Positions 1 through 64,000 of a DNA stretch of 64,000 bases are shown here, piece after piece (within the stretch, counting starts at the first letter, position 1; the number at the start of each line of letters is the position of its first letter). The notes beneath the pieces are model-generated. The model saw only the letters and a list, made by a program, of their open reading frames with translations, was not told the origin of the DNA and did no database searches. Source of the DNA: Gammaproteobacteria bacterium (GTDB taxonomy: Bacteria > Pseudomonadota > Gammaproteobacteria > HTCC5015); NCBI GenBank assembly GCA_013817245.1, contig JACDDA010000001.1, forward strand, positions 434,001-498,000, written 5' to 3'. The position numbers and the translations under genes were made by a program.

Positions 1-120
1 ACTACCGCTGCCGCATTAGCCGTCTTTGAAAATGGTGGGTTTCGAAATTTAGTCAACAAAGCTGTCAGTGCAGCACAACAACGCGCGCAAACGTTAGCGC
101 AAGAATTGGATCAGGATTAA
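1..120 (+). CDS. proC: Pyrroline-5-carboxylate reductase, C-terminal end (partial)
   Basis: Frame 1 is open from the window edge to a TAA at 118-120 and encodes the last 39 residues of a protein. It starts TTAALAVFENGGFRNLV and ends in an Ala/Gln-rich helix, which matches the C-terminal dimerisation helices of ProC, the NADPH-dependent enzyme that makes proline from pyrroline-5-carboxylate. The call is supported by the next gene: yggT directly follows proC in many gammaproteobacteria, and here it starts 5 bases after the stop. The catalytic part lies outside the window, so identity rests on the tail and on context. Confidence 0.8.
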   Translation, partial: TTAAALAVFENGGFRNLVNKAVSAAQQRAQTLAQELDQD

Positions 121-125
121 TATTT

Positions 126-686
126 ATGAATAGTTATTTCGCTAGCCCTTTATTATTAATCGTCGATACGTTTTTTTATATTGTGATGCTGATCGTCTAT
201 TTACGCTTGATTATGCAAGTGGTGCGCGCTGATTTTTATAATCCTTTGGCGCAAGGTGTATTAAAAGCCACTAGTCCTGTATTAATTCCTCTACGCCGTC
301 TGTTACCCAGTTTTGGCAAATGGGATACCGCTTCCCTTGTTTTGTTATGCTTACTCGCCATCGCGCATAGCATGTTAACGTTACTCATTCACGGCGTTTC
401 TTTATTGCCGAATGCCGTTGTCGTATTTGCATTTATTGATCTCGTGAAGTTCTTATTTCAATTTTATTTTTTCTCCATCTTGATTCAAGTTATTCTCAGT
501 TGGGTGCAACCGGGTGATATGAACTACACCAGCATTTTGCTGCATCAAATCAATCGACCTTTATTAAATCCGGTACAAAAATTATTACCGCCGATGGGTG
601 GTTTTGATTTATCACCCATGATTGTTTTATTACTTTTACAAGTCGCACAAATGTTAATAATGCCTTTGTTAAATCAGCTTTTATAA
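126..686 (+). CDS. yggT: YggT family integral membrane protein
   Basis: The product has 186 residues and consists almost entirely of hydrophobic segments. It carries two copies of the YGGT repeat: each has a membrane helix, then a short NPL or RPLLNPV stretch, then a proline-rich LIPLRRLLPSFG or LLPPMGGFDLSP motif at about residues 51-65 and 151-164. It starts 5 bases after proC and is probably co-transcribed with it. Family members are inner-membrane proteins linked to osmotic tolerance or protein localisation, with no agreed biochemical role. Identity is secure from repeat structure and neighbours; function is open. Confidence 0.9.
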   Translation: MNSYFASPLLLIVDTFFYIVMLIVYLRLIMQVVRADFYNPLAQGVLKATSPVLIPLRRLLPSFGKWDTASLVLLCLLAIAHSMLTLLIHGVSLLPNAVVVFAFIDLVKFLFQFYFFSILIQVILSWVQPGDMNYTSILLHQINRPLLNPVQKLLPPMGGFDLSPMIVLLLLQVAQMLIMPLLNQLL

Positions 687-936
687 CAAACCCAATAGCA
701 ACAGCGCAGCGCGCAGACTTTACTGCTGGATTCAGGGCTTGTTATTTGGATTTACACGTTCAAGCCCATGCCAAGGTCCTATCCAAACTCCCGCTGCGTT
801 CTGACTTATCACACCGACCGTCTTATCACCCCTCATTTGGCTGCTGCCACCACAGCAATCCGCTATGAGCATTGCGCCCTAAGCACGAAGTGATAGACTT
901 CGCCTTTCTTTGCAGACATAGGCTGTTTTATCCGCG
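687..936 (+). promoter_or_regulatory. Possible structured leader upstream of metX
   Basis: This 250-base gene-free stretch separates yggT from metX. It holds a weak inverted repeat (687-695 with 737-745, one mismatch), a small TGCTG/CAGCA hairpin near 845-855, and a perfect 6-bp hairpin CGAAGT-GATAG-ACTTCG at 886-902, followed by a pyrimidine-rich run and then the metX start. A tiny open frame (865-882, five residues) is also present. The spacing would suit a cis-acting control element for methionine synthesis, but the sequence does not match a riboswitch class that I recognise. Transcript ends and any regulatory role are unknown. Confidence 0.35.
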
Positions 937-2103
937 ATGGCCAAGCCGCTAACTCCGCAACATAATGCTAATTTTCCAGCTGATTCCGTCGGTTTAGTTG
1001 CGCCGTTGCTGTATCACTTTGACGAACTTTTATTGTTGGAAAGTGGCAAAACACTTAAGCAATATGATTTGCTGGTGGAAACCTATGGCGTACTCAATGC
1101 AGAAAAATCCAACGCCGTATTAATCTGCCATGCTTTATCTGGCGATCATCATGCGGCCGGTTATCACCATGCAGATGATGACAAACCCGGCTGGTGGGAT
1201 AACGCGATTGGTCCTAATAAACCTATCGACACCAATAAATTTTTTGTCGTCAGTTTAAATAATCTAGGTAGTTGTCGCGGCTCTAGCGGGCCTTCGAGTA
1301 TCAGCCCCGAAACTGGCAAACCTTTCGGCCCCGATTTTCCCATCGTCACCGTTAAAGACTGGGTGATTAGCCAAGAACGTTTAATGCGGCGTTTAGATAT
1401 TCCGCGCTGGGCAGCAGTGATTGGCGGCAGCTTAGGTGGCATGCAAGCTTTGCAATGGGCAATTACTTTCCCAGACAAATTACGTCACGCCATCGTCATT
1501 GCCGCTGCCGCACGTTTGACGGCACAAAATATCGCGTTTAATGAAATTGCGCGTGCGGCAATTTTAGCGGATCCCGATTTTCACGCAGGTCGTTATTACG
1601 ATCACAACACGATTCCTGCTGGCGGTTTGCGTTTAGCGCGGATGTTAGGTCATGTCACTTATCAATCCGATGATTTAATGCGCGATAAATTTGGCCGTGC
1701 ATTACGCACTGGCAAATTTAGCTATAGCTATGGCGCTGAATTTGAAGTGGAAAATTATTTACATTATCAAGGCCAAGCCTTTGTTGATCGCTTTGATGCA
1801 AACTCTTATTTGCTCATGACTAAAACGTTGGATTATTTTGATCCCGCTCGCGAGTTCGACAATAGTCTCACGCTCGCCATGCAACGCGTGCAATGCCAAT
1901 TTTTGGTCATGTCGTTCAGCACCGATTGGCGCTTTTCACCAGCACGTTCACGTGAAATCGTAAAAGCTTTACTCGATAGTGACAAAGATGTGAGTTATGC
2001 GGAAATTCCTGCGATTCACGGTCACGATGCGTTCTTGCTCAAAGATCCGCAATATTTGCGTTTATTTGCAGCCTATCTTAACCAAGTCGCGGCCGGTCAC
2101 TGA
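937..2103 (+). CDS. metX: Homoserine O-acyltransferase MetX
   Basis: This enzyme activates homoserine with an acyl-CoA at the first committed step of methionine synthesis. The 388-residue alpha/beta-hydrolase has the family motifs: CHALSGDHH near residue 69, the nucleophile elbow [12 protein letters not shown] with the catalytic serine near 165, TDWRFSP carrying the acid near 330 and HGHDAFL with the histidine near 363. Many gammaproteobacterial MetX enzymes use succinyl-CoA rather than acetyl-CoA; the sequence as read here does not settle the acyl donor. The stop overlaps the start of metW by one base (TGATG), so the two are translationally coupled. The ATG at 937 lacks a strong Shine-Dalgarno sequence. 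Confidence 0.95.
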
Positions 2104-2726
2104 TGCAACAACAGCAAATAGATAAACTCAATTTGCGAGTTGACCTCGCCTTAATCAGCGAATGGATTGCACCGAGTAGTCGCGTGCTCGATTTAGCCTG
2201 CGGCGATGGTACTTTATTGCGTTATTTGCAAACCTACAAAAACGTTACCGGTTATGGCTTAGAAATTGATCCCGATTACATTCTGGCCTGCATGGAACAA
2301 GATGTGAACGTGATTCAAACCGACTTGGACGCGGGTTTATCTGACTTCGACGAAGATTCGTTTGATTACGTGGTCATGAGTCAATCACTGCAAGCCATGT
2401 ATTTCCCGGATAAATTATTAAGTGAAATGCTGCGCATTGGTCGCGAAGGCATCGTCTCGTTTCCTAATTTCGGTCATTGGAAATGTCGTCTACAACACGC
2501 GTTCGGCGGCGTCATGCCCACCACACGTTCGCTGACTCATGAATGGTACGACACCCCCAACATTCATTTGTGTACCATCCGCGATTTTGAAGACTTGTGC
2601 ACTGAGCGCAATTTTAAAATTCTGCAACGTACCGCAGTTGATCACAGTCATCGCGAAACCTTAGGCATGCGCTTGTTACCAAATCTATTAGCCGAAATTG
2701 CGCTATTTCGTTTTAGCAAAAACTAA
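2103..2726 (+). CDS. metW: Methionine biosynthesis protein MetW, methyltransferase fold
   Basis: MetW is the usual partner of MetX in proteobacteria; it is thought to support homoserine acyltransferase activity, although its fold is that of a class I SAM-dependent methyltransferase. The 207-residue product shows motif I VLDLACGDGTLLRYL at about 28-42, an acidic residue after strand 2 (GLEIDPD), and the MetW-type motifs SQSLQAMYFPDKLL and SFPNFGHWKCRLQ. It overlaps metX by one base and has no promoter of its own in view. The weakly paired sequence at 2744-2757 after the stop could end the transcript but is not a convincing terminator. Confidence 0.93.
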   Translation: MQQQQIDKLNLRVDLALISEWIAPSSRVLDLACGDGTLLRYLQTYKNVTGYGLEIDPDYILACMEQDVNVIQTDLDAGLSDFDEDSFDYVVMSQSLQAMYFPDKLLSEMLRIGREGIVSFPNFGHWKCRLQHAFGGVMPTTRSLTHEWYDTPNIHLCTIRDFEDLCTERNFKILQRTAVDHSHRETLGMRLLPNLLAEIALFRFSKN

Positions 2727-2827
2727 AAAATACTAAAAATCCCAAAAAGTGCTTTTTTTATGTGGTTTTTTGCAAAATATGGTATCTTCACCGCTGCTTT
2801 AATTTAATCAACATCAGGAGTTTTTGA

Positions 2828-3190
2828 ATGGCCGCTAAAAAGAAAGCAAAAGCAAAACCGAAAAAAGCTAAAGCATCATCAGCTGAACCAAAACCACCCA
2901 CTAAATCTGAAATCTATACCACTATCTCAGAACAAACCGAATTAAGCCGCAAACAAGTGGCTAGCGTATTCGATGCATTAAGTGGTTTGATTGAGAAAAA
3001 CCTCAAATCGCGCGGCCCTGGCTTTTTCACCTTGCCTGGTCTGTTAAAAATCAAAGTTATCAAAAAACCTGCGACCAAAGCACGCAAAGGTATTAATCCT
3101 TTTACTGGTGAAGAAATGGTTTTCAAAGCCAAGCCTGCCCGTAAAGCAGTAAAAGTATTACCATTAAAAGCATTAAAAGAAATGCCATAG
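2828..3190 (+). CDS. HU-family DNA-binding protein with lysine-rich N-terminal tail
   Basis: The 120-residue product has a Lys/Ala-rich tail of about 25 residues followed by an HU/IHF fold: a helical part with LSRKQVASVFDALSGLIEKNL and a beta-arm part with GPGFFTLPGLLKIKV and KGINPFTGEEMVFKAKPARKAVKV. The NPFTGE arm motif replaces the usual NPxTGE. Tailed HU-like proteins of this kind occur alongside canonical HU in gammaproteobacteria and may bind RNA as well as DNA. A Shine-Dalgarno AGGAG lies 7 bases upstream of the ATG. The gene stands alone, between metW and a strong terminator. Confidence 0.88.
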   Translation: MAAKKKAKAKPKKAKASSAEPKPPTKSEIYTTISEQTELSRKQVASVFDALSGLIEKNLKSRGPGFFTLPGLLKIKVIKKPATKARKGINPFTGEEMVFKAKPARKAVKVLPLKALKEMP

Positions 3191-3213
3191 TAGGACGATT
3201 TATCGTCTTCACT

Positions 3214-3241
3214 AAAAAGGGCCGCGATGCGGCCCTTTTTT
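3214..3241. terminator. Bidirectional intrinsic terminator between HU-like and TerB-like genes
   Basis: A perfect 12-bp stem (left arm 3214-3225, GAT loop 3226-3228, right arm 3229-3240) starts with five A and ends with five T. It therefore reads as a hairpin plus U-tract on both strands and separates the converging HU-like (+) and TerB-like (-) genes. Confidence 0.93.
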
Positions 3242-3279
3242 ATTACTCTCTATTTTTTACCCAACTAGCGATACTAAAA

Positions 3280-3753
3280 TTATTGCGCTGCTACTTCGCC
3301 ATGTGCGCGGTGTTTCGCATGTTCAAAATCTTTGTAAGATAAATATAATTTATCGACTAATCGTTTAATCATTTTTTCTTCGTATTTATCTAAACGCCCA
3401 TCCGCAAACGCGATTTGCCATAACATTTCCAATAAATCTAGTTTTTGAGCATGTGAATAACGATCATTTAATTCACTGACAAACGCATAACGTGAAGCCG
3501 CATCGCCCGCTATTTCTTTCGCGCGACCGACTAGACGAACTGCTTTGTCACGAGAAATACCAAACACGCGCACCATGCCATCGATGATTAAATCACGTTC
3601 GCCAATCTCGTATTCTAAATCCGCAGATGCAACCTCTGTCAGCAATACGGCAACCGCTAGGCGGCCATATGTTTGATCCATCGGCGTGGCCGGGCGCATA
3701 CTAAGATGCGGTTTTATTTCTCGATGAAACCATTGGCGTAATTTAGCCCACAT
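3280..3753 (-). CDS. TerB-like / DjlA-type helical domain protein
   Basis: The 157-residue, soluble, all-helical protein has features of the TerB (tellurite resistance B) superfamily: a first half with VAVLLTEVASADLEYEIGERDLI and a second half with LWQIAFADGRLDKYEEKMIKRL, each carrying the metal-ligand-like acidic pattern A-x-ADG/ADLEYEIGE. Stand-alone TerB-domain proteins are widespread in gammaproteobacteria and need not have anything to do with tellurite; no other ter gene is present. It is separated from hspQ upstream, so it is probably its own unit, ended by the shared terminator at 3214-3241. Confidence 0.8.
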   Translation of the reverse strand: MWAKLRQWFHREIKPHLSMRPATPMDQTYGRLAVAVLLTEVASADLEYEIGERDLIIDGMVRVFGISRDKAVRLVGRAKEIAGDAASRYAFVSELNDRYSHAQKLDLLEMLWQIAFADGRLDKYEEKMIKRLVDKLYLSYKDFEHAKHRAHGEVAAQ

Positions 3754-3805
3754 ACATCTTTCCTATTCAAACAATAATAATTATTGAAACAGCATACCCT
3801 TGAAA

Positions 3806-4153
3806 CTAATTCACGGTTTGCCGCGATACATAGTGACCATGATAGAACTCAGAAAAGAAAAAATCCACATGGGGATGCTCAACAGGCTCACCTAAATCAT
3901 CGACTTCTAGGTTGTCTTCCACTACATACGTTTCCATATCGCTGCCATCAACTAATACGCGATACCAAGGATGATCTTTAGGAGCAGTCGCAAGTGCCGC
4001 GTCATCCAACCATTCTTCGCGGCCTTCAAACTCAGCGTCTACATCCACAACAACACCGCGATAGCCTTGTTTGCGGTGCATGATGACATCACCCAAACCA
4101 AATTTAGCGGCACGATTGTGTAAATTGATAATGGCAGGTGTCTTAGTTTTCAT
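3806..4153 (-). CDS. hspQ: Heat shock protein HspQ (YccV, hemimethylated-DNA-binding fold)
   Basis: The product matches HspQ from AKFGLGDVIMHRKQGYRGVVVDVD to the DHPWYRVLVDGS core and the ending FFSEFYHGHYVSRQ. HspQ is a small beta-barrel protein that helps specify Lon substrates and was first described by its binding to hemimethylated DNA. I chose the ATG at 4153 rather than the longer frame to 4204: an AGGTGA ribosome site sits just upstream and the resulting 115 residues fit the family's length of about 105. The extra upstream residues have no counterpart in the family. Confidence 0.9.
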   Translation of the reverse strand: MKTKTPAIINLHNRAAKFGLGDVIMHRKQGYRGVVVDVDAEFEGREEWLDDAALATAPKDHPWYRVLVDGSDMETYVVEDNLEVDDLGEPVEHPHVDFFFSEFYHGHYVSRQTVN

Positions 4154-4255
4154 ATTTTTCACCTTTAAATAATGCTCTATAAAGATATAGAGCGTAGCGA
4201 ACAAAATACAAGGGCATTGATCACTAATGTTTGCCGTTCATGCTAAGTAAAACCT

Positions 4256-4801
4256 TCAATCTCCAGGCTTGCGCCATTCATCTGGCGCAGCGCGTAAACG
4301 CATTAATGCGTCAGGCGCTGCTTGCTCTAGAGCCCATTTGCAACTGAGCGCATGCGCTAATTGCATAACTTCAATACCATCAAATGGTTTTTTCAAAATT
4401 AACCATCGATCCGATACACCTAAGCGTTCCATTAAAACATGCCAAGGATGATCAGAATACGCCGTGCATATTACTACTTGTAATTCAGGATCTACTTGCC
4501 ACAAACGCTCAACCGTTTCTAAACCATCCCAACCCGGCGGCATGCGCATATCAATAAATGCGAGAGCAAAAGAACGTTGTTCTTGCATCGCTTGTTGCAC
4601 TGCTTGCAAAGCTTCTTCGCCTTGTTTAGCGACAACTAATTCAAAACGTTGTTGAGTAGATCGCCAATCAACAACAGTGTGACCAAATAATGCTGCTTCC
4701 ATATCACCCAGCGCGGCGTAATCATGACGGGGCGTTAAAATTTTACGGTAGTCTTCGTGAATAGATGGATTATCATCCACGATTAAAATTCGACTCTGCA
4801 T
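4256..4801 (-). CDS. Stand-alone response-regulator receiver protein
   Basis: The 181-residue protein is a CheY-like receiver with the acidic pair D9/D10, the phosphoacceptor D84 in FIDMRMPPGWDG, T113 and the conserved lysine in LILKKPFD near 137. An insertion of about 20 residues follows the first helix (AALGDMEAALFGHTVVDW). In other bacteria this receiver type usually sits at the N-terminus of hybrid PAS, GGDEF or EAL proteins; here nothing follows it except a short tail, so output must pass through a partner protein. No cognate kinase adjoins it; the kdp-like pair upstream has its own regulator. Confidence 0.85.
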   Translation of the reverse strand: MQSRILIVDDNPSIHEDYRKILTPRHDYAALGDMEAALFGHTVVDWRSTQQRFELVVAKQGEEALQAVQQAMQEQRSFALAFIDMRMPPGWDGLETVERLWQVDPELQVVICTAYSDHPWHVLMERLGVSDRWLILKKPFDGIEVMQLAHALSCKWALEQAAPDALMRLRAAPDEWRKPGD

Positions 4802-4971
4802 GCTATTTTCGCCTTTTTATATGCACTTCCAGATCAGTCGTCCCGAAGCATTATCGGTTCATTCCACATATACTTTCAGACAAATTTTAAATTTAATTTC
4901 CTCGTGAGCTTTACGCTTTTGTCTTATTACTACAGCAGCGAACTCAAATCATAAATTCGAAGTACATGCTA

Positions 4972-5667
4972 TCAAGCATTATCAATCATACGATAACCTA
5001 CACCTAATTCATTTGCGATGTAACGAGGTTGCGTAGGATCATCATTTAGTTTTGCGCGCAATTGGCCAATATAAACGCGCAGATATTGCACATCATCTTC
5101 ATGCGTGGGGCCCCATATATTTTTTAATATATAACCATGGGTTAGAACGCGACCCGCGTGTGTCATTAACATTTGCAGCAAATCAAATTCTTTGCGCGAT
5201 AACTTTAGAGGCACATGATTGAGTAATGCTTCGCGACGCGAAATATCTAAAGATAAATCACCACACGATAAAACCGGCTGCGCAGCGGGCAAGGTTGCAT
5301 GGGTACGCATCAAAGCACGAATGCGCGCCGACACTTCTGCCACGCTAAATGGTTTAGTAACATAATCATTTGCGCCCGCGTCCAACGCTTGGATTTTCTC
5401 GGCATCAGATGAACGCACCGACAATACAATCACCGGCACCTGACTCCAAGAACGCAATTCTTTAATTACACTTTGGCCATCCATGTCCGGCAATCCTAAA
5501 TCGAGCAAGACGAGATCCGGTGCTTCACTCGCGCACACGACCAAACCTTCGCGCCCAGTATCTGCCGTGACCACCGCATAGTTTTGCGCTTCTAATGCAA
5601 TGCGTAAGAACCGTTGTATTTGAGGCTCGTCATCAATAATCAATATATTTAAGCGATTAGCCTTCAT
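4972..5667 (-). CDS. kdpE: KdpE-like response regulator
   Basis: This is an OmpR/PhoB-type regulator of 231 residues. The receiver domain has D12/D13, the phosphoacceptor D56 in LVLLDLGLPDMDG and K-P-F at about 107; the winged-helix DNA-binding domain contains LSRKEFDLLQMLM, YLRVYIGQLRAKL and ANELGVGYRM. These last motifs are those of KdpE, which activates the potassium-uptake kdpFABC operon. The gene begins 9 bases after the sensor-kinase gene at 5677-7239, so the two form one transcript. No kdpFABC genes occur within the window, so the target is not visible here. Confidence 0.88.
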   Translation of the reverse strand: MKANRLNILIIDDEPQIQRFLRIALEAQNYAVVTADTGREGLVVCASEAPDLVLLDLGLPDMDGQSVIKELRSWSQVPVIVLSVRSSDAEKIQALDAGANDYVTKPFSVAEVSARIRALMRTHATLPAAQPVLSCGDLSLDISRREALLNHVPLKLSRKEFDLLQMLMTHAGRVLTHGYILKNIWGPTHEDDVQYLRVYIGQLRAKLNDDPTQPRYIANELGVGYRMIDNA

Positions 5668-5676
5668 AAAGAAATA

Positions 5677-7239
5677 TCATTCTCGTTCTATTGGTAGATG
5701 ACAATACGTGATCGGCAAAACAATCTCAATGCAAGTACCGGCTTCATTTTGCGGCTTAACATAAATATCACCACCTAATGCGTCGAGCAATCCGCGACAA
5801 ATAGAAAGCCCAAGACCGGTGCCCGCAGGTCCTGCATCTCTGCGATTAACGCGACTAAACATATCAAAAATTCGTTCGTGTTCGGTTAACGGAATGCCAA
5901 GGCCACGATCTTGCACATTGATCACAAAACGTTCTGCTTGGCGCGAAACAGACAAAATAATACTTTCATTCGGCGGTGAGTATTTACTCGCATTGTCCAA
6001 CACATTAAATAAAATGCGTTCCATCAAAACGGCATCGACATATAAAAAGGGCGAATCGATGTCAATTTTAATTTGAATAATTTGTTTTGGATAAGTCCGC
6101 TGCAAGGCACTGACAGCGCTGCCGCATAATTCGCGCACATCAACCCAATTAAGATTAGGTCGCAATCCACCATAACCAATTTTTGTCATGTCCAAAAGAT
6201 TTTCGACGAATCGATTGAGTCGATTTGCTTCTTGCAACACCGTATCCAATAATTCATCACGACGACTTGTATCCAATAAGGTATAAAAATCACGCAAGGT
6301 GGTAGCAGAACCAATAACACTGGCCAACGGCGTGCGTAAATCATGCGACACAGACGACAACAAAGCAGAACGCAATTTTTCTGTTTCCGCGGCTAATTGA
6401 GTTTTTTCCATTTTACGCGCTAACTCAATTCGATCTAAGGCTACGTTAGTTTGATCACGCATCGCTATTAAACGTCGCTGACTTTCATTGCTCCAAAGTT
6501 CAGTGTGACTCGCTTGCGCATTCACGCCCAACACTGCCAAGACACGTTCCGCCCCAGCCAAGGGTAAAAATAACCATTCACATTCTTTAAAAAAACGTGT
6601 GCCATGTCCCACGACGTTTTGTGTTTTCGCGCAGTGCTCAGCCGCTTCCAGTTCTGTCGAACTTAATGTTTGCCAAGCAGGCACTCCACTAGAAAGATGT
6701 AATTTCTGATTGTCTCCCGCCTGTAGAAAAACGGTGCGGCAAGCAAATGTTTCGCTGACATACTGACATGCCGCCCACGCAAGATCTTCTTGGGTGATTA
6801 AACTGCTAATGTAACGACTGAAATCATATAAGCGCGCATTGCGTTCAGCCATAAGACGATTAATTTCAAATTGCGCGCGGGCTTTATGCGATTGAAACGC
6901 GGCTACAAAACTCGCCAGCATAAATACACATACGGCGAGAAAATCTTCCTTGTCATGAACTAAAAAAGAATCCGTAGAGTCAGCAACAATATGCGATAAA
7001 GCGATAAAACTTAAAATGCTACAAAACAATACCGAAGCTATTCCGCCGCGTATTGCGAGTAACAAAATGGCCGTCATATAGAACAATATGAGGCTTGCAA
7101 ACGGCAGCCATTGAGCAGCAAGTAGAGCGATGAGAGTAGTAATGGTTACCACTATTGCGGCAAGCAAAAAAGCTTTGCGCCAATGGTGTAATGACCGAAG
7201 GTTAAACCCTGTTTGAAAATACTGCATGAGGTGCAGCAT
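5677..7239 (-). CDS. KdpD-type sensor histidine kinase lacking the N-terminal KdpD/Usp region
   Basis: The 520-residue membrane kinase has four closely spaced transmembrane helices (about 20-115, the DUF4118 module of KdpD), a GAF-like segment, a HisKA box SVSHDLRTPLASVIGSA with the phosphorylated histidine near 300, and a HATPase domain (NVLDNASKYSPPN, DRGLGIP, GTGLGLSI). Classical KdpD is about 900 residues, with a long cytosolic KdpD-plus-Usp sensor region ahead of the membrane part; here that region is absent. Such short forms exist in other bacteria. It drives the KdpE-like regulator downstream. The start could be 7239 or the ATG at 7227; neither has a good ribosome site. Confidence 0.87.
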   Translation of the reverse strand: MLHLMQYFQTGFNLRSLHHWRKAFLLAAIVVTITTLIALLAAQWLPFASLILFYMTAILLLAIRGGIASVLFCSILSFIALSHIVADSTDSFLVHDKEDFLAVCVFMLASFVAAFQSHKARAQFEINRLMAERNARLYDFSRYISSLITQEDLAWAACQYVSETFACRTVFLQAGDNQKLHLSSGVPAWQTLSSTELEAAEHCAKTQNVVGHGTRFFKECEWLFLPLAGAERVLAVLGVNAQASHTELWSNESQRRLIAMRDQTNVALDRIELARKMEKTQLAAETEKLRSALLSSVSHDLRTPLASVIGSATTLRDFYTLLDTSRRDELLDTVLQEANRLNRFVENLLDMTKIGYGGLRPNLNWVDVRELCGSAVSALQRTYPKQIIQIKIDIDSPFLYVDAVLMERILFNVLDNASKYSPPNESIILSVSRQAERFVINVQDRGLGIPLTEHERIFDMFSRVNRRDAGPAGTGLGLSICRGLLDALGGDIYVKPQNEAGTCIEIVLPITYCHLPIERE

Positions 7240-7242
7240 AAC

Positions 7243-7291
7243 AAAAAGACCGACCTACAAAAATCTTAAAGCCTTGTAGGTGGTCTTTTTG
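7243..7291 (-). terminator. Terminator of the tonB-exbB-exbD operon
   Basis: Arms at 7243-7260 and 7274-7290 pair over about 17 bp with one bulged base and are flanked by A5 and T5 runs. The structure lies 9 bases after the exbD stop and just before the kdpD-type gene; it ends the - strand transporter transcript. Confidence 0.9.
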
Positions 7292-7299
7292 AGAATTAT

Positions 7300-7746
7300 T
7301 TATTGTGCAGTAGTGGCGTCAGGATCTGCATCTGGGCCGGTAATAAATCCTAATTTAACAATGCCGGCATTTTGTGCGTCAGCCATTACCTGCGCCAACT
7401 TTTCGTAGCGCGTGTTCTTGTCGGCGCGTAATTGTAATTCTGGTTGAGGCACTTCTAATGCGGCATTAGCGATACGCGCTTCCCATTCTTCTTGGGTTAC
7501 CGCATTATCATCCCAATACATTACGCCATCAAAAGTAATAGCCAAGGTAACGATCTTAGGTTTTGCTTCTTCTTTAACGGTTGATGCTTGTGGCAAATCA
7601 ATGGGTATCTTGTGCGTAATTAAAGGCGCTGTAATCATAAAGATAATCAGCAACACCAACATCACGTCGACCAAGGGTGTGGTATTAATTTCGGACATAG
7701 GCGCGCTATTGGGCGCACCACCATTTCCACCTACGCTCATACCCAT
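7300..7746 (-). CDS. exbD: ExbD-type biopolymer transport protein
   Basis: The 148-residue protein has a short cytosolic N-terminus, one membrane helix (about 24-45) that carries the key aspartate in TPLVDVMLVLLIIFMI, and a periplasmic domain ending LGFITGPDADP. ExbD works with ExbB as a proton-driven motor that energises TonB. The gene starts 6 bases after exbB, with an AAGGAG ribosome site. The order tonB-exbB-exbD and the single strong terminator downstream show one operon. The TTPLVDVMLVL motif is general to ExbD/TolR; the TonB upstream favours ExbD. Confidence 0.93.
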   Translation of the reverse strand: MGMSVGGNGGAPNSAPMSEINTTPLVDVMLVLLIIFMITAPLITHKIPIDLPQASTVKEEAKPKIVTLAITFDGVMYWDDNAVTQEEWEARIANAALEVPQPELQLRADKNTRYEKLAQVMADAQNAGIVKLGFITGPDADPDATTAQ

Positions 7747-7752
7747 GACTAA

Positions 7753-8553
7753 TTACTCCTTAGGAGCAGGTGGTTTAACAGCTGCCACTGGATTTGCTTG
7801 TGGTCTAGCAGCGGGAGCGGCTGGATTAGCTTGCGACTTACTTAGTGCACCGACTATGTTGATATTGGCATCGCTAGTGAAATAAGAGTGTAAGTCATTA
7901 GCAAAGGCATCAAACACCGCAATAATTTTACGATTAGAACGAATAATAAAGTTGTATCCCAATACCGCAGGTACCGCCACCGCAAGACCAATCGCGGTCA
8001 TGATCAACGCTTCACCTACTGGGCCGGCGACTACGTCTAAAGATGCTTCGCCGCTAGCGCCGATTTTTACTAAGGCGTGATAAATGCCCCATACCGTACC
8101 GAAGAGACCTACGAAAGGAGAAATACTACCCACTGTAGCCAACAAGGTCAGACCATTTTCCAATCTCGCCGTTTCGCGTGCAACGGCATAACGTAAAGCA
8201 CGTTCCACAAAATCAGCGCGGCTCATGCTATCGCCTAAACGACCTGATTTATTTTGTGCATGTTGTAATGCTGCATTGGCGCAATCTAAAGCAATTTTTG
8301 AACAGGCTTCTGAAGCGGGTTGTTTTTCCATAACGGTAATCGCATCACGCAAATTAGGCGTGTTCCAAAACTCATCAATGGCACGATAAGCATATTTGGT
8401 TGCGGTACGAATTCGAATAGATTTCGCAGCAATGTAATACCAGCTCGATGCGGACATGATAAACAAAATAGCTAATACAACTAATGCAACCGCATCAGCT
8501 TGCGCGATTAAATTCGCTAAGCCCATTTCACTCATTCCAGATGTTGTTTCCAT
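7753..8553 (-). CDS. exbB: ExbB-type proton channel protein (MotA/TolQ/ExbB)
   Basis: The 266-residue protein has an N-terminal helix (about 20-38), a cytosolic domain, and two long helices carrying the family signature: LLATVGSISPFVGLFGTVWGIYHAL near 135-160 and VAGPVGEALIMTAIGLAVAVPAVLGYN near 178-205. The C-terminus is an Ala/Pro/Lys-rich tail of about 30 residues. It forms the pentameric channel of the TonB motor. It is 22 bases downstream of tonB and 6 bases upstream of exbD. Confidence 0.93.
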   Translation of the reverse strand: METTSGMSEMGLANLIAQADAVALVVLAILFIMSASSWYYIAAKSIRIRTATKYAYRAIDEFWNTPNLRDAITVMEKQPASEACSKIALDCANAALQHAQNKSGRLGDSMSRADFVERALRYAVARETARLENGLTLLATVGSISPFVGLFGTVWGIYHALVKIGASGEASLDVVAGPVGEALIMTAIGLAVAVPAVLGYNFIIRSNRKIIAVFDAFANDLHSYFTSDANINIVGALSKSQANPAAPAARPQANPVAAVKPPAPKE

Positions 8554-8575
8554 ATTAAATCACCTTGATATCTAA

Positions 8576-9211
8576 TTAAGTTTTAAGTTTAAAAGTAATC
8601 TTTAACGTACCGACGCTTGGAACCGCAACCCCATTTTCTATCTGCGGTGCAAATATCCATTTCTTAACTGCTCGACGTGCCGCATTATCCATATCGTAAC
8701 GACCACTTGATTTGGAAATTTCAATAATTCCGGGAATTCCTAACTCATTCACATGAATGAGCAACTCTACCACTCCTTCAATACCCCGATCGAGCGCAGC
8801 TTCTGGATAGGCTGGCTCTACCTTTCTAATTACACCTAATTCTTTTACGCCACCTGACGGTGCGGCAACGGCAACAGGCGCCGGCGGTGGTGGTTCTGGA
8901 ATAGGTTCAGCTACCGGTGTTTTCGTTACAATCGGCGGTGCTGGCTTAGGCGGTGGATCTTTTGGTTTTGGTGGCTCAGGTTTTTCAGGCTCCGGCGGTT
9001 TTTCTTCCGGCGGTAACTGAATCATGCTGACTTGCAACACATTCATCTTAACGGGTGGTATAGGCTCAGGTTCCTGCATTAACCACAACAAAGATCCAAT
9101 GTGTAATGCAAACACCCCGACGAGTACCGCAAAATCGCGCGGATTAAACGCGGGTTCAGCGTATAAGCTACTGACAGACATGTTATGTGTGGTAACAACC
9201 ATATTTTTCAT
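8576..9211 (-). CDS. tonB: TonB energy-transducing protein
   Basis: The 211-residue protein has one N-terminal membrane anchor (about 27-43), a Pro/Glu/Lys-rich periplasm-spanning linker (about 65-120 with PPEEKPPEPEKPEPPK) and a C-terminal TonB domain with GVVELLIHVNELG and KWIFAPQIENGV. It transmits the ExbBD proton-motive energy to outer-membrane receptors for iron complexes or vitamin B12. It is the first gene of the operon. The ATG at 9211 is taken, but an in-frame ATG at 9181 (MSVSSLYAEPAF) is also possible; neither has a strong ribosome site. I saw no clear Fur box upstream. Confidence 0.92.
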   Translation of the reverse strand: MKNMVVTTHNMSVSSLYAEPAFNPRDFAVLVGVFALHIGSLLWLMQEPEPIPPVKMNVLQVSMIQLPPEEKPPEPEKPEPPKPKDPPPKPAPPIVTKTPVAEPIPEPPPPAPVAVAAPSGGVKELGVIRKVEPAYPEAALDRGIEGVVELLIHVNELGIPGIIEISKSSGRYDMDNAARRAVKKWIFAPQIENGVAVPSVGTLKITFKLKT

Positions 9212-9464
9212 GCAGCCATCGTAAAGGCAGACAGCATAAAGAATCTATTCTTGTTCATATCCGTACTTATAAAAATCGCATAAAAAAATTAATGGCAAAA
9301 TAAGCAGAGCTCGCATTTTTATGCGGAAGAGATTTGCAGAAATCACGGTATAAAAAATTTATATTTGATGCGCTCCCAAAATACCGCGTCACAAATATCA
9401 CAGTAGCTAGCATCTTAAAGCGCCCTAAAGCATTCCAGATACTTATATATACAAACCAGGAAAA
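9212..9464. other. Gene-free stretch between tonB and tRNA-Phe
   Basis: About 250 AT-rich bases. The only clear structure is a 10-bp inverted repeat CGCATAAAAA (9277-9286) with TTTTTATGCG (9316-9325), spaced by 29 bases, in the region where the tonB promoter or the end of the tRNA transcript should lie. No coding frame here looks real. Confidence 0.5.
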
Positions 9465-9540
9465 TGGTGCCCGGGGGCGGAATCGAACCACCGACACGAG
9501 GATTTTCAATCCTCTGCTCTACCGACTGAGCTACCCGGGC
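9465..9540 (-). tRNA. tRNA-Phe (anticodon GAA)
   Basis: The reverse strand folds into a full cloverleaf of 76 bases: acceptor GCCCGGG with CCCGGGC, D-arm GCTC...GAGC, anticodon stem GAGGA/TCCTC with loop TTGAAAA giving anticodon GAA, T-arm GGTGG-TTCGATT-CCGCC and an encoded CCA end. A tRNA-Phe beside yggX is a common gammaproteobacterial arrangement. Confidence 0.98.
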
Positions 9541-9552
9541 GGGGGGAGGCGT

Positions 9553-9581
9553 ATTAAACCGACCGAACCGCCATGAGTCAA
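9553..9581 (-). promoter_or_regulatory. Sigma-70-type promoter of tRNA-Phe
   Basis: On the - strand TTGACT (9576-9581) and TTTAAT (9553-9558) are separated by exactly 17 bases, followed by a C/G-rich discriminator just ahead of the tRNA 5' end, as in stringently controlled stable-RNA promoters. Confidence 0.75.
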
Positions 9582-9637
9582 GGCGCCAACGAGATTATTT
9601 CGACATAGATTATTCTGGCGCCATGAGCACAAGAAGA

Positions 9638-9907
9638 TTATTTCAGCGGCGTAAATTCTTGAGGTACTGCTGAACCTTCACCAAACAGAAACTTTTCCAT
9701 TTCTTCTTCTAAAAATTTCCGCGCTTTAGGATCCACCGGCATTAATCGATATTCATTAATCAACATGGTTTGATGCTTAACCCACTGTTGCCACGCTTCT
9801 TTGGACACGCCTTCAAAAATGCGTTTACCTAAAGCGCCGGGATAAGGAGGGCGTTCTAAAGCCTCGGCTTCAAAACCTAATTTTGCGCATTGCACCAAAC
9901 GAGTCAC
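9638..9907 (-). CDS. yggX: YggX, oxidative damage / Fe(2+)-trafficking protein
   Basis: The 89-residue protein opens with [28 protein letters not shown], including the single conserved cysteine at position 7 that marks YggX, and continues with [17 protein letters not shown]. YggX limits iron-driven oxidative damage and protects Fe-S enzymes. It suits its partner MutY, which is itself an Fe-S enzyme acting on oxidised guanine. The gene overlaps the end of mutY by 4 bases, with a GTG start inside GTGA, so it is coupled to mutY. The tRNA-Phe gene lies downstream. Confidence 0.95.
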
Positions 9908-10962
9908 GAGAGTGTCCTTTCCGTTTTTAAACGATTAATTAATTGCATTACCGGTGCTGCGAGACCCACCGGTGCAGAATCAGCGTTATACCAAAGCCAA
10001 CGATCCGGCTCCAGCACGACATCGAGCGAGCGCCGCAAAATAGCACGGATCGGCATGATGTCGAGATGAAAATGACTGAATGTGTGCCGCAAACTCGGAT
10101 AATGTTCGGTGATTTCAATATCACCCCAAATAAATTCCGCCCATTCAACAGCAGAAATCTCCGGCGGAATTTCCGGCAAACTTAATAAACCGCCCCAAAT
10201 ACCTATCGGTGGACGACGCTCTAATAACAAATCACCGTCTGCATTTTGCAACAGCAACATGCGTGTTTGCCGCACGGGAATACTGCGTTTAGGTTTCGCA
10301 TGCGGAAACGCCATCACATTATTTTGCGCGTACGCTAAACAATCTTGCTGCAAGGGACACATGGCACACGCAGGTTTAGTACGCGTACAAATCATCGCGC
10401 CTAAATCCATCATGGCTTGGGTATACGCTTGATTATTCTCTGTCGGTATTAATTGTTCCGCATACGACCACAACTGAGTCGCCACACTCACTTGCCCGGG
10501 CCAACCGGGTACTGCGTAGTAACGCGCCAATACGCGTTTTACATTGCCATCTAAAATAGCGTGTGGTTGATGTAATGCTAACGCCAAGATTGCACCGGCA
10601 GTAGAACGCCCAATGCCAGGCAATGCTTGTACACTTTCAATCGTCGCTGGGAATTGTCCTTGATGCTGATCTCGAATCTGTTGCGCGGCTTTGTGTAAAT
10701 TACGCGCACGTGCGTAATAACCCAAACCCGACCAATGCGCTAACACATTATCTAAAGGGGCATTGGCTAAGGTTATAACATCCGGAAATTCACTCATGAA
10801 GCGTTGGTAATAAGGTATCACCGTTGCTACTTGCGTTTGTTGTAACATGATCTCAGATATCCACACGCGATACGACGTGGGGTTTTGTTGCCAAGGCAAT
10901 GTTTTACGACCGTGGTGCGCGTACCATTGCAGTACGCGCTCCGCAAAATTATTTATTGCCAC
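9904..10962 (-). CDS. mutY: A/G-specific adenine glycosylase MutY
   Basis: MutY removes adenine mispaired with 8-oxoguanine. The 352-residue protein has the catalytic glutamate E37 in [10 protein letters not shown], the helix-hairpin-helix [13 protein letters not shown] (114-126), the catalytic aspartate D138 in [12 protein letters not shown], and the four-cysteine [4Fe-4S] loop C192-C199-C202-C208. A C-terminal NUDIX-like domain (about 228-345) recognises 8-oxoG. The GTG start directly follows the asmA stop. Operon asmA-mutY-yggX is typical of gammaproteobacteria. Confidence 0.97.
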
Positions 10963-13107
10963 TTATAAATATTTCTTTAGCTTATCTTTTAATTTATCTT
11001 TGGCTTCTTTTTCCGCTTTATCTTTTTCTTGTTGGATACGCTGATCCGCTTCTTGTTTTAATTTAGTTTTTTCAGCTTCATATTGCGCTTTTAATTTAGT
11101 TCTTTCTTGATCAATTAAAGTTTTTACCGATGATGTATCTAAACCATAAGACGGTGCGGCAAAACTACCTTTAACATAAAAAGGAATGGCGTTCTTCATG
11201 CCAACTTGGGTTTTAGATTCTCGATAGTCAGCACGCGCTTTAATATTTAGTGTTTCATTCGCGATATCAATATTGCCTTGTGCATCTGCCAATAAATGAT
11301 CACTGTCTAATTTCATTGTCTGCATCATCACACCATTTTTAATCGGCCCACCGCCACTGAAATTACCAAACGGGGTTTCTTTCGGCCCACTATCTTTAGC
11401 GGGCAACTGGCCTTTCAGCAAACCTTTCGCTTGCTTAATTAAACTGGTGACATTCATGCCTTTTATGACGCCATTTCGAAAACTATATTGCACCTCACCC
11501 GTCATGCTACGTTTTAACGCATTAACAGATTCACCGGACATGCGCGCATCCAAATTCATATCTAACAAACCACGCACAAAATCCATTTCCATAAAGTCTT
11601 TCATTAAAGGCTCAGCTTGCACATTTTTCATCGCTATATTCACGGTGTACTGCGTTACCGCTTGCTGAATATCAATGCGGGTTTTGCCTTGAATACGTCC
11701 ATCGTACATATCAAATTTAAAAGGATCTAAATCAATCACGCTGTCTTTAATGCGCAAACCTAAATCATAATTATGCGTGCTCATCTTCATAAACTGCACG
11801 TGCTGCAATTTAATGGCTAACAAAACATCCAAAGTCCGCAATAAATCTTTGGGTAAATCAATCGGCGTATCGGCAACTGGTACAGGCGCAACCGACTTCT
11901 TGTTTGATGCGGCGCTTCCTTCAGTAGATGCAACGGGATCTGCTGCAAGATAGCGATCTGCATTAATGTTATCCCACTGCAATTCACCGCGTATGGTCAG
12001 CGGTTCAAATTTTGGTAACTCAATATGGCCCGTCACTTGTGTATCATCAAATTTTAAACGCAGCGCTTTTAAACTCATCGCGTCTGCATGGCCCTGCAAC
12101 TTCGCATCCAAACTAAGCGCGCCCAAGGTTTTAGGATCGCTGGTTTCAGGAATTTCCATCGCCAATGCGGTCATCATCTGACGAATAGATGACGTCGCTA
12201 AACGTAAATCCATATCAACGGTCGGTTGCTCGCTCATCAAACCATTAATAGCGCCTTGAAAATTCATATCCATATTCGCGGCTTGTAAAGTTCCTTTTTC
12301 AATCGTCATTTGATCCGCATCTAAAGTAACAACTGCAACCAACATTAATTGCAAATGCTGTTCTTGATTAGGAATGCCTTCGCCACTGACTGTTAATTGC
12401 ATATTCAATGGCATAAACCGATATTCAGCTTTAACTAAATCCCAGTGTAATTGACCATCTACTTGCAAACCCGCGATCACTTTAGGCTGACTCTGACGAA
12501 TGCTAAGCTGCGTTTCAAAATCTAACGGTTTACCCGTTTCAATAACATCAGTACTCACATTCCAATGTTCAATTTGCGTACGCACGCCGGTAACTTTGTC
12601 GTCATAAACTAAACCTGCGTCTTCAATTTCTAAACCACCAATATAAATCGGTGGTAATTGTTGTCTTTCAGCTAACTTCTCTTCATCGGTAACAGCACTA
12701 TCATCGCTACTCCAACTAGCCCAGTTCACTCGCGCATCTGCTGCTTTTTCTAAATTCACTTGCAAGCCATGCAAACGCACCGTACCTACGCGTGTTTCTA
12801 AACGAAACAATGGCAATACGGCCACTTTAATATCCGCGCTTTGAATACGCGCAAACACAGGTTCAGTAAAACCTTTAGGATTACCAATCGTCGCTTCCCC
12901 TATTTCCAAACCCAACCAAGGAAAAAATGCTAACGATAAGTCACCTTTGATTTCTAACTGCCGCCCCGTGGTGTGTGCAAACCACTGCTGAATCTCCGGC
13001 TTATAATCATTGGGATCAACAAAAACTAAAATGCCGACCACAGTCAGCACCAATGCCAACCCTAGAGCCGACAATGCCCACAACCCGCGTTTGACCCACA
13101 TATTCAT
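10963..13107 (-). CDS. AsmA family protein
   Basis: The 714-residue protein has an N-terminal membrane helix (about 7-29) and a long periplasmic part of beta-rich repeats. AsmA motifs include DPNDYKPEIQQWFAHTTGR near 31-49, IGEATIGNPKGF, and a C-terminal domain with GEVQYSFRNGVIKGMNV and ADYRESKTQVG. A Lys/Glu-rich coiled-coil tail of about 50 residues closes it. AsmA-like proteins belong to the bridge-like lipid-transfer family and influence outer-membrane lipid traffic. The ATG at 13107 has an AAGGA site. It is the first gene of the operon with mutY and yggX. Confidence 0.9.
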   Translation of the reverse strand: MNMWVKRGLWALSALGLALVLTVVGILVFVDPNDYKPEIQQWFAHTTGRQLEIKGDLSLAFFPWLGLEIGEATIGNPKGFTEPVFARIQSADIKVAVLPLFRLETRVGTVRLHGLQVNLEKAADARVNWASWSSDDSAVTDEEKLAERQQLPPIYIGGLEIEDAGLVYDDKVTGVRTQIEHWNVSTDVIETGKPLDFETQLSIRQSQPKVIAGLQVDGQLHWDLVKAEYRFMPLNMQLTVSGEGIPNQEQHLQLMLVAVVTLDADQMTIEKGTLQAANMDMNFQGAINGLMSEQPTVDMDLRLATSSIRQMMTALAMEIPETSDPKTLGALSLDAKLQGHADAMSLKALRLKFDDTQVTGHIELPKFEPLTIRGELQWDNINADRYLAADPVASTEGSAASNKKSVAPVPVADTPIDLPKDLLRTLDVLLAIKLQHVQFMKMSTHNYDLGLRIKDSVIDLDPFKFDMYDGRIQGKTRIDIQQAVTQYTVNIAMKNVQAEPLMKDFMEMDFVRGLLDMNLDARMSGESVNALKRSMTGEVQYSFRNGVIKGMNVTSLIKQAKGLLKGQLPAKDSGPKETPFGNFSGGGPIKNGVMMQTMKLDSDHLLADAQGNIDIANETLNIKARADYRESKTQVGMKNAIPFYVKGSFAAPSYGLDTSSVKTLIDQERTKLKAQYEAEKTKLKQEADQRIQQEKDKAEKEAKDKLKDKLKKYL

Positions 13108-13271
13108 AACATTCCTTTAAGCAGTAAACTATTTCACAGTAAACGTCTACGCTAACAGAATCACGCGATCGTTTTAAGTTCATTTCGATTATTGAGACAT
13201 AAAGAATTTAAACAGAATAAACGTGATATAGAAATCTTTACACGAACCAGCACAACGAGCTTAAACGCGCA

Positions 13272-14012
13272 CTAAACATCCCATAACAATTTCACGATAA
13301 ACACAGCGCTGACTATATATAAGGTAAGACGCACTAACCGCTCACCCGAACGAATCATCACATGCGTGGCCGACCACGCACCCACCGCATTGCCTACCGC
13401 AAGCACCGCACCCGCCAACCAAACAATCTCGCTTTGCCAAGCAAAAATAACTAACGCCACCATGTTAATCGGCAATACAACAAATACTTTATGCATATTG
13501 GTGCGGATTAAATCCAAACCCGCCACACGATTTAAAATAAGCATTAATAAAAATCCGATACCGATTTGAATAAGCCCCCCATAGAAACCTACCAACGGCA
13601 TTAAACAATACGCCCACATCCATGAACCGGGGTTTTCACTTTTACGACTAAAGCGTTGTTCTAAAACACTGGCAACTAGTACCAACACCATAATGACACT
13701 TAAAAAATGTCGAAACGATTCACCATCAAAATGCGCGCCCCACCATGCACCTACTACAACACCGGGTAACGCTAACGCACTTAATATCAAACTGCGGCGC
13801 CATTCCGCCATGCCTTTTTTATGAAACACCCACATCGACGCAAGCGATTGCGCAATCACCGCCACGCGATTCGTGCCATTCGCAACCGGCCCTGACATGC
13901 CCATAAAAATCATTAAAGGCACGGTTAAAATCGAACCACCGCCTGCGAGCACATTGATATAACCCGATGCGACACCGGCTAATAACAATAAAATAATATG
14001 GGAAACTTCCAC
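13272..14012 (-). CDS. TSUP family (TauE/SafE) membrane permease
   Basis: The 246-residue protein has seven or eight transmembrane helices and the TSUP pattern: AGGGSILTVPLMIFMGMSGPVANGTNRVAV near 23-52 and the repeat YGGLIQIGIGFLLMLIL near 149-165. The family exports sulfite, sulfoacetate or related organosulfur anions; the substrate here cannot be told. It starts with GTG 17 bases after yicC on the same strand, so the two may be co-transcribed. No sulfur-metabolism genes adjoin it. Confidence 0.87.
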   Translation of the reverse strand: MEVSHIILLLLAGVASGYINVLAGGGSILTVPLMIFMGMSGPVANGTNRVAVIAQSLASMWVFHKKGMAEWRRSLILSALALPGVVVGAWWGAHFDGESFRHFLSVIMVLVLVASVLEQRFSRKSENPGSWMWAYCLMPLVGFYGGLIQIGIGFLLMLILNRVAGLDLIRTNMHKVFVVLPINMVALVIFAWQSEIVWLAGAVLAVGNAVGAWSATHVMIRSGERLVRLTLYIVSAVFIVKLLWDV

Positions 14013-14029
14013 CGATACGACTCTAAGCG

Positions 14030-14893
14030 TTACTCAATGTTTTGTACTTGCTCACGCATTTGTTCGATCATGACTTTTAAATCAACCGCCGCACGCGTGG
14101 TTTCTGCATCTGCTGATTTTGAACCCAAGGTGTTTGCTTCACGATTTAATTCTTGCATTAAAAAATCGAGTCGGCGACCCACCGGTTCATCGCGTTTTAG
14201 AACATCGCGCACTTCTTTAATGTGCGACTCCAAACGATCCAATTCTTCTGATACATCCATGCGTTGCGCAATGATGACTAATTCTTGTTCTAAGCGGCCA
14301 GGATCTGCGTTAACGCCTAAATCCGCAATGCGGGTTTGTAATTTTTCACGAATCGCTTGCATAACATCGCTTCTGCGCGCTTGCACATTTTTTACGATCT
14401 CAGCAATTAACGCGCAGCGTTGCAATAACATGTCGGCAATACGTCCGCCTTCACGTTCGCGTGTAGCAATTAATTCTTCTAACGCTAATTTCAAACTATT
14501 TAAGGCGGCTTGTTCTAGTACGGAATTGTCACGCTCTAGTTCTTTGAGTACGCCGGGCATGCGCAATAATTCCAACGGACTCACGGCCGCAGGATTTTCT
14601 AATTGTGCGCTTAACTGTCGACAAACTGTGGTCAGTTTCTGCACGTATTCATTATTAATATATAAATCGTTCACCACTTGCGCGTTGGCTTTAAAACGCA
14701 AATTACAATCAATTTTGCCGCGGCCTAATGTAGCCGCTAAATTCTCGCGAACGGTTTGCTCAATGCTGCGCAAATCATCCGCCAAACGCAAACTGACATC
14801 TAAATAACGATGGTTCACCGAGCGTAATTCCCATACCAAACTGCCGTGCTCGTTATTTGATTCAATGCGTGCAAACGCTGTCATGCTTTTCAT
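14030..14893 (-). CDS. yicC: YicC family endoribonuclease
   Basis: The protein starts MKSMTAFARIE, the family's hallmark N-terminus, and ends with the conserved block GRRLDFLMQELNREANTLGSKSADAETTRAAVDLK. YicC is an RNase implicated in decay of small regulatory RNAs. I place the start at the ATG at 14893 rather than 14923: it has an AGGAG site about 8 bases upstream and gives 287 residues, the usual family length. It is divergent from rph, with 120 bases between them, as in many gammaproteobacteria where yicC and rph are neighbours. Confidence 0.95.
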   Translation of the reverse strand: MKSMTAFARIESNNEHGSLVWELRSVNHRYLDVSLRLADDLRSIEQTVRENLAATLGRGKIDCNLRFKANAQVVNDLYINNEYVQKLTTVCRQLSAQLENPAAVSPLELLRMPGVLKELERDNSVLEQAALNSLKLALEELIATREREGGRIADMLLQRCALIAEIVKNVQARRSDVMQAIREKLQTRIADLGVNADPGRLEQELVIIAQRMDVSEELDRLESHIKEVRDVLKRDEPVGRRLDFLMQELNREANTLGSKSADAETTRAAVDLKVMIEQMREQVQNIE

Positions 14894-14975
14894 TAATGAA
14901 ACTCCTAAAAACCGGTGGCGCACTTTAACAGAAAGTGTTTATTGCGCCCAATGCCGCCCGTTGATTAAGCAGGCT

Positions 14976-14984
14976 TGGTATACT
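14976..14984 (+). promoter_or_regulatory. Extended -10 promoter element for rph
   Basis: TGGTATACT matches an extended -10 (TGnTATAAT) and lies 29 bases before the rph start. No good -35 hexamer stands 17 bases upstream; TTGATT at 14961-14966 is too close to serve. The element likely starts the rph-rdgB-hemW transcript. Confidence 0.5.
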
Positions 14985-15013
14985 AGCGCCTCTTTTTATT
15001 TTCCAGGATTATC

Positions 15014-15751
15014 ATGAGCAACACAGCTGCATCTTCTATTCGCCCTAGCGGCCGCGCCGCCGATGAAAAACGTGTTACCCGTTTTACACGTCATTACACC
15101 AAACACGCCGAAGGTTCTGTTTTAGTCGAATGCGGTGACACTAAAGTTATTTGCACCGCGAGCATTGAAGATAAAGCGCCGCCATTTTTAAAAGGTACAG
15201 GCTCTGGGTGGGTAACCGCAGAATATGGCATGTTGCCACGCGCAACCAATACTCGAAATGCACGCGAAGCCGCGCGCGGCAAACAAGCCGGACGCACGCA
15301 AGAAATTCAACGTTTAATTGGTCGTGCGTTACGCGCCGCGGTAGATTTACACGCGCTCGGCGATCGCACTATCACCATTGATTGCGATGTACTGCAGGCC
15401 GATGGCGGTACACGCACGGCTGCTATTACGGGTAGCTTTGTTGCGCTGGCCGATGCTATTAATTATTTATTAAGCAAAAAACTCATCAAGAAAAATCCTT
15501 TACATGGATCCGTCGCCGCTGTTTCTGTCGGAATTTATAAAGGCATTCCGGTTTTAGATTTAGATTACAAAGAAGATTCTGACGCTGAAACCGATATGAA
15601 TGTAGTGATGAATGAAGCCGGTGGTTTTATTGAAATTCAAGGCACGGCGGAAGGTCATGCGTTTCGTGCAGAAGAATTAGAAATCATGCTGGCGTTAGCA
15701 CGCAAAGGTATTAATGAACTCATCGACGCACAACGCGCTGCATTGGCGTAA
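15014..15751 (+). CDS. rph: Ribonuclease PH
   Basis: RNase PH is a phosphorolytic exoribonuclease that trims tRNA 3' ends. The 245-residue protein starts near [28 protein letters not shown] and contains the active-site pattern [40 protein letters not shown] in two blocks (66-105) and the [21 protein letters not shown] strand-loop (124-144) that binds phosphate. The length equals that of typical RNase PH, and the frame is intact, unlike the frameshifted gene of E. coli K-12. An AGGA ribosome site precedes the ATG. rdgB begins 9 bases downstream. Confidence 0.97.
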
Positions 15752-15760
15752 ACCATCTGC

Positions 15761-16366
15761 ATGTTAACGCTGCCAACAAAAATCGTCTTAGCGTCTAACA
15801 ATGCAGGGAAACTGCGCGAGTTTCAGTATTTGTTTAACGATTGGCAATGCGAAGTAATTCCGCAAAAGCATTTTGCTATTGCCGATGCGGAAGAAACCGG
15901 TTTAAGTTTTATTGAAAACGCTTTAATAAAAGCGCGCCATGCTGCACAGCTCAGCGGTTTGCCCGCATTAGCGGATGATTCCGGAATTGCGGTAGATGTT
16001 TTGAATGGCGCGCCTGGCATTTATTCAGCACGTTACGCAGGGATAAATGCGAACGATCAATTAAATAATGAAAAATTATTAGTGGCGTTACGTGATGTTG
16101 CTCCCACACAACGCAGCGCGCGTTATTTATGTGCGATTGCATTCGTAGAACATGCGACTGATCCAACACCTATTATTACTGAAGGCCGCTGGGAAGGTCG
16201 TATTCTTAACGCGCCACAAGGCCACGGTGGGTTTGGTTACGATCCTTTGTTTTGGTTAGAAGAACATCAACAAAGCGCGGCGGAATTAAGCAGCGAAATA
16301 AAAAATAAAATCAGTCATCGTGCGCAAGCTCTGCAATTGTTGCGTCAACGTCTGGGTCGCGTGTAG
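15761..16366 (+). CDS. rdgB: XTP/dITP diphosphatase (RdgB/HAM1)
   Basis: The enzyme hydrolyses non-canonical purine triphosphates so that they are not built into DNA or RNA. The 201-residue sequence has VLASNNAGKLREFQ near 9-22, ADAEETGLSFIENALIKARHAA near 42-63, LADDSGIAVDVLNGAPGIYSARYAG near 70-94, GRWEGRI near 142-148 and GHGGFGYDPLFW near 153-164, the nucleobase- and metal-binding set of the family. It lies 9 bases after rph and 6 bases before hemW; these three form one operon. Confidence 0.97.
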   Translation: MLTLPTKIVLASNNAGKLREFQYLFNDWQCEVIPQKHFAIADAEETGLSFIENALIKARHAAQLSGLPALADDSGIAVDVLNGAPGIYSARYAGINANDQLNNEKLLVALRDVAPTQRSARYLCAIAFVEHATDPTPIITEGRWEGRILNAPQGHGGFGYDPLFWLEEHQQSAAELSSEIKNKISHRAQALQLLRQRLGRV

Positions 16367-16372
16367 CGTTCT

Positions 16373-17545
16373 ATGTTTAATTTTACGGTTGCACCACCGC
16401 TGTCTTTATACATTCATATTCCGTGGTGCGAAAAAAAATGTCCTTATTGCGATTTTAATTCGCATGTTGAAATTAATGGCTTGCCTGAGATTCAATATAT
16501 CGACGCGCTCTTAGCGGACTTAGATTTTGAATTGCAAGATCTTGCGGCTCATCCCGCATTTTCTCAGCGGCCTCTCATCAGTATTTTTATCGGCGGCGGC
16601 ACACCCAGTTTATTTTCAGCAGCCGCTATTGCACGTTTATTAGACGGCGTAAAAAAACGCATGATTTGGGCTGATGATATTGAAATTACTTTAGAAGCGA
16701 ATCCCAATTCATCCGAAGCGATTAAATTTAGCGAGTTCCGCGCCGCCGGGGTTAATCGTTTGTCCATTGGCGTACAAAGCTTTCAAGAAGATTTATTGCC
16801 CCGCATTGGCCGCTTACACGATAAACAACAAGCAGTCCGCGCCGCTGAAGCCGCGCATCATGTAGGTTTTGCTAATTTTAATTTAGATTTGATGTTTGGT
16901 TTACCGCAACAAACATTAGCGCAAGCGCTTAACGATATTGATACTGCGGTGGCGTTATCACCCACGCATATTTCACATTATCAATTAACGCTTGAAGCCA
17001 ACACGGCGTTTGCTGCGCGGCCGCCGCGTTTACCGCATGATGATCTTATCTGGGAAATGCAGCATGCCTGTCAGCAACAACTCGCGCAGGCAGACTATCA
17101 GCACTACGAAGTGTCGGCTTATGCGCGGACGCATAAACAAAGTCGGCATAATTTAAATTATTGGTTGTTTGGTGATTACTTAGGCATCGGCGCAGGCGCG
17201 CATCAAAAACTGACCAATTTGGGCACTCACAGCATCACCCGGCGCTGGAAACAACGTTTACCGCAACAGTATTTGTCAGGTATCAATACACAACAACACG
17301 TCGAAGGCACCCAAATCATTAGTGAAAAAGCGGTTGGATTTGAATTTATGTTGAATGCGCTACGGCTAATTGATGGATTTCCAACGAGACTGTTCGATGA
17401 ACGCTGCGGTTTGCCCTTATCAACGGTTAATCACGTGATCGAAACCGCTATCCACGATGGTTTGCTGCAACAACATTCATCGCATCTGCGCACTACGCCT
17501 CACGGCATGAACTACCTCAATGATTTGTTGGAACGTTTCTTGTAA
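16373..17545 (+). CDS. hemW: Radical SAM protein HemW (putative heme chaperone)
   Basis: The 390-residue protein is often mislabelled as a coproporphyrinogen III oxidase. It shows the radical-SAM cluster motif CEKKCPYCDF near 19-28, the GGGTPSL loop near 75-81, EANP, and GVQSFQEDLLPRIGRLHD near 138-155, plus the HemN-like C-terminal domain with FEFMLNALRL. In HemW the proteins bind heme and deliver it to respiratory enzymes. It is the last gene of the rph-rdgB-hemW unit. Confidence 0.93.
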   Translation: MFNFTVAPPLSLYIHIPWCEKKCPYCDFNSHVEINGLPEIQYIDALLADLDFELQDLAAHPAFSQRPLISIFIGGGTPSLFSAAAIARLLDGVKKRMIWADDIEITLEANPNSSEAIKFSEFRAAGVNRLSIGVQSFQEDLLPRIGRLHDKQQAVRAAEAAHHVGFANFNLDLMFGLPQQTLAQALNDIDTAVALSPTHISHYQLTLEANTAFAARPPRLPHDDLIWEMQHACQQQLAQADYQHYEVSAYARTHKQSRHNLNYWLFGDYLGIGAGAHQKLTNLGTHSITRRWKQRLPQQYLSGINTQQHVEGTQIISEKAVGFEFMLNALRLIDGFPTRLFDERCGLPLSTVNHVIETAIHDGLLQQHSSHLRTTPHGMNYLNDLLERFL

Positions 17546-17633
17546 GTACTTCATATAAGCCAGTAATCCACTGCCCATAAAACGATGGCTGGGATTTTCC
17601 GGGGATTTTTTCGAGTACTTCTAGGAGCTGTTT

Positions 17634-17879
17634 ATGATGTCCGTGCCTGCTTACACACCCGTGGACTGCACAACTTATGCGTTGTTCGAACTCGCCATTC
17701 TTAAAGGTGAAGGCTTACGGATGCGCTGGCGCTCACGTTTGCAGCAAGCGCATGTGGCAACATTATTTCCAGAAAATTTACGCACCCGCTGGCACAGCGA
17801 ATTTTTGATCGCGCGGGATTACCAAGGTAAGCGTTATGTATTGCGCTTAGATCGAATCCAACGCATTCAAGAGCTATAG
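17634..17879 (+). CDS. Rof/YaeO-like Rho-binding antiterminator (probable)
   Basis: The 81-residue protein begins with AYTPVDCTTYALFELAILKGEG and ends with KRYVLRLDRIQRIQEL. This matches the frame of Rof (Y-x-P-[IV]-[DN]-C at the start, a Sm-like beta-barrel, and LRLDKI near the end). Rof binds transcription terminator Rho and blocks it. The middle (RSRLQQAHVATLFPENLRTRWHS) is less typical, so the assignment is probable, not sure. A strong AGGAG site precedes the ATG pair. The stop overlaps the end of the convergent DUF4124 gene. Confidence 0.62.
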   Translation: MMSVPAYTPVDCTTYALFELAILKGEGLRMRWRSRLQQAHVATLFPENLRTRWHSEFLIARDYQGKRYVLRLDRIQRIQEL

Positions 17880-18434
17880 CTCTTCGGGTACGGGCTGGCG
17901 AGATTCAACGCCCGCTTTAAAACCCTTCGCGCTTTCTAATAATTTCTTAATTCCATCGGGCGTATAGGCATTGCCCTCTAATTGCGGGATTTCACTGCCT
18001 TGTGCTGCTGTCGCTGATTCTTCAGATGCTACGGAGCCTGCAGCAGCAGTTGTATGTTCAGCCAGCGGATCAGCAGGCTGATCACTCGATGAGGCTGAGG
18101 CCGCAGCCGTTTTTTGTACTTTAATTTGCACCACTTCATAATTCATCGTATCCATCGGCGGGGTATCACTAAATTGCCAGCTGCCGTCTGCGTCCTGCCA
18201 TTTATAAGTAGTGCGCGTAGCAGAGGCAGGCGTGCCGCCAGTAACATTACTCACCACACCTTTAATGCTAGCAGGCGCATTTTTCACGGCTTCTAACGCC
18301 TTATCAGCACTCACCGGCACGATGAATTTGCCAGTACGTAAGTAGGTCGCATAACTGGCAATGCCAAAACCAATAAACAATACGATAAGTACCTTAAAAA
18401 ATGCTTTTTTGAACATGTTTTGCATCCCGCTCAT
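17874..18434 (-). CDS. Membrane-anchored DUF4124-domain protein
   Basis: A membrane anchor near the N-terminus (FFKVLIVLFIGFGIASYATYL) is followed by a DUF4124 domain recognisable from TYKWQDADGSWQFSDTPP, the usual Y-K/R-W-x-D-x-x-G-x-x-x-F-S-D-x-P signature, then an Ala/Ser/Glu-rich linker and a tail. The function of DUF4124 proteins is unknown; many are periplasmic. I take the ATG at 18434 because the frame to 18479 adds only residues with no ribosome site; 18425 or 18416 are also possible. Its stop overlaps that of the Rof-like gene. Confidence 0.75.
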   Translation of the reverse strand: MSGMQNMFKKAFFKVLIVLFIGFGIASYATYLRTGKFIVPVSADKALEAVKNAPASIKGVVSNVTGGTPASATRTTYKWQDADGSWQFSDTPPMDTMNYEVVQIKVQKTAAASASSSDQPADPLAEHTTAAAGSVASEESATAAQGSEIPQLEGNAYTPDGIKKLLESAKGFKAGVESRQPVPEEL

Positions 18435-18651
18435 TGTTATTTGGCGCGCATTTTGGCTTAAAAACAAAGGCTTATACACAATCCAACTGAAAAATAGTGT
18501 AAAAAATATGTGAGTTCAAATTTAAACCCGGCAGCAAAAATGACTTAAGCCATTGAAACAAAAGATTATTTGTTGAAAAGCCGTGATTTAAATAGGCCTG
18601 CGAACGCATTTCCAACACAATTCAACAAACCCACCCTTTTTACCCACATAA

Positions 18652-18660
18652 TTATCCACA
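18652..18660 (+). promoter_or_regulatory. DnaA box upstream of rpmE
   Basis: TTATCCACA is a perfect consensus DnaA-binding site, 26 bases ahead of the rpmE -35 element. A single box may tune transcription rather than mark an origin. Confidence 0.5.
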
Positions 18661-18685
18661 GCCTGCCAACAAACCGTATTCGTGC

Positions 18686-18715
18686 TTGCGGCGGCGCCAA
18701 GGAATCAAGTATGAT
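18686..18715 (+). promoter_or_regulatory. Sigma-70-type promoter of rpmE
   Basis: TTGCGG (18686-18691) and TATGAT (18710-18715) are separated by 18 bases and stand about 40 bases upstream of the rpmE ATG. The spacing leaves a leader of roughly 30 bases. Confidence 0.6.
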
Positions 18716-18753
18716 GCCCCCCCTTTTACGACCACTGCACAGGTAATACGTCG

Positions 18754-18963
18754 ATGCAAACAGACATTCATCCCGCATACACCGCGATTAAAGTAACGTG
18801 CAGCTGCGGCAATATTTTTGAAACACGTTCCACCAATAAAGAAGCCTTGCACATCGAAGTTTGCTCGGCTTGCCACCCGTTTTTTACCGGTCAGCAAAAA
18901 ATTGTAGATACCGCCGGCCAGGTCGACAAATTCCGTCGTCGCTTTGGCAAACCCAGCGCGTAA
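18754..18963 (+). CDS. rpmE: 50S ribosomal protein L31 (zinc-binding type)
   Basis: The 69-residue protein begins [27 protein letters not shown] and ends [12 protein letters not shown], the L31 pattern. Cysteines at 16, 18, 37 and 40 (CxC...CxxC) make it the zinc-containing form that is used when zinc is sufficient. It is a surface protein at the intersubunit bridge. It has its own promoter and an intrinsic terminator at 18985-19016. The thermonuclease gene after rpmE is a conserved neighbour in pseudomonads and relatives. Confidence 0.97.
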
Positions 18964-18984
18964 CGTGCGCTTGTCATGCCACAC

Positions 18985-19016
18985 ATAAAAAAGATGCCTT
19001 GCGCATCTTTTTTTAT
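18985..19016 (+). terminator. Intrinsic terminator of rpmE
   Basis: A stem with AAGATGC against GCATCTT, extended by A/T pairs on both sides (arms 18985-18997 and 19003-19016, loop of five), ends in a run of T. It lies about 20 bases after the rpmE stop. Confidence 0.88.
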
Positions 19017-19028
19017 GCGCGCTGCAAA

Positions 19029-19071
19029 CCCTAACAAAATCCAGCCCTAACAAAATCCAGCCTTAACAAAA
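19029..19071 (+). repeat. 16-bp tandem repeat before the nuclease gene
   Basis: The unit CCCTAACAAAATCCAG occurs at 19029-19044 and 19045-19060 without a mismatch, followed by a diverged partial copy (CCTTAACAAAA) at 19061-19071. It fills the leader of the nuclease gene, reaching to within six bases of its ATG. Confidence 0.9.
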
Positions 19072-19076
19072 TATTG

Positions 19077-19877
19077 ATGCGTTCATTCTGCCAACCTGCT
19101 TATTCCTGCTTATTGAGTCTATTGCTCGTACTGTTGAGCCCGTTTACAGCGGCCAATAATCTCTGCAAATCAAACAGTAACGAACCTCAAGAAAGCGCTA
19201 CCGTGCAATATGTGTACGACGGCGACACGCTCATCTTAAAAGACGGCCGCAAACTACGTTTAATAGGTATCGACGCGCCGGAAATGGCGCATGAATCTAA
19301 TCCAGCCGAACCTTTAGCAACCGCAGCACGCGATTTTGTGCGTCAACAATTGCGGTCTAATTCTAAAATTCAATTGCAATACGATAACAATCAACAAGAT
19401 CAATACGGCCGTACTTTAGCGCATGTGTTTTTAGCTAATGGTGAAAATCTGAACGCACAATTATTAAAAAAAGGTTTAGCCGCACTTTATATTTGGCCAC
19501 CTAATACCACCTACGCCCACTGTTATGAACAAGCACAACGCGACGCCATTCAACGCCAGCAAGGCTTGTGGCAATTGCCAGCGTATGCCGCGCAACCTTT
19601 AAGCCAACCCGCTGCGCAACAAAAATTACCGCGCCGATATCGCGGCACACTCAAAAACGTGCAGCGCACACGCCAAGGTTTAGATTTATTATTGATAGAC
19701 GGACAAGATTCATTAAAACTTTATATTCCACAGTCAGCATTGGTTTATTTTGATCTGTCATCACTCGATGCTATGCGCGACAAAGCGCTGATAGTGCAAG
19801 GTATCACACACTGCAAACCCCAAAAAACGCAATGTTCATTACGCTTATCACATCCTAGCCAAATACAATTTGATTAA
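19077..19877 (+). CDS. Secreted thermonuclease-family nuclease (SNase-like)
   Basis: A signal peptide (hydrophobic core LLSLLLVLLSPFTA, likely cut at TAA-NN near 28) precedes an SNase domain: VQYVYDGDTLILKDGRKLRLIGIDAPEM, QLQYDNNQQDQYGRTLAHVFLANGENLNAQLLKKGLA in the usual order. The active-site Asp/Arg residues (R of RLIGIDAPE, D of DQYGR, R of YGRTLAHV) are present. The C-terminal 90 residues form an extra OB-like domain. It would degrade nucleic acid outside the cytoplasm. The start is the ATG at 19077; a TTG three bases earlier is in frame. Confidence 0.88.
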   Translation: MRSFCQPAYSCLLSLLLVLLSPFTAANNLCKSNSNEPQESATVQYVYDGDTLILKDGRKLRLIGIDAPEMAHESNPAEPLATAARDFVRQQLRSNSKIQLQYDNNQQDQYGRTLAHVFLANGENLNAQLLKKGLAALYIWPPNTTYAHCYEQAQRDAIQRQQGLWQLPAYAAQPLSQPAAQQKLPRRYRGTLKNVQRTRQGLDLLLIDGQDSLKLYIPQSALVYFDLSSLDAMRDKALIVQGITHCKPQKTQCSLRLSHPSQIQFD

Positions 19878-19952
19878 GTTATACAACATACAGTAATTCC
19901 GACGCTTTCATTTACAATAAATGCTTGCCCACTTTTGAATAGGAAACTAATC

Positions 19953-21416
19953 ATGCGCACATTCTCTAACATTCTTTATGTAGCCTGCGGATTAAGCATC
20001 ACGCTTTTGATCGGCAGTTGTTCGGTGAATCCGGTTACCGGCAAAAATGATTTGGTGCTAATGAGTGAATCGCAAGAAATTCAAAGCGGTCAGCAATATC
20101 ATCAACAAATTATTAATCAATACGGCATTTACAATAATCCCGTCTTGCAAAGATATGTCAATCGAGTGGGCCAAGAACTCGCTGCGCAAAGTCATCGTGC
20201 CACGCTCGCTTTTCATTTCACGGTATTAGATAGTCCGGAAATTAATGCTTTTGCTTTGCCCGGTGGTTATGTCTATATCACACGCGGCATCATGGCTTAT
20301 CTTAATTCAGAAGCAGAACTCGCCGGCGTATTAGGCCATGAAATCGGTCACGTCACTGCGCGTCATGGCGTACGTCAACAAACAACCAATGCTGCAACCA
20401 GTGTGTTCGCACAAATAGTCAGCGCAAAAACTAATGCGGCTTGGGCGAGTGATGTAACACAATTATTAGGTGGCGCATTAGTCAGTGGTTATGGTCGTGA
20501 ACATGAACTTGAAGCTGATCGTTTAGGCGCGGAATATATTGCGCGCACCGGTTACGATCCGCAAAACATGTTGAACGTTATTAGCTTATTAAAAAACCAA
20601 GAAACGTATCAGCAACAACGTGCGCGTGCAGAGGGAAAACCCGCACAAAGTTATCATGGTTTGTTTTCCACGCATCCGGCGAATGATCAACGTTTACAAA
20701 CGGTTATCGCAGCGGCGAAACAATTTCAGAAACCAGGCCAAAATCGGGACATTAATCGCGATGCTTATTTAAAAGCTATTGATGGCTTAAACTTTGGCGA
20801 CGATGCCGCCAGCGGTGCCGTGCGGAATAATATTTTTTATCACACCGGATTAAATATTGGCTTCAAATTACCCGCGCAATGGCCTTATCAAAATACCGCA
20901 GAATATTTTATTGTCGCCGCGCCTGATAAAAAAGCCATCTTGCAATTGAGCGTCAGTACCAGCAGCCAAACACCCGAGCAATTTTTACGCGCGCAAATTA
21001 AAGACGCGCCTATTATCGCGCAGCGCAGCTTATCCATTAATAATTTAAGCGCGCATGAAATTCGTACTCAGTCAGCAACCGAGCAAGGCGTGCGCCCGAT
21101 CCACTTAACGGTCATTCGTAAAAATCAGCAACTGTTCTTGTTTGCCATTAGCGCAGCGAACGATGCGGCGCTACAAACATATCAAGCTCAACTCAAAAAT
21201 ACAGTTGCCGATTTTCATACATTAAATGACGCAGAACGCAAAAGTGCACAAAGTTACAAAGTCGTGCTGGAAAAAGCTAATGCCAACACATCCTATGCTG
21301 CACTCGCCAAGAAATCTTTATTAAAAGAAGATGCGGTAACGCAATTACGCTTAATCAATGGCGACTACCCCAATGGTGAAATCACCACAGCGCGCTTTAT
21401 TAAACTGATAAAATAA
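19953..21416 (+). CDS. M48-family metalloprotease lipoprotein (BepA/LoiP-like)
   Basis: The N-terminus has a lipoprotein signal with lipobox LIGSC (Cys 23). The peptidase domain contains the zinc motif HEIGH (129-133) and the downstream glutamate in HELEADRLGAEY, followed by the GLFSTHPANDQRL segment typical of periplasmic M48B/C proteases that watch over outer-membrane assembly. A C-terminal domain of about 200 residues resembles that of YggG/YfgC-type long forms. An AGGA site precedes the ATG at 19953, chosen over an upstream TTG at 19935. The product has 487 residues. Confidence 0.92.
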   Translation: MRTFSNILYVACGLSITLLIGSCSVNPVTGKNDLVLMSESQEIQSGQQYHQQIINQYGIYNNPVLQRYVNRVGQELAAQSHRATLAFHFTVLDSPEINAFALPGGYVYITRGIMAYLNSEAELAGVLGHEIGHVTARHGVRQQTTNAATSVFAQIVSAKTNAAWASDVTQLLGGALVSGYGREHELEADRLGAEYIARTGYDPQNMLNVISLLKNQETYQQQRARAEGKPAQSYHGLFSTHPANDQRLQTVIAAAKQFQKPGQNRDINRDAYLKAIDGLNFGDDAASGAVRNNIFYHTGLNIGFKLPAQWPYQNTAEYFIVAAPDKKAILQLSVSTSSQTPEQFLRAQIKDAPIIAQRSLSINNLSAHEIRTQSATEQGVRPIHLTVIRKNQQLFLFAISAANDAALQTYQAQLKNTVADFHTLNDAERKSAQSYKVVLEKANANTSYAALAKKSLLKEDAVTQLRLINGDYPNGEITTARFIKLIK

Positions 21417-21442
21417 CCCTTTCTTCACATAGCGATTTTTTT

Positions 21443-22333
21443 GTGCCTAAACGTGCTTTTCTAATTGATTCTAGTATTTATGTATTTCGCGCATGGTTTA
21501 CGATGCCTGACCATCTCACTAATCTTGATGGCCATGCCGTCAACGCGTTTTATGGTTTTTCAGATTTTCTTGCCGGTTTATTACATCATGAAAAACCAGT
21601 CTACATCGCCTGCGCCTTTGATGAAAGCCTGGCGCTGTCTTATCGCAATGAAATTTATCCCGCTTATAAAGCGAATCGTGAACCCGCACCTGCAGATTTA
21701 AAACGACAATTTCAATTTTGCCGTGAATTAGTAGAACTTGCCGGCATTGCGAATTTTGGTAGCCCGCGTTTCGAAGCAGACGATATTATCGGCACGCTTT
21801 CTTATCATATGCGCGCTGAAGGCTTAACGAATATTATTATCACCGCTGATAAAGACTTGACTCAATTACTGCAACATCAAGATCTGTGGTGGGAATACAC
21901 CAAAGACCAACAACTCACCATCGCCGATGTTCACAAAAAATTTGGCGTACATCCGCATCAAATCGCTGACTTATTAGCATTAGCAGGCGATGCGGTAGAT
22001 AACATTCCTGGCATTCCTGGCATCGGCCAAAAAACCGCTGCGAATTTATTAACGCGTTTTGAATCCGTTGAAAATCTTTTAAACAATATCGACAAAATTG
22101 GCGCAATGAAATTTCGTGGCGCAGAACGTGTGCAGCAATTAGTACAAGAGCATCAAGATTTAGCGCGCCTGTCAAAAAAGTTAACCTTGATTGCGATGGA
22201 TGACTCGTTACCAAAAGAAAAACAGGCTTTAGCGCGCAAACCTTATCAAGCCGATGCTTTAGAAGCATTTTTCGAACGCATGAATTTTGGTCCACATCGT
22301 CGCCAACGCTGGCACAAATTACTCAGCCAATAA
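21443..22333 (+). CDS. 5'-3' exonuclease / flap endonuclease (Xni or PolI N-domain type)
   Basis: The 296-residue protein is a stand-alone version of the 5' nuclease domain of DNA polymerase I: LIDSSIYVFRAWF, FEADDIIGTLSY, IITADKDLTQLL with the metal-binding aspartates, and the helix-hairpin-helix GDAVDNIPGIPGIGQKTAANLL. It likely trims flaps or RNA primers. A GTG start at 21443 is used. The gene precedes rluE by 3 bases. Confidence 0.92.
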   Translation: MPKRAFLIDSSIYVFRAWFTMPDHLTNLDGHAVNAFYGFSDFLAGLLHHEKPVYIACAFDESLALSYRNEIYPAYKANREPAPADLKRQFQFCRELVELAGIANFGSPRFEADDIIGTLSYHMRAEGLTNIIITADKDLTQLLQHQDLWWEYTKDQQLTIADVHKKFGVHPHQIADLLALAGDAVDNIPGIPGIGQKTAANLLTRFESVENLLNNIDKIGAMKFRGAERVQQLVQEHQDLARLSKKLTLIAMDDSLPKEKQALARKPYQADALEAFFERMNFGPHRRQRWHKLLSQ

Positions 22334-22336
22334 AAC

Positions 22337-22861
22337 ATGTTAGTACTATTCAACAAACCCTTTGGCGTGTTATGCCAATTCAGTGGCGATGAAGCGCCTA
22401 CATTGGCAAACTACATTAACATTCCGAATGTATATCCTGCGGGTCGTCTCGATAAAGACAGTGAAGGTTTGTTGTTATTAACCGATGATGGCGCTTTGCA
22501 ACAACGCATTACGCATCCCAAAAATAAATTACCAAAAACCTACTGGGCGCAAATAGAAGGCGTGGCCAGTGACGAGGCTTTAGCTCAATTAAGAAAAGGT
22601 CTCATGCTAAATGACGGCATGACATTACCCGCAAAAATAGAACGCTTAACAGCACCGGCCGTGTGGCCACGCGATCCGCCGATTCGTTATCGAAAAAATA
22701 TTGCGGATAGTTGGTTAAGCATTACGTTAGTGGAAGGACGTAATCGACAAGTGCGGCGTATGACAGCAGCGATCGGTCATCCCACATTACGTTTGATTCG
22801 TTATTCAATTGGTGAGTGGACAATTGATCAATTACAACCCGGCGAATATCAGCAACTGTAA
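22337..22861 (+). CDS. rluE: 23S rRNA pseudouridine synthase, RluE type
   Basis: The 174-residue enzyme lacks an S4 domain and opens directly with [15 protein letters not shown]. The catalytic motif is [28 protein letters not shown] (Asp in GRLD), and the C-terminal part has [27 protein letters not shown]. Those features fit RluE, which modifies U2457 in domain V of 23S rRNA; other members of the RsuA group carry S4 domains. Starts 3 bases after the exonuclease gene. Confidence 0.92.
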
Positions 22862-22870
22862 AAACAAAAA

Positions 22871-22887
22871 CCCCCGCAGTGCGGGGG
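22871..22887 (-). terminator. Terminator of the first FecR/LysM gene
   Basis: Perfect CCCCCGC/GCGGGGG stem with an AGT loop; the run of A just left of it reads as a U-tract on the - strand. It lies about 20 bases beyond the stop of the - strand gene and abuts the end of rluE. Confidence 0.88.
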
Positions 22888-22908
22888 CAGAGTATTTGAC
22901 CTGTCTTC

Positions 22909-24927
22909 TCAATTACAAGCTGAATTAACACAACTAGCTTCCATAATAACCGCACCTTGAGCTGTAATATTAGGATTCGTTGAACCTTCAACTGCGGCTA
23001 AACTAAAAGTACTGGCTGCTCCTGAAATCGGTCCATTCGGTACCACGCTATTACTGCCGGGTAGAAAAACAACAGAGGCTTTGCCTGCTAGATAAGTAGT
23101 AACGCTAGTATCAGAAACATTACCTTGTAATTGTATGTTTTGACTACCGTTTATAACGCTTAATAAAGAAGTATTTGATTGAGCGCTGGCATTATAACTT
23201 GCACTACCAATATTGAAGCTGAGAACGTATTCGGTGATTTTTTGTGACGAGAAATTAACCATCATACTCGCACTACTCATTGTACCGACTCGACCGAGGT
23301 GATCCGTTGGGTTAGTGCCTTGCCCATTATAGGTAAAGCCTACGTTACTATATAGTGTACCCATCTTATTTATATCATCGACACTGGCCACTCTTTCGGT
23401 ATACATCCAATGTAAATTTGGACCTTGTGCAATTGCCAAACCATTGGCAGTAAGACTGTAACCACCCGTCCAACGTCCCCAGGTAATGCCGTAGTTTTTA
23501 TTCCTATCTAAATCATTCAACTGAGCAGTACCGGCAAAAAAACGATGATCAACCACACTACCATCATTATTTTTACCGACTTCACGTGCAGCAATAGGGA
23601 CGATCAGTTCTGTTACGCCATCACTAGCAACAAAACGTGCGACGCGTATAAAGCGGCGTTCATCGCCAGATTCTAATACACCGGTCGTAGGATGCGGTTC
23701 TACTAATGCGCCGTTTACTACTGTAGTTGCCGCATTATTTAGCGTACTACCTAAAGGCAATAAGTCGATCAAACTGATTAACATACGCGCAGTCGGCGGC
23801 GCTCTTTCTCCTAACTCTATATTTGAACCTGCATTACCGGTTTCTTCGCCTTGCTCTGGACGTGGCGCGAAACCCGGACGTTGCATTTGTTGCTCTCTAT
23901 TTAATTCTTGCGCCGCATTGCCACCTTCATCGGCGAATTGTCGTCTGTCTACTTTAGATCCGTCTTCTTTATTATCTTCTTGAACAATAGGATCTTGTTT
24001 CTCGTCTTTTTGTTTATCGTCAGGACGTTTTACATCGGGTTGTAATTCATTGCCATCGAATACCACAGGTGGCGGTACTAATAAACTTTCGGGACGTTTA
24101 TCTAAACCTGCGACATTAAAATATTCATCGTTACCAAAAGTATGCTCACCGGTTTGATTGTTAACAATGATTTCCCCGTCAACGACGCCGCCGTATAAAC
24201 CATCTTTTAAACCGCCGTCTTTTTTACAATTGTTGTCTTGGCATAAAGAGACACCGTAATGCGTTCCACGAATACCAATCGTGGCGACGGGTGTGGTTAC
24301 GCGATAATTGTTTTTATTCGTATGGCCAATTGCGCCCGTGATAGTACGAAAACCGCCTTTCGCTAATTCAAAAAAACTACTTTCAGAACCGTCTTCACGA
24401 CCCGCGTAATTGTATTGTTTAATACGAAATTCAGTATTAGGCCGCAGTGCAATTAATGCACCGTCAACAAAACGAATTTGAGTATGGGTTGAAGCTGATG
24501 TTGCAATGGTGTCGCCTTCATAAATCATGGTATTACGTTGTAAAACACGACGACCATTCGTAGTGCCATTAGCAGTAGCCATGCCTGCGCTCACCACAAC
24601 ATGCGCAATAGGTTGAGAGTTCGTTGTCTTTGGTGCTGCTTTTGCGATAGTGGCAGTCGCGGCATTATTAGCGGCTGCACCAAAATTTAACGTTGCGCCG
24701 ATTATTAATTTAGCGGCATTACCGTTTTCAAAAGCTTGAGGATTTTGCTGCACCACTTGGCGAATTTTATCTTGCGTAATCGTCTGTCCCGGCATGGCTT
24801 GTTTCATGATGACGTATAAAGTATCGCCACTTTTAATCGTCCAGCTATCCATTGCTAAGGCATTACCGCCTACCAACAACGTTAATAGAATAACCGGCAG
24901 TATCATACTGTTACGCAAAACCTTCAT
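22909..24927 (-). CDS. Exported LysM-like / FecR-domain protein with WGRW C-terminal domain (paralog 1)
   Basis: The 672-residue protein has a Sec signal peptide (MKVLRNSMILPVILLTLLV..., cut after ALA near 25), a FimV-like LysM motif WTIKSGDTLYVIMKQA...NPQAFENGN, then a FecR domain (RVLQRNTMIYEGDTI, QIRFVDGALIALRPNTEF, FFELAKGGFRTITGAIG, VTTPVATIGIRGTHYGV, about 135-245). After an acidic, low-complexity linker comes a beta-rich C-terminal domain with ITWGRWTGGY and GPNLHWMYTERVAS. The start is the ATG at 24927 with AAGGAG. It is a close paralog of the gene at 25297-27255. Function unknown; FecR domains usually sense or scaffold at the periplasmic face. Confidence 0.82.
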   Translation of the reverse strand: MKVLRNSMILPVILLTLLVGGNALAMDSWTIKSGDTLYVIMKQAMPGQTITQDKIRQVVQQNPQAFENGNAAKLIIGATLNFGAAANNAATATIAKAAPKTTNSQPIAHVVVSAGMATANGTTNGRRVLQRNTMIYEGDTIATSASTHTQIRFVDGALIALRPNTEFRIKQYNYAGREDGSESSFFELAKGGFRTITGAIGHTNKNNYRVTTPVATIGIRGTHYGVSLCQDNNCKKDGGLKDGLYGGVVDGEIIVNNQTGEHTFGNDEYFNVAGLDKRPESLLVPPPVVFDGNELQPDVKRPDDKQKDEKQDPIVQEDNKEDGSKVDRRQFADEGGNAAQELNREQQMQRPGFAPRPEQGEETGNAGSNIELGERAPPTARMLISLIDLLPLGSTLNNAATTVVNGALVEPHPTTGVLESGDERRFIRVARFVASDGVTELIVPIAAREVGKNNDGSVVDHRFFAGTAQLNDLDRNKNYGITWGRWTGGYSLTANGLAIAQGPNLHWMYTERVASVDDINKMGTLYSNVGFTYNGQGTNPTDHLGRVGTMSSASMMVNFSSQKITEYVLSFNIGSASYNASAQSNTSLLSVINGSQNIQLQGNVSDTSVTTYLAGKASVVFLPGSNSVVPNGPISGAASTFSLAAVEGSTNPNITAQGAVIMEASCVNSACN

Positions 24928-25247
24928 GATCTTCTCCTTGCCACGGTAATCATTAAAAGACATACATTCGACCAAACAAGCCGTCGTAAAATTATAGGCG
25001 TCTCCGCCACCAGCGCTTACTCAAATTATCAAAAGCCCGCTAGTAGGCAGTAAAAAGACGAGTAACTGCGCGCGTGGACTTAATCTACTTTTTTATAAGC
25101 TGGTAGTAGTACAGTACAAATAAGGCGAGAAATCTGCGAAGCCCTCAGCAAAATGTCACATTGGCTGCAACTCATTTGCACACTTTAGAGCAATATGCAG
25201 TGACTTAGCGGCCAACTAAGGTTTTTCATGAAAATGCGATTAATAAA
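24928..25247. other. Gene-free stretch between the two FecR/LysM genes
   Basis: About 320 bases hold the promoter region of the 22909-24927 gene, which must be separate because a strong terminator (25248-25270) ends the upstream transcript. No coding frame or obvious operator was seen. An inverted pair around AGTAGGCAGTAAAAAG is not convincing. Confidence 0.4.
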
Positions 25248-25270
25248 AAGCCCCCGACCTGCGGGGGCTT
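25248..25270 (-). terminator. Terminator of the TPR-barrel / FecR operon
   Basis: A 9-bp stem AAGCCCCCG/CGGGGGCTT with a five-base loop (25257-25261) is followed on the - strand by a T-rich run. It lies 26 bases after the stop of the 25297-27255 gene. Confidence 0.88.
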
Positions 25271-25296
25271 AAGTTGTGCTGCACTTTATTCAATTT

Positions 25297-27255
25297 CTAT
25301 TTTGGATTAGTAGCAGCATCGTCATATTCCATTAATACCGCACCTTGCGCGGTAACATTAGGATTAGCCTTGTCGGTGGATTGCACACTGAAAGTACTGG
25401 CTACCGCATTCACAGGCATTCCTCTGTCACCGCCATTTAATAACAAGATAGATGCTTGGCCTGCTAAAGTAGTGTCAGCACCACAATTACTGCCCCTACT
25501 ACCAGCGCAACTACCTTCCAAACCTATGTTATTGCTCATTGCTTTCGCTAACGACACAGCCTTCTCATTCACAAGATATAAATTATATTGATCCTTATCA
25601 ATCACAAAACCGAGGTCATATCCTGTTACTGCTTGTTTATTAAAATCAATCGTGACGGATGCGCTATTCATAGTGCCCACATTGCCTAAATTATCAGTAG
25701 GGTTGGTACCGCCGCCTAATTTTTGATTAGGATCATAGCTAAAAACCACTGCTCCATAATATTTGCCCATGTAAGACAGGTCGTCAGCACTCGCCATGCG
25801 TTCGCTATAGATAAAATGTAAATTAGGACCATGCGCTATTTCAACGTCATTTTCAGTTATAAAATAATTGCCTGACCAACGCCCCCAGGTTACGCCATAT
25901 TCTTTGCGACCACCTAAATCAGCTAATTTAGCCTTCCCAATTGCAGCCTTGCGTTGTACTTTGTTGTCTTTTCCGTCTACAAAATACTCGCTCATAGCAA
26001 CCGGCACTACCAAACCATCAATATCAATCACTTTGACCGATTGATATTTGGTATTGCCATCAACGTTTTCAACATGGCCATCAGAATCAACTACACCCTT
26101 TTTAGAAAGCGATAACTGAATATAACTAAAACTACCCAACGCACCTTCTGGTGCTGTGCGCGTGCCGTCCCTGATCTCACCTTGTTCTGTCGTTTCTGAA
26201 CCTACTTCTATGCTCGATTTAATGGTGGGGCGTTCAGCTTGTTGTGCTTTAACAAGAATTTCCGATTCGCCTTTACCTTCCGAGGCGTATTCTTTTTCTT
26301 TCTGTTCTTTTTCGTCTACTGAATTTTCTTTATTCTTTTCTTTGTCTACAGCTTCATCTTTCTTTTTGTTTTTTAGTTCTTCGTTTTCTGGCTGTAGTTC
26401 ATCACCATCAAACACCACGGGTGGCGGGCTTAACAAACTCGCGGGTCTTTGATCAAGTCCGGCTACTGTAAAATATTCATCATTGCTAAACGTGTGATTG
26501 CCGGTTTCATTTTCAACGACGATTTCACCATCAACGACACCGCCGTATAATCCATTGCTTAAATTTGCTTTTTTGCAGTTGTCGTCCTGACACAAGGTCA
26601 CACCGTAATGGGTGCCGCGAATACCAATGGTTGCAACCGGTGTGGTTACTCGATAATTATTTTTATTTACATGGCCAATCGCGCCGGTGATGGTACGAAA
26701 ACCACCTTTGGCTAATTCAAAAAAACTGCTTTCGGAACCGTCTTCTTGACCACTATAACTGTATTTTTTAACTTGAAATTCGGTGCTAGGTCTTAGCGCA
26801 ACTAAAGCGCCATCTACAAACCGAATTTGGGTGTGGGATGAGGCTTGCGTGGAAACGGTATCGCCTTCGTATATCAGCGTATTACGTTGCAACACACGGC
26901 GACCATTAGCACCATTAACAGCAGCATTACCTGCTGTCACTACCACGCGGCCTACTGCTTTGCCGTTATTAGTAGCGGTTGGATTTGCCGCAGTTACCGC
27001 TACTTTTGCATCTAAATTCAGTGTTGCGCCTACTATTGGTTTTGCAGGATTACCGTTTTCAAATGCTTGTGGATTTTGTTTAACAATTTCTCGCAATTTG
27101 TCTTGTGTAATGGCCGCCTGAGGCTGCGCTTGTTTTAAAATGCTATACAAAGTATCGCCGGATTTAACTGTCCATTGTGTTACTGCCCATGCATCCGTGC
27201 ACAACGTTAACACCAGCAAGAAACTTGCTGTATACATGTTACGTGTGTTCATCAT
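25297..27255 (-). CDS. Exported LysM-like / FecR-domain protein with WGRW C-terminal domain (paralog 2)
   Basis: The 652-residue paralog has the same layout as its neighbour: signal peptide (cut after AWA near 24), LysM-like WTVKSGDTLYSILKQA, FecR domain with RVLQRNTLIYEGDTV, VDGALVALRPSTEF, FFELAKGGFRTITGAIG and TTPVATIGIRGTHYGV, a charged linker of about 80 residues made mostly of Lys and Glu (about 285-350), and a C-terminal domain with VTWGRWSGNY and GPNLHFIYSERMAS. The N-terminal halves of the two are nearly identical; linkers and C-termini have diverged. It follows the TPR-barrel gene by 27 bases, so the two are co-transcribed. Confidence 0.82.
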   Translation of the reverse strand: MMNTRNMYTASFLLVLTLCTDAWAVTQWTVKSGDTLYSILKQAQPQAAITQDKLREIVKQNPQAFENGNPAKPIVGATLNLDAKVAVTAANPTATNNGKAVGRVVVTAGNAAVNGANGRRVLQRNTLIYEGDTVSTQASSHTQIRFVDGALVALRPSTEFQVKKYSYSGQEDGSESSFFELAKGGFRTITGAIGHVNKNNYRVTTPVATIGIRGTHYGVTLCQDDNCKKANLSNGLYGGVVDGEIVVENETGNHTFSNDEYFTVAGLDQRPASLLSPPPVVFDGDELQPENEELKNKKKDEAVDKEKNKENSVDEKEQKEKEYASEGKGESEILVKAQQAERPTIKSSIEVGSETTEQGEIRDGTRTAPEGALGSFSYIQLSLSKKGVVDSDGHVENVDGNTKYQSVKVIDIDGLVVPVAMSEYFVDGKDNKVQRKAAIGKAKLADLGGRKEYGVTWGRWSGNYFITENDVEIAHGPNLHFIYSERMASADDLSYMGKYYGAVVFSYDPNQKLGGGTNPTDNLGNVGTMNSASVTIDFNKQAVTGYDLGFVIDKDQYNLYLVNEKAVSLAKAMSNNIGLEGSCAGSRGSNCGADTTLAGQASILLLNGGDRGMPVNAVASTFSVQSTDKANPNVTAQGAVLMEYDDAATNPK

Positions 27256-27282
27256 TATTGCCTTTTTGTTGATATTGCTCTT

Positions 27283-28704
27283 TTAGTTAAATTGATAAGA
27301 AGCTGAAAGCACCAGCTCATCACGATCGTAATCACTTAATGCACTATTCGAAGTATTGTCGGTAAGTGAATAACTGCCATTAAACAACCAATGTTTATCC
27401 ATGCGCCATGCAACATCGGTCGCAAAACGTTGATAGGTGTCATCGCGAGTGGTGGTACTTACTGATGGGTCAGAGCAACCACCGGTTGCAGCTAAACCGT
27501 TCACGCATAAATAATTTGCGTATTCGCTATTTTGACGGCTATACGCTACGGTTAAAGCCCAACGCGAACTTAAGTTTAATTGGCTACCAACACTCATACC
27601 CCAGAAATCACGATCTACAGTAGACGATGTATCAGTTATGCCATCCTCATCATTGTCACTGCTGCTCTTGGGGGCTTCGCTACCGGTATACACCGACGCA
27701 AATAACATTTGCGGCACCCACAAACGAATAGAATGCGTGATGTCAGCGCCGATAGTAGTGATATTGCTATTTCTCACTGCTTGATCGGGATAATCCAACA
27801 TTGAATATTGTAAATTCGCGCCAACAAAGGTGGTGGTTTTTAATTCGTAACGCCATTCTGCATTCAAGCCGGTTGAGTCACGATAAGCATTGCCATCTAA
27901 ATCAAACGTTTGATATTGAACACCCAAACCATAACGTTGTTTGCCTAATAAATATTTAACTTTACCCAACACCTCTAACGTCAAACTGTCATAAATATCT
28001 AAGTCGGCGTATTGACGCATATCAACTCGCGCACCCGCGGCTACTTTCCAGCGCGCGGTTAACGGAACATCGATGTCATAAAAACCATTGATCTTAGTAT
28101 ATTGATCATCTTGTAAAGCATAGTCTTCATCTAAACTCGCTTGTACACTTGATTGCACAGCCGTATCACCACCGGTGCCAAAAAAATCGGCAACGCTAAT
28201 CGAGCTGGGCGCACTGTTCACATTACTATCTAAACCATAAGCCAAACCAATGCCGCCGTGTTGCGTGGTTTGATAACGACCGGCTTGTTGTTGAATCGCT
28301 TCTAAATAACGATTCACCGTAATGCGAACCGATTGAGGCGGATTTTGTTTAAGAATAGTGTCGAACTCTTGTCTAGCGCGTTCAAACTCTTCCAATAAAA
28401 AATAACCACGCGCCACTTCTAAACGCGCTGCATGAAAATCGGGTTTATAGATCAGCACACGCTCTAGCGCAAAAACACCTTCGCTAGCTTTACCTATATC
28501 AATCGCGGCCATGCCGTAGTAATAATCGAATGAAGGATCGCCTTCTTTAGTACCTAGGTATTGCCGACCGTATTGATACACTTCTTTGGATTTGCCCAAA
28601 GTATGCAAGCGCACCATTTGATTGATATCAAACGCTGCTTCAGCGGCCTGTGCATTCACTGACAATAAGCTGATAAAAAAAGTAATTGCTAATAAGCGGA
28701 CCAT
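27283..28704 (-). CDS. Outer-membrane protein: TPR N-terminus plus C-terminal beta-barrel
   Basis: A signal peptide (cut near AQA, residue 20) is followed by TPR-like helices (about 25-145; ALERVLIYKPDFHAARLEVARGYFLLEEFERARQEFDTIL) and then a barrel of about 310 residues: alternating strands such as GIGLAYGLDSNVNSAP, ARVDMRQYADLDIYDSL, YGLGVQYQTFDLDGN and a C-terminal DELVLSASYQFN ending in Phe-Asn. This plan resembles Slam/DUF560 translocators that move surface proteins across the outer membrane. It is co-transcribed with the FecR/LysM gene downstream, which may be its cargo or partner. The family match is inferred from layout and the DSNVN motif, not from a search. Confidence 0.72.
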   Translation of the reverse strand: MVRLLAITFFISLLSVNAQAAEAAFDINQMVRLHTLGKSKEVYQYGRQYLGTKEGDPSFDYYYGMAAIDIGKASEGVFALERVLIYKPDFHAARLEVARGYFLLEEFERARQEFDTILKQNPPQSVRITVNRYLEAIQQQAGRYQTTQHGGIGLAYGLDSNVNSAPSSISVADFFGTGGDTAVQSSVQASLDEDYALQDDQYTKINGFYDIDVPLTARWKVAAGARVDMRQYADLDIYDSLTLEVLGKVKYLLGKQRYGLGVQYQTFDLDGNAYRDSTGLNAEWRYELKTTTFVGANLQYSMLDYPDQAVRNSNITTIGADITHSIRLWVPQMLFASVYTGSEAPKSSSDNDEDGITDTSSTVDRDFWGMSVGSQLNLSSRWALTVAYSRQNSEYANYLCVNGLAATGGCSDPSVSTTTRDDTYQRFATDVAWRMDKHWLFNGSYSLTDNTSNSALSDYDRDELVLSASYQFN

Positions 28705-28850
28705 ATTTACCCAAAACTCCTACATTAATAACGATCGATGAGGCTTAAACATTTAGAAACAGTGCGGTCTAGCGGCACAAGCTGGGGGCAGATGATAGAA
28801 TGCCGGCCGCTTATTCTCAAACTTAATACTGCCTTTTTGAGTAATCCGTC

Positions 28851-29699
28851 ATGCTTATACACCCCGGGTTCGATCCTGTCGCCTTACATTTGCCCACTAT
28901 AGGCCCGTTGGCGCTCGCCATTCATTGGTATGGCCTGATGTATTTGTTGGGTTTTTTGAGCTTTTATTGGCTTGGCCGTTATCGGGCTAAAAAAACTCAA
29001 TTTATGAGCCCTGATGCGATGGGCGATTTGGTATTTTATGGCGCTTTGGGCGTGATGTTGGGTGGCCGTTTTGGCTATGTGTTGTTTTATGACTTCCAGA
29101 ATTTCCTGCATAACCCGCTGCTCATTTTAGGCTTAACTCAGACTGTGTCGGGGCATTGGAGCTTAGAGTTCAAAGGCATGTCATTTCATGGCGGCTTAAT
29201 TGGCATCGTCACGGCGATGGTTTTATTCGCCCGTCACCACCAATTACGTTTTACCGCTTTACTGGATTTTGTAACGCCGTTAGGGCCTTTGGGCTTATTT
29301 TTTGGCCGTATCGGCAATTTCATTAATGGCGAATTATGGGGACGCCCCACCAACGCCTCGTGGGGCATGGTGTTTCCTTGGGTAGATAATCAAGCTCGTC
29401 ATCCTTCGATGCTGTACGAAAGTTTCCTTGAAGGTCTCGTCTTATTTCTAGTGTTGTGGTGGTTCAGTCGTGAGCCCAAACCGCGCCTGGCGGTGACCGG
29501 TTTATTTTTACTGGGTTATGGCGTGTTTCGTTTTCTGATCGAATTCGTTCGTGAGCCGGATCAACAAATCGGTTTTATCGCCTTCGACTGGATGACGATG
29601 GGGCATTTGCTCAGTTTACCGATGATTATCGCGGGTGGTTCACTGCTGGTATGGGCCTACACGCAAAACACCTTAGCCGCTCGGCTCGAAAGGAAATAA
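28851..29699 (+). CDS. lgt: Prolipoprotein diacylglyceryl transferase
   Basis: Lgt adds diacylglycerol to the lipobox cysteine of prelipoproteins, the first step of lipoprotein maturation in the inner membrane. The 282-residue protein has seven membrane helices, the N-terminal HWYGLMYLLGF, GGRFGYVLFYD, the H103-type motif MSFHGGLIGI, and the signature GRIGNFINGELWGRPTNASWGMVFP. The order lgt-thyA is conserved. The next gene starts 4 bases later. Confidence 0.97.
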   Translation: MLIHPGFDPVALHLPTIGPLALAIHWYGLMYLLGFLSFYWLGRYRAKKTQFMSPDAMGDLVFYGALGVMLGGRFGYVLFYDFQNFLHNPLLILGLTQTVSGHWSLEFKGMSFHGGLIGIVTAMVLFARHHQLRFTALLDFVTPLGPLGLFFGRIGNFINGELWGRPTNASWGMVFPWVDNQARHPSMLYESFLEGLVLFLVLWWFSREPKPRLAVTGLFLLGYGVFRFLIEFVREPDQQIGFIAFDWMTMGHLLSLPMIIAGGSLLVWAYTQNTLAARLERK

Positions 29700-29703
29700 A
29701 TAA

Positions 29704-30498
29704 ATGCAGCAATATTTGCAATTAATGCGTCACGTACGCGAGCATGGCGTGCGTAAACAAGACCGTACCGGCACCGGCACATTGTCAGTATTTGGTTATC
29801 AAATGCGTTTTGATTTAAATGCTGGTTTTCCGATGGTGACCACCAAGAAATTACATTTACGCTCAATCGTGCACGAGCTGTTGTGGTTTTTAAAAGGCGA
29901 AACCAATGTCCACTATTTAAAAGAAAATGGCGTGACGATTTGGAATGAGTGGGCCGATGCAGAGGGTGAACTAGGCCCGGTTTACGGTTATCAATGGCGC
30001 AATTGGCCAACACCTGACGGCCAACATATTGATCAAATCAGTCGCGTTATTCAGCAGCTAAAAACCAATCCTGATTCACGACGTATGTTAGTCAGCGCGT
30101 GGAATGTCGCAGATTTAGATAAAATGGCGCTAGCGCCTTGTCATGCTTTTTTTCAATTTTATGTGGCAGAAGGTAAGTTGTCGTGTCAGCTCTATCAACG
30201 CAGCGCGGATATTTTTTTAGGGGTGCCGTTTAATATCTCATCTTATGCGGTGTTGATGATGATGATGGCGCAAGCTTGCGATTTAAAACTCGGGGAATTT
30301 GTGCACACGCTTGGCGATGCGCATTTATATTTGAATCATCTTGAACAAGCGGATTTGCAATTAAGCCGTACGCCTTACACCTTACCGACGATGCAATTAA
30401 ATCCAGACGTGAAAGATTTATTCGCATTCCGCTTTGAAGATTTTGAATTAAAAGATTATCAGTGCCACGCACATATTAAAGCGCCGGTTGCTGTTTAA
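29704..30498 (+). CDS. thyA: Thymidylate synthase
   Basis: The 264-residue enzyme makes dTMP from dUMP with methylene-tetrahydrofolate. It keeps E. coli numbering almost throughout: catalytic Cys146 in [30 protein letters not shown] at 21-38, [14 protein letters not shown] at 125-138, [14 protein letters not shown], and the C-terminal APVAV. A GGAA ribosome site lies in the lgt stop region. The two genes are coupled. Confidence 0.98.
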
Positions 30499-30511
30499 AC
30501 AAACAATACGT

Positions 30512-30874
30512 TTAACCTAAAAATTCTTGCAGGATTTCCATCAAGATTTTTTTATTAACGGGCTTCACAAAATAACCTTTTGCACCTTGGCGCTCGCCCC
30601 AGAGCTTATCAGTTTCTTGATCTTTACTAGAAATCAGCACCACTGGGATGTGGCGAGTTTCATCAAGATGGGTAATTTGGCGAGTAGCTTGAAAACCATT
30701 TAAACCCGGCATCACGATATCCATAAAAATTAAATCCGGCAGTTCAGCTTTAGCTTGCTGCACACCTTCTTCACCATTCATGGCGAGAATGACTTGGTGC
30801 CCTTGCTCTTCAAGCGCTTTAATCATATCGGCCACTTGAGTGGGAGCGTCATCAACTACTAGTATGCGAGCCAT
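30512..30874 (-). CDS. pilH: PilH-like single-domain response regulator
   Basis: The 120-residue receiver has D8/D9, phosphoacceptor D52 in IFMDIVMPGLNGFQATRQI, and SSKDQETDKLWGERQGAKGYFVKPV, which is nearly the PilH sequence of pseudomonads (the Q-E-T-D-K-x-W-G-x-R-Q-G-A run is diagnostic). PilH acts in the chemotaxis-like Pil-Chp pathway that controls type IV pili. No other pil gene is present in the window, so the rest of the pathway must lie elsewhere. It converges on thyA with 13 bases between stops. Confidence 0.85.
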   Translation of the reverse strand: MARILVVDDAPTQVADMIKALEEQGHQVILAMNGEEGVQQAKAELPDLIFMDIVMPGLNGFQATRQITHLDETRHIPVVLISSKDQETDKLWGERQGAKGYFVKPVNKKILMEILQEFLG

Positions 30875-31043
30875 AACAGAACATCCTTATTTTTATATCT
30901 AATAATAATTTATAGACAACTATCTTAATCGAAGTATGTGAAATACAAAGCGCTTATCTACGCAAGTCTGCATTCTGTCACAAATATTGTAATTAACACG
31001 ATTTTTTCTAAAGAAGAAAGCGCATTTAGTCATTAAGACTAGA

Positions 31044-31787
31044 TTACAAACGCTGAAACTGAATATCGGCTGCACGTAGCAAAGTCTCTAAAGCATCAGC
31101 AGCCGTTTGCGCAACGTTCGCCGCGCCTTTTACACCTAATTCAATTTCGCGTTTTTGCAAATCACTTTCCGGCAAGCTATACAATTTTACCTGCGGATAC
31201 GCGGCCAACACCGTTTCCATGATAGGTGTCAGCCGACTTTCTGGCGTGCGTTGCACTTTATAAGCGATGCGCAGTGTCGCTGCAGCAATTGGTAAATTTA
31301 ATTGATCTAAAACCCACTCCAACATAGGCCACGCCATCGTCGGAAATCCGGGCATACAATAATGACGACGAAAACTAAAACCCGGCACACGATTAATCGG
31401 ATTTGGAATTAACGACGCGCCTGCGGGAAATTCAACTAAGCGTTGTTGCACAGCGCTTAACTCACCCACGACTGAAGTCAAAATAGCGATGCCTTCTGCA
31501 TGCGCCACGATCGGTACTTGCGCTGCAGCTGCTAATGCTTGACGCGTCATATCATCCGGCGTTGCACCAATGCCGCCAACACTAAACACGATGTCATTAT
31601 TTTTTTCTGTCGCTAATAATGTTTGTTGAAAAGTTTCACGCAATAACGCGGGGTCATCGCCGACGATACGCACCCAATCTAAACTTAAACCACGCGCATT
31701 TAATGTCTCAATCACATACGGAATATGTTTGTCCTGACGTTGGCCGCTTAAAATTTCATCACCCACGACCACTAAACCAAGACGCAT
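31044..31787 (-). CDS. CinA-like molybdopterin-binding-fold protein
   Basis: The 247-residue protein has only the N-terminal (MoCF) domain of the CinA family: VVVGDEILSGQRQDKHIPYVIETLNARGL, FSVGGIGATPDDMTRQALA (ligand-binding GG-GPTxDD type), and CMPGFPTMAWPMLEWVL. The C-terminal nicotinamide-mononucleotide deamidase domain is absent, so deamidase activity is not expected. Such short forms are common in gammaproteobacteria; the substrate is unknown. The start overlaps the hemH stop by one base (TAATG), coupling translation. Confidence 0.87.
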   Translation of the reverse strand: MRLGLVVVGDEILSGQRQDKHIPYVIETLNARGLSLDWVRIVGDDPALLRETFQQTLLATEKNNDIVFSVGGIGATPDDMTRQALAAAAQVPIVAHAEGIAILTSVVGELSAVQQRLVEFPAGASLIPNPINRVPGFSFRRHYCMPGFPTMAWPMLEWVLDQLNLPIAAATLRIAYKVQRTPESRLTPIMETVLAAYPQVKLYSLPESDLQKREIELGVKGAANVAQTAADALETLLRAADIQFQRL

Positions 31788-32860
31788 TATTGTTGTGCGC
31801 CTTGTTGTTGTGCGCGTACTTTAATATTGATAGAACCTTCTTGTGACAATTGCCAACCTTGCGTTTGCTGTTTTATAAGCTGCGTTAACATCTCGATGTG
31901 AGCAGGTTCAGCGTTTAACGCGGGAATATATTTAAATTGTTCACCGCCAGCGGCTTTGAATAATTCTTGATTTTGAATCATGATTTCTTCTAGCGTTTCC
32001 AAACAATCACTCGAAAAACCCGGACAAATAACATCAATGTTTTTTACACCTTGTGTCGGCAATTGTTTCAACGTTACATCGGTATAAGGCTGCAACCATT
32101 CCTGTGCACCAAAACGCGATTGAAAAGTAATTTGATATTGCTCACTGCTTAATTGCAAACGTTCGGCTAATAAGCGTCCGGTTTTATGACACTGACAAAA
32201 ATACGGATCACCTTGTAACAAATGCGCTTTCGGCAAACCATGAAAGGACATCACGAGTTTTTCAGCGCGACCATGTTGTTGCCAATGTTGTTTAACGGAT
32301 GCCGCTAATACGTTGATGTAATTTTCATGGTCGTGATAACTCCCTACAAAACGTAATTCCGGCACCCACCGCCACTGCGTTAATTCTTTTGCAACGGCAT
32401 CGAAGGTGGAACCCGTACTACTCGCGGCGTATTGCGGATACAAAGGTAAAACAATGATATGTCGCGCGTTCGCCATTTTAAGTTGTTGCAAACCTGCGGC
32501 AATAGAAGGTTGGCCATAACGCATCGCATAAGCAACCACATACGATTCACCCAATTGCTCAGCAATCGCAGCGGCTTGTTTTTGCGTATTAACTAACAAA
32601 GGTGAACCTTGCTCAGTCCAGATTTTTGCATACGCGTGCGCGGAACGAGGCGGGCGGGTTAACAACACCACGCCATTTAAAATAAACCACCAAATCAAGC
32701 GAGGAATTTCGACAACGCGCGTGTCCGATAAAAATTCCCGCAAATAAGGACGCACTGCTTTTGCCGTGGGCGCAGCAGGTGTACCAAGATTGGTGATCAA
32801 TACGCCAATGCGCGGCGCTTGATCGTGACGATAGCTTGTTTCATTTTTGTATAAGTTCAT
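31787..32860 (-). CDS. hemH: Ferrochelatase
   Basis: HemH inserts ferrous iron into protoporphyrin IX at the last step of heme synthesis. The sequence contains GVLITNLGTPAAPT, PLYPQYAASSTGSTFDAV, the catalytic histidine region LVMSFHGLPKAHL, QYQITFQSRFGAQEWLQPYT and ICPGFSSDCLETLEEI. I prefer the ATG at 32860, which has an AGGAA site, over the longer frame to 32911; the result, 357 residues, is normal for the family. The extra C-terminal tail is Gln-rich. The gene is coupled to the CinA-like gene. Confidence 0.96.
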   Translation of the reverse strand: MNLYKNETSYRHDQAPRIGVLITNLGTPAAPTAKAVRPYLREFLSDTRVVEIPRLIWWFILNGVVLLTRPPRSAHAYAKIWTEQGSPLLVNTQKQAAAIAEQLGESYVVAYAMRYGQPSIAAGLQQLKMANARHIIVLPLYPQYAASSTGSTFDAVAKELTQWRWVPELRFVGSYHDHENYINVLAASVKQHWQQHGRAEKLVMSFHGLPKAHLLQGDPYFCQCHKTGRLLAERLQLSSEQYQITFQSRFGAQEWLQPYTDVTLKQLPTQGVKNIDVICPGFSSDCLETLEEIMIQNQELFKAAGGEQFKYIPALNAEPAHIEMLTQLIKQQTQGWQLSQEGSINIKVRAQQQGAQQ

Positions 32861-32955
32861 GACAAATTCCTGGGTGCAAAATACTCTAGCATTTTGCGGC
32901 CATCGACGCACCTTGCTAACGACCCGGAATTCTTAAATAGATAAAAACAGAAAAT

Positions 32956-33543
32956 TTATTGACGCAACAGACGTTCCCGTAAAGGACTGCGGCGGGGGAA
33001 ATGCGCTTTAAGAAATTCCATTTGATCCGCTAATACGCGGCGCGCTTTAAGATAAATATATTCCGCATGCGTAGGCGTAAACGGTACCGCTAATAATTCC
33101 ATGTGCGCTTGCTCTGGTGTGCGTCCAGCTTTGTGATTATTGCAACGCTTACAGGCAGTGACTAAATTATTCCACACATCTTTACCACCTTGACTGATGG
33201 GCCGGACATGATCACGCGATAAATCCGAACTGATAAAACGATGGCCGCAATATAAACAAATATAAGCATCGCGTTTGAATAAGGTTTGATTGCTTAAAGG
33301 CGGAGTGTAGTCTTCATGCAAGATTTTATGATTGCCGTAAGTGGCGATAATGGAATGCACCATGACCGTGCTGCGCAATTGCGTACGCGCATTGATGCCG
33401 CCGCGAATGTGGTACAACAAAGCGCCGCAGGTATACGCAACTTCATCAGCACAATACAGTTTGACCGCTTGTTGATAGTCAATCCATTCCAGCGGCATTC
33501 CCGAAGCATCTGTGCGTAATACCTGTTGATTCAGGTTGGACAT
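32956..33543 (-). CDS. HNH endonuclease domain protein
   Basis: The 195-residue protein carries an HNH zinc-finger-like nuclease fold: CLYCGHRF, then SRDHVRPISQGGKDVWNNLVTACKRCNNHKAGRTPEQ, with the two CxxC pairs that bind zinc and the catalytic DHV. The N-terminal part (YQQAVKLYCADEVAY) matches the group of host-chromosome HNH proteins that are widespread and of unknown role, not homing endonucleases. Residue positions of the core are about 97-145. It stands 96 bases downstream of nothing on its own strand, so it is monocistronic. Confidence 0.88.
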   Translation of the reverse strand: MSNLNQQVLRTDASGMPLEWIDYQQAVKLYCADEVAYTCGALLYHIRGGINARTQLRSTVMVHSIIATYGNHKILHEDYTPPLSNQTLFKRDAYICLYCGHRFISSDLSRDHVRPISQGGKDVWNNLVTACKRCNNHKAGRTPEQAHMELLAVPFTPTHAEYIYLKARRVLADQMEFLKAHFPRRSPLRERLLRQ

Positions 33544-33686
33544 AGATACACCAATTATTTTTTATGCACTACTTACTCTATGTTTTATCGCAACTGTGAA
33601 AAAAACACAATGTTTGATAAGTGCTACGTATTTAGTTAAGTCTTTTGTAGTGTTGCGCAAAAATATGACGGGCTTATGACTGCGCT

Positions 33687-34145
33687 TTATTCAGCGGCCA
33701 CTACAATAAAACTAGAGCCTTCTACACTAAGCACTTTTACGCGTGCGCCTACTGGCAAATCTGGGCCTTCGACCCGCCAGAAAGAATCCGCTACTTTAAT
33801 GCGGCCAGTACCATTGGTAATCGCGTCCTGCAAAACATACGTCTTACCAATATATTGATTAGCGCGTTCGTTTAACACCGTGTCTGCTACTGGGCCACGC
33901 TGCAATCGCAAATATTTGCGACCACCATACACGGATGCCACTGACAACAAAGCAAACAAGACTAGTTGAATCGGCCACAGTATGCCGGGAATCACCCAAC
34001 TCATTAAACCAACCACTACTGCAGCCGCGCCCAGCCAAATAAAAAACGCGGCCGGCGCTAACAATTCCACAATTAATAACAGCACGGCTAATACCCACCA
34101 GTGCCAAAAATTTAATTGATCAACCCCTGCGCTAAAACTATCCAT
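33687..34145 (-). CDS. NfeD-like membrane protein
   Basis: The 152-residue short NfeD has two or three membrane helices (about 15-80) and a C-terminal OB-fold domain with GKTYVLQDAITNGTGRIKVADSFWRVEGPDLPVGARVKV. Short NfeD proteins are partners of SPFH-domain proteins such as the slipin encoded 2 bases upstream on the same strand; the pair forms membrane microdomain complexes and may help in quality control. The start overlaps nothing but lies immediately after the slipin stop, so the two are co-translated. Confidence 0.9.
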   Translation of the reverse strand: MDSFSAGVDQLNFWHWWVLAVLLLIVELLAPAAFFIWLGAAAVVVGLMSWVIPGILWPIQLVLFALLSVASVYGGRKYLRLQRGPVADTVLNERANQYIGKTYVLQDAITNGTGRIKVADSFWRVEGPDLPVGARVKVLSVEGSSFIVVAAE

Positions 34146-34147
34146 GA

Positions 34148-35068
34148 TTATTCACCTTGTTTTTGCATGGCTTGTTTTGCTAATTCGGCAATACCACCAA
34201 TGGCACCAATCACACTGCCTGCTTCTAGCGGCATAAATAATAATTTCTGATTAGGCGAGGTCGCGATATCACGCAACGCTTTAATATATTGCTGGGCCAC
34301 AAAATAGTTGATCGCATTAACATCGCCTTTGCTAATCGCTTCAGACACCACTTGCGTAGCACGCGCTTCTGCTTCAGCTTGGCGTTCACGACCTTCAGCA
34401 TCTCGAAACGCTGCTTCACGTCGACCTTCTGCTTCTAAAATCGCAGCTTGTTTTTCGCCTTCCGCCCGCAAAATATCCGATTGGCGTTGGCCTTCGGCTT
34501 CTAAAATCGACGCGCGTTTTTCGCGCTCGGCTTTCATTTGCCGACCCATGGCTTCAATCAAATCACGCGGCGGCGTGATGTCTTTAATTTCAATACGCGT
34601 AACCTTCACACCCCACGGCGTGGTGGCATCATCGATCACGAGTAATAAACGGCCGTTAATTTCATCGCGCCGCGACAATAATTCGTCCAAATCCATCGAG
34701 CCCATGACAGTCCGGATATTGGTCATAATCAAATTCAAAATAGCGCTTTCTAGGCCATCTACTTCATAAGCGGCTTTTGCTGCGTCTAACGCTTGGAAAA
34801 AAACCACGCCATCGACGCGCACCATGGCGTTATCTTTAGTAATGATTTCTTGCGACGGCACGTCCAACACGCGTTCACGCATATCAATGCGGGCGCCGAT
34901 ACTTTCCATAAAGGGGATGATCACGCCTAAACCCGGCTTCAGCGTGCGTACATAACGGCCGAAATATTCCACTGTGTATTGCTTGCCCTGCGGCACAAAT
35001 TGCAAGGCACGATAGACAATTACAACTGCCAACACCGCCAAACCAATCGCGATTTGCTTTCCATCCAT
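34148..35068 (-). CDS. SPFH/Band 7 protein (slipin/QmcA-like)
   Basis: The 306-residue protein has an N-terminal membrane anchor ([17 protein letters not shown]), an SPFH domain ([50 protein letters not shown]) and a long Ala/Glu-rich coiled coil with four EAEGxRxA repeats (about 175-235). It oligomerises into membrane rings of the stomatin group. With the NfeD protein it forms the common slipin-nfeD unit. AGGAG precedes the ATG at 35068. Confidence 0.93.
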
Positions 35069-35687
35069 AACATCCGGCTCCTAACTCATTGTTTATAAAT
35101 AATGAACATCTAAGGTTCGTTGAACGCTTGGATCATATAACAAGTTTGTTGCTGTGGGCGCTACTAAAGCGATAGGACATTCCAAAACTAGCTACAAACC
35201 CAGAACTGGCTGCAAACCAAAATCGCCGACCTATATTAAGGTAATGCGAGTGAATATCACCCGGCCAACATGGCAAAAACTACTAGGTCAATAGGTAAAA
35301 AGCACTTTCTTTAGGTTTTATACACATTCCCGACAAAAAAAATCAAAAAGCCTCTATTTTGATTGTCAAAAAGCTGTCGCTTTCTTCATGATTCCAGCAT
35401 AAACGGCTAAGTTATTGATTTTTATTATATTAATTTGCGTGGTCAATAAGCGACCAGTTTAATAAAACAGTAATAAGACGGCCACCTGCGGGTCTGAAAT
35501 AGCAGGCTATCCACAAAGTTATCCACAGTATTTGTGGATAACCCTGCTTCTCCTTATGGGACAAGCAGTTAGCGTATGTGCACTAGAGTTCACTTAAACT
35601 TACGAATCTAACTACGCTAATTTTTGTCGATGCTGGCTTGTGCAACGCAGCGCTGTTTAACGCATAAATTGTTACAGTACGCGCCGT
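35069..35687 (+). other. 619-bp gene-free region with DnaA-box cluster and AT-rich run (origin-like)
   Basis: No coding frame looks real here. The stretch carries DnaA boxes at 35318-35326 (TTATACACA), 35508-35516 (CTATCCACA, one mismatch), 35519-35527 (TTATCCACA, perfect) and 35533-35541 (perfect, opposite strand), and an AT-rich run at about 35409-35440. The last three boxes lie inside an imperfect inverted repeat spanning 35501-35548 (AGCAGG...CCTGCT outermost). The promoter of priA must lie at the right end. The layout resembles an origin of replication, but dnaA, dnaN and gidA are absent, so a DnaA-titrating or regulatory site is equally possible. Confidence 0.5.
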
Positions 35688-37916
35688 ATGAACACGCACT
35701 CCACTCCGCATCCTGTTACCTCCCCCGTTATTTTACATATCGCGGTGCCCGCGCCTTTGTATCGCGGCTTTGATTATTTAGCCAATCCGGCATTTGCACT
35801 GCCGCCGCTAGGCAGCCGCGTGAGCATCTCTTTTGGTCGCCAACAGGTGATTGGTGTGGTCATCGCACACAAAACCACCAGCGATGTGCCGCGCTCAAAA
35901 CTCAAAATAATTGAGAGCGTCTGCGATCAACACGCGCTATTGGCCGACGATATTTTTTGGTTAGCACAATGGGCAGCGGATTATTACGCCGCACCCATCG
36001 GCGAAGTCATGAACAGCGTATTGCCCGTATTACTACGGCAAGGCAAAGCCGCTATTGCCAGCACTCAAACGGTGTGGCGCAGCGTAGGCGAGGTCAGCGC
36101 AATGACAAACATATTGGCACGCGCACCGAAACAAGCGGCCGTCTGGCGTTATTTGCAACAACATCCCGAAGGGCAACGTGCTGAAGATTTAGATTTAGCA
36201 TTTAGCCAATGGCGCGATGCCATGCGTGAATTGCAGCTAAAACACTGCGTGCTTGAAGAACAGCTCGCGCATCTCAATACCATCGAAAATCCGCAACGCC
36301 ATGTCGAAGCTGACATGCCCACGCTCAATAGTGAGCAACAAGCCGCGGTCGAGCGCATATTAAGCAACGACAGCGGCGTTTATTTACTCGATGGCGTAAC
36401 CGGCAGCGGCAAAACCGAAGTTTATTTGCGGGTGATTGAACAGATGCTGGCGCAAAAAAAACAAACCCTGGTGTTAGTACCTGAAATTGGTTTAACACCC
36501 CAATTACTCGCACGTTTTACGCAACGCTTTCACGCCAACATAGGTGTTTTACATTCTGGTTTAAATGATCAACAACGCTTAAACACATGGTTAGCCGCAC
36601 GCGACGGTGTACTCGATATCATCATCGGTACCCGCTCTGCCGTGTTTACGCCATTAGCCAATCCGGGATTAATTATTGTTGATGAAGAACACGACGCATC
36701 ACTCAAACAACAAGACGGCTTTCGTTATCACGGCCGCGATCTTGCCGTATTGCGCGCGCACAAACTCAACATTCCCATCGTCTTAGGTTCCGCCACGCCG
36801 TCATTAGAATCTTTACACAATGTGCAACGCGATCGTTATCACAGTTTGCATCTCACCGAACGTGCGGGTAATGCGCAAACGCCCTTAATCACGGTGATCG
36901 ACACACGCGCGCAACGCAGTCATCAAGCCTTAAGTCCTGCATTACAAATCGCCATTCAAACGCATTTACAACAAGGTCGTCAGGCTTTGTTGTTTTTAAA
37001 TCGTCGTGGTTTTGCGCCCGTGATGATGTGTACTGCTTGCGATTGGAAAAGTGATTGCTTACGCTGTGATGCGCACATGACTTTGCATCAACAACAGCAA
37101 CGCTTGCATTGTCATCATTGCGGCAGCGAACGCGCAGTGCCTAAACAATGTCCAAAATGTACGGCGGAAATTATTCCTGTCGGCACTGGCACCGAACGTT
37201 TAGAACAACAACTCGCTGAACGCTTTGCAGATTTTCCGATTATTCGCATTGATCGTGACAGCGTGCGCCGCAAAGGCGCACTCGAAGCGCAATTAAACAA
37301 AGCCAATCAAAACACCGCGCATATTTTAGTCGGCACCCAAATGTTAGCCAAAGGTCATCATTTTCCGAACGTGACACTCGTGGGCATTTTAGGCATCGAT
37401 CAAAGTTTATTAAGCGCCGATTTTCGTGGCCCCGAACACGCAGCACAATTAATTACGCAAGTCGCTGGTCGCGCCGGTCGCGCAGAACACGCGGGCGAAG
37501 TATTAATCGAAACACGTTTACCACAACATCCTTTATTGATCACATTAATTCAACAAGGTTATTCCGCTTTCGCACAAGCTGCATTGCAAGAACGTCAAGC
37601 GGCGAGCTGGCCACCCACCACACATGTCGCACTGCTGCGCGCGGAAGCTACACAGGCACATAAAGCCAATGAATTTTTACAACAAGCTTTACAACACTTG
37701 CGCGCGCTGCCCGATAACGCATTAACACTCTGGGGACCCGCACCTGCACCGATGGAAAAACGCGCGGGCCGTTATCGCGCGCAACTGCTCCTGCAAGCGC
37801 AACAACGCAATCATCTACAACGTGTTTTAAAAAACTTGCCCGAACAATTAAGCCAGCTGCCCGCTGCAAAATCTGTGCGGTGGTCGCTAGACGTGGATCC
37901 GGTAGATTTGTTTTAA
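35688..37916 (+). CDS. priA: Primosomal replication protein N' (helicase PriA)
   Basis: PriA restarts collapsed replication forks by loading DnaB. The 742-residue protein has the 3'-end-binding domain (start; YRGFDYLANPAF), the Walker A GVTGSGKTEVYL near 237-248, DEEH box near 327-330, and four zinc-binding pairs: CTACDWKSDCLRCDAHM and CHHCGSERAVPKQCPKCTAEI in the region about 447-490. Motifs VGTQMLAKGHHFPNVTLV and QVAGRAGRAEHAGEV follow. The length is standard. The upstream DnaA boxes could couple its expression to replication. Confidence 0.97.
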   Translation: MNTHSTPHPVTSPVILHIAVPAPLYRGFDYLANPAFALPPLGSRVSISFGRQQVIGVVIAHKTTSDVPRSKLKIIESVCDQHALLADDIFWLAQWAADYYAAPIGEVMNSVLPVLLRQGKAAIASTQTVWRSVGEVSAMTNILARAPKQAAVWRYLQQHPEGQRAEDLDLAFSQWRDAMRELQLKHCVLEEQLAHLNTIENPQRHVEADMPTLNSEQQAAVERILSNDSGVYLLDGVTGSGKTEVYLRVIEQMLAQKKQTLVLVPEIGLTPQLLARFTQRFHANIGVLHSGLNDQQRLNTWLAARDGVLDIIIGTRSAVFTPLANPGLIIVDEEHDASLKQQDGFRYHGRDLAVLRAHKLNIPIVLGSATPSLESLHNVQRDRYHSLHLTERAGNAQTPLITVIDTRAQRSHQALSPALQIAIQTHLQQGRQALLFLNRRGFAPVMMCTACDWKSDCLRCDAHMTLHQQQQRLHCHHCGSERAVPKQCPKCTAEIIPVGTGTERLEQQLAERFADFPIIRIDRDSVRRKGALEAQLNKANQNTAHILVGTQMLAKGHHFPNVTLVGILGIDQSLLSADFRGPEHAAQLITQVAGRAGRAEHAGEVLIETRLPQHPLLITLIQQGYSAFAQAALQERQAASWPPTTHVALLRAEATQAHKANEFLQQALQHLRALPDNALTLWGPAPAPMEKRAGRYRAQLLLQAQQRNHLQRVLKNLPEQLSQLPAAKSVRWSLDVDPVDLF

Positions 37917-38083
37917 ACATGTCAAATTTCATTTTATTAACGCGCATAAAACGACATGGCATTACTTAAAAACATGTCAGAACATATGAATAGTTAAATT
38001 TCTAATCGAGAAATAAGAACTGAACGTTACTCGATGCTCAATTGTTAAAACATAGCTTGTCGAAAGCCTTAAAGAATCAAAAA
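37917..38083. other. Gene-free stretch after priA
   Basis: About 165 bases with no gene and no clear terminator. An AT-rich sequence runs from the priA stop to the transposase remnant. Confidence 0.4.
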
Positions 38084-38259
38084 TCATTGCACTAAGCGAG
38101 CTCTTACCTGTTCCATCGCCTGAGCTATAAAACGTAGATTTTCCCGCAGATAATTTTGTTGAAAAAGAAGCGCTCGAATCGCTTGAGTCTTACCACGCCA
38201 TTCAATAACTCGCGCTACACTGCTTCTTCACGAAATTCTGCGATATATTTTCTGCTCAT
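38084..38259 (-). pseudogene. Remnant of an IS3-like transposase (OrfA start fused to an OrfB piece)
   Basis: On the - strand, an ATG with a GGAG site (38215-38259) encodes MSRKYIAEFREEAV and then a stop; that is the typical beginning of an IS3-group OrfA. Overlapping it, another frame (38084-38215) contains RVIEWRGKTQAIR, a run characteristic of the integrase-core OrfB (R-V-I-E-W-R-G-K-P-x-x-I-R, normally followed by the DNGPEY motif), followed by unrelated or frame-shifted residues. The middle of the element is gone and no terminal inverted repeats are visible. This is a decayed scrap, not an active element. It marks a past insertion at the edge of the pgl-gnd-zwf block. Confidence 0.6.
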
Positions 38260-38369
38260 TTGTGCCTCTCCAGCTAGATTTAAAATCAACTAAAAGTTTT
38301 TCACCCAGGTATGAGAGAAGTCCAATTATCTTCTTCTGCAGCCGCAGTATTAACGGAGTAAACTGCGGC

Positions 38370-39107
38370 ATGACCAACCTTAACTCATCAGTCAAATACC
38401 GCTGGCGAGCAGTTGCCAACGTATCAGTCTTACAACAAGCCGCCGTTGAAATCATTCTTGCTTGTGCTGAGCAGGCGATTCATGAACGCGGGCAATTTCA
38501 TCTGGTGCTTGCTGGCGGCAACACGCCGCGTAATATTTATCGTGAATTGAATACCGCTCAAACCAATTGGTCGGCGTGGCATATTTATTTTGGAGATGAA
38601 CGTTGCTTGCCTTTAACGGATCCATCTCGGAATTCGTGCATGGCTGCAGAAGTGTGGCTCAATCACGTGTCCATTCCTGCATCGCAATGTCATGTGATGC
38701 CGACCGAGTTGGGTGCAATGGAAGCGACATGGCTTTATGCACAAACCTTAAAAACGGTGGGTGACTTTGATCTGGTGTTGCTTGGACTGGGTGAAGATGG
38801 CCACACGGCTAGTTTGTTTCCTGGTCATGAGTGGGGCATAGCTTCTGATTCACAAGATACCCTGGCAATTTTGGATGCTCCCAAGCCGCCGCCGCAGAGA
38901 GTATCTTTAAGTGCGGCGCGATTAAATCGCGCACGGAAAGTCGTCTTTTTGGTGAGCGGAGAATCCAAACGTCAAGCGGTGCTTGCATGGCGCGCTGGCA
39001 AGAATATTCCGGCGCGAGCGATTAGGCCGGCAGCGGGAGTCGATATATTAGTCGAGTCTGCCATTTTTACTGAAGACCTATGTGGAGAGGGACAAAAATG
39101 CAATTAG
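38370..39107 (+). CDS. pgl: 6-Phosphogluconolactonase
   Basis: Pgl hydrolyses 6-phosphogluconolactone in the oxidative pentose phosphate pathway. The 245-residue protein has LVLAGGNTPRNIYREL, WHIYFGDERCLPLTDPSRN, the key LLGLGEDGHTASLFPGH and VFLVSGESKRQAVLAW in order. I start at the ATG at 38370 (GGAG upstream); the frame runs back to 38262 but that part overlaps the transposase remnant and is not family-like. Overlaps gnd by 10 bases. Confidence 0.94.
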   Translation: MTNLNSSVKYRWRAVANVSVLQQAAVEIILACAEQAIHERGQFHLVLAGGNTPRNIYRELNTAQTNWSAWHIYFGDERCLPLTDPSRNSCMAAEVWLNHVSIPASQCHVMPTELGAMEATWLYAQTLKTVGDFDLVLLGLGEDGHTASLFPGHEWGIASDSQDTLAILDAPKPPPQRVSLSAARLNRARKVVFLVSGESKRQAVLAWRAGKNIPARAIRPAAGVDILVESAIFTEDLCGEGQKCN

Positions 39108-40117
39108 CTATGCTGGGTTTAGGTCGTATGGGCGCTGGCCTGGTAAGGCGCTTGGCGAAAGCAGGTCATTCCTGTGTTGTTTATGATGTAAGCCCTGCCG
39201 CTGTACAAGCGATAGTGAGCGCCGATATTCAAGCAGCGACTTCTATTGACGACTTACTGAAGAAACTGAGTAAACCGCGCGTGGTATGGGCGATGCTCCC
39301 TGCAGCGGTAACGGATAAAGCAATCGAAGAACTTTCGGCAAAGATGGATGCAGGCGACATTATTATCGACGGTGGCAACAGTTATTATCACGATGATTTA
39401 TTGCGAGCAGAGGCACTTAAATCAAAAGGCATTCATTACATTGATTGCGGCACCAGTGGTGGTGTGTTTGGAGAAGAACGGGGTTACTGTTTGATGATAG
39501 GTGGAGAACCGTCGATTGTTAAACATCTCGAACCTATTTTTCGCAGCATCGCACCAGGCGTAGAAGCAGCGTCACGTACTCCTGGTAAACAAGGTGATCC
39601 GGATCCTGCCGAACAGGGGTATTTGCATTGCGGTCCAGCCGGTGCAGGTCATTTCGTCAAGATGGTTCACAACGGAATTGAGTATGGCTTGATGGCAGCC
39701 TATGCCGAAGGTTTGAACATTCTGCGTCATGCGAATGTGGGTAAACATGCGCAGGAGCACAATGCTGAAACAACACCGATGCGTAATCCCGACCATTACC
39801 TTTATGAGCTTGACCTGCCAAAGATCACTGAGGTGTGGCGACGTGGCAGCGTTGTAGCATCCTGGCTGCTGGATTTAACAGCAACGGCGTTGCAAGAAGA
39901 TGCTGAGCTCCGTGAGTTTTCTGGACAAGTTTCGGATTCCGGTGAAGGACGTTGGACGGTATTAGCAGCGATTGATGAGGGTGTGCCAGCACCGGTGATC
40001 AGTGCGGCACTGTTTGCGCGTTTTGCATCACGGGGCAATGCCGATTATGCAGACAAGGTTTTATCCGCAATGAGAAAACAGTTTGGCGGTCATCATGAAA
40101 AAAACAAGGAAAGTTAA
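39098..40117 (+). CDS. gnd: 6-Phosphogluconate dehydrogenase, decarboxylating (short YqeC/GndA-type)
   Basis: The enzyme makes ribulose-5-phosphate, CO2 and a reduced nicotinamide cofactor. The sequence contains the Rossmann start [58 protein letters not shown] (split at about 90-130), [23 protein letters not shown] and [13 protein letters not shown]. At 339 residues it is the short form found in many bacteria, often NAD-linked, rather than the 468-residue E. coli type. The ATG at 39098 lies within the end of pgl; GAGGGA precedes it. Confidence 0.94.
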
Positions 40118-41531
40118 AATCGACAAGATTCATAAACGTACAACTGCCGCAGATGCGCTGGTGATTTTCGGTGTAACGGGTGATCTTGCGCACAAAAAAA
40201 TATTTCCTGCATTATATGCAATGGCGAAACGCGGTGTTCTCAATGTTCCTGTCGTTGGCGTCGCCGTTTCAGATATCAGTTTGGCAGAACTGCGCAAACG
40301 CGTCGAAGAAGGTATTCATCAATCGACTACTGTTGATGATAAACAGGCTTTGCGTCATCTGCTTGCTTCGCTTCATTATGTTTCTGGTGATTATAATAAT
40401 CTCGCTACCTTCAAAACATTGAGACAAGTGCTCGGCGATGTAAAGCATCCAGCACATTACCTTGCTATCCCACCGGAATTATTTGCTACGGTGATCAAGG
40501 GACTCGGCGCTAACGATCTAGTTGACAAGGCGCGAGTAATTGTGGAAAAACCCTTCGGGCGTGATCTGGCTTCTGCGAAACATTTGAATGACGTCGCGCG
40601 CTCCATGTTTCCGGAAGATTCTATCTTCCGTATTGATCACTATCTTGGAAAAGAAGCGATCATGAATATCCTTTATTTCCGTTTTGCCAATTCATTTCTC
40701 GAGCCGATCTGGAATCGTAACTGTATTGCCAGTGTGCAGATTACTTTGGCAGAAAATTTTGGCGTGAAAGATCGCGGCGCATACTACGAGAGTGCCGGTT
40801 GTTTGCGTGATGTCATTCAGAATCATTTGTTTCAAATAGTGGCATTGTTGGCGATGGAGCCACCCGCTTATCAAGGCTTCGATGCAGTGCAGGGTGAGAA
40901 AGTCAAAGTGTTTCAGGCGATGCGTCCACTCAAATCAGAGGATATGGTGCGAGGCCAATATGCTGGTTATCGCAAAGAAAAAGGCGTGGCAAAAAAATCG
41001 GATGTTGAAACATTTTGCGCGCTGCGTTTATTTATTGATTCATGGCGCTGGGAAGGAGTGCCATGGTATCTGCGTTCCGGTAAATGTCTGGCGGAGTCCG
41101 TCGCAGAAGTGTTGGTGGAATTAAAACCACCCCCACAGAAATTATTCGATGACTCATCCTCGCCGGGCACGCGAGCGAATTATTTGCGTTTTCGAATCTC
41201 TCCTAATTCTGCTGTTGCTCTAGCGGCGCGCGTTAAACGTGCGGGTAAGGATTTTGTCGGTGATCAGCGTGAACTTTATTTACTGGATGAGCAGATGGAA
41301 CAACAAAGCGCATATGAGCGTTTGTTGAGTGATGCAATGGCAGGTGATGGCGCTCTCTTTACGCGAGAAGATGCGGTGGAAGCGGCCTGGACTGTGGTCG
41401 ATCCTGTTTTAAAAAACCTTCCCGCCCTTCATCGCTACAAATCAGGTAGTTGGGGGCCAAAGCAGGCAGACACTCTGATTGCAGGGCATGGAAAGTGGTG
41501 CAATCCACTGGTAGTGAAAACAGTAAAATAA
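40095..41531 (+). CDS. zwf: Glucose-6-phosphate 1-dehydrogenase
   Basis: Zwf oxidises glucose-6-phosphate to 6-phosphogluconolactone. Motifs in order: [21 protein letters not shown] (cofactor site; the usual K-R-K is replaced by H-K-K), [16 protein letters not shown] (substrate-binding RIDHYLGKE), [17 protein letters not shown], and GRGAYYES-like [20 protein letters not shown]. The product is about 478 residues, of normal length. Its start lies inside the end of gnd (ATG at 40095). Together pgl-gnd-zwf is a compact operon that carries glucose-6-phosphate to ribulose-5-phosphate. Confidence 0.96.
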
Positions 41532-41583
41532 TCCCAGCAACATACTGACGGCAATCACCTGCTTGTATTCTGCTTATCTGAAC

Positions 41584-44500
41584 TCAGGCAGATGATGTTT
41601 GCGACAGGGTAAGTTCTACATGATGAATCTGCTGGTCATCCACCAGTGGGATGTATGCTGATTCCAGCGCCACACCGTCCAGTGTTAAACCGGTGCCACT
41701 CAGCTCAGTGTCAGCAGAAATCTGGGTCACGACGATTTGATATTGAGTGCTGCCAAAACGATATGTGATCGAGTACGTGGTCCAATTTGCCGGCATGCGA
41801 GGGATGAGCCGCAGCTGATTTGCCTCTCGCGTCAATCCCAATAGCGATTCCAAAATCAAGCGGTAGAGCCAGCCCGCTGAACCCGTATACCAAGTCCAGC
41901 CTCCACGACCCATGTGGGGTGCAATCGCGTAGATATCCGCAGCCACAACATAGGGTTCAACCTTGTAAGTCGATACTTCCTGTGTACTGCGGCTGTGATT
42001 GTGAGGATTGATCAGATCCATCAGCTCCCAAGCGCGGCGGTTATCACCCATCTCAGCAAAAGCCATAGCAGCCCAGATCGCGGCGTGGGTGTATTGGCCA
42101 CCATTTTCACGCACACCGGGAACGTAACCTTTGATGTATCCGGGGTTCATCGCGGAACTGTCGAATGGCGGCGCTAGCAACTTGATCAGTTTGTCGTCTC
42201 TGCGTACCAGATGATGATCCAGTGAATCCATTGCCTGTCGTGAGCGTTCGTTGTCCCCTGCGCCGGACAGCACCGACCAGCTTTGAGCAATAGAATCAAT
42301 GCTGCATTCAGGATTCGTTGCTGAACCCAGTGGCGTGCCATCGTCAAACCAAGCTCGGAGATACCAAGCTCCATCCCAGCCGTGTTGTGCCAAATTTTCA
42401 CGCAGCTTTTCCGCTTCAGAAATACAGCGTTCGGCAAACACCGGATCGGCGTGCAGATGGGCGATGTCGGCAAAACGTTGCAATACCTGGTACAGAAAAA
42501 ATCCCAGCCATACGCTCTCGCCCACGCCTTTGATACCGACCTGACTCATGCCATCGTTCCAGTCACCAGAACCCATTAATGGCAAGCCTTTTTCCCCGAA
42601 ACGCAGCCCATGCAGAATAGACACCACACAATGTTGATAAAGGCTGACACTCTCATGACTGGTAGTGGGCAGATCGTAATAAGATTCCTCAGCTTCCTCT
42701 AAAGCGCGACCTTCAATGAACGGAATCATTTCGTTCAACACGTCGGTGTCACCCGTGCCTAGGACATAGCGGCAAGTGGCTAATGGCAGCCACAGGTAAT
42801 CGTCTGAGCAGCGGGTACGCACGCCACGTCCGACAGGTGGATGCCACCAGTGCTGTACGTCTCCCTGTGGATATTGGCGCGCAGCACACTTTAGAAGCTG
42901 TCGGCGCAGCAGATCCGGTTGAGTGTGTAGCAATGCCATTGCGTCCTGTAACTGGTCTCGGAATCCGAAAGCGCCCCCGGATTGATAGAAACCACTACGA
43001 GCCCAGAGACGACAAGCTAAAGTCTGATAAACCAACCAGCCATTGGCGAGTACGTTCAAGGACGCATCGGGCGTGTTAATTTGCACGGTACCCAAAGTGT
43101 GTGACCAGAACTGCTGTACTTTCCTCAGTGCTGCGTGAGCCGATCCTGGTTGACGCAGCTGTTGTGCCAGGACGCGAGCCGATTCCACATCATGCCCAGC
43201 GCCTAATCGAAAAATGATTTTCCGTTCTTGTCCGTCGGCGAGTTCGAAGGGTACCTGAATGGCGCCACAAGGATCGAGTGCTGCTCCAACACGGCCGGAC
43301 AACTGTGCCCGCGTCATAGCATCGGGGTGATGCAAGGTGCCGTTGCGGCCGATAAATTCAGTGCGATCACCGGTCAGCGTGCGAGCCAAGTCGTCTACAT
43401 CGAAGAATGCCACTCGGCCTCCAAACTCGGGGTTGTACGCATTGCGTGCGAACAATGCGCCGCTGAGATCAATTTCAGTAACAACATGCATGGCCGTTTT
43501 CTGCCGCAATTCACCCAAAATCCATTCCACATAGCCGGTAGCTGACAAATGTCGCATGCGACCAGAATTGTTGCGCACCTTCAATACTGAGAATTTGACT
43601 GCTGCTTCCAAATCCACGTACACGCAAAGCTCGGATTGAATGCCCTCTTCAGAGTGTTCGAAAATGCTGTAACCAAAACCGTGACGGGTTACATAGGGCG
43701 TGGCACCTTGGCAGGGCATGGGCGAAGGCGACCAGAAATGACCACTGTCCTCGTCACGAAGGTAAAACGCTTCGCCACCAGAGGCGCCTACGCAATCTCC
43801 TCCGCTCCAAGGTGTCAGCCTGAATTCATGGGCGTTCTCACTCCAGGTGTAGGCCAGACCACTTTCGGTCACTACGCTACCGAATTGATCGTTGGCGAGT
43901 ACATTCACCCAAGGCAAGGGGGTCTGGTTGGTCAATGTGGTCGTGATGATGTATTCGCGACCATCGCTACTGAATCCCCCCAGGCCGTTATCTAGCTGTA
44001 GTTCCTCGCCGGAGTTTTCCAAAGTTGCTGGGGTTGCAGGCGGGAAATTATGGGTGATGGCCAGTGGTGCAACGGATTTTTTAACCAGCAGGCGCCGGTT
44101 AAGTTGTTCCGACAGAGTACCTCGGGTATCGGAAATGATAATGCGGGCAACTGCCTGTAATAGGATTCGATCCTCACTGGAAATCTGTTCGGCGTAGTGC
44201 ACGAAGATTCCACCAGGGCGGCCAATGGAATGGGCTTCTGTGCCAGTGGCAATGAGTCCCATGATTTGATCTTGCAGATGTTGCCGGTAGCTCATGTGAT
44301 CTTGATTCCAGATCACTAAATCCACATCAAGACCTTTCAAACGCCAATAGGCATGGCATTGAATCAGTTGCCGCGCTATTTCAATATGATCGCTATTGGC
44401 AATTTTCAATAAGACGATGGGCAGGTCGCCGGAAATGGCATAACCCCACAAGCTGGATTGACCGCGTCGATTCTGCATCAGCACCGCGGTGTCCGCGCGC

Positions 44501-47500
44501 AAGCCAGCATTGGCATACAGTATAGAACTAGCGAGGCGACGATAAAGATTGGCATCGGCTTCGCTGGCATTAATCTGTCGTAAGGTCACACCGCTGTGGG
44601 TCAAAGCCAGACCCAGTCCCCGGTTTGCCAAATGTCGATCCTGGTATTTTGCAACCAGAGCGAGACATGCTTCTCGGCTGTCAGCCATGCCGGTCACAAT
44701 GTCTAGGGTGACCATTTGATCCGCTTCCAAAGTGACCGGACAGCGAATAGCGACAATTGGATCAAGCACAGAACCTGCACTGCCGGATAGTTCGCCGAGT
44801 TCGGTCATGGCCAGGGGTGACACCAAAGTACGGCCACGGCCAATAAACTCTAGGCGGTCAGTCGTGCTGGAAAGTACGCCGATACTCCCGTTGTTATCAT
44901 TATCATTACGATGGGTGGCCAGTAGATGAAACATCCACGGCGCTTTTTCTTCAACAGAACGGGGTCGTCGGGTACACAGTATTGCGTGACCACCCGGCAG
45001 GATTTCTGTTTGTACGAACAAGTTGCTGAACGACGGCTGCGTCATATCTGCCGCAGGCAGAGCCATGACCACTTCAGCATAAGTAGTAAAGTCGAGTGTG
45101 CGATAACGATGGGAATGATTGGTGATGCGTACTCTTCGCAGTTCGATGTCGTCTTCCGGCGATACCACGATGTCGGAATAGGTTTCGATATCATGATCAC
45201 GGCGACAGTACTCAGCGCGTCCTTCAGAAAATAGGACACTGTAAGTCTGAGCTCGTTTGAGCGTGGGCTGATGCGTGGCAGACCAGATGTCGCCGTCGGC
45301 GATATCGCGCAGATAAATGAACGTGCCCCAGTTGTCGCAAGTGCTGTCCTCACGCCAACGGGTTACTGCCAGATCTTTCCAGCGACTATAACCACCACCG
45401 GCATTAGTGAGCATGACGTGGTAACGCCCATTGGACAACAGCTGCACTTCTGGCGTGGGCGTATCTGCGCCGATAGGCGTATGTGCAGAGGTTTTCCCTT
45501 CCTCGAACATGGCACTGCCTTCAGCGTGTTCATCAATGTGCGGTTGAAATATTGAAATCTTGGGTGTCCGTTCCTGCAGTAGCAAGAGCGCGGATTGGAG
45601 CAGCGGGTCGGATTCGAAACGCCGTTGCATGGGCTGGCCCAGTAAGCGAAAAGCCAGTGCCAGCAGGCTCATGCCCTGATGATGCGCCATAAACGAACGC
45701 ACTATTGCACTGGTCTTGCCACGAATGAGTCGCGATGGCGTGTAGTCAATGGCTTCATACATACCATAGCGCCCTTCCAGCCCGCTTGCCGCTAACCTTT
45801 GCAAATTTGTACACGCAGCTTCCGGAGCTACCATCAGTGCTAGCACCGAGGCATAAGGTGCGATCACCAAATCCTCTGCGAGTCCTCGCTTGAGTCCCAA
45901 ACCAGGCACACCGAAAGCGTGGTACTGGTAATTGAGGCTGGCGTCGACCGTGTTGTAGCCGGATTCCGACACCCCCCAAGGCACACCACGTTGTTGACCG
46001 TAGGCAATTTGCCGAGCCACAGCAACGCGACAAGTCTGGTACAACAAGGTGCCCGCATAAGTGGGCATTACCAGCATTGGCATGAGGTATTCAAACATCG
46101 AGCCGCTCCAAGACACTAGCACGGGCTCTCTACTGCCTGCGGTGGTTAGAAGTCGGCTCAGTGCAAACCAGTTTTCTTGCGGAAGCTGGCCTTGTGCGAT
46201 CGCGATAAAACTACAAAGACGCGCTTCCGATGCCAATAGATCATAGAAGCTCGTATCACGCTGGTTTGTATCGACGTTGTAGCCGATAGCGAGCAAATGC
46301 TGGGTACGGTCATAAAGGAATTCATATTTCATCGTGGCAAATCCGAAAGCCCGTTGTGCTAACCGTTCGCTGAGAATGATGCGTTGCTTGGCGTATTCGG
46401 CACCCGTAATAGTCAGATCACGCAGAGCTATTAACCAACGATTTTCGTCAGTTGACATTGCTGTTTGCAAACGGGTATCTATGGCGGCTAATTGTTCAAC
46501 ACTACGTGTTGCCAGTTGACGCAAGGTTGGAATATCAGTGTTATTCACAAACTGTATTAGGCTAGTAGGGGCAACTGGCAGGCTTAGCCAAGGTGCAAGA
46601 GAACGTATTTCTATAATCGCTGCGTGACATTGCTGTTGCAAATCTTCGACCCAGCTATAGGCATCGCTATTAATAATGTCAGTGTGAGGCTCTGTCTGGA
46701 ACTGAGAGAACAGTTCATTTGCGCAGCGAGACAATGGTGTTAGTAGCTGTACAGTTTTTATAAGATTCGCCGGGGCTTGTATGCAGGCCGCATTCAACAA
46801 AGCGTGCATTTGCTGGATAGTGGCCTGAATTGCTGTTGTTTTAGTATCGTCGAGCAACGTCGTATTAATGGATAAGTCTACAAAGGCATCTGTAAAAACA
46901 TCCAATGTGGTTATAAGTCCCTCAAATAGCTTCGGGTGAAGGATTTTTTGATCCGGCACATCCAACAGTGCTACGCGCAGGGTCAACAAATGTCCGGCGA
47001 GGTTGCCGCTGTCCACGGATGAAATATAGCGAGGTTTTAATGGTTGCAGTGAACGAGTGTCGTACCAGTTGTAGAAATGACCTTTGTGTCGCTCCAACTG
47101 ATCTAATGTATCAAAGCAATTCGCGGTGCGTTGCAGCAGCGTGCCTGCGGGAATAAAACCAAAATCGCAGGCGGATACATTGGCTAACAAGGATAAGCCG
47201 ATGTTGGTGGGCGATGTGCGATGTGCAATCACCGGATTTGGGTATTCCTGAAAGTTGTCCGGTATCAGCCAGTTGTCATCGATACAGGAAAAGTGTTCGA
47301 AGTAAGCCCAGGATTTGCGGGCAAGTCGGTTTAAAAATCTGGTCTGATCTGAATTAAGTGTTGGTTCACGATCGGGTTTTGGCAAGCTCAACCACCAGGC
47401 AATGCCGGGGGAGGCAAACCAGAGCATCAGCAAGATTATAATGAGCGGGTTTGGCTGTATGAATGCTAGACAAATCGCAGCGACACTCGCAATGACTGGC

Positions 47501-50388
47501 GCTACCCACATGGTGCAATAGACGCCTAGCAGGCCAGTTCCGCAGCGGCTGCGTTGACCATTAAAAGTCGTGAACCATTCCAGCAGGCCGTGATGGGTGA
47601 AGAGCATGCGCCCAGCGCTGCGCAGAATCGCCGCAAGATTGAATACGGCTTCGTGGGGCAGACAAACTATACGGAATCCGGCTTGGAGGAAACCATGCCT
47701 AGTACTGCGCAGCACCGCGCGAATATGGTGCCGCAGTAACATTTCCCGAGGTTTGTGCCAGATCGCTACCAAACCGGTTAGTAAAGGCGGTAGTAGTAAA
47801 ACCGACAATACAGCGAAGGTCCACAGAATGGGATTGGGTGCTTCCCCCCAACCTATTAGTAATAGAAGCAATAGCGCCATGGGTTCCAGGCTGCGACGCA
47901 AATTGTCAAAAATTTTCCAGCGTGACAGGATCGATAGCGGGTTTCTTTCGCTGCGATTCAGGATTGTTGGCGCCCGCGGCAACATCCAATGGGCAATCTG
48001 CCAATCACCACGAATCCATCGTTCGCGTCTGCGCATGTCAGTGTCATAGCGAGTCGGGTGTTCCTCGTAAAGATGCACGTCACTCAGTAGTCCTGATCGA
48101 GCAAAGCATCCTTCCAATAAATCATGACTGAGGATGCGGTTCTCCGGCAGACGATTCTTTAGTACCTGCTCGAACACATCGACATCATAGATGCCCTTGC
48201 CGATAAACGAACCTTCACCAAACAGATCTTGATACACATCCGATACAGAACGTGTGTAAGGATCAATACCTGGCTCTTCACCGTAAAGTTGCGCATAACG
48301 TGAAGGGGTTTGCCTCGACAAGTTGGCAGCCATGCGGGGTTGCAAAATGCCGTAACCACCACAGACACGTTGTTTTTTTTCATCATAACGAGGCTGGTTG
48401 AGCGGGTGTGACATGGTGGCGGCAAACTGCCGTGCTGAGTCGCGTGGCAATAGCGTATCGGTATCCAGAGTAATGACGTATTTCACTTGTGAGAGAACCG
48501 TAATATTGCCAACAATGAGTTCGAAACGATCCAAGTTTTCGCCGCGCAAAAGCGCATTCAGATCTCCCAGCTTGCCGCGTTTGCGTTCGTAACCCATCCA
48601 TATTTTTTCCTGAGCATTCCAGGAGCGAGGGCGATGTAATAGGTAGAAACAATCACCGTCACGCTGAGGCAATTGCGTCGGATATTTTGCGTTGAGATGC
48701 TCAATGCCTAAACGTGCCTGTCGCAGTAAATGCTCATCATTAATTTGCGTTTGTTTCGGGGCATCGTGGAAATCAGTTAGCAGCCCGAAATGCAGATACT
48801 CGTCGCGATTACCCAAAAACCGCACTTCCATAGCCTCTAACAGATCTTCGATGTCTTGTGTGCTACTTAACAAAGTGGGAACCACCACTAATGTTCGTAT
48901 TGAAGGAGGCAGTCCTTTTGAATAATCCATGCGCGGCAAGCGCTGTGGTTCTACCAGCAATGTAGCGATCCAATTAACGAGTGCCAATGCCAGTTGACTG
49001 CCTGCCAGTACTGCCAGGCAGCCTAAAAACAAGCTAGGCCAGTGACTGATATCGGTAGGCTGGGCCAGTCTCAGCAGTATTGCGGCGAACAGGGAAGTGA
49101 GGAGCAGAATAGAACCAAGATACAAAACCAGTGGTGAGCGAGAAGTGATAGCGCGCAATCGTGCAGATAAGGATCGCCGTGCCATCACAGCGGTTTCCAG
49201 CTGCAGCAGCCCATGATCAATTAGATAAAAACCGACGTGAGTAGCGGGGTTGCGGCGGGTGCCATCATTAGGGTTGGTCGCTTGTAGAGCTAGTTGGATA
49301 GCAATGCGTGCGATATCAATTTCAGAATGTTTGCTGCGTTTAGCTAGCCTGTCGATCACCCGACGATAATGATCCCGAGTTGCGAAATCCATTGCACCGT
49401 AAACACCGTCGATGTCTTGCTGCAATATTTTTTCAACACCACTGTTTGCTTCGACAAAATCGCGCCAATCCATCGCGGTCAGCCAACGCAGACTGCCAAT
49501 GGTGTTGCTGATGGATATTTGATCTGCCGCTTGATGCTGGTTTTCGGCTTGCACCAGCTGATTGATAGTGAGACTGGATTCTGCCAGCCGCTTTTCGATC
49601 CAGCTGAGAGGCAGAGCCAAAGCAGGACCATGACCTTGCAACTGCCGTGTCAGTTCAGCTACAAATGCGCTGGTCATCGGCGGTTCGGAACGTGCCATGT
49701 CAGCAACTACCAGAATCAGGCTTTTAGGGTCACGTTCCGCGATTTCCAGCATCTGATTTGACCACTCCTGCGCTAGATTGCGATGCTGGCGAGAGGTGGT
49801 GATGAGGGCGCTCACGCGGCGCAGATTTTCAATCAGGGTCAGTCGCAGCATGATGGGAATGGCCCACAACTCCCCCAGCGTGAGAGGCGTAATAGTTTGA
49901 TATGCCGCTACGAAAGATCCCAGAGTTTCAGCATCCACGCGGCCGTCACCATGGGAAATGGTATTAAGTGCAATGTCATAGACGCGCGGCAAATCATGAG
50001 ATTTGCCCTGCGCCAGATGAGGCAGTTCCCGACTGTAACCTTTTGGCAAATGGAGGCGCGCCGTGCGAATCTGTTCTTCGATGAGATAAAAATTATCAAG
50101 CAACCATTCACCAGACGGCGCGATGCGATCCTTGGCTTTCACCGCAACTGTCAGCAGATTGCAGGTCGAGATCAGTACCTGTTCATTGGCATCCAGTCGT
50201 TTCAATAGAAGATCTTGTGTACTGGTCGGGCTCAGTACGTGAGTACTTGCCAGAACTTTGGCATGCTGGGCCATTTGGTCAGCATTAAATAGTTCTTCCC
50301 GTAACGGTCTCTCATTCTCCAGTGTAGATGACTGGAACCACGTAGCGGTGTTACGCAAAAAGTGGGAGAAAGGAATTTCGAAATTCAT
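41584..50388 (-). CDS. ndvB: Cyclic beta-glucan synthase (NdvB/ChvB type)
   Basis: At 2934 residues this is the largest gene of the window. Layout: a helical N-terminal region, membrane helices (about 405-475), a GT84 glycosyltransferase domain with the metal-binding DTDTLLPRDSARQFAAT near 641, RRERWIRGDWQ near 770, further membrane helices (about 820-1000), two GH94-like/carbohydrate-binding beta-sandwich repeats and a C-terminal GH94 phosphorylase-like domain with FGFRDQLQDAMAL near 2469 and GSGDWNDGMSQVG near 2606. Such enzymes build and cyclise periplasmic beta-1,2-glucan, which is used for osmotic adaptation and host interaction. The ATG overlaps the stop of the ATPase gamma remnant (ATGA). 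Confidence 0.93.
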   Translation of the reverse strand: MNFEIPFSHFLRNTATWFQSSTLENERPLREELFNADQMAQHAKVLASTHVLSPTSTQDLLLKRLDANEQVLISTCNLLTVAVKAKDRIAPSGEWLLDNFYLIEEQIRTARLHLPKGYSRELPHLAQGKSHDLPRVYDIALNTISHGDGRVDAETLGSFVAAYQTITPLTLGELWAIPIMLRLTLIENLRRVSALITTSRQHRNLAQEWSNQMLEIAERDPKSLILVVADMARSEPPMTSAFVAELTRQLQGHGPALALPLSWIEKRLAESSLTINQLVQAENQHQAADQISISNTIGSLRWLTAMDWRDFVEANSGVEKILQQDIDGVYGAMDFATRDHYRRVIDRLAKRSKHSEIDIARIAIQLALQATNPNDGTRRNPATHVGFYLIDHGLLQLETAVMARRSLSARLRAITSRSPLVLYLGSILLLTSLFAAILLRLAQPTDISHWPSLFLGCLAVLAGSQLALALVNWIATLLVEPQRLPRMDYSKGLPPSIRTLVVVPTLLSSTQDIEDLLEAMEVRFLGNRDEYLHFGLLTDFHDAPKQTQINDEHLLRQARLGIEHLNAKYPTQLPQRDGDCFYLLHRPRSWNAQEKIWMGYERKRGKLGDLNALLRGENLDRFELIVGNITVLSQVKYVITLDTDTLLPRDSARQFAATMSHPLNQPRYDEKKQRVCGGYGILQPRMAANLSRQTPSRYAQLYGEEPGIDPYTRSVSDVYQDLFGEGSFIGKGIYDVDVFEQVLKNRLPENRILSHDLLEGCFARSGLLSDVHLYEEHPTRYDTDMRRRERWIRGDWQIAHWMLPRAPTILNRSERNPLSILSRWKIFDNLRRSLEPMALLLLLLIGWGEAPNPILWTFAVLSVLLLPPLLTGLVAIWHKPREMLLRHHIRAVLRSTRHGFLQAGFRIVCLPHEAVFNLAAILRSAGRMLFTHHGLLEWFTTFNGQRSRCGTGLLGVYCTMWVAPVIASVAAICLAFIQPNPLIIILLMLWFASPGIAWWLSLPKPDREPTLNSDQTRFLNRLARKSWAYFEHFSCIDDNWLIPDNFQEYPNPVIAHRTSPTNIGLSLLANVSACDFGFIPAGTLLQRTANCFDTLDQLERHKGHFYNWYDTRSLQPLKPRYISSVDSGNLAGHLLTLRVALLDVPDQKILHPKLFEGLITTLDVFTDAFVDLSINTTLLDDTKTTAIQATIQQMHALLNAACIQAPANLIKTVQLLTPLSRCANELFSQFQTEPHTDIINSDAYSWVEDLQQQCHAAIIEIRSLAPWLSLPVAPTSLIQFVNNTDIPTLRQLATRSVEQLAAIDTRLQTAMSTDENRWLIALRDLTITGAEYAKQRIILSERLAQRAFGFATMKYEFLYDRTQHLLAIGYNVDTNQRDTSFYDLLASEARLCSFIAIAQGQLPQENWFALSRLLTTAGSREPVLVSWSGSMFEYLMPMLVMPTYAGTLLYQTCRVAVARQIAYGQQRGVPWGVSESGYNTVDASLNYQYHAFGVPGLGLKRGLAEDLVIAPYASVLALMVAPEAACTNLQRLAASGLEGRYGMYEAIDYTPSRLIRGKTSAIVRSFMAHHQGMSLLALAFRLLGQPMQRRFESDPLLQSALLLLQERTPKISIFQPHIDEHAEGSAMFEEGKTSAHTPIGADTPTPEVQLLSNGRYHVMLTNAGGGYSRWKDLAVTRWREDSTCDNWGTFIYLRDIADGDIWSATHQPTLKRAQTYSVLFSEGRAEYCRRDHDIETYSDIVVSPEDDIELRRVRITNHSHRYRTLDFTTYAEVVMALPAADMTQPSFSNLFVQTEILPGGHAILCTRRPRSVEEKAPWMFHLLATHRNDNDNNGSIGVLSSTTDRLEFIGRGRTLVSPLAMTELGELSGSAGSVLDPIVAIRCPVTLEADQMVTLDIVTGMADSREACLALVAKYQDRHLANRGLGLALTHSGVTLRQINASEADANLYRRLASSILYANAGLRADTAVLMQNRRGQSSLWGYAISGDLPIVLLKIANSDHIEIARQLIQCHAYWRLKGLDVDLVIWNQDHMSYRQHLQDQIMGLIATGTEAHSIGRPGGIFVHYAEQISSEDRILLQAVARIIISDTRGTLSEQLNRRLLVKKSVAPLAITHNFPPATPATLENSGEELQLDNGLGGFSSDGREYIITTTLTNQTPLPWVNVLANDQFGSVVTESGLAYTWSENAHEFRLTPWSGGDCVGASGGEAFYLRDEDSGHFWSPSPMPCQGATPYVTRHGFGYSIFEHSEEGIQSELCVYVDLEAAVKFSVLKVRNNSGRMRHLSATGYVEWILGELRQKTAMHVVTEIDLSGALFARNAYNPEFGGRVAFFDVDDLARTLTGDRTEFIGRNGTLHHPDAMTRAQLSGRVGAALDPCGAIQVPFELADGQERKIIFRLGAGHDVESARVLAQQLRQPGSAHAALRKVQQFWSHTLGTVQINTPDASLNVLANGWLVYQTLACRLWARSGFYQSGGAFGFRDQLQDAMALLHTQPDLLRRQLLKCAARQYPQGDVQHWWHPPVGRGVRTRCSDDYLWLPLATCRYVLGTGDTDVLNEMIPFIEGRALEEAEESYYDLPTTSHESVSLYQHCVVSILHGLRFGEKGLPLMGSGDWNDGMSQVGIKGVGESVWLGFFLYQVLQRFADIAHLHADPVFAERCISEAEKLRENLAQHGWDGAWYLRAWFDDGTPLGSATNPECSIDSIAQSWSVLSGAGDNERSRQAMDSLDHHLVRRDDKLIKLLAPPFDSSAMNPGYIKGYVPGVRENGGQYTHAAIWAAMAFAEMGDNRRAWELMDLINPHNHSRSTQEVSTYKVEPYVVAADIYAIAPHMGRGGWTWYTGSAGWLYRLILESLLGLTREANQLRLIPRMPANWTTYSITYRFGSTQYQIVVTQISADTELSGTGLTLDGVALESAYIPLVDDQQIHHVELTLSQTSSA

Positions 50389-50624
50389 GTTATTCGCCTG
50401 AGATCTGAAACAGAGGAAATTTGCGAACCAACAATCACATCGAACATTTCGGCATCGATGCTGGCCTGGCGCAAACGCTGGTGATTTTTCTTAAGTGTTG
50501 CTAATAATTCTTCAATGTTGTTATCTATTCGCTGCATGGCGGCCAGTCTGCTTGCGTTTTCGCTCGATAATGATTCAGCGCTTGCACAAAACAGTGATAC
50601 AAACAAATACTCACGAATGAGCAC
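50385..50624 (-). pseudogene. C-terminal remnant of N-ATPase gamma subunit (atpG)
   Basis: A 79-codon frame starting with GTG encodes EYLFVSLFCASAESLSSENASRLAAMQRIDNNIEELLATL..RQASIDAEMFDVIVG in succession (about 5-70). This is the C-terminal helix of the F-type ATPase gamma subunit, where E-x-L-x-S-E-x-x-x-R-x-x-A-M and R-Q-x-x-I-T/D-x-E-x-x-D/E-I/V-V-x-G are conserved. The N-terminal two thirds of gamma are missing. The frame ends in ATGA that also starts ndvB. An ordinary small gene is unlikely because the homology is to the end of a larger protein. In N-ATPase operons gamma is the last gene. Confidence 0.78.
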
Positions 50625-50708
50625 GCAAGATATTGCGTTTTATTACCGAGAAGTTCCGCTAAGTTTTGTATCGCCCATGATTTTTCAACGAGTTGTCTGC
50701 ACCAGTGC

Positions 50709-50906
50709 TCATCGAGCGGTAACAGGCGTTGTGTGACAGGAAGGTAAACGAACCATATGTGTCAGAACGTGGATGGCTATCCGCGCATTATCTGTATGCA
50801 GCAAAGAAAAAATAGCAGGCAAATGAAAAGTGAAATGTTTATCTACAACACTGCCTCGCACTGAAACAACGGTACCAGGATTATGCGTGATGTTGTTGAC
50901 GCTCAT
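50709..50906 (-). pseudogene. N-terminal remnant of N-ATPase beta subunit (atpD)
   Basis: An AAGGAA ribosome site and ATG at 50906 begin MSVNNITHNPGTVVSVRGSVVDKHFTFHLPAIFSLLHTDNARIAIHVLTHM, given here as consecutive pieces. The GxVVSVRGSVVDxxF..HLPxIxSLL sequence is the start of the F1 beta subunit in N-ATPase operons (sodium-type second F1Fo ATPases). About 45-50 residues match, then the frame continues into unrelated sequence and stops. The nucleotide-binding domain is absent. In intact operons beta is the first gene and gamma the last; here the two ends lie about 100 bases apart. Confidence 0.75.
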
Positions 50907-50909
50907 TCA

Positions 50910-51130
50910 ATAATTCCTTGAGGCTTTTTGCAGGCGCCATTACTAATATGATGATAACTAGCTCGCCTGAGTATTAAGCATAACGCCAACCACCGAGCAG
51001 GTATGTTCGGTAAAAGACAGACCTATGCCAATCGCCACGTTTACTCTGATCAGCAAGCGTTGACAGTGACCATTAATGCGCATTGCCAAGATTATCGTTG
51101 AAAATATTCAGAGCGAGTGCAGTTAGCAAT
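50910..51130. other. Intergenic region between the atpD remnant and the HAD gene
   Basis: About 220 bases of divergent promoter region. It includes the residual promoter side of the former N-ATPase operon and the promoter of the HAD-tal genes. A 32-codon frame (51003-51101) is open but has no homolog that I recognise. Confidence 0.4.
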
Positions 51131-51838
51131 GTGAACCCATCACGGGAAATTGTTTTTTTACTAGACGTTGATAACACGCTGTTGGATAACGATTCTGTGG
51201 TGGCGGATCTCAATGGTTTTTTGTTGCGCGAATTTGGCCGAGAAACTCACGATCAATACTGGCGCGTTTTTGAAACATTGCGCAGCGAACTTGGCTACGC
51301 CGATTATTTGGGCGCACTGCAACGTTATCGACTCGAACACCTCGATGATTCGCGTTTGCTCATGATGTCTTCGTTTCTTTTCGATTATCCATTTGCAGAT
51401 CGCTTATATCCCGGTGCGTTGGCCGTGATTAAATATTTGCACACATTCGGTCCTACCGTAATTCTGTCAGATGGCGATGTGGTGTTTCAGCCGCGCAAAA
51501 TTCAGCGTTCAGGATTATGGGATGCAGTTGACGGACGCGTACTGATTTACATTCATAAAGAGCAGATGCTCGATGCTGTCGCGCGGCGCTATCCCGCTAA
51601 GCGCTATGTGATGGTGGACGACAAGCTGCGCATTTTGACGGCGATGAAAACGTTTTGGCGCGATCGTCTAACAACAGTTTTCCCGCGGCAGGGTCATTAC
51701 GCGCACGATCCCAAACAGACCCTCGCTTATCCATCTGCTGATTTGACGATTGAATGCATCGGTGATTTGGTGAATTACGATTTTTCCATCGGACTCAGCG
51801 CAATCGAAACAGGTTCTGTGGCATCGGAGACACTATGA
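51131..51838 (+). CDS. HAD-superfamily hydrolase
   Basis: The 235-residue protein has the HAD motifs: I, FLLDVDNTLLDND with nucleophile Asp; II, VILSDGDVVF; III, a lysine in IHKEQMLDAV; IV, MVDDKLRILTAMK with the acidic pair. The cap region is helical. Substrate unknown, but the genomic context (transaldolase, pgm, phosphoketolase) suggests a phosphosugar phosphatase. I place the start at the GTG at 51131; the frame runs further back to 51083, but those residues are not family-like. The stop overlaps the ATG of tal (ATGA). Confidence 0.85.
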   Translation: MNPSREIVFLLDVDNTLLDNDSVVADLNGFLLREFGRETHDQYWRVFETLRSELGYADYLGALQRYRLEHLDDSRLLMMSSFLFDYPFADRLYPGALAVIKYLHTFGPTVILSDGDVVFQPRKIQRSGLWDAVDGRVLIYIHKEQMLDAVARRYPAKRYVMVDDKLRILTAMKTFWRDRLTTVFPRQGHYAHDPKQTLAYPSADLTIECIGDLVNYDFSIGLSAIETGSVASETL

Positions 51839-52911
51839 ATAATTCCACTCAGCAATTACACAAATTAGGTCAGAGTTTGTGGCTCGACAATATCACTCGT
51901 GAACTACTCACTAGCGGTACTCTGCAGCATTACGTTGATGACCTCGCAGTGACGGGGTTGACGTCGAATCCCACGATTTTTGATAAAGCAATTAAAAGCG
52001 GTAATTTTTACGACGAAGAAATTCAGCGTAAAGCAGCAGCGGGTGTATCCGGCGAAGAGTTGTTTTTTATATTGGCGTTAGAAGACTTAACCAAGGCCGC
52101 CGATTTGTTGCGGCCGATTCACGACGCGACCGATGGCGCAGATGGCTGGGTATCGCTCGAAGTATCGCCGCTGCTTGCCGATGATACGGCCGGTACTATC
52201 GCGGCGGCGGTGGATCTGCATAAACGTGCACAACGGCCGAATCTTTTTATAAAAATTCCGGGTACGCCTGCCGGCTTGTTGGCCATCGAAGAAACTATTT
52301 TTGCGGGCGTGGCGGTGAATGTAACGTTATTGTTTTCACGCGAACAATACATCGCTGCTGCTGAAGCGTATCTGCGCGGTATTGAACGACGCATCGCCGC
52401 CAGGCTCGATCCGAAAGTTGGCTCGGTGGCCTCATTATTTATCAGTCGCTGGGACGTTGCGGTGAACGACGCGGTTCCGCAGTTATTGCGCAATCGTCTC
52501 GGTATCGCCATCGCCAAGCGCACCTACAAAGCGTATTGCGATTTGCTGGATTCGCCGCGCTGGCGGAAATTAAGCGCCGCCGGCGCTCAACCGCAACGCC
52601 TGTTGTGGGCCAGCACCGGCGTTAAAGATCCGCAAATTTCTGCTAGCTATTACATTTCGGCGCTCGCGGCACCGAATACCATCAACACCATCCCTGAGAA
52701 AACGTTACTTGCGTTTGCACAGAGTGGTGAGTTATTCGGTGTTATGCCGATTGATGGTGGTGATGCTGAAATTGTGTTGTCGGAATTTGCGAAAGCTGGC
52801 GTGAATATCGATAGGCTCGCAGCGCAGTTGCAACAAGAAGGAGCGGCTTCGTTCAGTAAATCCTGGGACGACCTGCTCACGGTGATTGCATCAAAAAGTA
52901 TTAAGCCGTGA
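51835..52911 (+). CDS. tal: Transaldolase
   Basis: Transaldolase swaps three-carbon units between sugar phosphates of the non-oxidative pentose pathway. The 358-residue sequence has SLWLDNITRELLTSGTLQHYVDDLAVTGLTSNPTIFDKAI in two stretches (14-53), the Schiff-base lysine in LFIKIPGTPAGLLAIEETI near residue 140, NVTLLFSREQY and FISRWDVAVND. It belongs to the longer bacterial group (about 360-370 residues). ATG overlaps the HAD stop. The decayed pgi remnant follows directly. Confidence 0.95.
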   Translation: MNNSTQQLHKLGQSLWLDNITRELLTSGTLQHYVDDLAVTGLTSNPTIFDKAIKSGNFYDEEIQRKAAAGVSGEELFFILALEDLTKAADLLRPIHDATDGADGWVSLEVSPLLADDTAGTIAAAVDLHKRAQRPNLFIKIPGTPAGLLAIEETIFAGVAVNVTLLFSREQYIAAAEAYLRGIERRIAARLDPKVGSVASLFISRWDVAVNDAVPQLLRNRLGIAIAKRTYKAYCDLLDSPRWRKLSAAGAQPQRLLWASTGVKDPQISASYYISALAAPNTINTIPEKTLLAFAQSGELFGVMPIDGGDAEIVLSEFAKAGVNIDRLAAQLQQEGAASFSKSWDDLLTVIASKSIKP

Positions 52912-52940
52912 ACGAAGCGATTGCAACACACTCGTCATAG

Positions 52941-53137
52941 CTGACCGAACGAACGACATGGAAACCACTGCAAGCGTATTATCAAACGTTGAGTACGAAA
53001 ACTATTCACTGACGATTCGCAGCGCGACGAACGCTTTGCTGCACAAGCCTGCGGTATTTATTTCGACGATTCGAAAAATCGTATTACCGCTGAAACGATT
53101 TAGCTGGCTAAGAGAATCAGTATTATGCAAATAGGAA
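52941..53137 (+). pseudogene. Decayed N-terminal piece of glucose-6-phosphate isomerase (pgi)
   Basis: Between tal and the P-type ATPase, reading frames combine to a Pgi N-terminus. One frame gives LTERTTWKPLQAYYQTLS (from 52941), close to the Pgi start L-x-x-x-x-x-W-x-x-L-x-x-H-Y-x. A neighbouring frame then gives VRKLFTDDSQRDERFAAQA and CGIYFDDSKNRITAETI before a TAG (53101-53103), matching the conserved Pgi block D-L-F-x-x-D-P-x-R-x-x-x-F...D-Y-S-K-N-R-x-T-x-E-T. A third piece (LAKESVL by frame change) may follow. At least one frameshift and a stop interrupt it, and the remaining 480 residues are gone. Confidence 0.75.
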
Positions 53138-53147
53138 TGCAGCGAAC

Positions 53148-55484
53148 ATGAAAACAGAAATCAAAAGCAAAGATCCCGTCTGTGGAATGACCGTAGAGCC
53201 TAATCCGGAAAAATCGGTAGAACACGAAGGCACTCGCTATTATTTTTGTAGCACAAAATGCGTTGCAAAATTTCGTGATAACCCGCACCAATATTTAACG
53301 CCTCAGCAGAACACTGCATCTGTCAGTAATAAAAGTGACGATAAAATCACAGCGCAATCTTCATCGAAAAAAGATGTGATTTACACCTGCCCCATGCATC
53401 CAGAGATTCAACAAAACGGCCCCGGATCTTGCCCCAAATGCGGCATGGCCTTAGAGCCAATGAACGCCGTTGCTGAAGAAGATATGTCTGAACTAAGGGA
53501 TATGACGCGACGTTTTTGGGTGAGCCTTGCATTAAGTTTGCCGTTGCTATTTATCACTATGAGTGAATTTATTCCCGGTATCAATGTGCATCACTGGATG
53601 GGCATCAATACCTTTAATTGGCTGCAAGCCATACTGGGTACTCCCGTGGTGTTGTGGGGAGGTTGGCCATTTTTTGTGCGTGCTTGGGCATCGTTCAGAA
53701 CCTGGAATCTCAATATGTTTAGCTTGATTGGGATTGGCACCGCTGCTGCATTTCTATTCAGTGTATTTGCGTTATTAATGCCTTCGGCGCTTCCCGAAGC
53801 CTTCAAAATGAATGGCATGATTCCACTTTATTTTGAAGCAGCTGCGGTCATTGTCACGCTGGTATTGCTGGGGCAAGTGCTTGAATTACGCGCTCGCTCT
53901 AAAACCAATAGTGCGATTAAAGCGCTACTGGAACTCGCGCCTAATACCGCGGTACGCGTTAAGCCAGATGGCACTGAGGAAGAAGTTCATCTCGATCAAG
54001 TGCAAGTGGGCGACCAATTGCGCGTTAAACCGGGCGGTAAGATTCCGGTGGATGGCGAAATTATCGATGGCCACTCCAGCATCGACGAATCCATGATTAC
54101 GGGCGAGCCGATTCCGGTCGAAAAACAAATCGGCAGTAAAGTCACCGCGGGCACCGTAAACCAAACGGGATCATTTCTGCTCCGTGCTGACAAGGTTGGC
54201 GCTGATACCTTACTCGCGCGCATTGTGCAAATGGTCAATGACGCAGGACGTTCGCGCGCGCCGATTCAGAAACTAGCGGATCAAGTGTCCGGTTGGTTTG
54301 TGCCTGCAGTGATCGTCATCGCGGTCATCGCATTTATCATTTGGGCTGCGTTCGGGCCAGCACCTGCCATGGCAAATGCGTTGGTGGTTGCAGTTTCGGT
54401 GTTAATTATTGCTTGCCCTTGCGCGCTCGGATTAGCAACACCCATTTCGATAATGGTTGGCATTGGTCGCGGTGCACAGGAAGGTGTGTTGATCAAAGAT
54501 GCTGAAGCCCTCGAACTGATGGAAAAAGTGGATACGCTGGTAGTCGATAAAACCGGTACGCTGACTGAAGGCAAACCTACCGTGCAGCGCGTTATTGCCA
54601 GCACGGGATTTGTGGAGACAGATGTGTTGTTGTTTGCCGCAAGCCTTGATGCCTTGAGTGAACATCCCTTAGCTGTTGCCATCGTTAATCATGCCAAGCA
54701 GCAAAACCTCTTGCCCAAAACCGTTGCAAATTTTGAATCTGTCACCGGCCAAGGCGTGCGCGGTGATATTGATGGTAAGCCGGTGCTGTTTGGCAATATC
54801 CGGTTGATGGAAACCCAAAAAGTTGATGTTGTCGGCGTACAAGCAGATGTGCAGTCACTAAGAGAACTCGGCCAAACCGTTATGTTTCTTGCTGTTGGCA
54901 ATCAATTGGCTGGCATCGTCAGCGTTGCCGATGCGATTAAATCCACTACGCTGGAGGCGATACAACAATTGCATGCAGCGGGTTTAAAAATTGTGGTGTT
55001 AACCGGAGACAACGCCATCACTGCTGCTGCCGTCGCAAAATCGCTTGGGCTCGATGATTTCAAAGCCGATGTTACGCCCGAAGACAAACTCAATTATTTA
55101 AAAACACTGCAACAGCAGGGACGCATAGTCGCCATGGCGGGCGATGGTGTGAATGATGCTCCCGCGCTTGCGCAAGCGAACGTCGGTATTGCGATGGGTA
55201 CGGGTACCGATGTCGCGATGAACAGCGCGCGTATCGTCTTGGTGAAAGGTGATTTACGCGGCATTGCCAAAGCGCGACTGCTGAGTCAGCACACCATGAG
55301 AAATATTCGGCAGAATTTATTTTTTGCGTTTATTTATAACTTTCTTGGTGTGCCCGTTGCGGCGGGAGTTTTATATCCATGGTTCGGCATTTTACTCAGC
55401 CCTATGATTGCCAGTGCTGCCATGAGTTTGAGTTCGGTGTCAGTCATCCTTAATGCCTTACGGCTGAGAAAAAAGTCGCTCTAA
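53148..55484 (+). CDS. Copper/silver-type P1B ATPase with YHS domain
   Basis: The 778-residue pump opens with a YHS domain ([12 protein letters not shown]...[12 protein letters not shown], about 5-45), then a heavy-metal-binding domain [26 protein letters not shown] in order near 78-103. Eight membrane helices follow, with CPC in [11 protein letters not shown] near 422, the phosphorylation site [13 protein letters not shown] near 467, TGEPIPVEK and [20 protein letters not shown] near 665. The N-terminal Cys-rich modules and CPC indicate Cu(I)/Ag(I) export. The ATG at 53148 has a weak ribosome site. The next gene starts 2 bases later. Confidence 0.93.
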
Positions 55485-55486
55485 AT

Positions 55487-56827
55487 ATGTCTATCGAGCC
55501 TAATGTGAAAGTTTCTATTGAGTCCGATCTAGAAGTTCAGGGGAAATCAACTCCGTGCAAATCTTCTATGTGCGGAGCAGCAGGAAATTCATCTGCTGAA
55601 AAATTAAATCTTGGTTGCTTTTGCAAAACACTTAATCGTGAACAACTCGATTCAATATTAAAAGCCGATGATTTAACTCAGGCCGTATTGCAAACGCAGC
55701 CACAACTTTTTTCCAACACCACGGTTTTTATTTCGCCAACTCAACTAGCTCAAATACAAGAAGTTGTACACGCCATTGAACGTATCGTTCAATTAACAGA
55801 GTTTCAAGAAATGGCATTAGTTGCTGCGGATGATGCGGCAATATTAAATGCGGGGAATTCTGGCGTATTTATGGGCTATGATTTTCATTTATCCGACACT
55901 GGTCCTCAGATCATTGAAATCAACACCAATGCGGGTGGCGCATTTTTAAATGCAGCCCTCTTAAGTGCGCAAACTGAATGCTGTCGCGAAGCAGAATCGT
56001 TATTGCCGCTAGCAAAAGTCGCTATTGATGATCAATTTATCGCAATGTTTTTAAACGAATGGCGTTATCAAAATATTGATTTACCTTTGGTGCGCGTTGC
56101 CATTGTCGATGAAAACCCTCAACAACAATTTCTTTATCCCGAATTTAGAATGGCAAAACGCTTATTTGAGCGTCATGGTATAGAGGCCGTCATTGTTGAT
56201 CCACAACAACTCATCTTTGAAAACAATATCCTCAGTGTGAACGGAGATAAAATTGATTTGGTCTACAATCGACTAACTGATTTTTCGTTGCGTCACAAAA
56301 ATTCATCTGCGTTACGCGCAGCTTATTTGAATGGCTCGGTAGTCGTTACTCCTAATCCGCATCATCACACACTCTATGCAAACAAACGCAACCTTGCTTT
56401 GCTAAGCAATGCAGACACATTAAAGAAATTAGGTGTTAGCGAAGCAGATATTAATATCGTCACAACAGCTGTTCCAATAACACGCATGGTAAGTAGCCTG
56501 AATGCCGAACAATTATGGGCTGAGCGAAAACACCTATTTTTTAAACCGACAACGGGTTTTGGTAGTCGCGCAACCTATCGCGGCGACAAACTTACAAAAC
56601 GCGTATGGGACGAAATAATAAGCGGCGAGTATGTGGCGCAACGCGTGGTGCTGCCCAGTGAGCGTGGTGTGTTTGTTGATGGACAAGAGACAGCATTAAA
56701 AATGGATATTCGTGCGTATGTTTATGAAGGTGAAATCCAATTGCTCGCCGCACGTCTTTATCAAGGACAAACAACTAATTTTAGAACGAATGGTGGTGGA
56801 TTTGCGCCAGTGTTTATTGCGAATTAA
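55487..56827 (+). CDS. ATP-grasp-like protein with Cys-rich N-terminus (unknown)
   Basis: The 446-residue protein starts 2 bases after the copper-ATPase stop and is translated with it. Residues 20-50 carry C-x-x-x-M-C and G-C-F-C motifs that could bind metal. The body resembles the circularly permuted ATP-grasp/glutathionylspermidine-synthetase-like group: VFMGYDFHLSDTGPQIIEINTNAGGAFLNAAL near 125-155, VRVAIVDENPQQQFLYPEF, LVYNRLTDFSLR, LFFKPTTGFGSRATYRGDKL near 348-367 and ALKMDIRAYVYEGEIQLLAARLYQGQTTNFRTNGGGFAPV (in pieces) near 404-442. Peptide-ligase chemistry is inferred; the substrate is not known. Confidence 0.6.
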   Translation: MSIEPNVKVSIESDLEVQGKSTPCKSSMCGAAGNSSAEKLNLGCFCKTLNREQLDSILKADDLTQAVLQTQPQLFSNTTVFISPTQLAQIQEVVHAIERIVQLTEFQEMALVAADDAAILNAGNSGVFMGYDFHLSDTGPQIIEINTNAGGAFLNAALLSAQTECCREAESLLPLAKVAIDDQFIAMFLNEWRYQNIDLPLVRVAIVDENPQQQFLYPEFRMAKRLFERHGIEAVIVDPQQLIFENNILSVNGDKIDLVYNRLTDFSLRHKNSSALRAAYLNGSVVVTPNPHHHTLYANKRNLALLSNADTLKKLGVSEADINIVTTAVPITRMVSSLNAEQLWAERKHLFFKPTTGFGSRATYRGDKLTKRVWDEIISGEYVAQRVVLPSERGVFVDGQETALKMDIRAYVYEGEIQLLAARLYQGQTTNFRTNGGGFAPVFIAN

Positions 56828-56924
56828 TACGATCAATTTTCCCTATCTAGACGACCAAGCAATATAAGTGAAGTTGACACAATCAACATGCGTTCAAGTA
56901 AACAGCGCGCATTGGAGTAACACA

Positions 56925-58598
56925 ATGAATCAAACCGATGCAGCGATGATCATCAGTCCGTTAGCTGGAAAATCAGCACCAACTGAAATGCTCGTCAATG
57001 TCGCCAAACTTGTCACGGCCTATTACAACGAAGTACCTGATCCTGCTATTGCGCAACAGCGTGTTGCATTTGGCACTTCAGGTCATCGCGGCTCGTCGTT
57101 CAACAAAAGTTTCAACGAAGCGCATGTGCTCGCGATCAGTCAGGCGATTTGCTTGTATCGCAAAAAAGAAGGCATCAATGGTCCGTTGTTTATCGGCATC
57201 GATACGCACGCATTATCGGAACCGGCGTTTGCCAGTGCGATGGAAGTGCTCGCCGCCAATGGTGTTGAAGTGATGATGGCAACGGTGGGCGAATACACGC
57301 CGACGCCCGCTATTTCACACGCGATTCTTTGCTATAACCGTGGCCGCACGCGTGGCTTGGCCGATGGCATTGTGATTACGCCTTCACATAATCCGCCCGA
57401 CAACGGCGGCTTTAAATACAACTCATCCAATGGTGGACCGGCGGATACGAGTATCACGCGCTGGATCGAACAGCAGGCTAACGTGCTGCTGGAAAATAAA
57501 TTGCGCGATGTGCAGCGCATGTCTTTTGAGAAAGCATTACGCGCAGCGACTACGCACACGCACGATTTTCTTAATACGTACGTCAATGACTTAGAAAATG
57601 TTATCGACATGACAGCCATTCGCGCCGCGAAAATTCGCATGGGTGTCGATCCACTCGGCGGCGCCGGTGTGAATTATTGGCCCGCGATTGCGGCGCATTA
57701 CAAACTCGATCTTACGGTCGTTAATTCTGTTGTCGATGCGACTTTTCGTTTTATAACGGTCGATTGGGATGGACAGATTCGCATGGATCCATCATCGCCT
57801 TATGCGATGCAAAGTTTGATCGCGTTGAAAGATCGTTTCGATATCGCATTTGCCTGTGATACCGATCACGACCGCCACGGCATTGTTACGCACAGCGCTG
57901 GGTTAATGCCACCCAATCATTATTTAGCGGTAGCTAGCGATTATTTATTTCAAAATCGACCCAAATGGAGTGCGAACGCGGCGATTGGTAAAACCGTGGT
58001 AAGCAGTCAGATGATCGACCGCGTGAGCGCGAAGCTGCAAAGAAAATTATACGAAGTGCCGGTTGGTTTTAAATGGTTTGCTGCAGGTCTGCTTGATGGT
58101 TCATTGGGCTTTGCCGGTGAAGAAAGTGCAGGTGCATCTTTTCTGCGTCGCGACGGCACGGCTTGGAGTACTGACAAAGACGGCTTGATACCCGCGTTAT
58201 TATCGGCGGAAATTATCGCCCGCACAGGGCGCGATCCTGCGCAAATTTATCGCGATTTAACGCGCGACCTCGGTGAGCCTTTTGCCGACAGAGTACAAAC
58301 TGCCGCGACACCGAGGCAGAAAGAAAAGCTGGCGAAATTATCACGGCAGCAAGTGAAATCGACGCTGTTGGCTGGTGAAAAAATTTGCGCGATTATCACG
58401 CGCGCACCCGGTAACGATGCCGACATCGGTGGGTTAAAAGTGGAAACCGAACACGGTTGGTTTGCTGCACGACCATCCGGCACCGAAAATCTCTACAAGA
58501 TTTACGCCGAGAGTTTTGTGGGAGTTGATCATCTCAAGCGCATTCTGGATGAAGCTCAAACTATCGTTGATAACGCATTAGTGTCAGCTGAGTCTTAA
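56925..58598 (+). CDS. pgm: Phosphoglucomutase, alpha-D-glucose-specific
   Basis: Pgm interconverts glucose-1- and glucose-6-phosphate. The sequence contains [10 protein letters not shown], the catalytic serine loop [17 protein letters not shown] near 158-174, the metal-binding [22 protein letters not shown] with GFKWF nearby, and the sugar-phosphate loop [17 protein letters not shown] near 519-535. The start is the ATG at 56925 with GGAG; the product has 557 residues. It feeds glucose-6-phosphate to the zwf-gnd route or draws it to glucan synthesis. Confidence 0.96.
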
Positions 58599-58625
58599 TA
58601 TGAAATCCCTTATGAAATCCCTTAT
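58599..58625 (+). repeat. 12-bp tandem repeat upstream of ackA
   Basis: TATGAAATCCCT occurs twice in direct tandem (58599-58610, 58611-58622) and begins a third time. It lies between the pgm stop and the acetate kinase start. Confidence 0.85.
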
Positions 58626-58652
58626 GAACTCACTGTGAAGTTGGAAAATTTA

Positions 58653-59837
58653 ATGAGTGCTATGCAGACAATTTTAATAATCAACAGCGGCTCATCGAGC
58701 ATCAAGTTTGCATTGTTTTCTTCAAAAGAATCTTTGGTGCATGTACTTGAAGGAAAGATTGAAGGCATTGGTTTTTTACAGGGTAGTTTCACTATAAAAA
58801 GTTTGGAAGAAAAAAATAATCTCTCGCGCTCGCTGGTAATAGCGGATCACAAAGTTGCTACAAGTTTGCTGATGGATTGGATTCAGCTGCGAATTGAACC
58901 GGATACCTTAATCGCAGTGGGCCATCGCGTGGTGCATGGTGGACAGAAGTATGATCAAGCACAACGCATCACATCCGAGCTCATTGAAGAGTTGCATCAG
59001 CTTAGTTCCTTGGCTCCCGAACATTTGCCGCATGAAATAGCCTTGATAGAGGCTTTTAATTATCAGTTTCCAGATTTGGCACAAGTCGCCTGTTTTGATA
59101 CGGCTTTTCATCATGAGATGCCGAGAGTCGCAAAACTATTTCCCATTCCTCGACGTTATGAGAAGCAAGGCATCTATCGCTATGGTTTTCATGGTTTGTC
59201 CTGCGCCTATGTAATGCAGGAGCTTGAAGGTCTTGGTACAGCGAAGGGGCGCGTCATACTCGCTCATTTGGGAAATGGTGCCAGCATGACAGCCATTCTT
59301 GATGGTCGCAGCGTCGATACCAGCATGGGACTTACGCCCGCTGCCGGATTGATGATGAGTACTCGTTCTGGTGACATCGATCCAGGATTGGCCGCCTTTC
59401 TGGTGGGTAACGAACAGATGACCGCATCACAATATGATCACATGATAAACCATGAATCAGGATTACTCGGTATATCCGAAATCAGCGCCGATATGAATGA
59501 GTTGCTTGCTCAGGAGAAACAGGACATGCGTGCGGCAGAAGCGATAGCCCTATTTTGTTATCACGCTAAGAAAATGCTTGGCGCTTATATGGCAGTTCTT
59601 GGTGGACTCGATACCTTGGTTTTTACTGGCGGCATTGGTGAAAACGCATCTCGGATTCGCACGCGTATCTGTGACGGTCTTAAGTTTTTTGGCATCGAAT
59701 TAAACGAGTCGCTCAATGCACTGAATGCGCACGTTATTTCAACAAACGATAGTCGTGTGACAGTTCGCGTTATTAAAACCAACGAAGAACTGATGATTGC
59801 GCAATCTGTTTGTCGTGTTCTCGATATTGGTATTTAA
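58653..59837 (+). CDS. ackA: Acetate kinase
   Basis: AckA converts acetyl phosphate and ADP to acetate and ATP. Motifs: TILIINSGSSSIKFALF at the start, VGHRVVHGGQKY, ACFDTAFHHEMP, YGFHGLSCAYV, LAHLGNGASMTAI, DTSMGLTPAAGLMMSTRSGDIDPG and FTGGIGENASRIR. The ATG at 58653 is preferred over GTG at 58635; an alternative at 58662 exists. The phosphoketolase gene begins directly after the stop. Confidence 0.96.
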   Translation: MSAMQTILIINSGSSSIKFALFSSKESLVHVLEGKIEGIGFLQGSFTIKSLEEKNNLSRSLVIADHKVATSLLMDWIQLRIEPDTLIAVGHRVVHGGQKYDQAQRITSELIEELHQLSSLAPEHLPHEIALIEAFNYQFPDLAQVACFDTAFHHEMPRVAKLFPIPRRYEKQGIYRYGFHGLSCAYVMQELEGLGTAKGRVILAHLGNGASMTAILDGRSVDTSMGLTPAAGLMMSTRSGDIDPGLAAFLVGNEQMTASQYDHMINHESGLLGISEISADMNELLAQEKQDMRAAEAIALFCYHAKKMLGAYMAVLGGLDTLVFTGGIGENASRIRTRICDGLKFFGIELNESLNALNAHVISTNDSRVTVRVIKTNEELMIAQSVCRVLDIGI

Positions 59838-62231
59838 ATGTATATAGATGAAGCAAGAAAAATGAAACCTTATTCAAAAACACTGTCTGCTGAATTGCTG
59901 CGTAAAATTGATGCTTATTGGCGTGCAGCAAACTACTTATCTGTCGGCCAGATTTTTCTCTACGCCAATCCGCTGCTCAAGCGAGCGTTGGTGATGGAGG
60001 ATGTGAAGCGGATGTTGTTGGGGCATTGGGGTACAACCCCGGGACAAAACTTTGTTTATGTGCACTTGAACCGCGTTATCAAAAAATATGATCTTAATAT
60101 GATTTATGTATCCGGTCCGGGCCATGGTGGTCCAGCCATCGTAGCAAACACTTATCTCGAAGGTACTTACAGCGAAATTTATCCCGATATCAGCCAGGAT
60201 GAAGCGGGATTACAAAAACTTTTTCTACAATTTTCTTTTCCAGGTGGTATTCCCAGCCATGTTTCGCCTGAATGCCCTGGCTCAATTCACGAAGGCGGTG
60301 AACTGGGTTATTCACTGAGCCATTCCTTTGGTGCGGTGTTTGACAATCCGGATCTTGTGGTGGCTTGTGTTGTAGGTGATGGCGAAGCGGAAACCGGTCC
60401 ATTAGCGACAGCATGGCACTCAAATAAATTTCTCAATCCAGCAACGGATGGTGCGGTATTACCGATTCTGCATCTTAATGGCTACAAGATTGCCAACCCG
60501 GCGCTGCTAGCGCGCATCACCCACGAAGAATTGGACCAACTGCTCCGAGGCTACGGCTGGATTCCGCACTATGTCGAGGGACATGAACCAGAGCTGATGC
60601 ATGAGGCAATGGCGGCGGCGCTGGATACAGTGGTGGAGCAAATTAAAAAAATTCAACAGGATGCGCGCGTTCATGGCGAATGCATTCGTCCACGCTGGCC
60701 GATGATCGTTCTCAAATCTCCCAAAGGTTGGACCGGTCCAAAAATGGTTGATGGACAACAAATTGAAGATACATTTCGTGCGCATCAAGTGCCACTTCAT
60801 CCTCGAGTGCATCCTGAACATCTCCAATTATTGGAAGATTGGATGAAGAGTTACCGGCCTCACGAACTCTTTAATGAACTTGGATGCTTGAATACAGAAT
60901 TAGCTGAACTGGCGCCCACCGGTGATCGGCGGATGGGCGCGAATCCGCACGCCAATGGCGGCATCTTGCTATGTGACCTGCGCATGCCAGATTTCCGCGA
61001 CTATGCCCAAAGCGTACCCGTGCCTGGAACGCGTGGTGGTGGCGATACGCGTGTGCTCGGTCCATTCTTGCGCGATGTCGCTAAATTGAATCAGGAGCAG
61101 CGGAATTTCCGCGTCTTCGGTCCGGACGAAACGCTTTCCAACGGACTCGGAGCCTTGTTCGAACAGACCGCGCGCCAGTGGGATACCGCAACCATGCCGA
61201 ATGACGAATTCCTCGCCCCGGACGGACAAGTGCTGGATTCAATGCTCAGCGAACACCAATGCGAAGGTTGGCTCGAAGGCTATCTGCTTACCGGCCGCCA
61301 TGGACTTTTTAACTGCTATGAAGCTTTCATCCATATCATCGATTCAATGTTCAACCAGCATGCCAAATGGCTGAAGGTCACAAACCATCTGCCCTGGCGC
61401 CGCAAGATCGCTTCGCTGAACTACCTGCTGGCTTCGCATGTGTGGCGCCAGGATCACAACGGCTTTACTCATCAAGATCCTGGTTTTATTGACCATGTGG
61501 TGAACAAGAAACCCGAGGTAGTACGGGTTTACCTGCCGCCGGATGCGAACTGCCTGCTTTCGGTCATGGACCACTGCCTGCGCAGTCGCCACTATGTCAA
61601 CGTGGTGATCGCGGGTAAACACCCGGCGCCGCAATGGCTGAGCATGGATGCCGCCGTCAAGCATTGCAGTGCGGGCATCGGCATCTGGCAATGGGCCAGT
61701 AATAATCACGATAGTGCGCCGGATGTGGTGATGGCTTGTTGTGGAGACGTGCCCACATTAGAAACACTTGCGGCTGTTTCTATTCTGCATGAGCATCTAC
61801 CCGAACTTAAAATTCGCGTAGTCAACGTCGTCGATTTGATGAAACTTCAACCCGCAAGTGAACATCCGCACGGCTTGAGTGATGTGGATTTTGACGAACT
61901 GTTTACTAAAGACAAACCGGTCATCTTCGCTTATCACGCTTACCCGTGGTTGATCCACCGACTAACTTACCGCCGTACTAATCACAACAATATTCACGTT
62001 CGTGGTTACAAGGAAGAAGGCACCATCACTACGCCCTTTGATATGACCGTGCTAAACGATCTGGATCGCTTTCATCTGGTGATGGACGCCATCGACCGTC
62101 TGCCACAGACCGGTGAGAAAGGGATTTATTTAAAGCAACAGCTCAAGGATAAATTGATCGAGCACCGGCATTACATCAATAAATACGGTGAGGACTTGCC
62201 GGAAATACGCAACTGGAAATGGCGCGAGTGA
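59838..62231 (+). CDS. xfp: Xylulose-5-phosphate/fructose-6-phosphate phosphoketolase
   Basis: Phosphoketolase splits xylulose-5-phosphate with phosphate into acetyl phosphate and glyceraldehyde-3-phosphate. The 797-residue enzyme has [51 protein letters not shown] in two stretches near 130-165, the TPP motif [22 protein letters not shown] near 180-201 and [16 protein letters not shown], all present. The ATG at 59838 abuts the ackA stop; an ATG at 59862 is also possible. The stop overlaps the DUF2254 start by one base. The 3' part of the gene looks more GC-rich. Confidence 0.96.
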
Positions 62232-63562
62232 TGAATAGCCCTCGACGCGTCTGGAACCATTTGTGGTCGAGCTTCTGGTTCTTGCCGTCAATGATTGTCG
62301 TGATGTGCATGGTCTTTGCGGTAGTCATGATCGAAGCAGACTCTATGACGAGCGATCAATTCCTGGCGCAGTGGCCACGCCTGTTTGGAGCCGGAGCGAC
62401 GGGCGCGCAAGCGCTAATGTCCACCATCGCTAGTTCGATGATGTCGGTGATTGGCGTCACATTCTCCGTGGTCTTGGTGGCGCTGGCACTGGCTTCGAGC
62501 CAATACACATCACGCATATTGCGGAACTTCATAAATAGTCGGACTACGCAGGCCATTCTTGGCATATTCGCTGGTAACTTTGTCTACTGCTTGATCGTCA
62601 TTCGCGCCATTCGCAGTGGCGATGAGGGCGCGTTTGTCCCGAATCTCGCGGTGTTCATGGGGGTAGTACTCGCAATCGTCAGCGTTGGCGTTCTCATCTT
62701 CTTCATCCATCACATCGCCTCCTCGATCCAAGCGTCTGCCATCATTTCGTCCGTAGCCAAAGAGACCATTAGCGTCATTGATAAACTTTTTCCCCAGCAA
62801 CTCGGGCAGGAGCCGGGCGAAGACGTCGACGCTCCGCCGCAACAGACGTCGTCGGAGCGAGAATGGCACCCTATTACGGTCACGGAGAGCGGTTACATCC
62901 AGAGTGTGGATTACGAAGCGCTCCTGCAGGTAGCCCGTGAGCAAGCAACAATCGTTCGCATGGAGCACGCCATCGGCGAGTTCGCGGTCGAAGAAACGGC
63001 GCTCGTGTCCGTCGCTCTCGCAGGTCCACCGAATCGAGCAACGATTGCAGACTTGCAGGCGGCTTTCAGTATCTACAGCTACCGTACCGTGGAGCAGGAC
63101 GCTGCCTTCGGTATCCGGCAACTCGTCGATGTCGCGTTGAAAGCACTCTCGCCGGGCGTCAACGACGTCACCACCGCCATAACGTGCGTGGATTATTTGA
63201 CGGCGATTCTCTCGCGGCTTGCGACTCGACAGATACCTTCAACTCATCGTTACGATGACGGGGAACTGCGAGTGATCGCCAAGGGACCAAGTTTCGAGAG
63301 CTTGCTGAGCGAAGCGTTTGACCAGATCCGCAGCAGCGCGAGTGGCAATGTCGCCGTCATATCGCGAATGCTTGGAGCTCTTCAAACAATAGAAAGTTTG
63401 ACGAATCGCCCGGACCGACGGCGGGCGCTGCGCGAGCAGGTAGAGTTAATCGCTGAACTTGCTGGACGCACCGTTGAATCCCTCCATGAACGATCGAAAA
63501 TAGACGCGCGCCTGGCACCGGTGCGCTCGGCGCTCAAGACCGTGCCTGCGGAGTCAACATGA
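62231..63562 (+). CDS. DUF2254 membrane protein
   Basis: The 443-residue protein has an N-terminal block of four membrane helices (about 15-165), with the DUF2254 pattern ALMSTIASSMMSVIGVTFSVVLVALALASSQYTSRIL in pieces, and a cytosolic domain with SGYIQSVDYEALLQVAREQ and DAAFGIRQLVDVALKALSPGVNDVTTAI. The function of DUF2254 is unknown. The ATG at 62231 overlaps the xfp stop by one base; an upstream ATG at 62219 is in frame. The base composition is more GC-rich than the genes before it. Confidence 0.88.
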   Translation: MNSPRRVWNHLWSSFWFLPSMIVVMCMVFAVVMIEADSMTSDQFLAQWPRLFGAGATGAQALMSTIASSMMSVIGVTFSVVLVALALASSQYTSRILRNFINSRTTQAILGIFAGNFVYCLIVIRAIRSGDEGAFVPNLAVFMGVVLAIVSVGVLIFFIHHIASSIQASAIISSVAKETISVIDKLFPQQLGQEPGEDVDAPPQQTSSEREWHPITVTESGYIQSVDYEALLQVAREQATIVRMEHAIGEFAVEETALVSVALAGPPNRATIADLQAAFSIYSYRTVEQDAAFGIRQLVDVALKALSPGVNDVTTAITCVDYLTAILSRLATRQIPSTHRYDDGELRVIAKGPSFESLLSEAFDQIRSSASGNVAVISRMLGALQTIESLTNRPDRRRALREQVELIAELAGRTVESLHERSKIDARLAPVRSALKTVPAEST

Positions 63563-63714
63563 AAACGACCAGGGGAAAAAACGTCCTTCGGAGTTGGTCT
63601 TTCTCTCGGTTGGACAGACGCCCGCACGACGAGCATCGTCGGGCGCTCAGCACGGAACCAGAACCCCAAAGCCAGCAATCACAACAACCTAGCAAGGACA
63701 CAGACCATGAATGA
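63559..63714 (+). CDS. Small hypothetical frame between DUF2254 and baeRF genes
   Basis: An ATG that overlaps the DUF2254 stop (ATGA) opens a 51-codon frame with an Arg/Ser-rich start and a Gln/Pro-rich end. It overlaps the start of the next gene by 8 bases. No family is recognised and there is no ribosome site beyond GCGGAG; it may be spurious. Confidence 0.3.
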   Translation: MKTTRGKNVLRSWSFSRLDRRPHDEHRRALSTEPEPQSQQSQQPSKDTDHE

Positions 63715-64000
63715 CTCGACATCCCTGACCTCACTCACGAAAGAATCGCTCACCGAGCTCGTGGCCCCTCAATCGGCACCGTGTTTGTCACTGTACCAAC
63801 CGACGCACCGACGGTACCCAGAGAATCAGCAGGACCCGATCCGGTTTCGTAACCTCGTCAAGGAGTTAGAAACATCGCTTCTACAGGCCTATCCCTCAAT
63901 GGAGGCTCAATTGCTTCTAAAGCCATTCGAAGCACTCGCATCCGACAATGACTTCTGGAACCACACGCTCGACGGACTAGCGGTGCTGGGCACACCGGGC
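63707..64000 (+). CDS. baeRF-family protein (bacterial eRF1-like), N-terminal part
   Basis: The frame opens with an AAGGA site and ATG at 63707 and runs to the window edge: MNDSTSLTSLTKESLTELV, PCLSLYQPTHRRYPENQQDPIRF, RNLVKELETSLL and a run with WNHTLDGLAVLGTPG. This resembles the start of the bacterial archaeo-eukaryotic release factor-like (baeRF3/host-type) family: C-V/L-S-L/I-Y-x-P-T-x-R-x-x-x-E-x-x-Q-x-x-I/P-x-x-x-N-L. Such proteins are linked to ribosome rescue or stress; their role is unproven. The gene is cut by the window end. Confidence 0.7.
   Translation, partial: MNDSTSLTSLTKESLTELVAPQSAPCLSLYQPTHRRYPENQQDPIRFRNLVKELETSLLQAYPSMEAQLLLKPFEALASDNDFWNHTLDGLAVLGTPG

Follow-up and report, generated by a model that had tools for sequence, protein, structure and literature searches.

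The question raised by this locus is what an outer-membrane protein (OMP) with a TPR domain and a barrel does beside two exported proteins that combine a FecR domain with a C-terminal domain containing a WGRW motif. The three genes lie in a window of 64,000 nucleotides, the whole stretch of DNA analysed here, from a gammaproteobacterial genome. The answer to which their sequences and predicted structures point is that the locus probably encodes a type 11 (Slam-like) secretion pair with a FecR-type cargo that seems to be unlipidated. The OMP would be the translocator and the two LysM-FecR-WGRW proteins its cargo, and one translocator would here serve two cargoes.

Organization of the locus

An earlier note, made by reading the window alone, had described three genes, an OMP gene in one unit with that of an exported protein, followed by a paralogue with its own terminator. 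The description holds, and all three genes are on the minus strand (Table 1): the gap between the OMP gene and the downstream gene of predicted cargo A is 27 bp, and a strong, terminator-like hairpin follows both cargo A (25270-25248) and the paralogous cargo B (22888-22870). An AAGGAG precedes the ATG at 24927 of cargo B, most likely its start, rather than the TTG at 24975 implied by the longest open reading frame. Promoter-like sites at the locus were fewer than in shuffled sequence and were not used as evidence. FecR exceeds its Pfam cut-off in both cargoes, while the LysM of cargo A is below it (15.8 vs 20.9 bits) yet visible in the sequence; both N-termini are hydrophobic and, by eye and by motif scan, without a good lipobox.

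Table 1. Features of the locus, in positions of the window
Feature	Position	Strand	Evidence or remark
OMP, T11SS/Slam-like outer-membrane protein (predicted), 473 aa	27283..28704	minus	SlipAM 25.8 bits; AlphaFold2 pLDDT 90.8, 14 strands
OMP signal peptide	28645-28704	minus	
OMP periplasmic TPR domain	28282-28626	minus	TPR_19 match
OMP predicted 14-stranded barrel	27289-28266	minus	AlphaFold2
Predicted cargo A, 652 aa (signal peptide, LysM-like, FecR, charged linker, handle + WGRW barrel)	25297..27255	minus	
Cargo A, LysM-like segment	27010..27177	minus	LysM 15.8 bits (sub-threshold), FimV_core match
Cargo A, FecR region	26440..26955	minus	PF04773 E 2e-11, 44.6 bits
Cargo A, charged low-complexity linker	26143..26439	minus	46% K/R/E/D over aa 286-372
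Cargo A, handle + WGRW barrel	25300..26142	minus	AlphaFold2 pLDDT 83.6; best PDB fold matches TbpB, HpuA
Cargo A, WGRW motif	25876-25887	minus	
Terminator-like hairpin 3' of cargo A	25248..25270	minus	9 pairs, 7 G-C, T-rich tail
Predicted cargo B, paralogue of A, 672 aa	22909..24927	minus	FecR 42.3 bits; 54% identical to A
Cargo B, LysM	24673-24849	minus	
Cargo B, FecR	24088-24609	minus	
Cargo B, linker	23773-24087	minus	
Cargo B, handle + barrel	22912-23772	minus	WGRW at 23470-23481
Terminator-like hairpin 3' of cargo B	22870..22888	minus	8 pairs, 7 G-C

Elsewhere in the window, a cyclic beta-glucan synthase-like protein of 2934 aa (glycosyltransferase, glycoamylase-like, GH94) is encoded at 41584-50388 on the minus strand, in a genome of 2.27 Mb. 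On the plus strand, a carbon-metabolism run (51083-63562) comprises HAD hydrolase, transaldolase, phosphoglucomutase, acetate kinase and phosphoketolase, and also holds a YHS/heavy-metal P-type ATPase and a DUF2254 membrane protein.

The OMP as a probable Slam-like translocator

The likeness of the barrel to Slam/DUF560 translocators, suspected from its layout, is borne out by profiles and by structure prediction. The OMP passes SlipAM only just, with 25.8 bits over a cut-off of 22, the match covering positions 5-288 of the 288 in the profile (Pfam); its TPR_19 match (22.4 bits) falls below the Pfam cut-off of 25. Across the 72 members of its family, SlipAM matches 47 (best 2.4e-14) and TPR_Slam 13, the window's OMP not being among the latter. 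The AlphaFold2 model, built with 71 relatives (pLDDT 90.8), has helices at residues 27-141 and 14 strands from 147 to 472, and TPR plus a 14-stranded barrel is the layout given for T11SS/Slam (PMC8406197, PMC5449769). The PDB fold search with the OMP singled out no translocator: BcsC, CymA and OmpG are the best matches and PelB also appears, so that the fold alone leaves the function unsettled. Overall, homology gives good support for placing the OMP, as an outer-membrane channel, in the Slam / type 11 secretion family.

With T11SS/Slam (DUF560, SlipAM, PF04575) the OMP shares a signal peptide, an N-terminal TPR part of about 140 aa, the 14-stranded barrel, a SlipAM match over the cut-off and an adjoining gene for an exported protein with a predicted 8-strand barrel. 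It differs in its weak SlipAM scores, in its place on a tree branch separate (97/98) from the classical OMPs fetched, and in its partner, which carries FecR and apparently no lipid anchor; nor does a TonB receptor lie beside it.

The WGRW end as a probable cargo barrel of the TbpB/HpuA type

The idea that the beta-rich WGRW domain could be a substrate of the Slam kind gains from fold matches, profile matches and bridging proteins, each single score being modest. AlphaFold2, applied to 281 residues of cargo A with 53 relatives, gave a pLDDT of 83.6. Against 350,542 PDB chains, the nine best matches of the WGRW end were TbpB (8) and HpuA (1), all of them Slam cargo, with a best E of 4.6e-4 and a probability of 1.00, at query-normalised TM-scores of only 0.27-0.32; the TM-scores to TbpB are likewise low (0.27-0.36). 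Among 54 relatives of this end, TbpB_B_D leads the Pfam families (3 members, best 0.0053) and slam_lipo those of NCBIfam (4 members, best E 2.2e-4); a PDB search by sequence put NHBA/GNA2132 in the first three places (E 0.15). A direct hhalign comparison of the WGRW profile with an alignment of seven TbpB-barrel sequences gave no significant match.

Intermediate proteins close the gap between the WGRW and TbpB barrels. The L239, L241 and L248 proteins score with the WGRW profile and also, over its cut-off, with TbpB_B_D, and the L241 gene is immediately downstream of the gene of a strong Slam (SlipAM 313.9 bits, TPR_Slam 106.2). Moreover, in L245, from the same phylum and another class, FecR (51.7 bits) is fused to TbpB_B_D (30.3 vs 26), both over their Pfam cut-offs, and the fusion adjoins an OMP over the SlipAM and TPR_Slam cut-offs. 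The WGRW end is predicted to be a handle plus a small 8-strand barrel of the TbpB/HpuA cargo type. Cargo of the TbpB/HpuA/NHBA/haemophilin type likewise has a C-terminal handle and small barrel, a separate N-terminal part and an OMP-linked gene; here, the protein is probably unlipidated, it is the N-terminus that is conserved, made up of FecR and in some cases also LysM, and up to seven barrels stand in tandem, against the two to three handle-barrel copies given in PMC12282271.

Conserved and variable parts of the predicted cargo

Cargoes A and B are 68% identical in LysM and 79% in the FecR region, which makes their N-terminal halves similar and not, as the earlier note had it, almost identical; the divergence that it saw in the linkers and the C-terminal WGRW domains stands, at 28% identity for the linker, 26% for the handle and 46% for the barrel. 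Its picture of a conserved docking part with variable cargo fits in that the barrel end varies and the FecR end, in some cases encoded by a gene of its own, is conserved, docking being a proposal only; LysM does not fit as a general part of it, being optional and present in a subset of relatives only.

In Rubrivivax-type genomes FecR and TPR are on one gene and a WGRW-type barrel is on the next, recognised by profile in L145, L149 and L151 and by its 44% identity to L145 in L147, and in these split genes the barrel stays beside the OMP. This separation, together with the variable barrel end, marks FecR as the conserved, separable part. Published type 11 cargo is the reverse, as its N-terminus is the variable effector (PMC12282271). 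Barrels are repeated in 16 of the proteins seen, up to seven times in proteins of 2058-2310 aa from Oceanospirillum and Marinobacterium; in these genera, L097, L101, L102 and L146 carry five to seven tandem WGRW barrels (1805-2332 aa).

FecR was also encountered apart from the barrel. In Neptuniibacter (L106, L112, L116, L118, L122, L131, L135), a further gene that encodes FecR alone immediately precedes the OMP gene, and at another place in the window's genome (L017:5117-5833) a FecR-only exported protein of 238 aa directly follows a subtilisin-like protein of 1035 aa.

Co-occurrence and phylogeny

The genes keep company across genomes. Neither of the outcomes that the earlier note named as refuting it, a barrel unlike translocators and genes that do not co-occur elsewhere, was thus observed. 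With the WGRW end alone as query, the domain was found in 24 of 369 gammaproteobacterial genomes, and in 23 of the 25 regions fetched around the matches the OMP gene is directly upstream of the FecR gene on the same strand, the other two being uninformative (one at a contig end, one with both genes below threshold). With the OMP alone as query, 80 loci were found, nearly all in Gamma- and Betaproteobacteria, and the FecR protein is the next gene in 62 of the 65 with full downstream context; these two counts are not independent, since the two sets share genomes. The WGRW profile also scores in 55 of the 62, and beyond these L121, L139 and L150 have a divergent WGRW-type end by sequence. L149 is probably a further case of FecR as the next gene, its gene lying in a reading frame that the count did not cover, and L095 and L104 have an OMP without a FecR or barrel neighbour. 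The pairing of OMP and FecR is far beyond chance and recurs across two proteobacterial classes.

An enlarged WGRW profile found the domain in 37 of the 369 evenly drawn gammaproteobacterial genomes and in only 9 of the 399 genomes of a phylum-wide sample; of the same 369, 34 have a SlipAM match of any strength and 9 are matched by the standard TbpB-barrel model. The SlipAM matches in these 369 genomes are of two kinds: FecR is beside the OMP in all 18 weaker matches (L177-L194) and in none of the seven strong ones (L170-L176). In a tree of 61 OMPs, 50 FecR-partnered OMPs form one branch (97/98) and the classical type 11 OMPs, L245 included, another (100/99), with L194 and L197 outside both; L095 is labelled FecR in this tree, though without a FecR neighbour. 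The record of the L095 OMP is labelled as an Acidobacteriota MAG, its closest OMP is gammaproteobacterial, and it is probably a contamination. A first contig scan with cargo A alone as query and a tblastn search of the WGRW end against plasmids gave no match. Proximity to lgt/thyA was rejected as a general feature, being found among the relatives only in L015.

Proposed mechanism and alternative readings

In the proposed secretion pathway, the cargo would cross the inner membrane by Sec, as its signal peptide suggests, and would then be kept from folding in the periplasm, probably by Skp; the window's genome has a Skp-like gene, and TbpB is Skp-dependent (PMC9090332). By homology to TbpB/HpuA-type cargo, the OMP would then recognise the C-terminal handle and the 8-strand barrel, which would fold outside. 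The conserved FecR, with LysM if present, may act on the periplasmic side, most likely by docking to the TPR-barrel or by anchoring, and the charged linker may span the pore, both speculatively. A tethered cargo, with barrel or barrels outside, FecR/LysM as a periplasmic anchor at the OMP or peptidoglycan and the linker in the pore, is a tentative and rather unlikely form of this pathway. The same secretion pair could, in a variant that does not exclude the pathway above, release or display the whole cargo outside, FecR included, in the manner of haemophilins, with FecR/LysM binding an outside ligand; this has a little less than an even chance. Known soluble T11SS cargo is released entirely (PMC12282271, PMC8406197), and FecR-type proteins of Leptospira are named surface adhesins in NCBIfam, but the conserved FecR end and variable barrel end are the reverse of classical cargo, and a peptidoglycan-binding LysM has no obvious ligand outside. 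The Leptospira proteins LipL45/Lsa33 resemble the cargo in an exported FecR domain (NCBIfam partial matches) and differ in that the scores are far below the family cut-offs and the matches stop short of the WGRW end. A LapA retention module was also considered: in 24 of 38 members its profile aligns with part of the FecR region, and in cargo A it reaches 13.2 bits against an NCBIfam cut-off of 50. The likeness is generic: FecR-only proteins score as well or better with this profile, and the module was therefore set aside as a specific claim.

Two readings do without secretion of the FecR protein, and both are improbable. That the OMP exports a polysaccharide in the manner of BcsC/PgaA, and the FecR-WGRW proteins are envelope proteins binding polymer or peptidoglycan, would agree with BcsC as its best PDB fold match, with the appearance of PelB, with weak EpsL and VexE similarity and with FecR and LysM as cell-wall-type domains; it is nevertheless very unlikely, as the OMP has 14 predicted strands against 16 in PgaA (PMC8406197), no polysaccharide synthase is among the genes adjoining the locus, and the partner has a barrel of the Slam-cargo type while the SlipAM match spans the whole profile. 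Equally slight is the chance that the FecR protein, instead of being cargo, serves the OMP as a sensor or signalling partner in the periplasm. The name of FecR domains comes from transmembrane signalling, LysM would put the protein on periplasmic peptidoglycan, and a LysM-FecR protein occurs in a two-component biofilm operon of Burkholderia (PMC5192318). That BiofilmReg protein, compared by description only, is likewise exported with LysM and FecR, but it stands beside a two-component system, and LysM and FecR are the domains listed for it (PMC5192318). At the present locus, as the earlier note says, there is no sigma factor or FecA: on the same contig the nearest Sigma70_r4_2 is about 400 kb and the nearest STN about 72 kb away, and a FecR anti-sigma regulator was rejected because no ECF sigma factor or STN-domain receptor is adjacent. 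The barrel of Slam-cargo type, of which relatives have as many as seven copies, and the ability of FecR to move to a separate gene while the barrel remains at the locus also speak against a sensor. More generally, the OMP and FecR may belong to one pathway in which nothing is secreted, and this is counted against the secretion pair, which remains the preferred reading.

Significance

In the literature searched, no paper pairs FecR with DUF560 or T11SS; the main texts of PMC12282271 and PMC8406197 mention neither FecR nor LysM, and FecR is likewise absent from that of PMC5449769. This absence holds for the searched literature only. For most clusters of type 11 OMPs no cargo is known (PMC8406197, PMC12282271). 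The FecR-WGRW proteins are likely candidates for the cargo of a branch of type 11 OMPs widespread in environmental Gamma- and Betaproteobacteria, and their pairing with the OMP would account for a set of FecR-domain proteins outside sigma-factor signalling. The OMP-FecR loci are small, testable gene pairs, and if the tethered arrangement were true, they would show how a surface protein can be kept in place with no lipid.

Follow-up and report, generated by a model that had tools for sequence, protein, structure and literature searches.

Alternate-type F1Fo ATPases (N-ATPases) are encoded by operons with the order IB-IE-I-R-0A-0C-0B-IA-IG (PMC4154653), in which atpD and atpC have been moved to the front (PMC5376962). 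An intact N-ATPase operon in a genome of the same class as ours (G017) carries, according to the NCBIfam models (TIGR03305, 03166, 02230, 03165, 03306, 03322, 03321, 03324, 03323), genes for beta, epsilon, gene 1 (AtpI-like), subunit 2 (AtpR-like), a, c, b, alpha and gamma, and this gene order agrees with the published descriptions. Here, we present a locus from a 64,000-nucleotide stretch of a gammaproteobacterial genome (hereafter the window), which is very probably the non-functional remnant of an N-type ATPase operon that was acquired laterally with an island of sugar genes and then underwent an internal deletion of ~6 kb. The two ends of the remnant share family, order and direction with the N-ATPases. 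In contrast to an intact operon, the seven middle genes are missing, as are the greater part of beta and over half of gamma, and the remnant is not functional.

Structure of the remnant

The features of the remnant and its surroundings, given in positions of the window, are the following:

50915-50919, minus strand: Shine-Dalgarno-like AAGGA of the former atpD (beta), preceding the ATG at 50906 (sequence)
50754-50906, minus strand: first ~51 codons of the N-ATPase beta gene, atpD (TIGR03305 match and alignment with intact betas)
50750-50757, minus strand: deletion junction (ends of the beta and gamma alignments; distances in intact operons)
50625-50749, minus strand: first stretch of the gamma (atpG) remnant, in another frame than its end (translation in three frames, alignment to intact gammas)
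50385-50624, minus strand: C-terminus of gamma (atpG), ~79 codons ending at the stop (TIGR03323 positions 217-281, PF00231)
50385-50388, minus strand: overlap of the gamma stop and the ndvB start, ATGA (sequence)
41584-50388, minus strand: ndvB-like gene of 2934 aa, directly downstream of the remnant and a member of the island (sequence reading)
38262-64000, continuing ~4 kb past the window (to G000:C1:502.1 kb), no strand: putatively acquired island (raised GC, empty priA-argS site elsewhere, no match to ndvB or xfp in family mates)

The ATG at 50906 opens a frame of 65 codons on the minus strand, and the intact ribosome site and beta-like start that a preliminary description of this DNA had placed here are both borne out by the AAGGA at 50919-50915 and by a profile search, in which residues 11-51 of the frame align with positions 1-42 of TIGR03305, the model for alternate (N-type) F1 beta subunits, with E 5.3e-7. 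The whole-protein cut-off of this model is out of reach for a fragment. In nucleotide alignments with intact operons, beta homology ends at ~50757-50752 and gamma homology starts at 50749 (gamma reference from Zhongshania sp., L043), and what follows codon 51 in the 65-residue beta frame is therefore out-of-frame gamma sequence.

With 98 bits (E 4.7e-28), the frame that stops at 50385 aligns to positions 217-281 of TIGR03323, the model for alternate gamma subunits, and it additionally matches PF00231 (E 1.1e-15). Upstream of it, three-frame translation gives a segment reading LPVTQRLLPLDEHWCRQLVEKSWAIQNLAELLG onward, which aligns with intact gammas, and one small frameshift between ~50645 and ~50626 divides the two segments. 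The earlier reading of a C-terminal gamma helix was thus right regarding the gamma-like character and the end of the piece, but too short: the surviving gamma runs from ~50749 to 50385, approximately 120 codons, the upstream third of which lies in another frame.

The preliminary description had made its reading dependent on significant matches of both frames to F1 beta and gamma subunits, and both profile matches are well above chance. Apart from these two pieces, the search of the genome yielded no beta or gamma of the N-type, and the complete set of subunit genes that defines a functional N-ATPase is accordingly absent from it. The remnant accompanies an ordinary F-ATPase in the same genome, located on contig C2 and intact, with the order alpha, gamma, beta. 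As the two families are homologous, a partial duplicate of the ordinary F-type genes would be a conceivable source of the pieces. However, the gamma frame reaches only 43 bits with the standard gamma model against 98 with the alternate one, and an arrangement that begins with beta and ends with gamma is at odds with the gene order of the operon on C2, which reduces the probability of such a duplicate to almost nil. The assignment to the N-ATPase family is instead upheld by the alternate-type profile matches, the mapping on intact operons and the fact that the genome has no further N-ATPase, and the operon order on which it had been built, with beta first and gamma last, is that of both the G017 operon and the literature.

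Junction, deletion and decay

The junction can be located to ~8 bases, with homology passing continuously from beta to gamma. The gap of ~100 bases that had been proposed between the two pieces does not exist, since beta directly abuts gamma. Three-frame translation and alignment revealed no recognisable trace of the seven internal N-ATPase genes between the ends, and the earlier statement that all genes between had gone, with both ends left in the right order and direction, holds: beta is first, gamma is last, and both are on the minus strand. The other hallmarks of the family, namely the presence of atpQ and atpR, the absence of delta and an ion-binding motif in c, concern the part of the operon that was deleted. 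The remnant showed no direct repeats. In most intact operons the same two points lie 6.0-6.7 kb apart, the exceptions being a locus of 7.8 kb, which contains an additional gene, and a Gallionella locus whose genes are ordered differently.

From this mapping we infer an internal deletion of probably ~6 kb, where both the exact size and the parent operon are deduced by comparison with intact relatives. It had been proposed as a single large event; the mapping supports the internal deletion, while its singleness is the simplest reading, and one deletion rather than several probably removed the middle genes. The frameshift in gamma shows that decay had more than one step, as would be expected if the middle genes had gone in several successive deletions. 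Nevertheless, this course of events is rather unlikely given that the seven genes left no trace and that beta and gamma meet within a few bases. One deletion followed by minor decay suffices to account for the remnant.

The proposed history starts with the lateral arrival of an N-type operon between priA and argS, inside an island of ~30 kb that would also have carried ndvB and genes of the pentose-phosphate and phosphoketolase pathways. The internal deletion of ~6 kb would then have joined beta codon ~51 to a gamma point ~120 codons before its end, with the small gamma frameshift accompanying or following it. The N-ATPase would thus have been lost after arrival, while the sugar genes stayed. 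Deviations at conserved positions amount to 3 of 40 in gamma and 1 of 13 in beta, against a mean of ~6% in intact genes. This rate, being like that of intact genes, fits a young pseudogene and a recent loss, and is by itself no sign of lost constraint. A DNA search found no copies of the remnant in three family mates, two of which are 63% and 73% complete.

Other collapsed N-ATPases and a possible retained role

A second collapse was found on the minus strand in a genome from another family of the class (G229; L036:2369-2762, G229:C7), where ~24 codons of a beta start are followed by the last ~100-110 codons of gamma. As in the present remnant, a beta start is joined to a gamma end in different frames. 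The gamma breaks are near each other, but the beta breaks, at codons ~24 and 51, are ~27 codons apart, and both the neighbours and the family are different, and an independent event is most likely. A DNA search of the relatives of G229 found no further copy of its remnant, with one weak match of 30 bases. When 398 genomes of the phylum were searched with a profile of the gamma tail, roughly a dozen strong gammas of the N-type were recovered, and the present remnant was the sole one outside a long open frame. With no further collapse in this sample, no general collapse hot spot is evident, and two collapse cases are too few for one. Separately, genome G055 (L068:9914-10261, G055:C32) has an N-type gamma tail in a degraded state, next to which no beta could be recognised.

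The gene directly downstream of the remnant is presumably a cyclic glucan synthase gene. Both ends of the operon may survive since ndvB, which starts inside the gamma stop codon, could use the old operon leader. In such a case the collapsed piece would be kept for a function, either with the leader and gamma tail aiding the translation of ndvB or with the gamma tail acting as a short protein on the housekeeping F1. The ATGA overlap, the few deviations at conserved sites and the preservation of the same two ends in G229 are consistent with this idea. On the other hand, gamma carries a frameshift, the remnant of G229 has no closely coupled downstream gene, the young age alone accounts for the conservation, and the promoter evidence is negative, as no match to a sigma-70-like promoter was found upstream, all of which makes a retained function very unlikely. 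Similarly slim is the prospect that repeated collapse of N-ATPases to a beta head and gamma tail yields a selected expression leader, useful to neighbours such as ndvB, and not just debris.

Genomic context

The island that holds the remnant is ~30 kb long, with a GC content of ~46-62% compared to ~43-45% on both sides, and is bounded by priA on one side and, on the other, by two genes of host-like GC followed by argS. It includes 6-phosphogluconolactonase-, 6-phosphogluconate dehydrogenase- and zwf-like genes, ndvB, the remnant, a HAD gene and transaldolase (tal), and further cation ATPases (Cu-ATPase-like), pgm, ackA, xfp and DUF2254. In three other genomes of the class (G008, G004 and G005) priA and argS are adjacent, with a SPOR-like gene next, and the simplest reading of the block is therefore an insertion in this lineage. 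Neither ndvB nor xfp had a match in the three family mates (two of them incomplete, at 63% and 73%).

Relatives of the island genes are found next to intact N-ATPases in several other genomes. The arrangement is tal-ackA-xfp-DUF2254-[N-ATPase] in G017 and xfp-DUF2254-[N-ATPase] in G449. In G611, ndvB (67% identity over the full length) adjoins the beta start, in G087 it lies ~5 kb past gamma, and in G327 tal directly follows gamma. Further, pgm and xfp precede the beta gene of L045. In Alteromonas facilis (L066), beta is immediately preceded by a relative of ndvB and a 48-residue xfp tail. Because intact N-ATPases elsewhere thus adjoin relatives of the block genes, the simplest account is that the operon travelled with the island, which agrees with the earlier suggestion that the remnant marks how the surrounding, GC-distinct block between priA and argS may have arrived. 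In nine other genomes, the DNA preceding ndvB was free of N-ATPase genes. The preliminary description had proposed to look for an intact operon lying precisely between ndvB and the HAD gene; none was found in the genomes examined, nor was any relative with an intact operon in the same place.

Three other loci had unusual arrangements. The xfp tail of A. facilis (L066:3201-3344), directly upstream of beta, is apparently the remnant of a neighbouring module. In Desulfogranum marinum (L044:7851-9167), a gene for a DUF2254 membrane protein lies directly before gamma, within the span of the N-ATPase operon. In Gallionella sp. STB_49 (L051:9341-11598), a rearranged N-ATPase operon has the N-type beta immediately after gamma rather than at the front.

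Significance

As a feature, the remnant is an ordinary and well resolved deletion pseudogene, and its setting in the island is of greater use. The listed examples are suggestive of a recurrent gene neighbourhood in which N-ATPases are accompanied by phosphoketolase, acetate kinase, transaldolase, phosphoglucomutase, DUF2254 and ndvB; among the paper texts searched, none combined N-ATPase with phosphoketolase. The remnant represents a trace left by a laterally moving ATPase that was gained and lost, and the association of N-ATPases with the phosphoketolase pathway, if it holds true in a wider count, would be a clue to the use of the N-ATPase.
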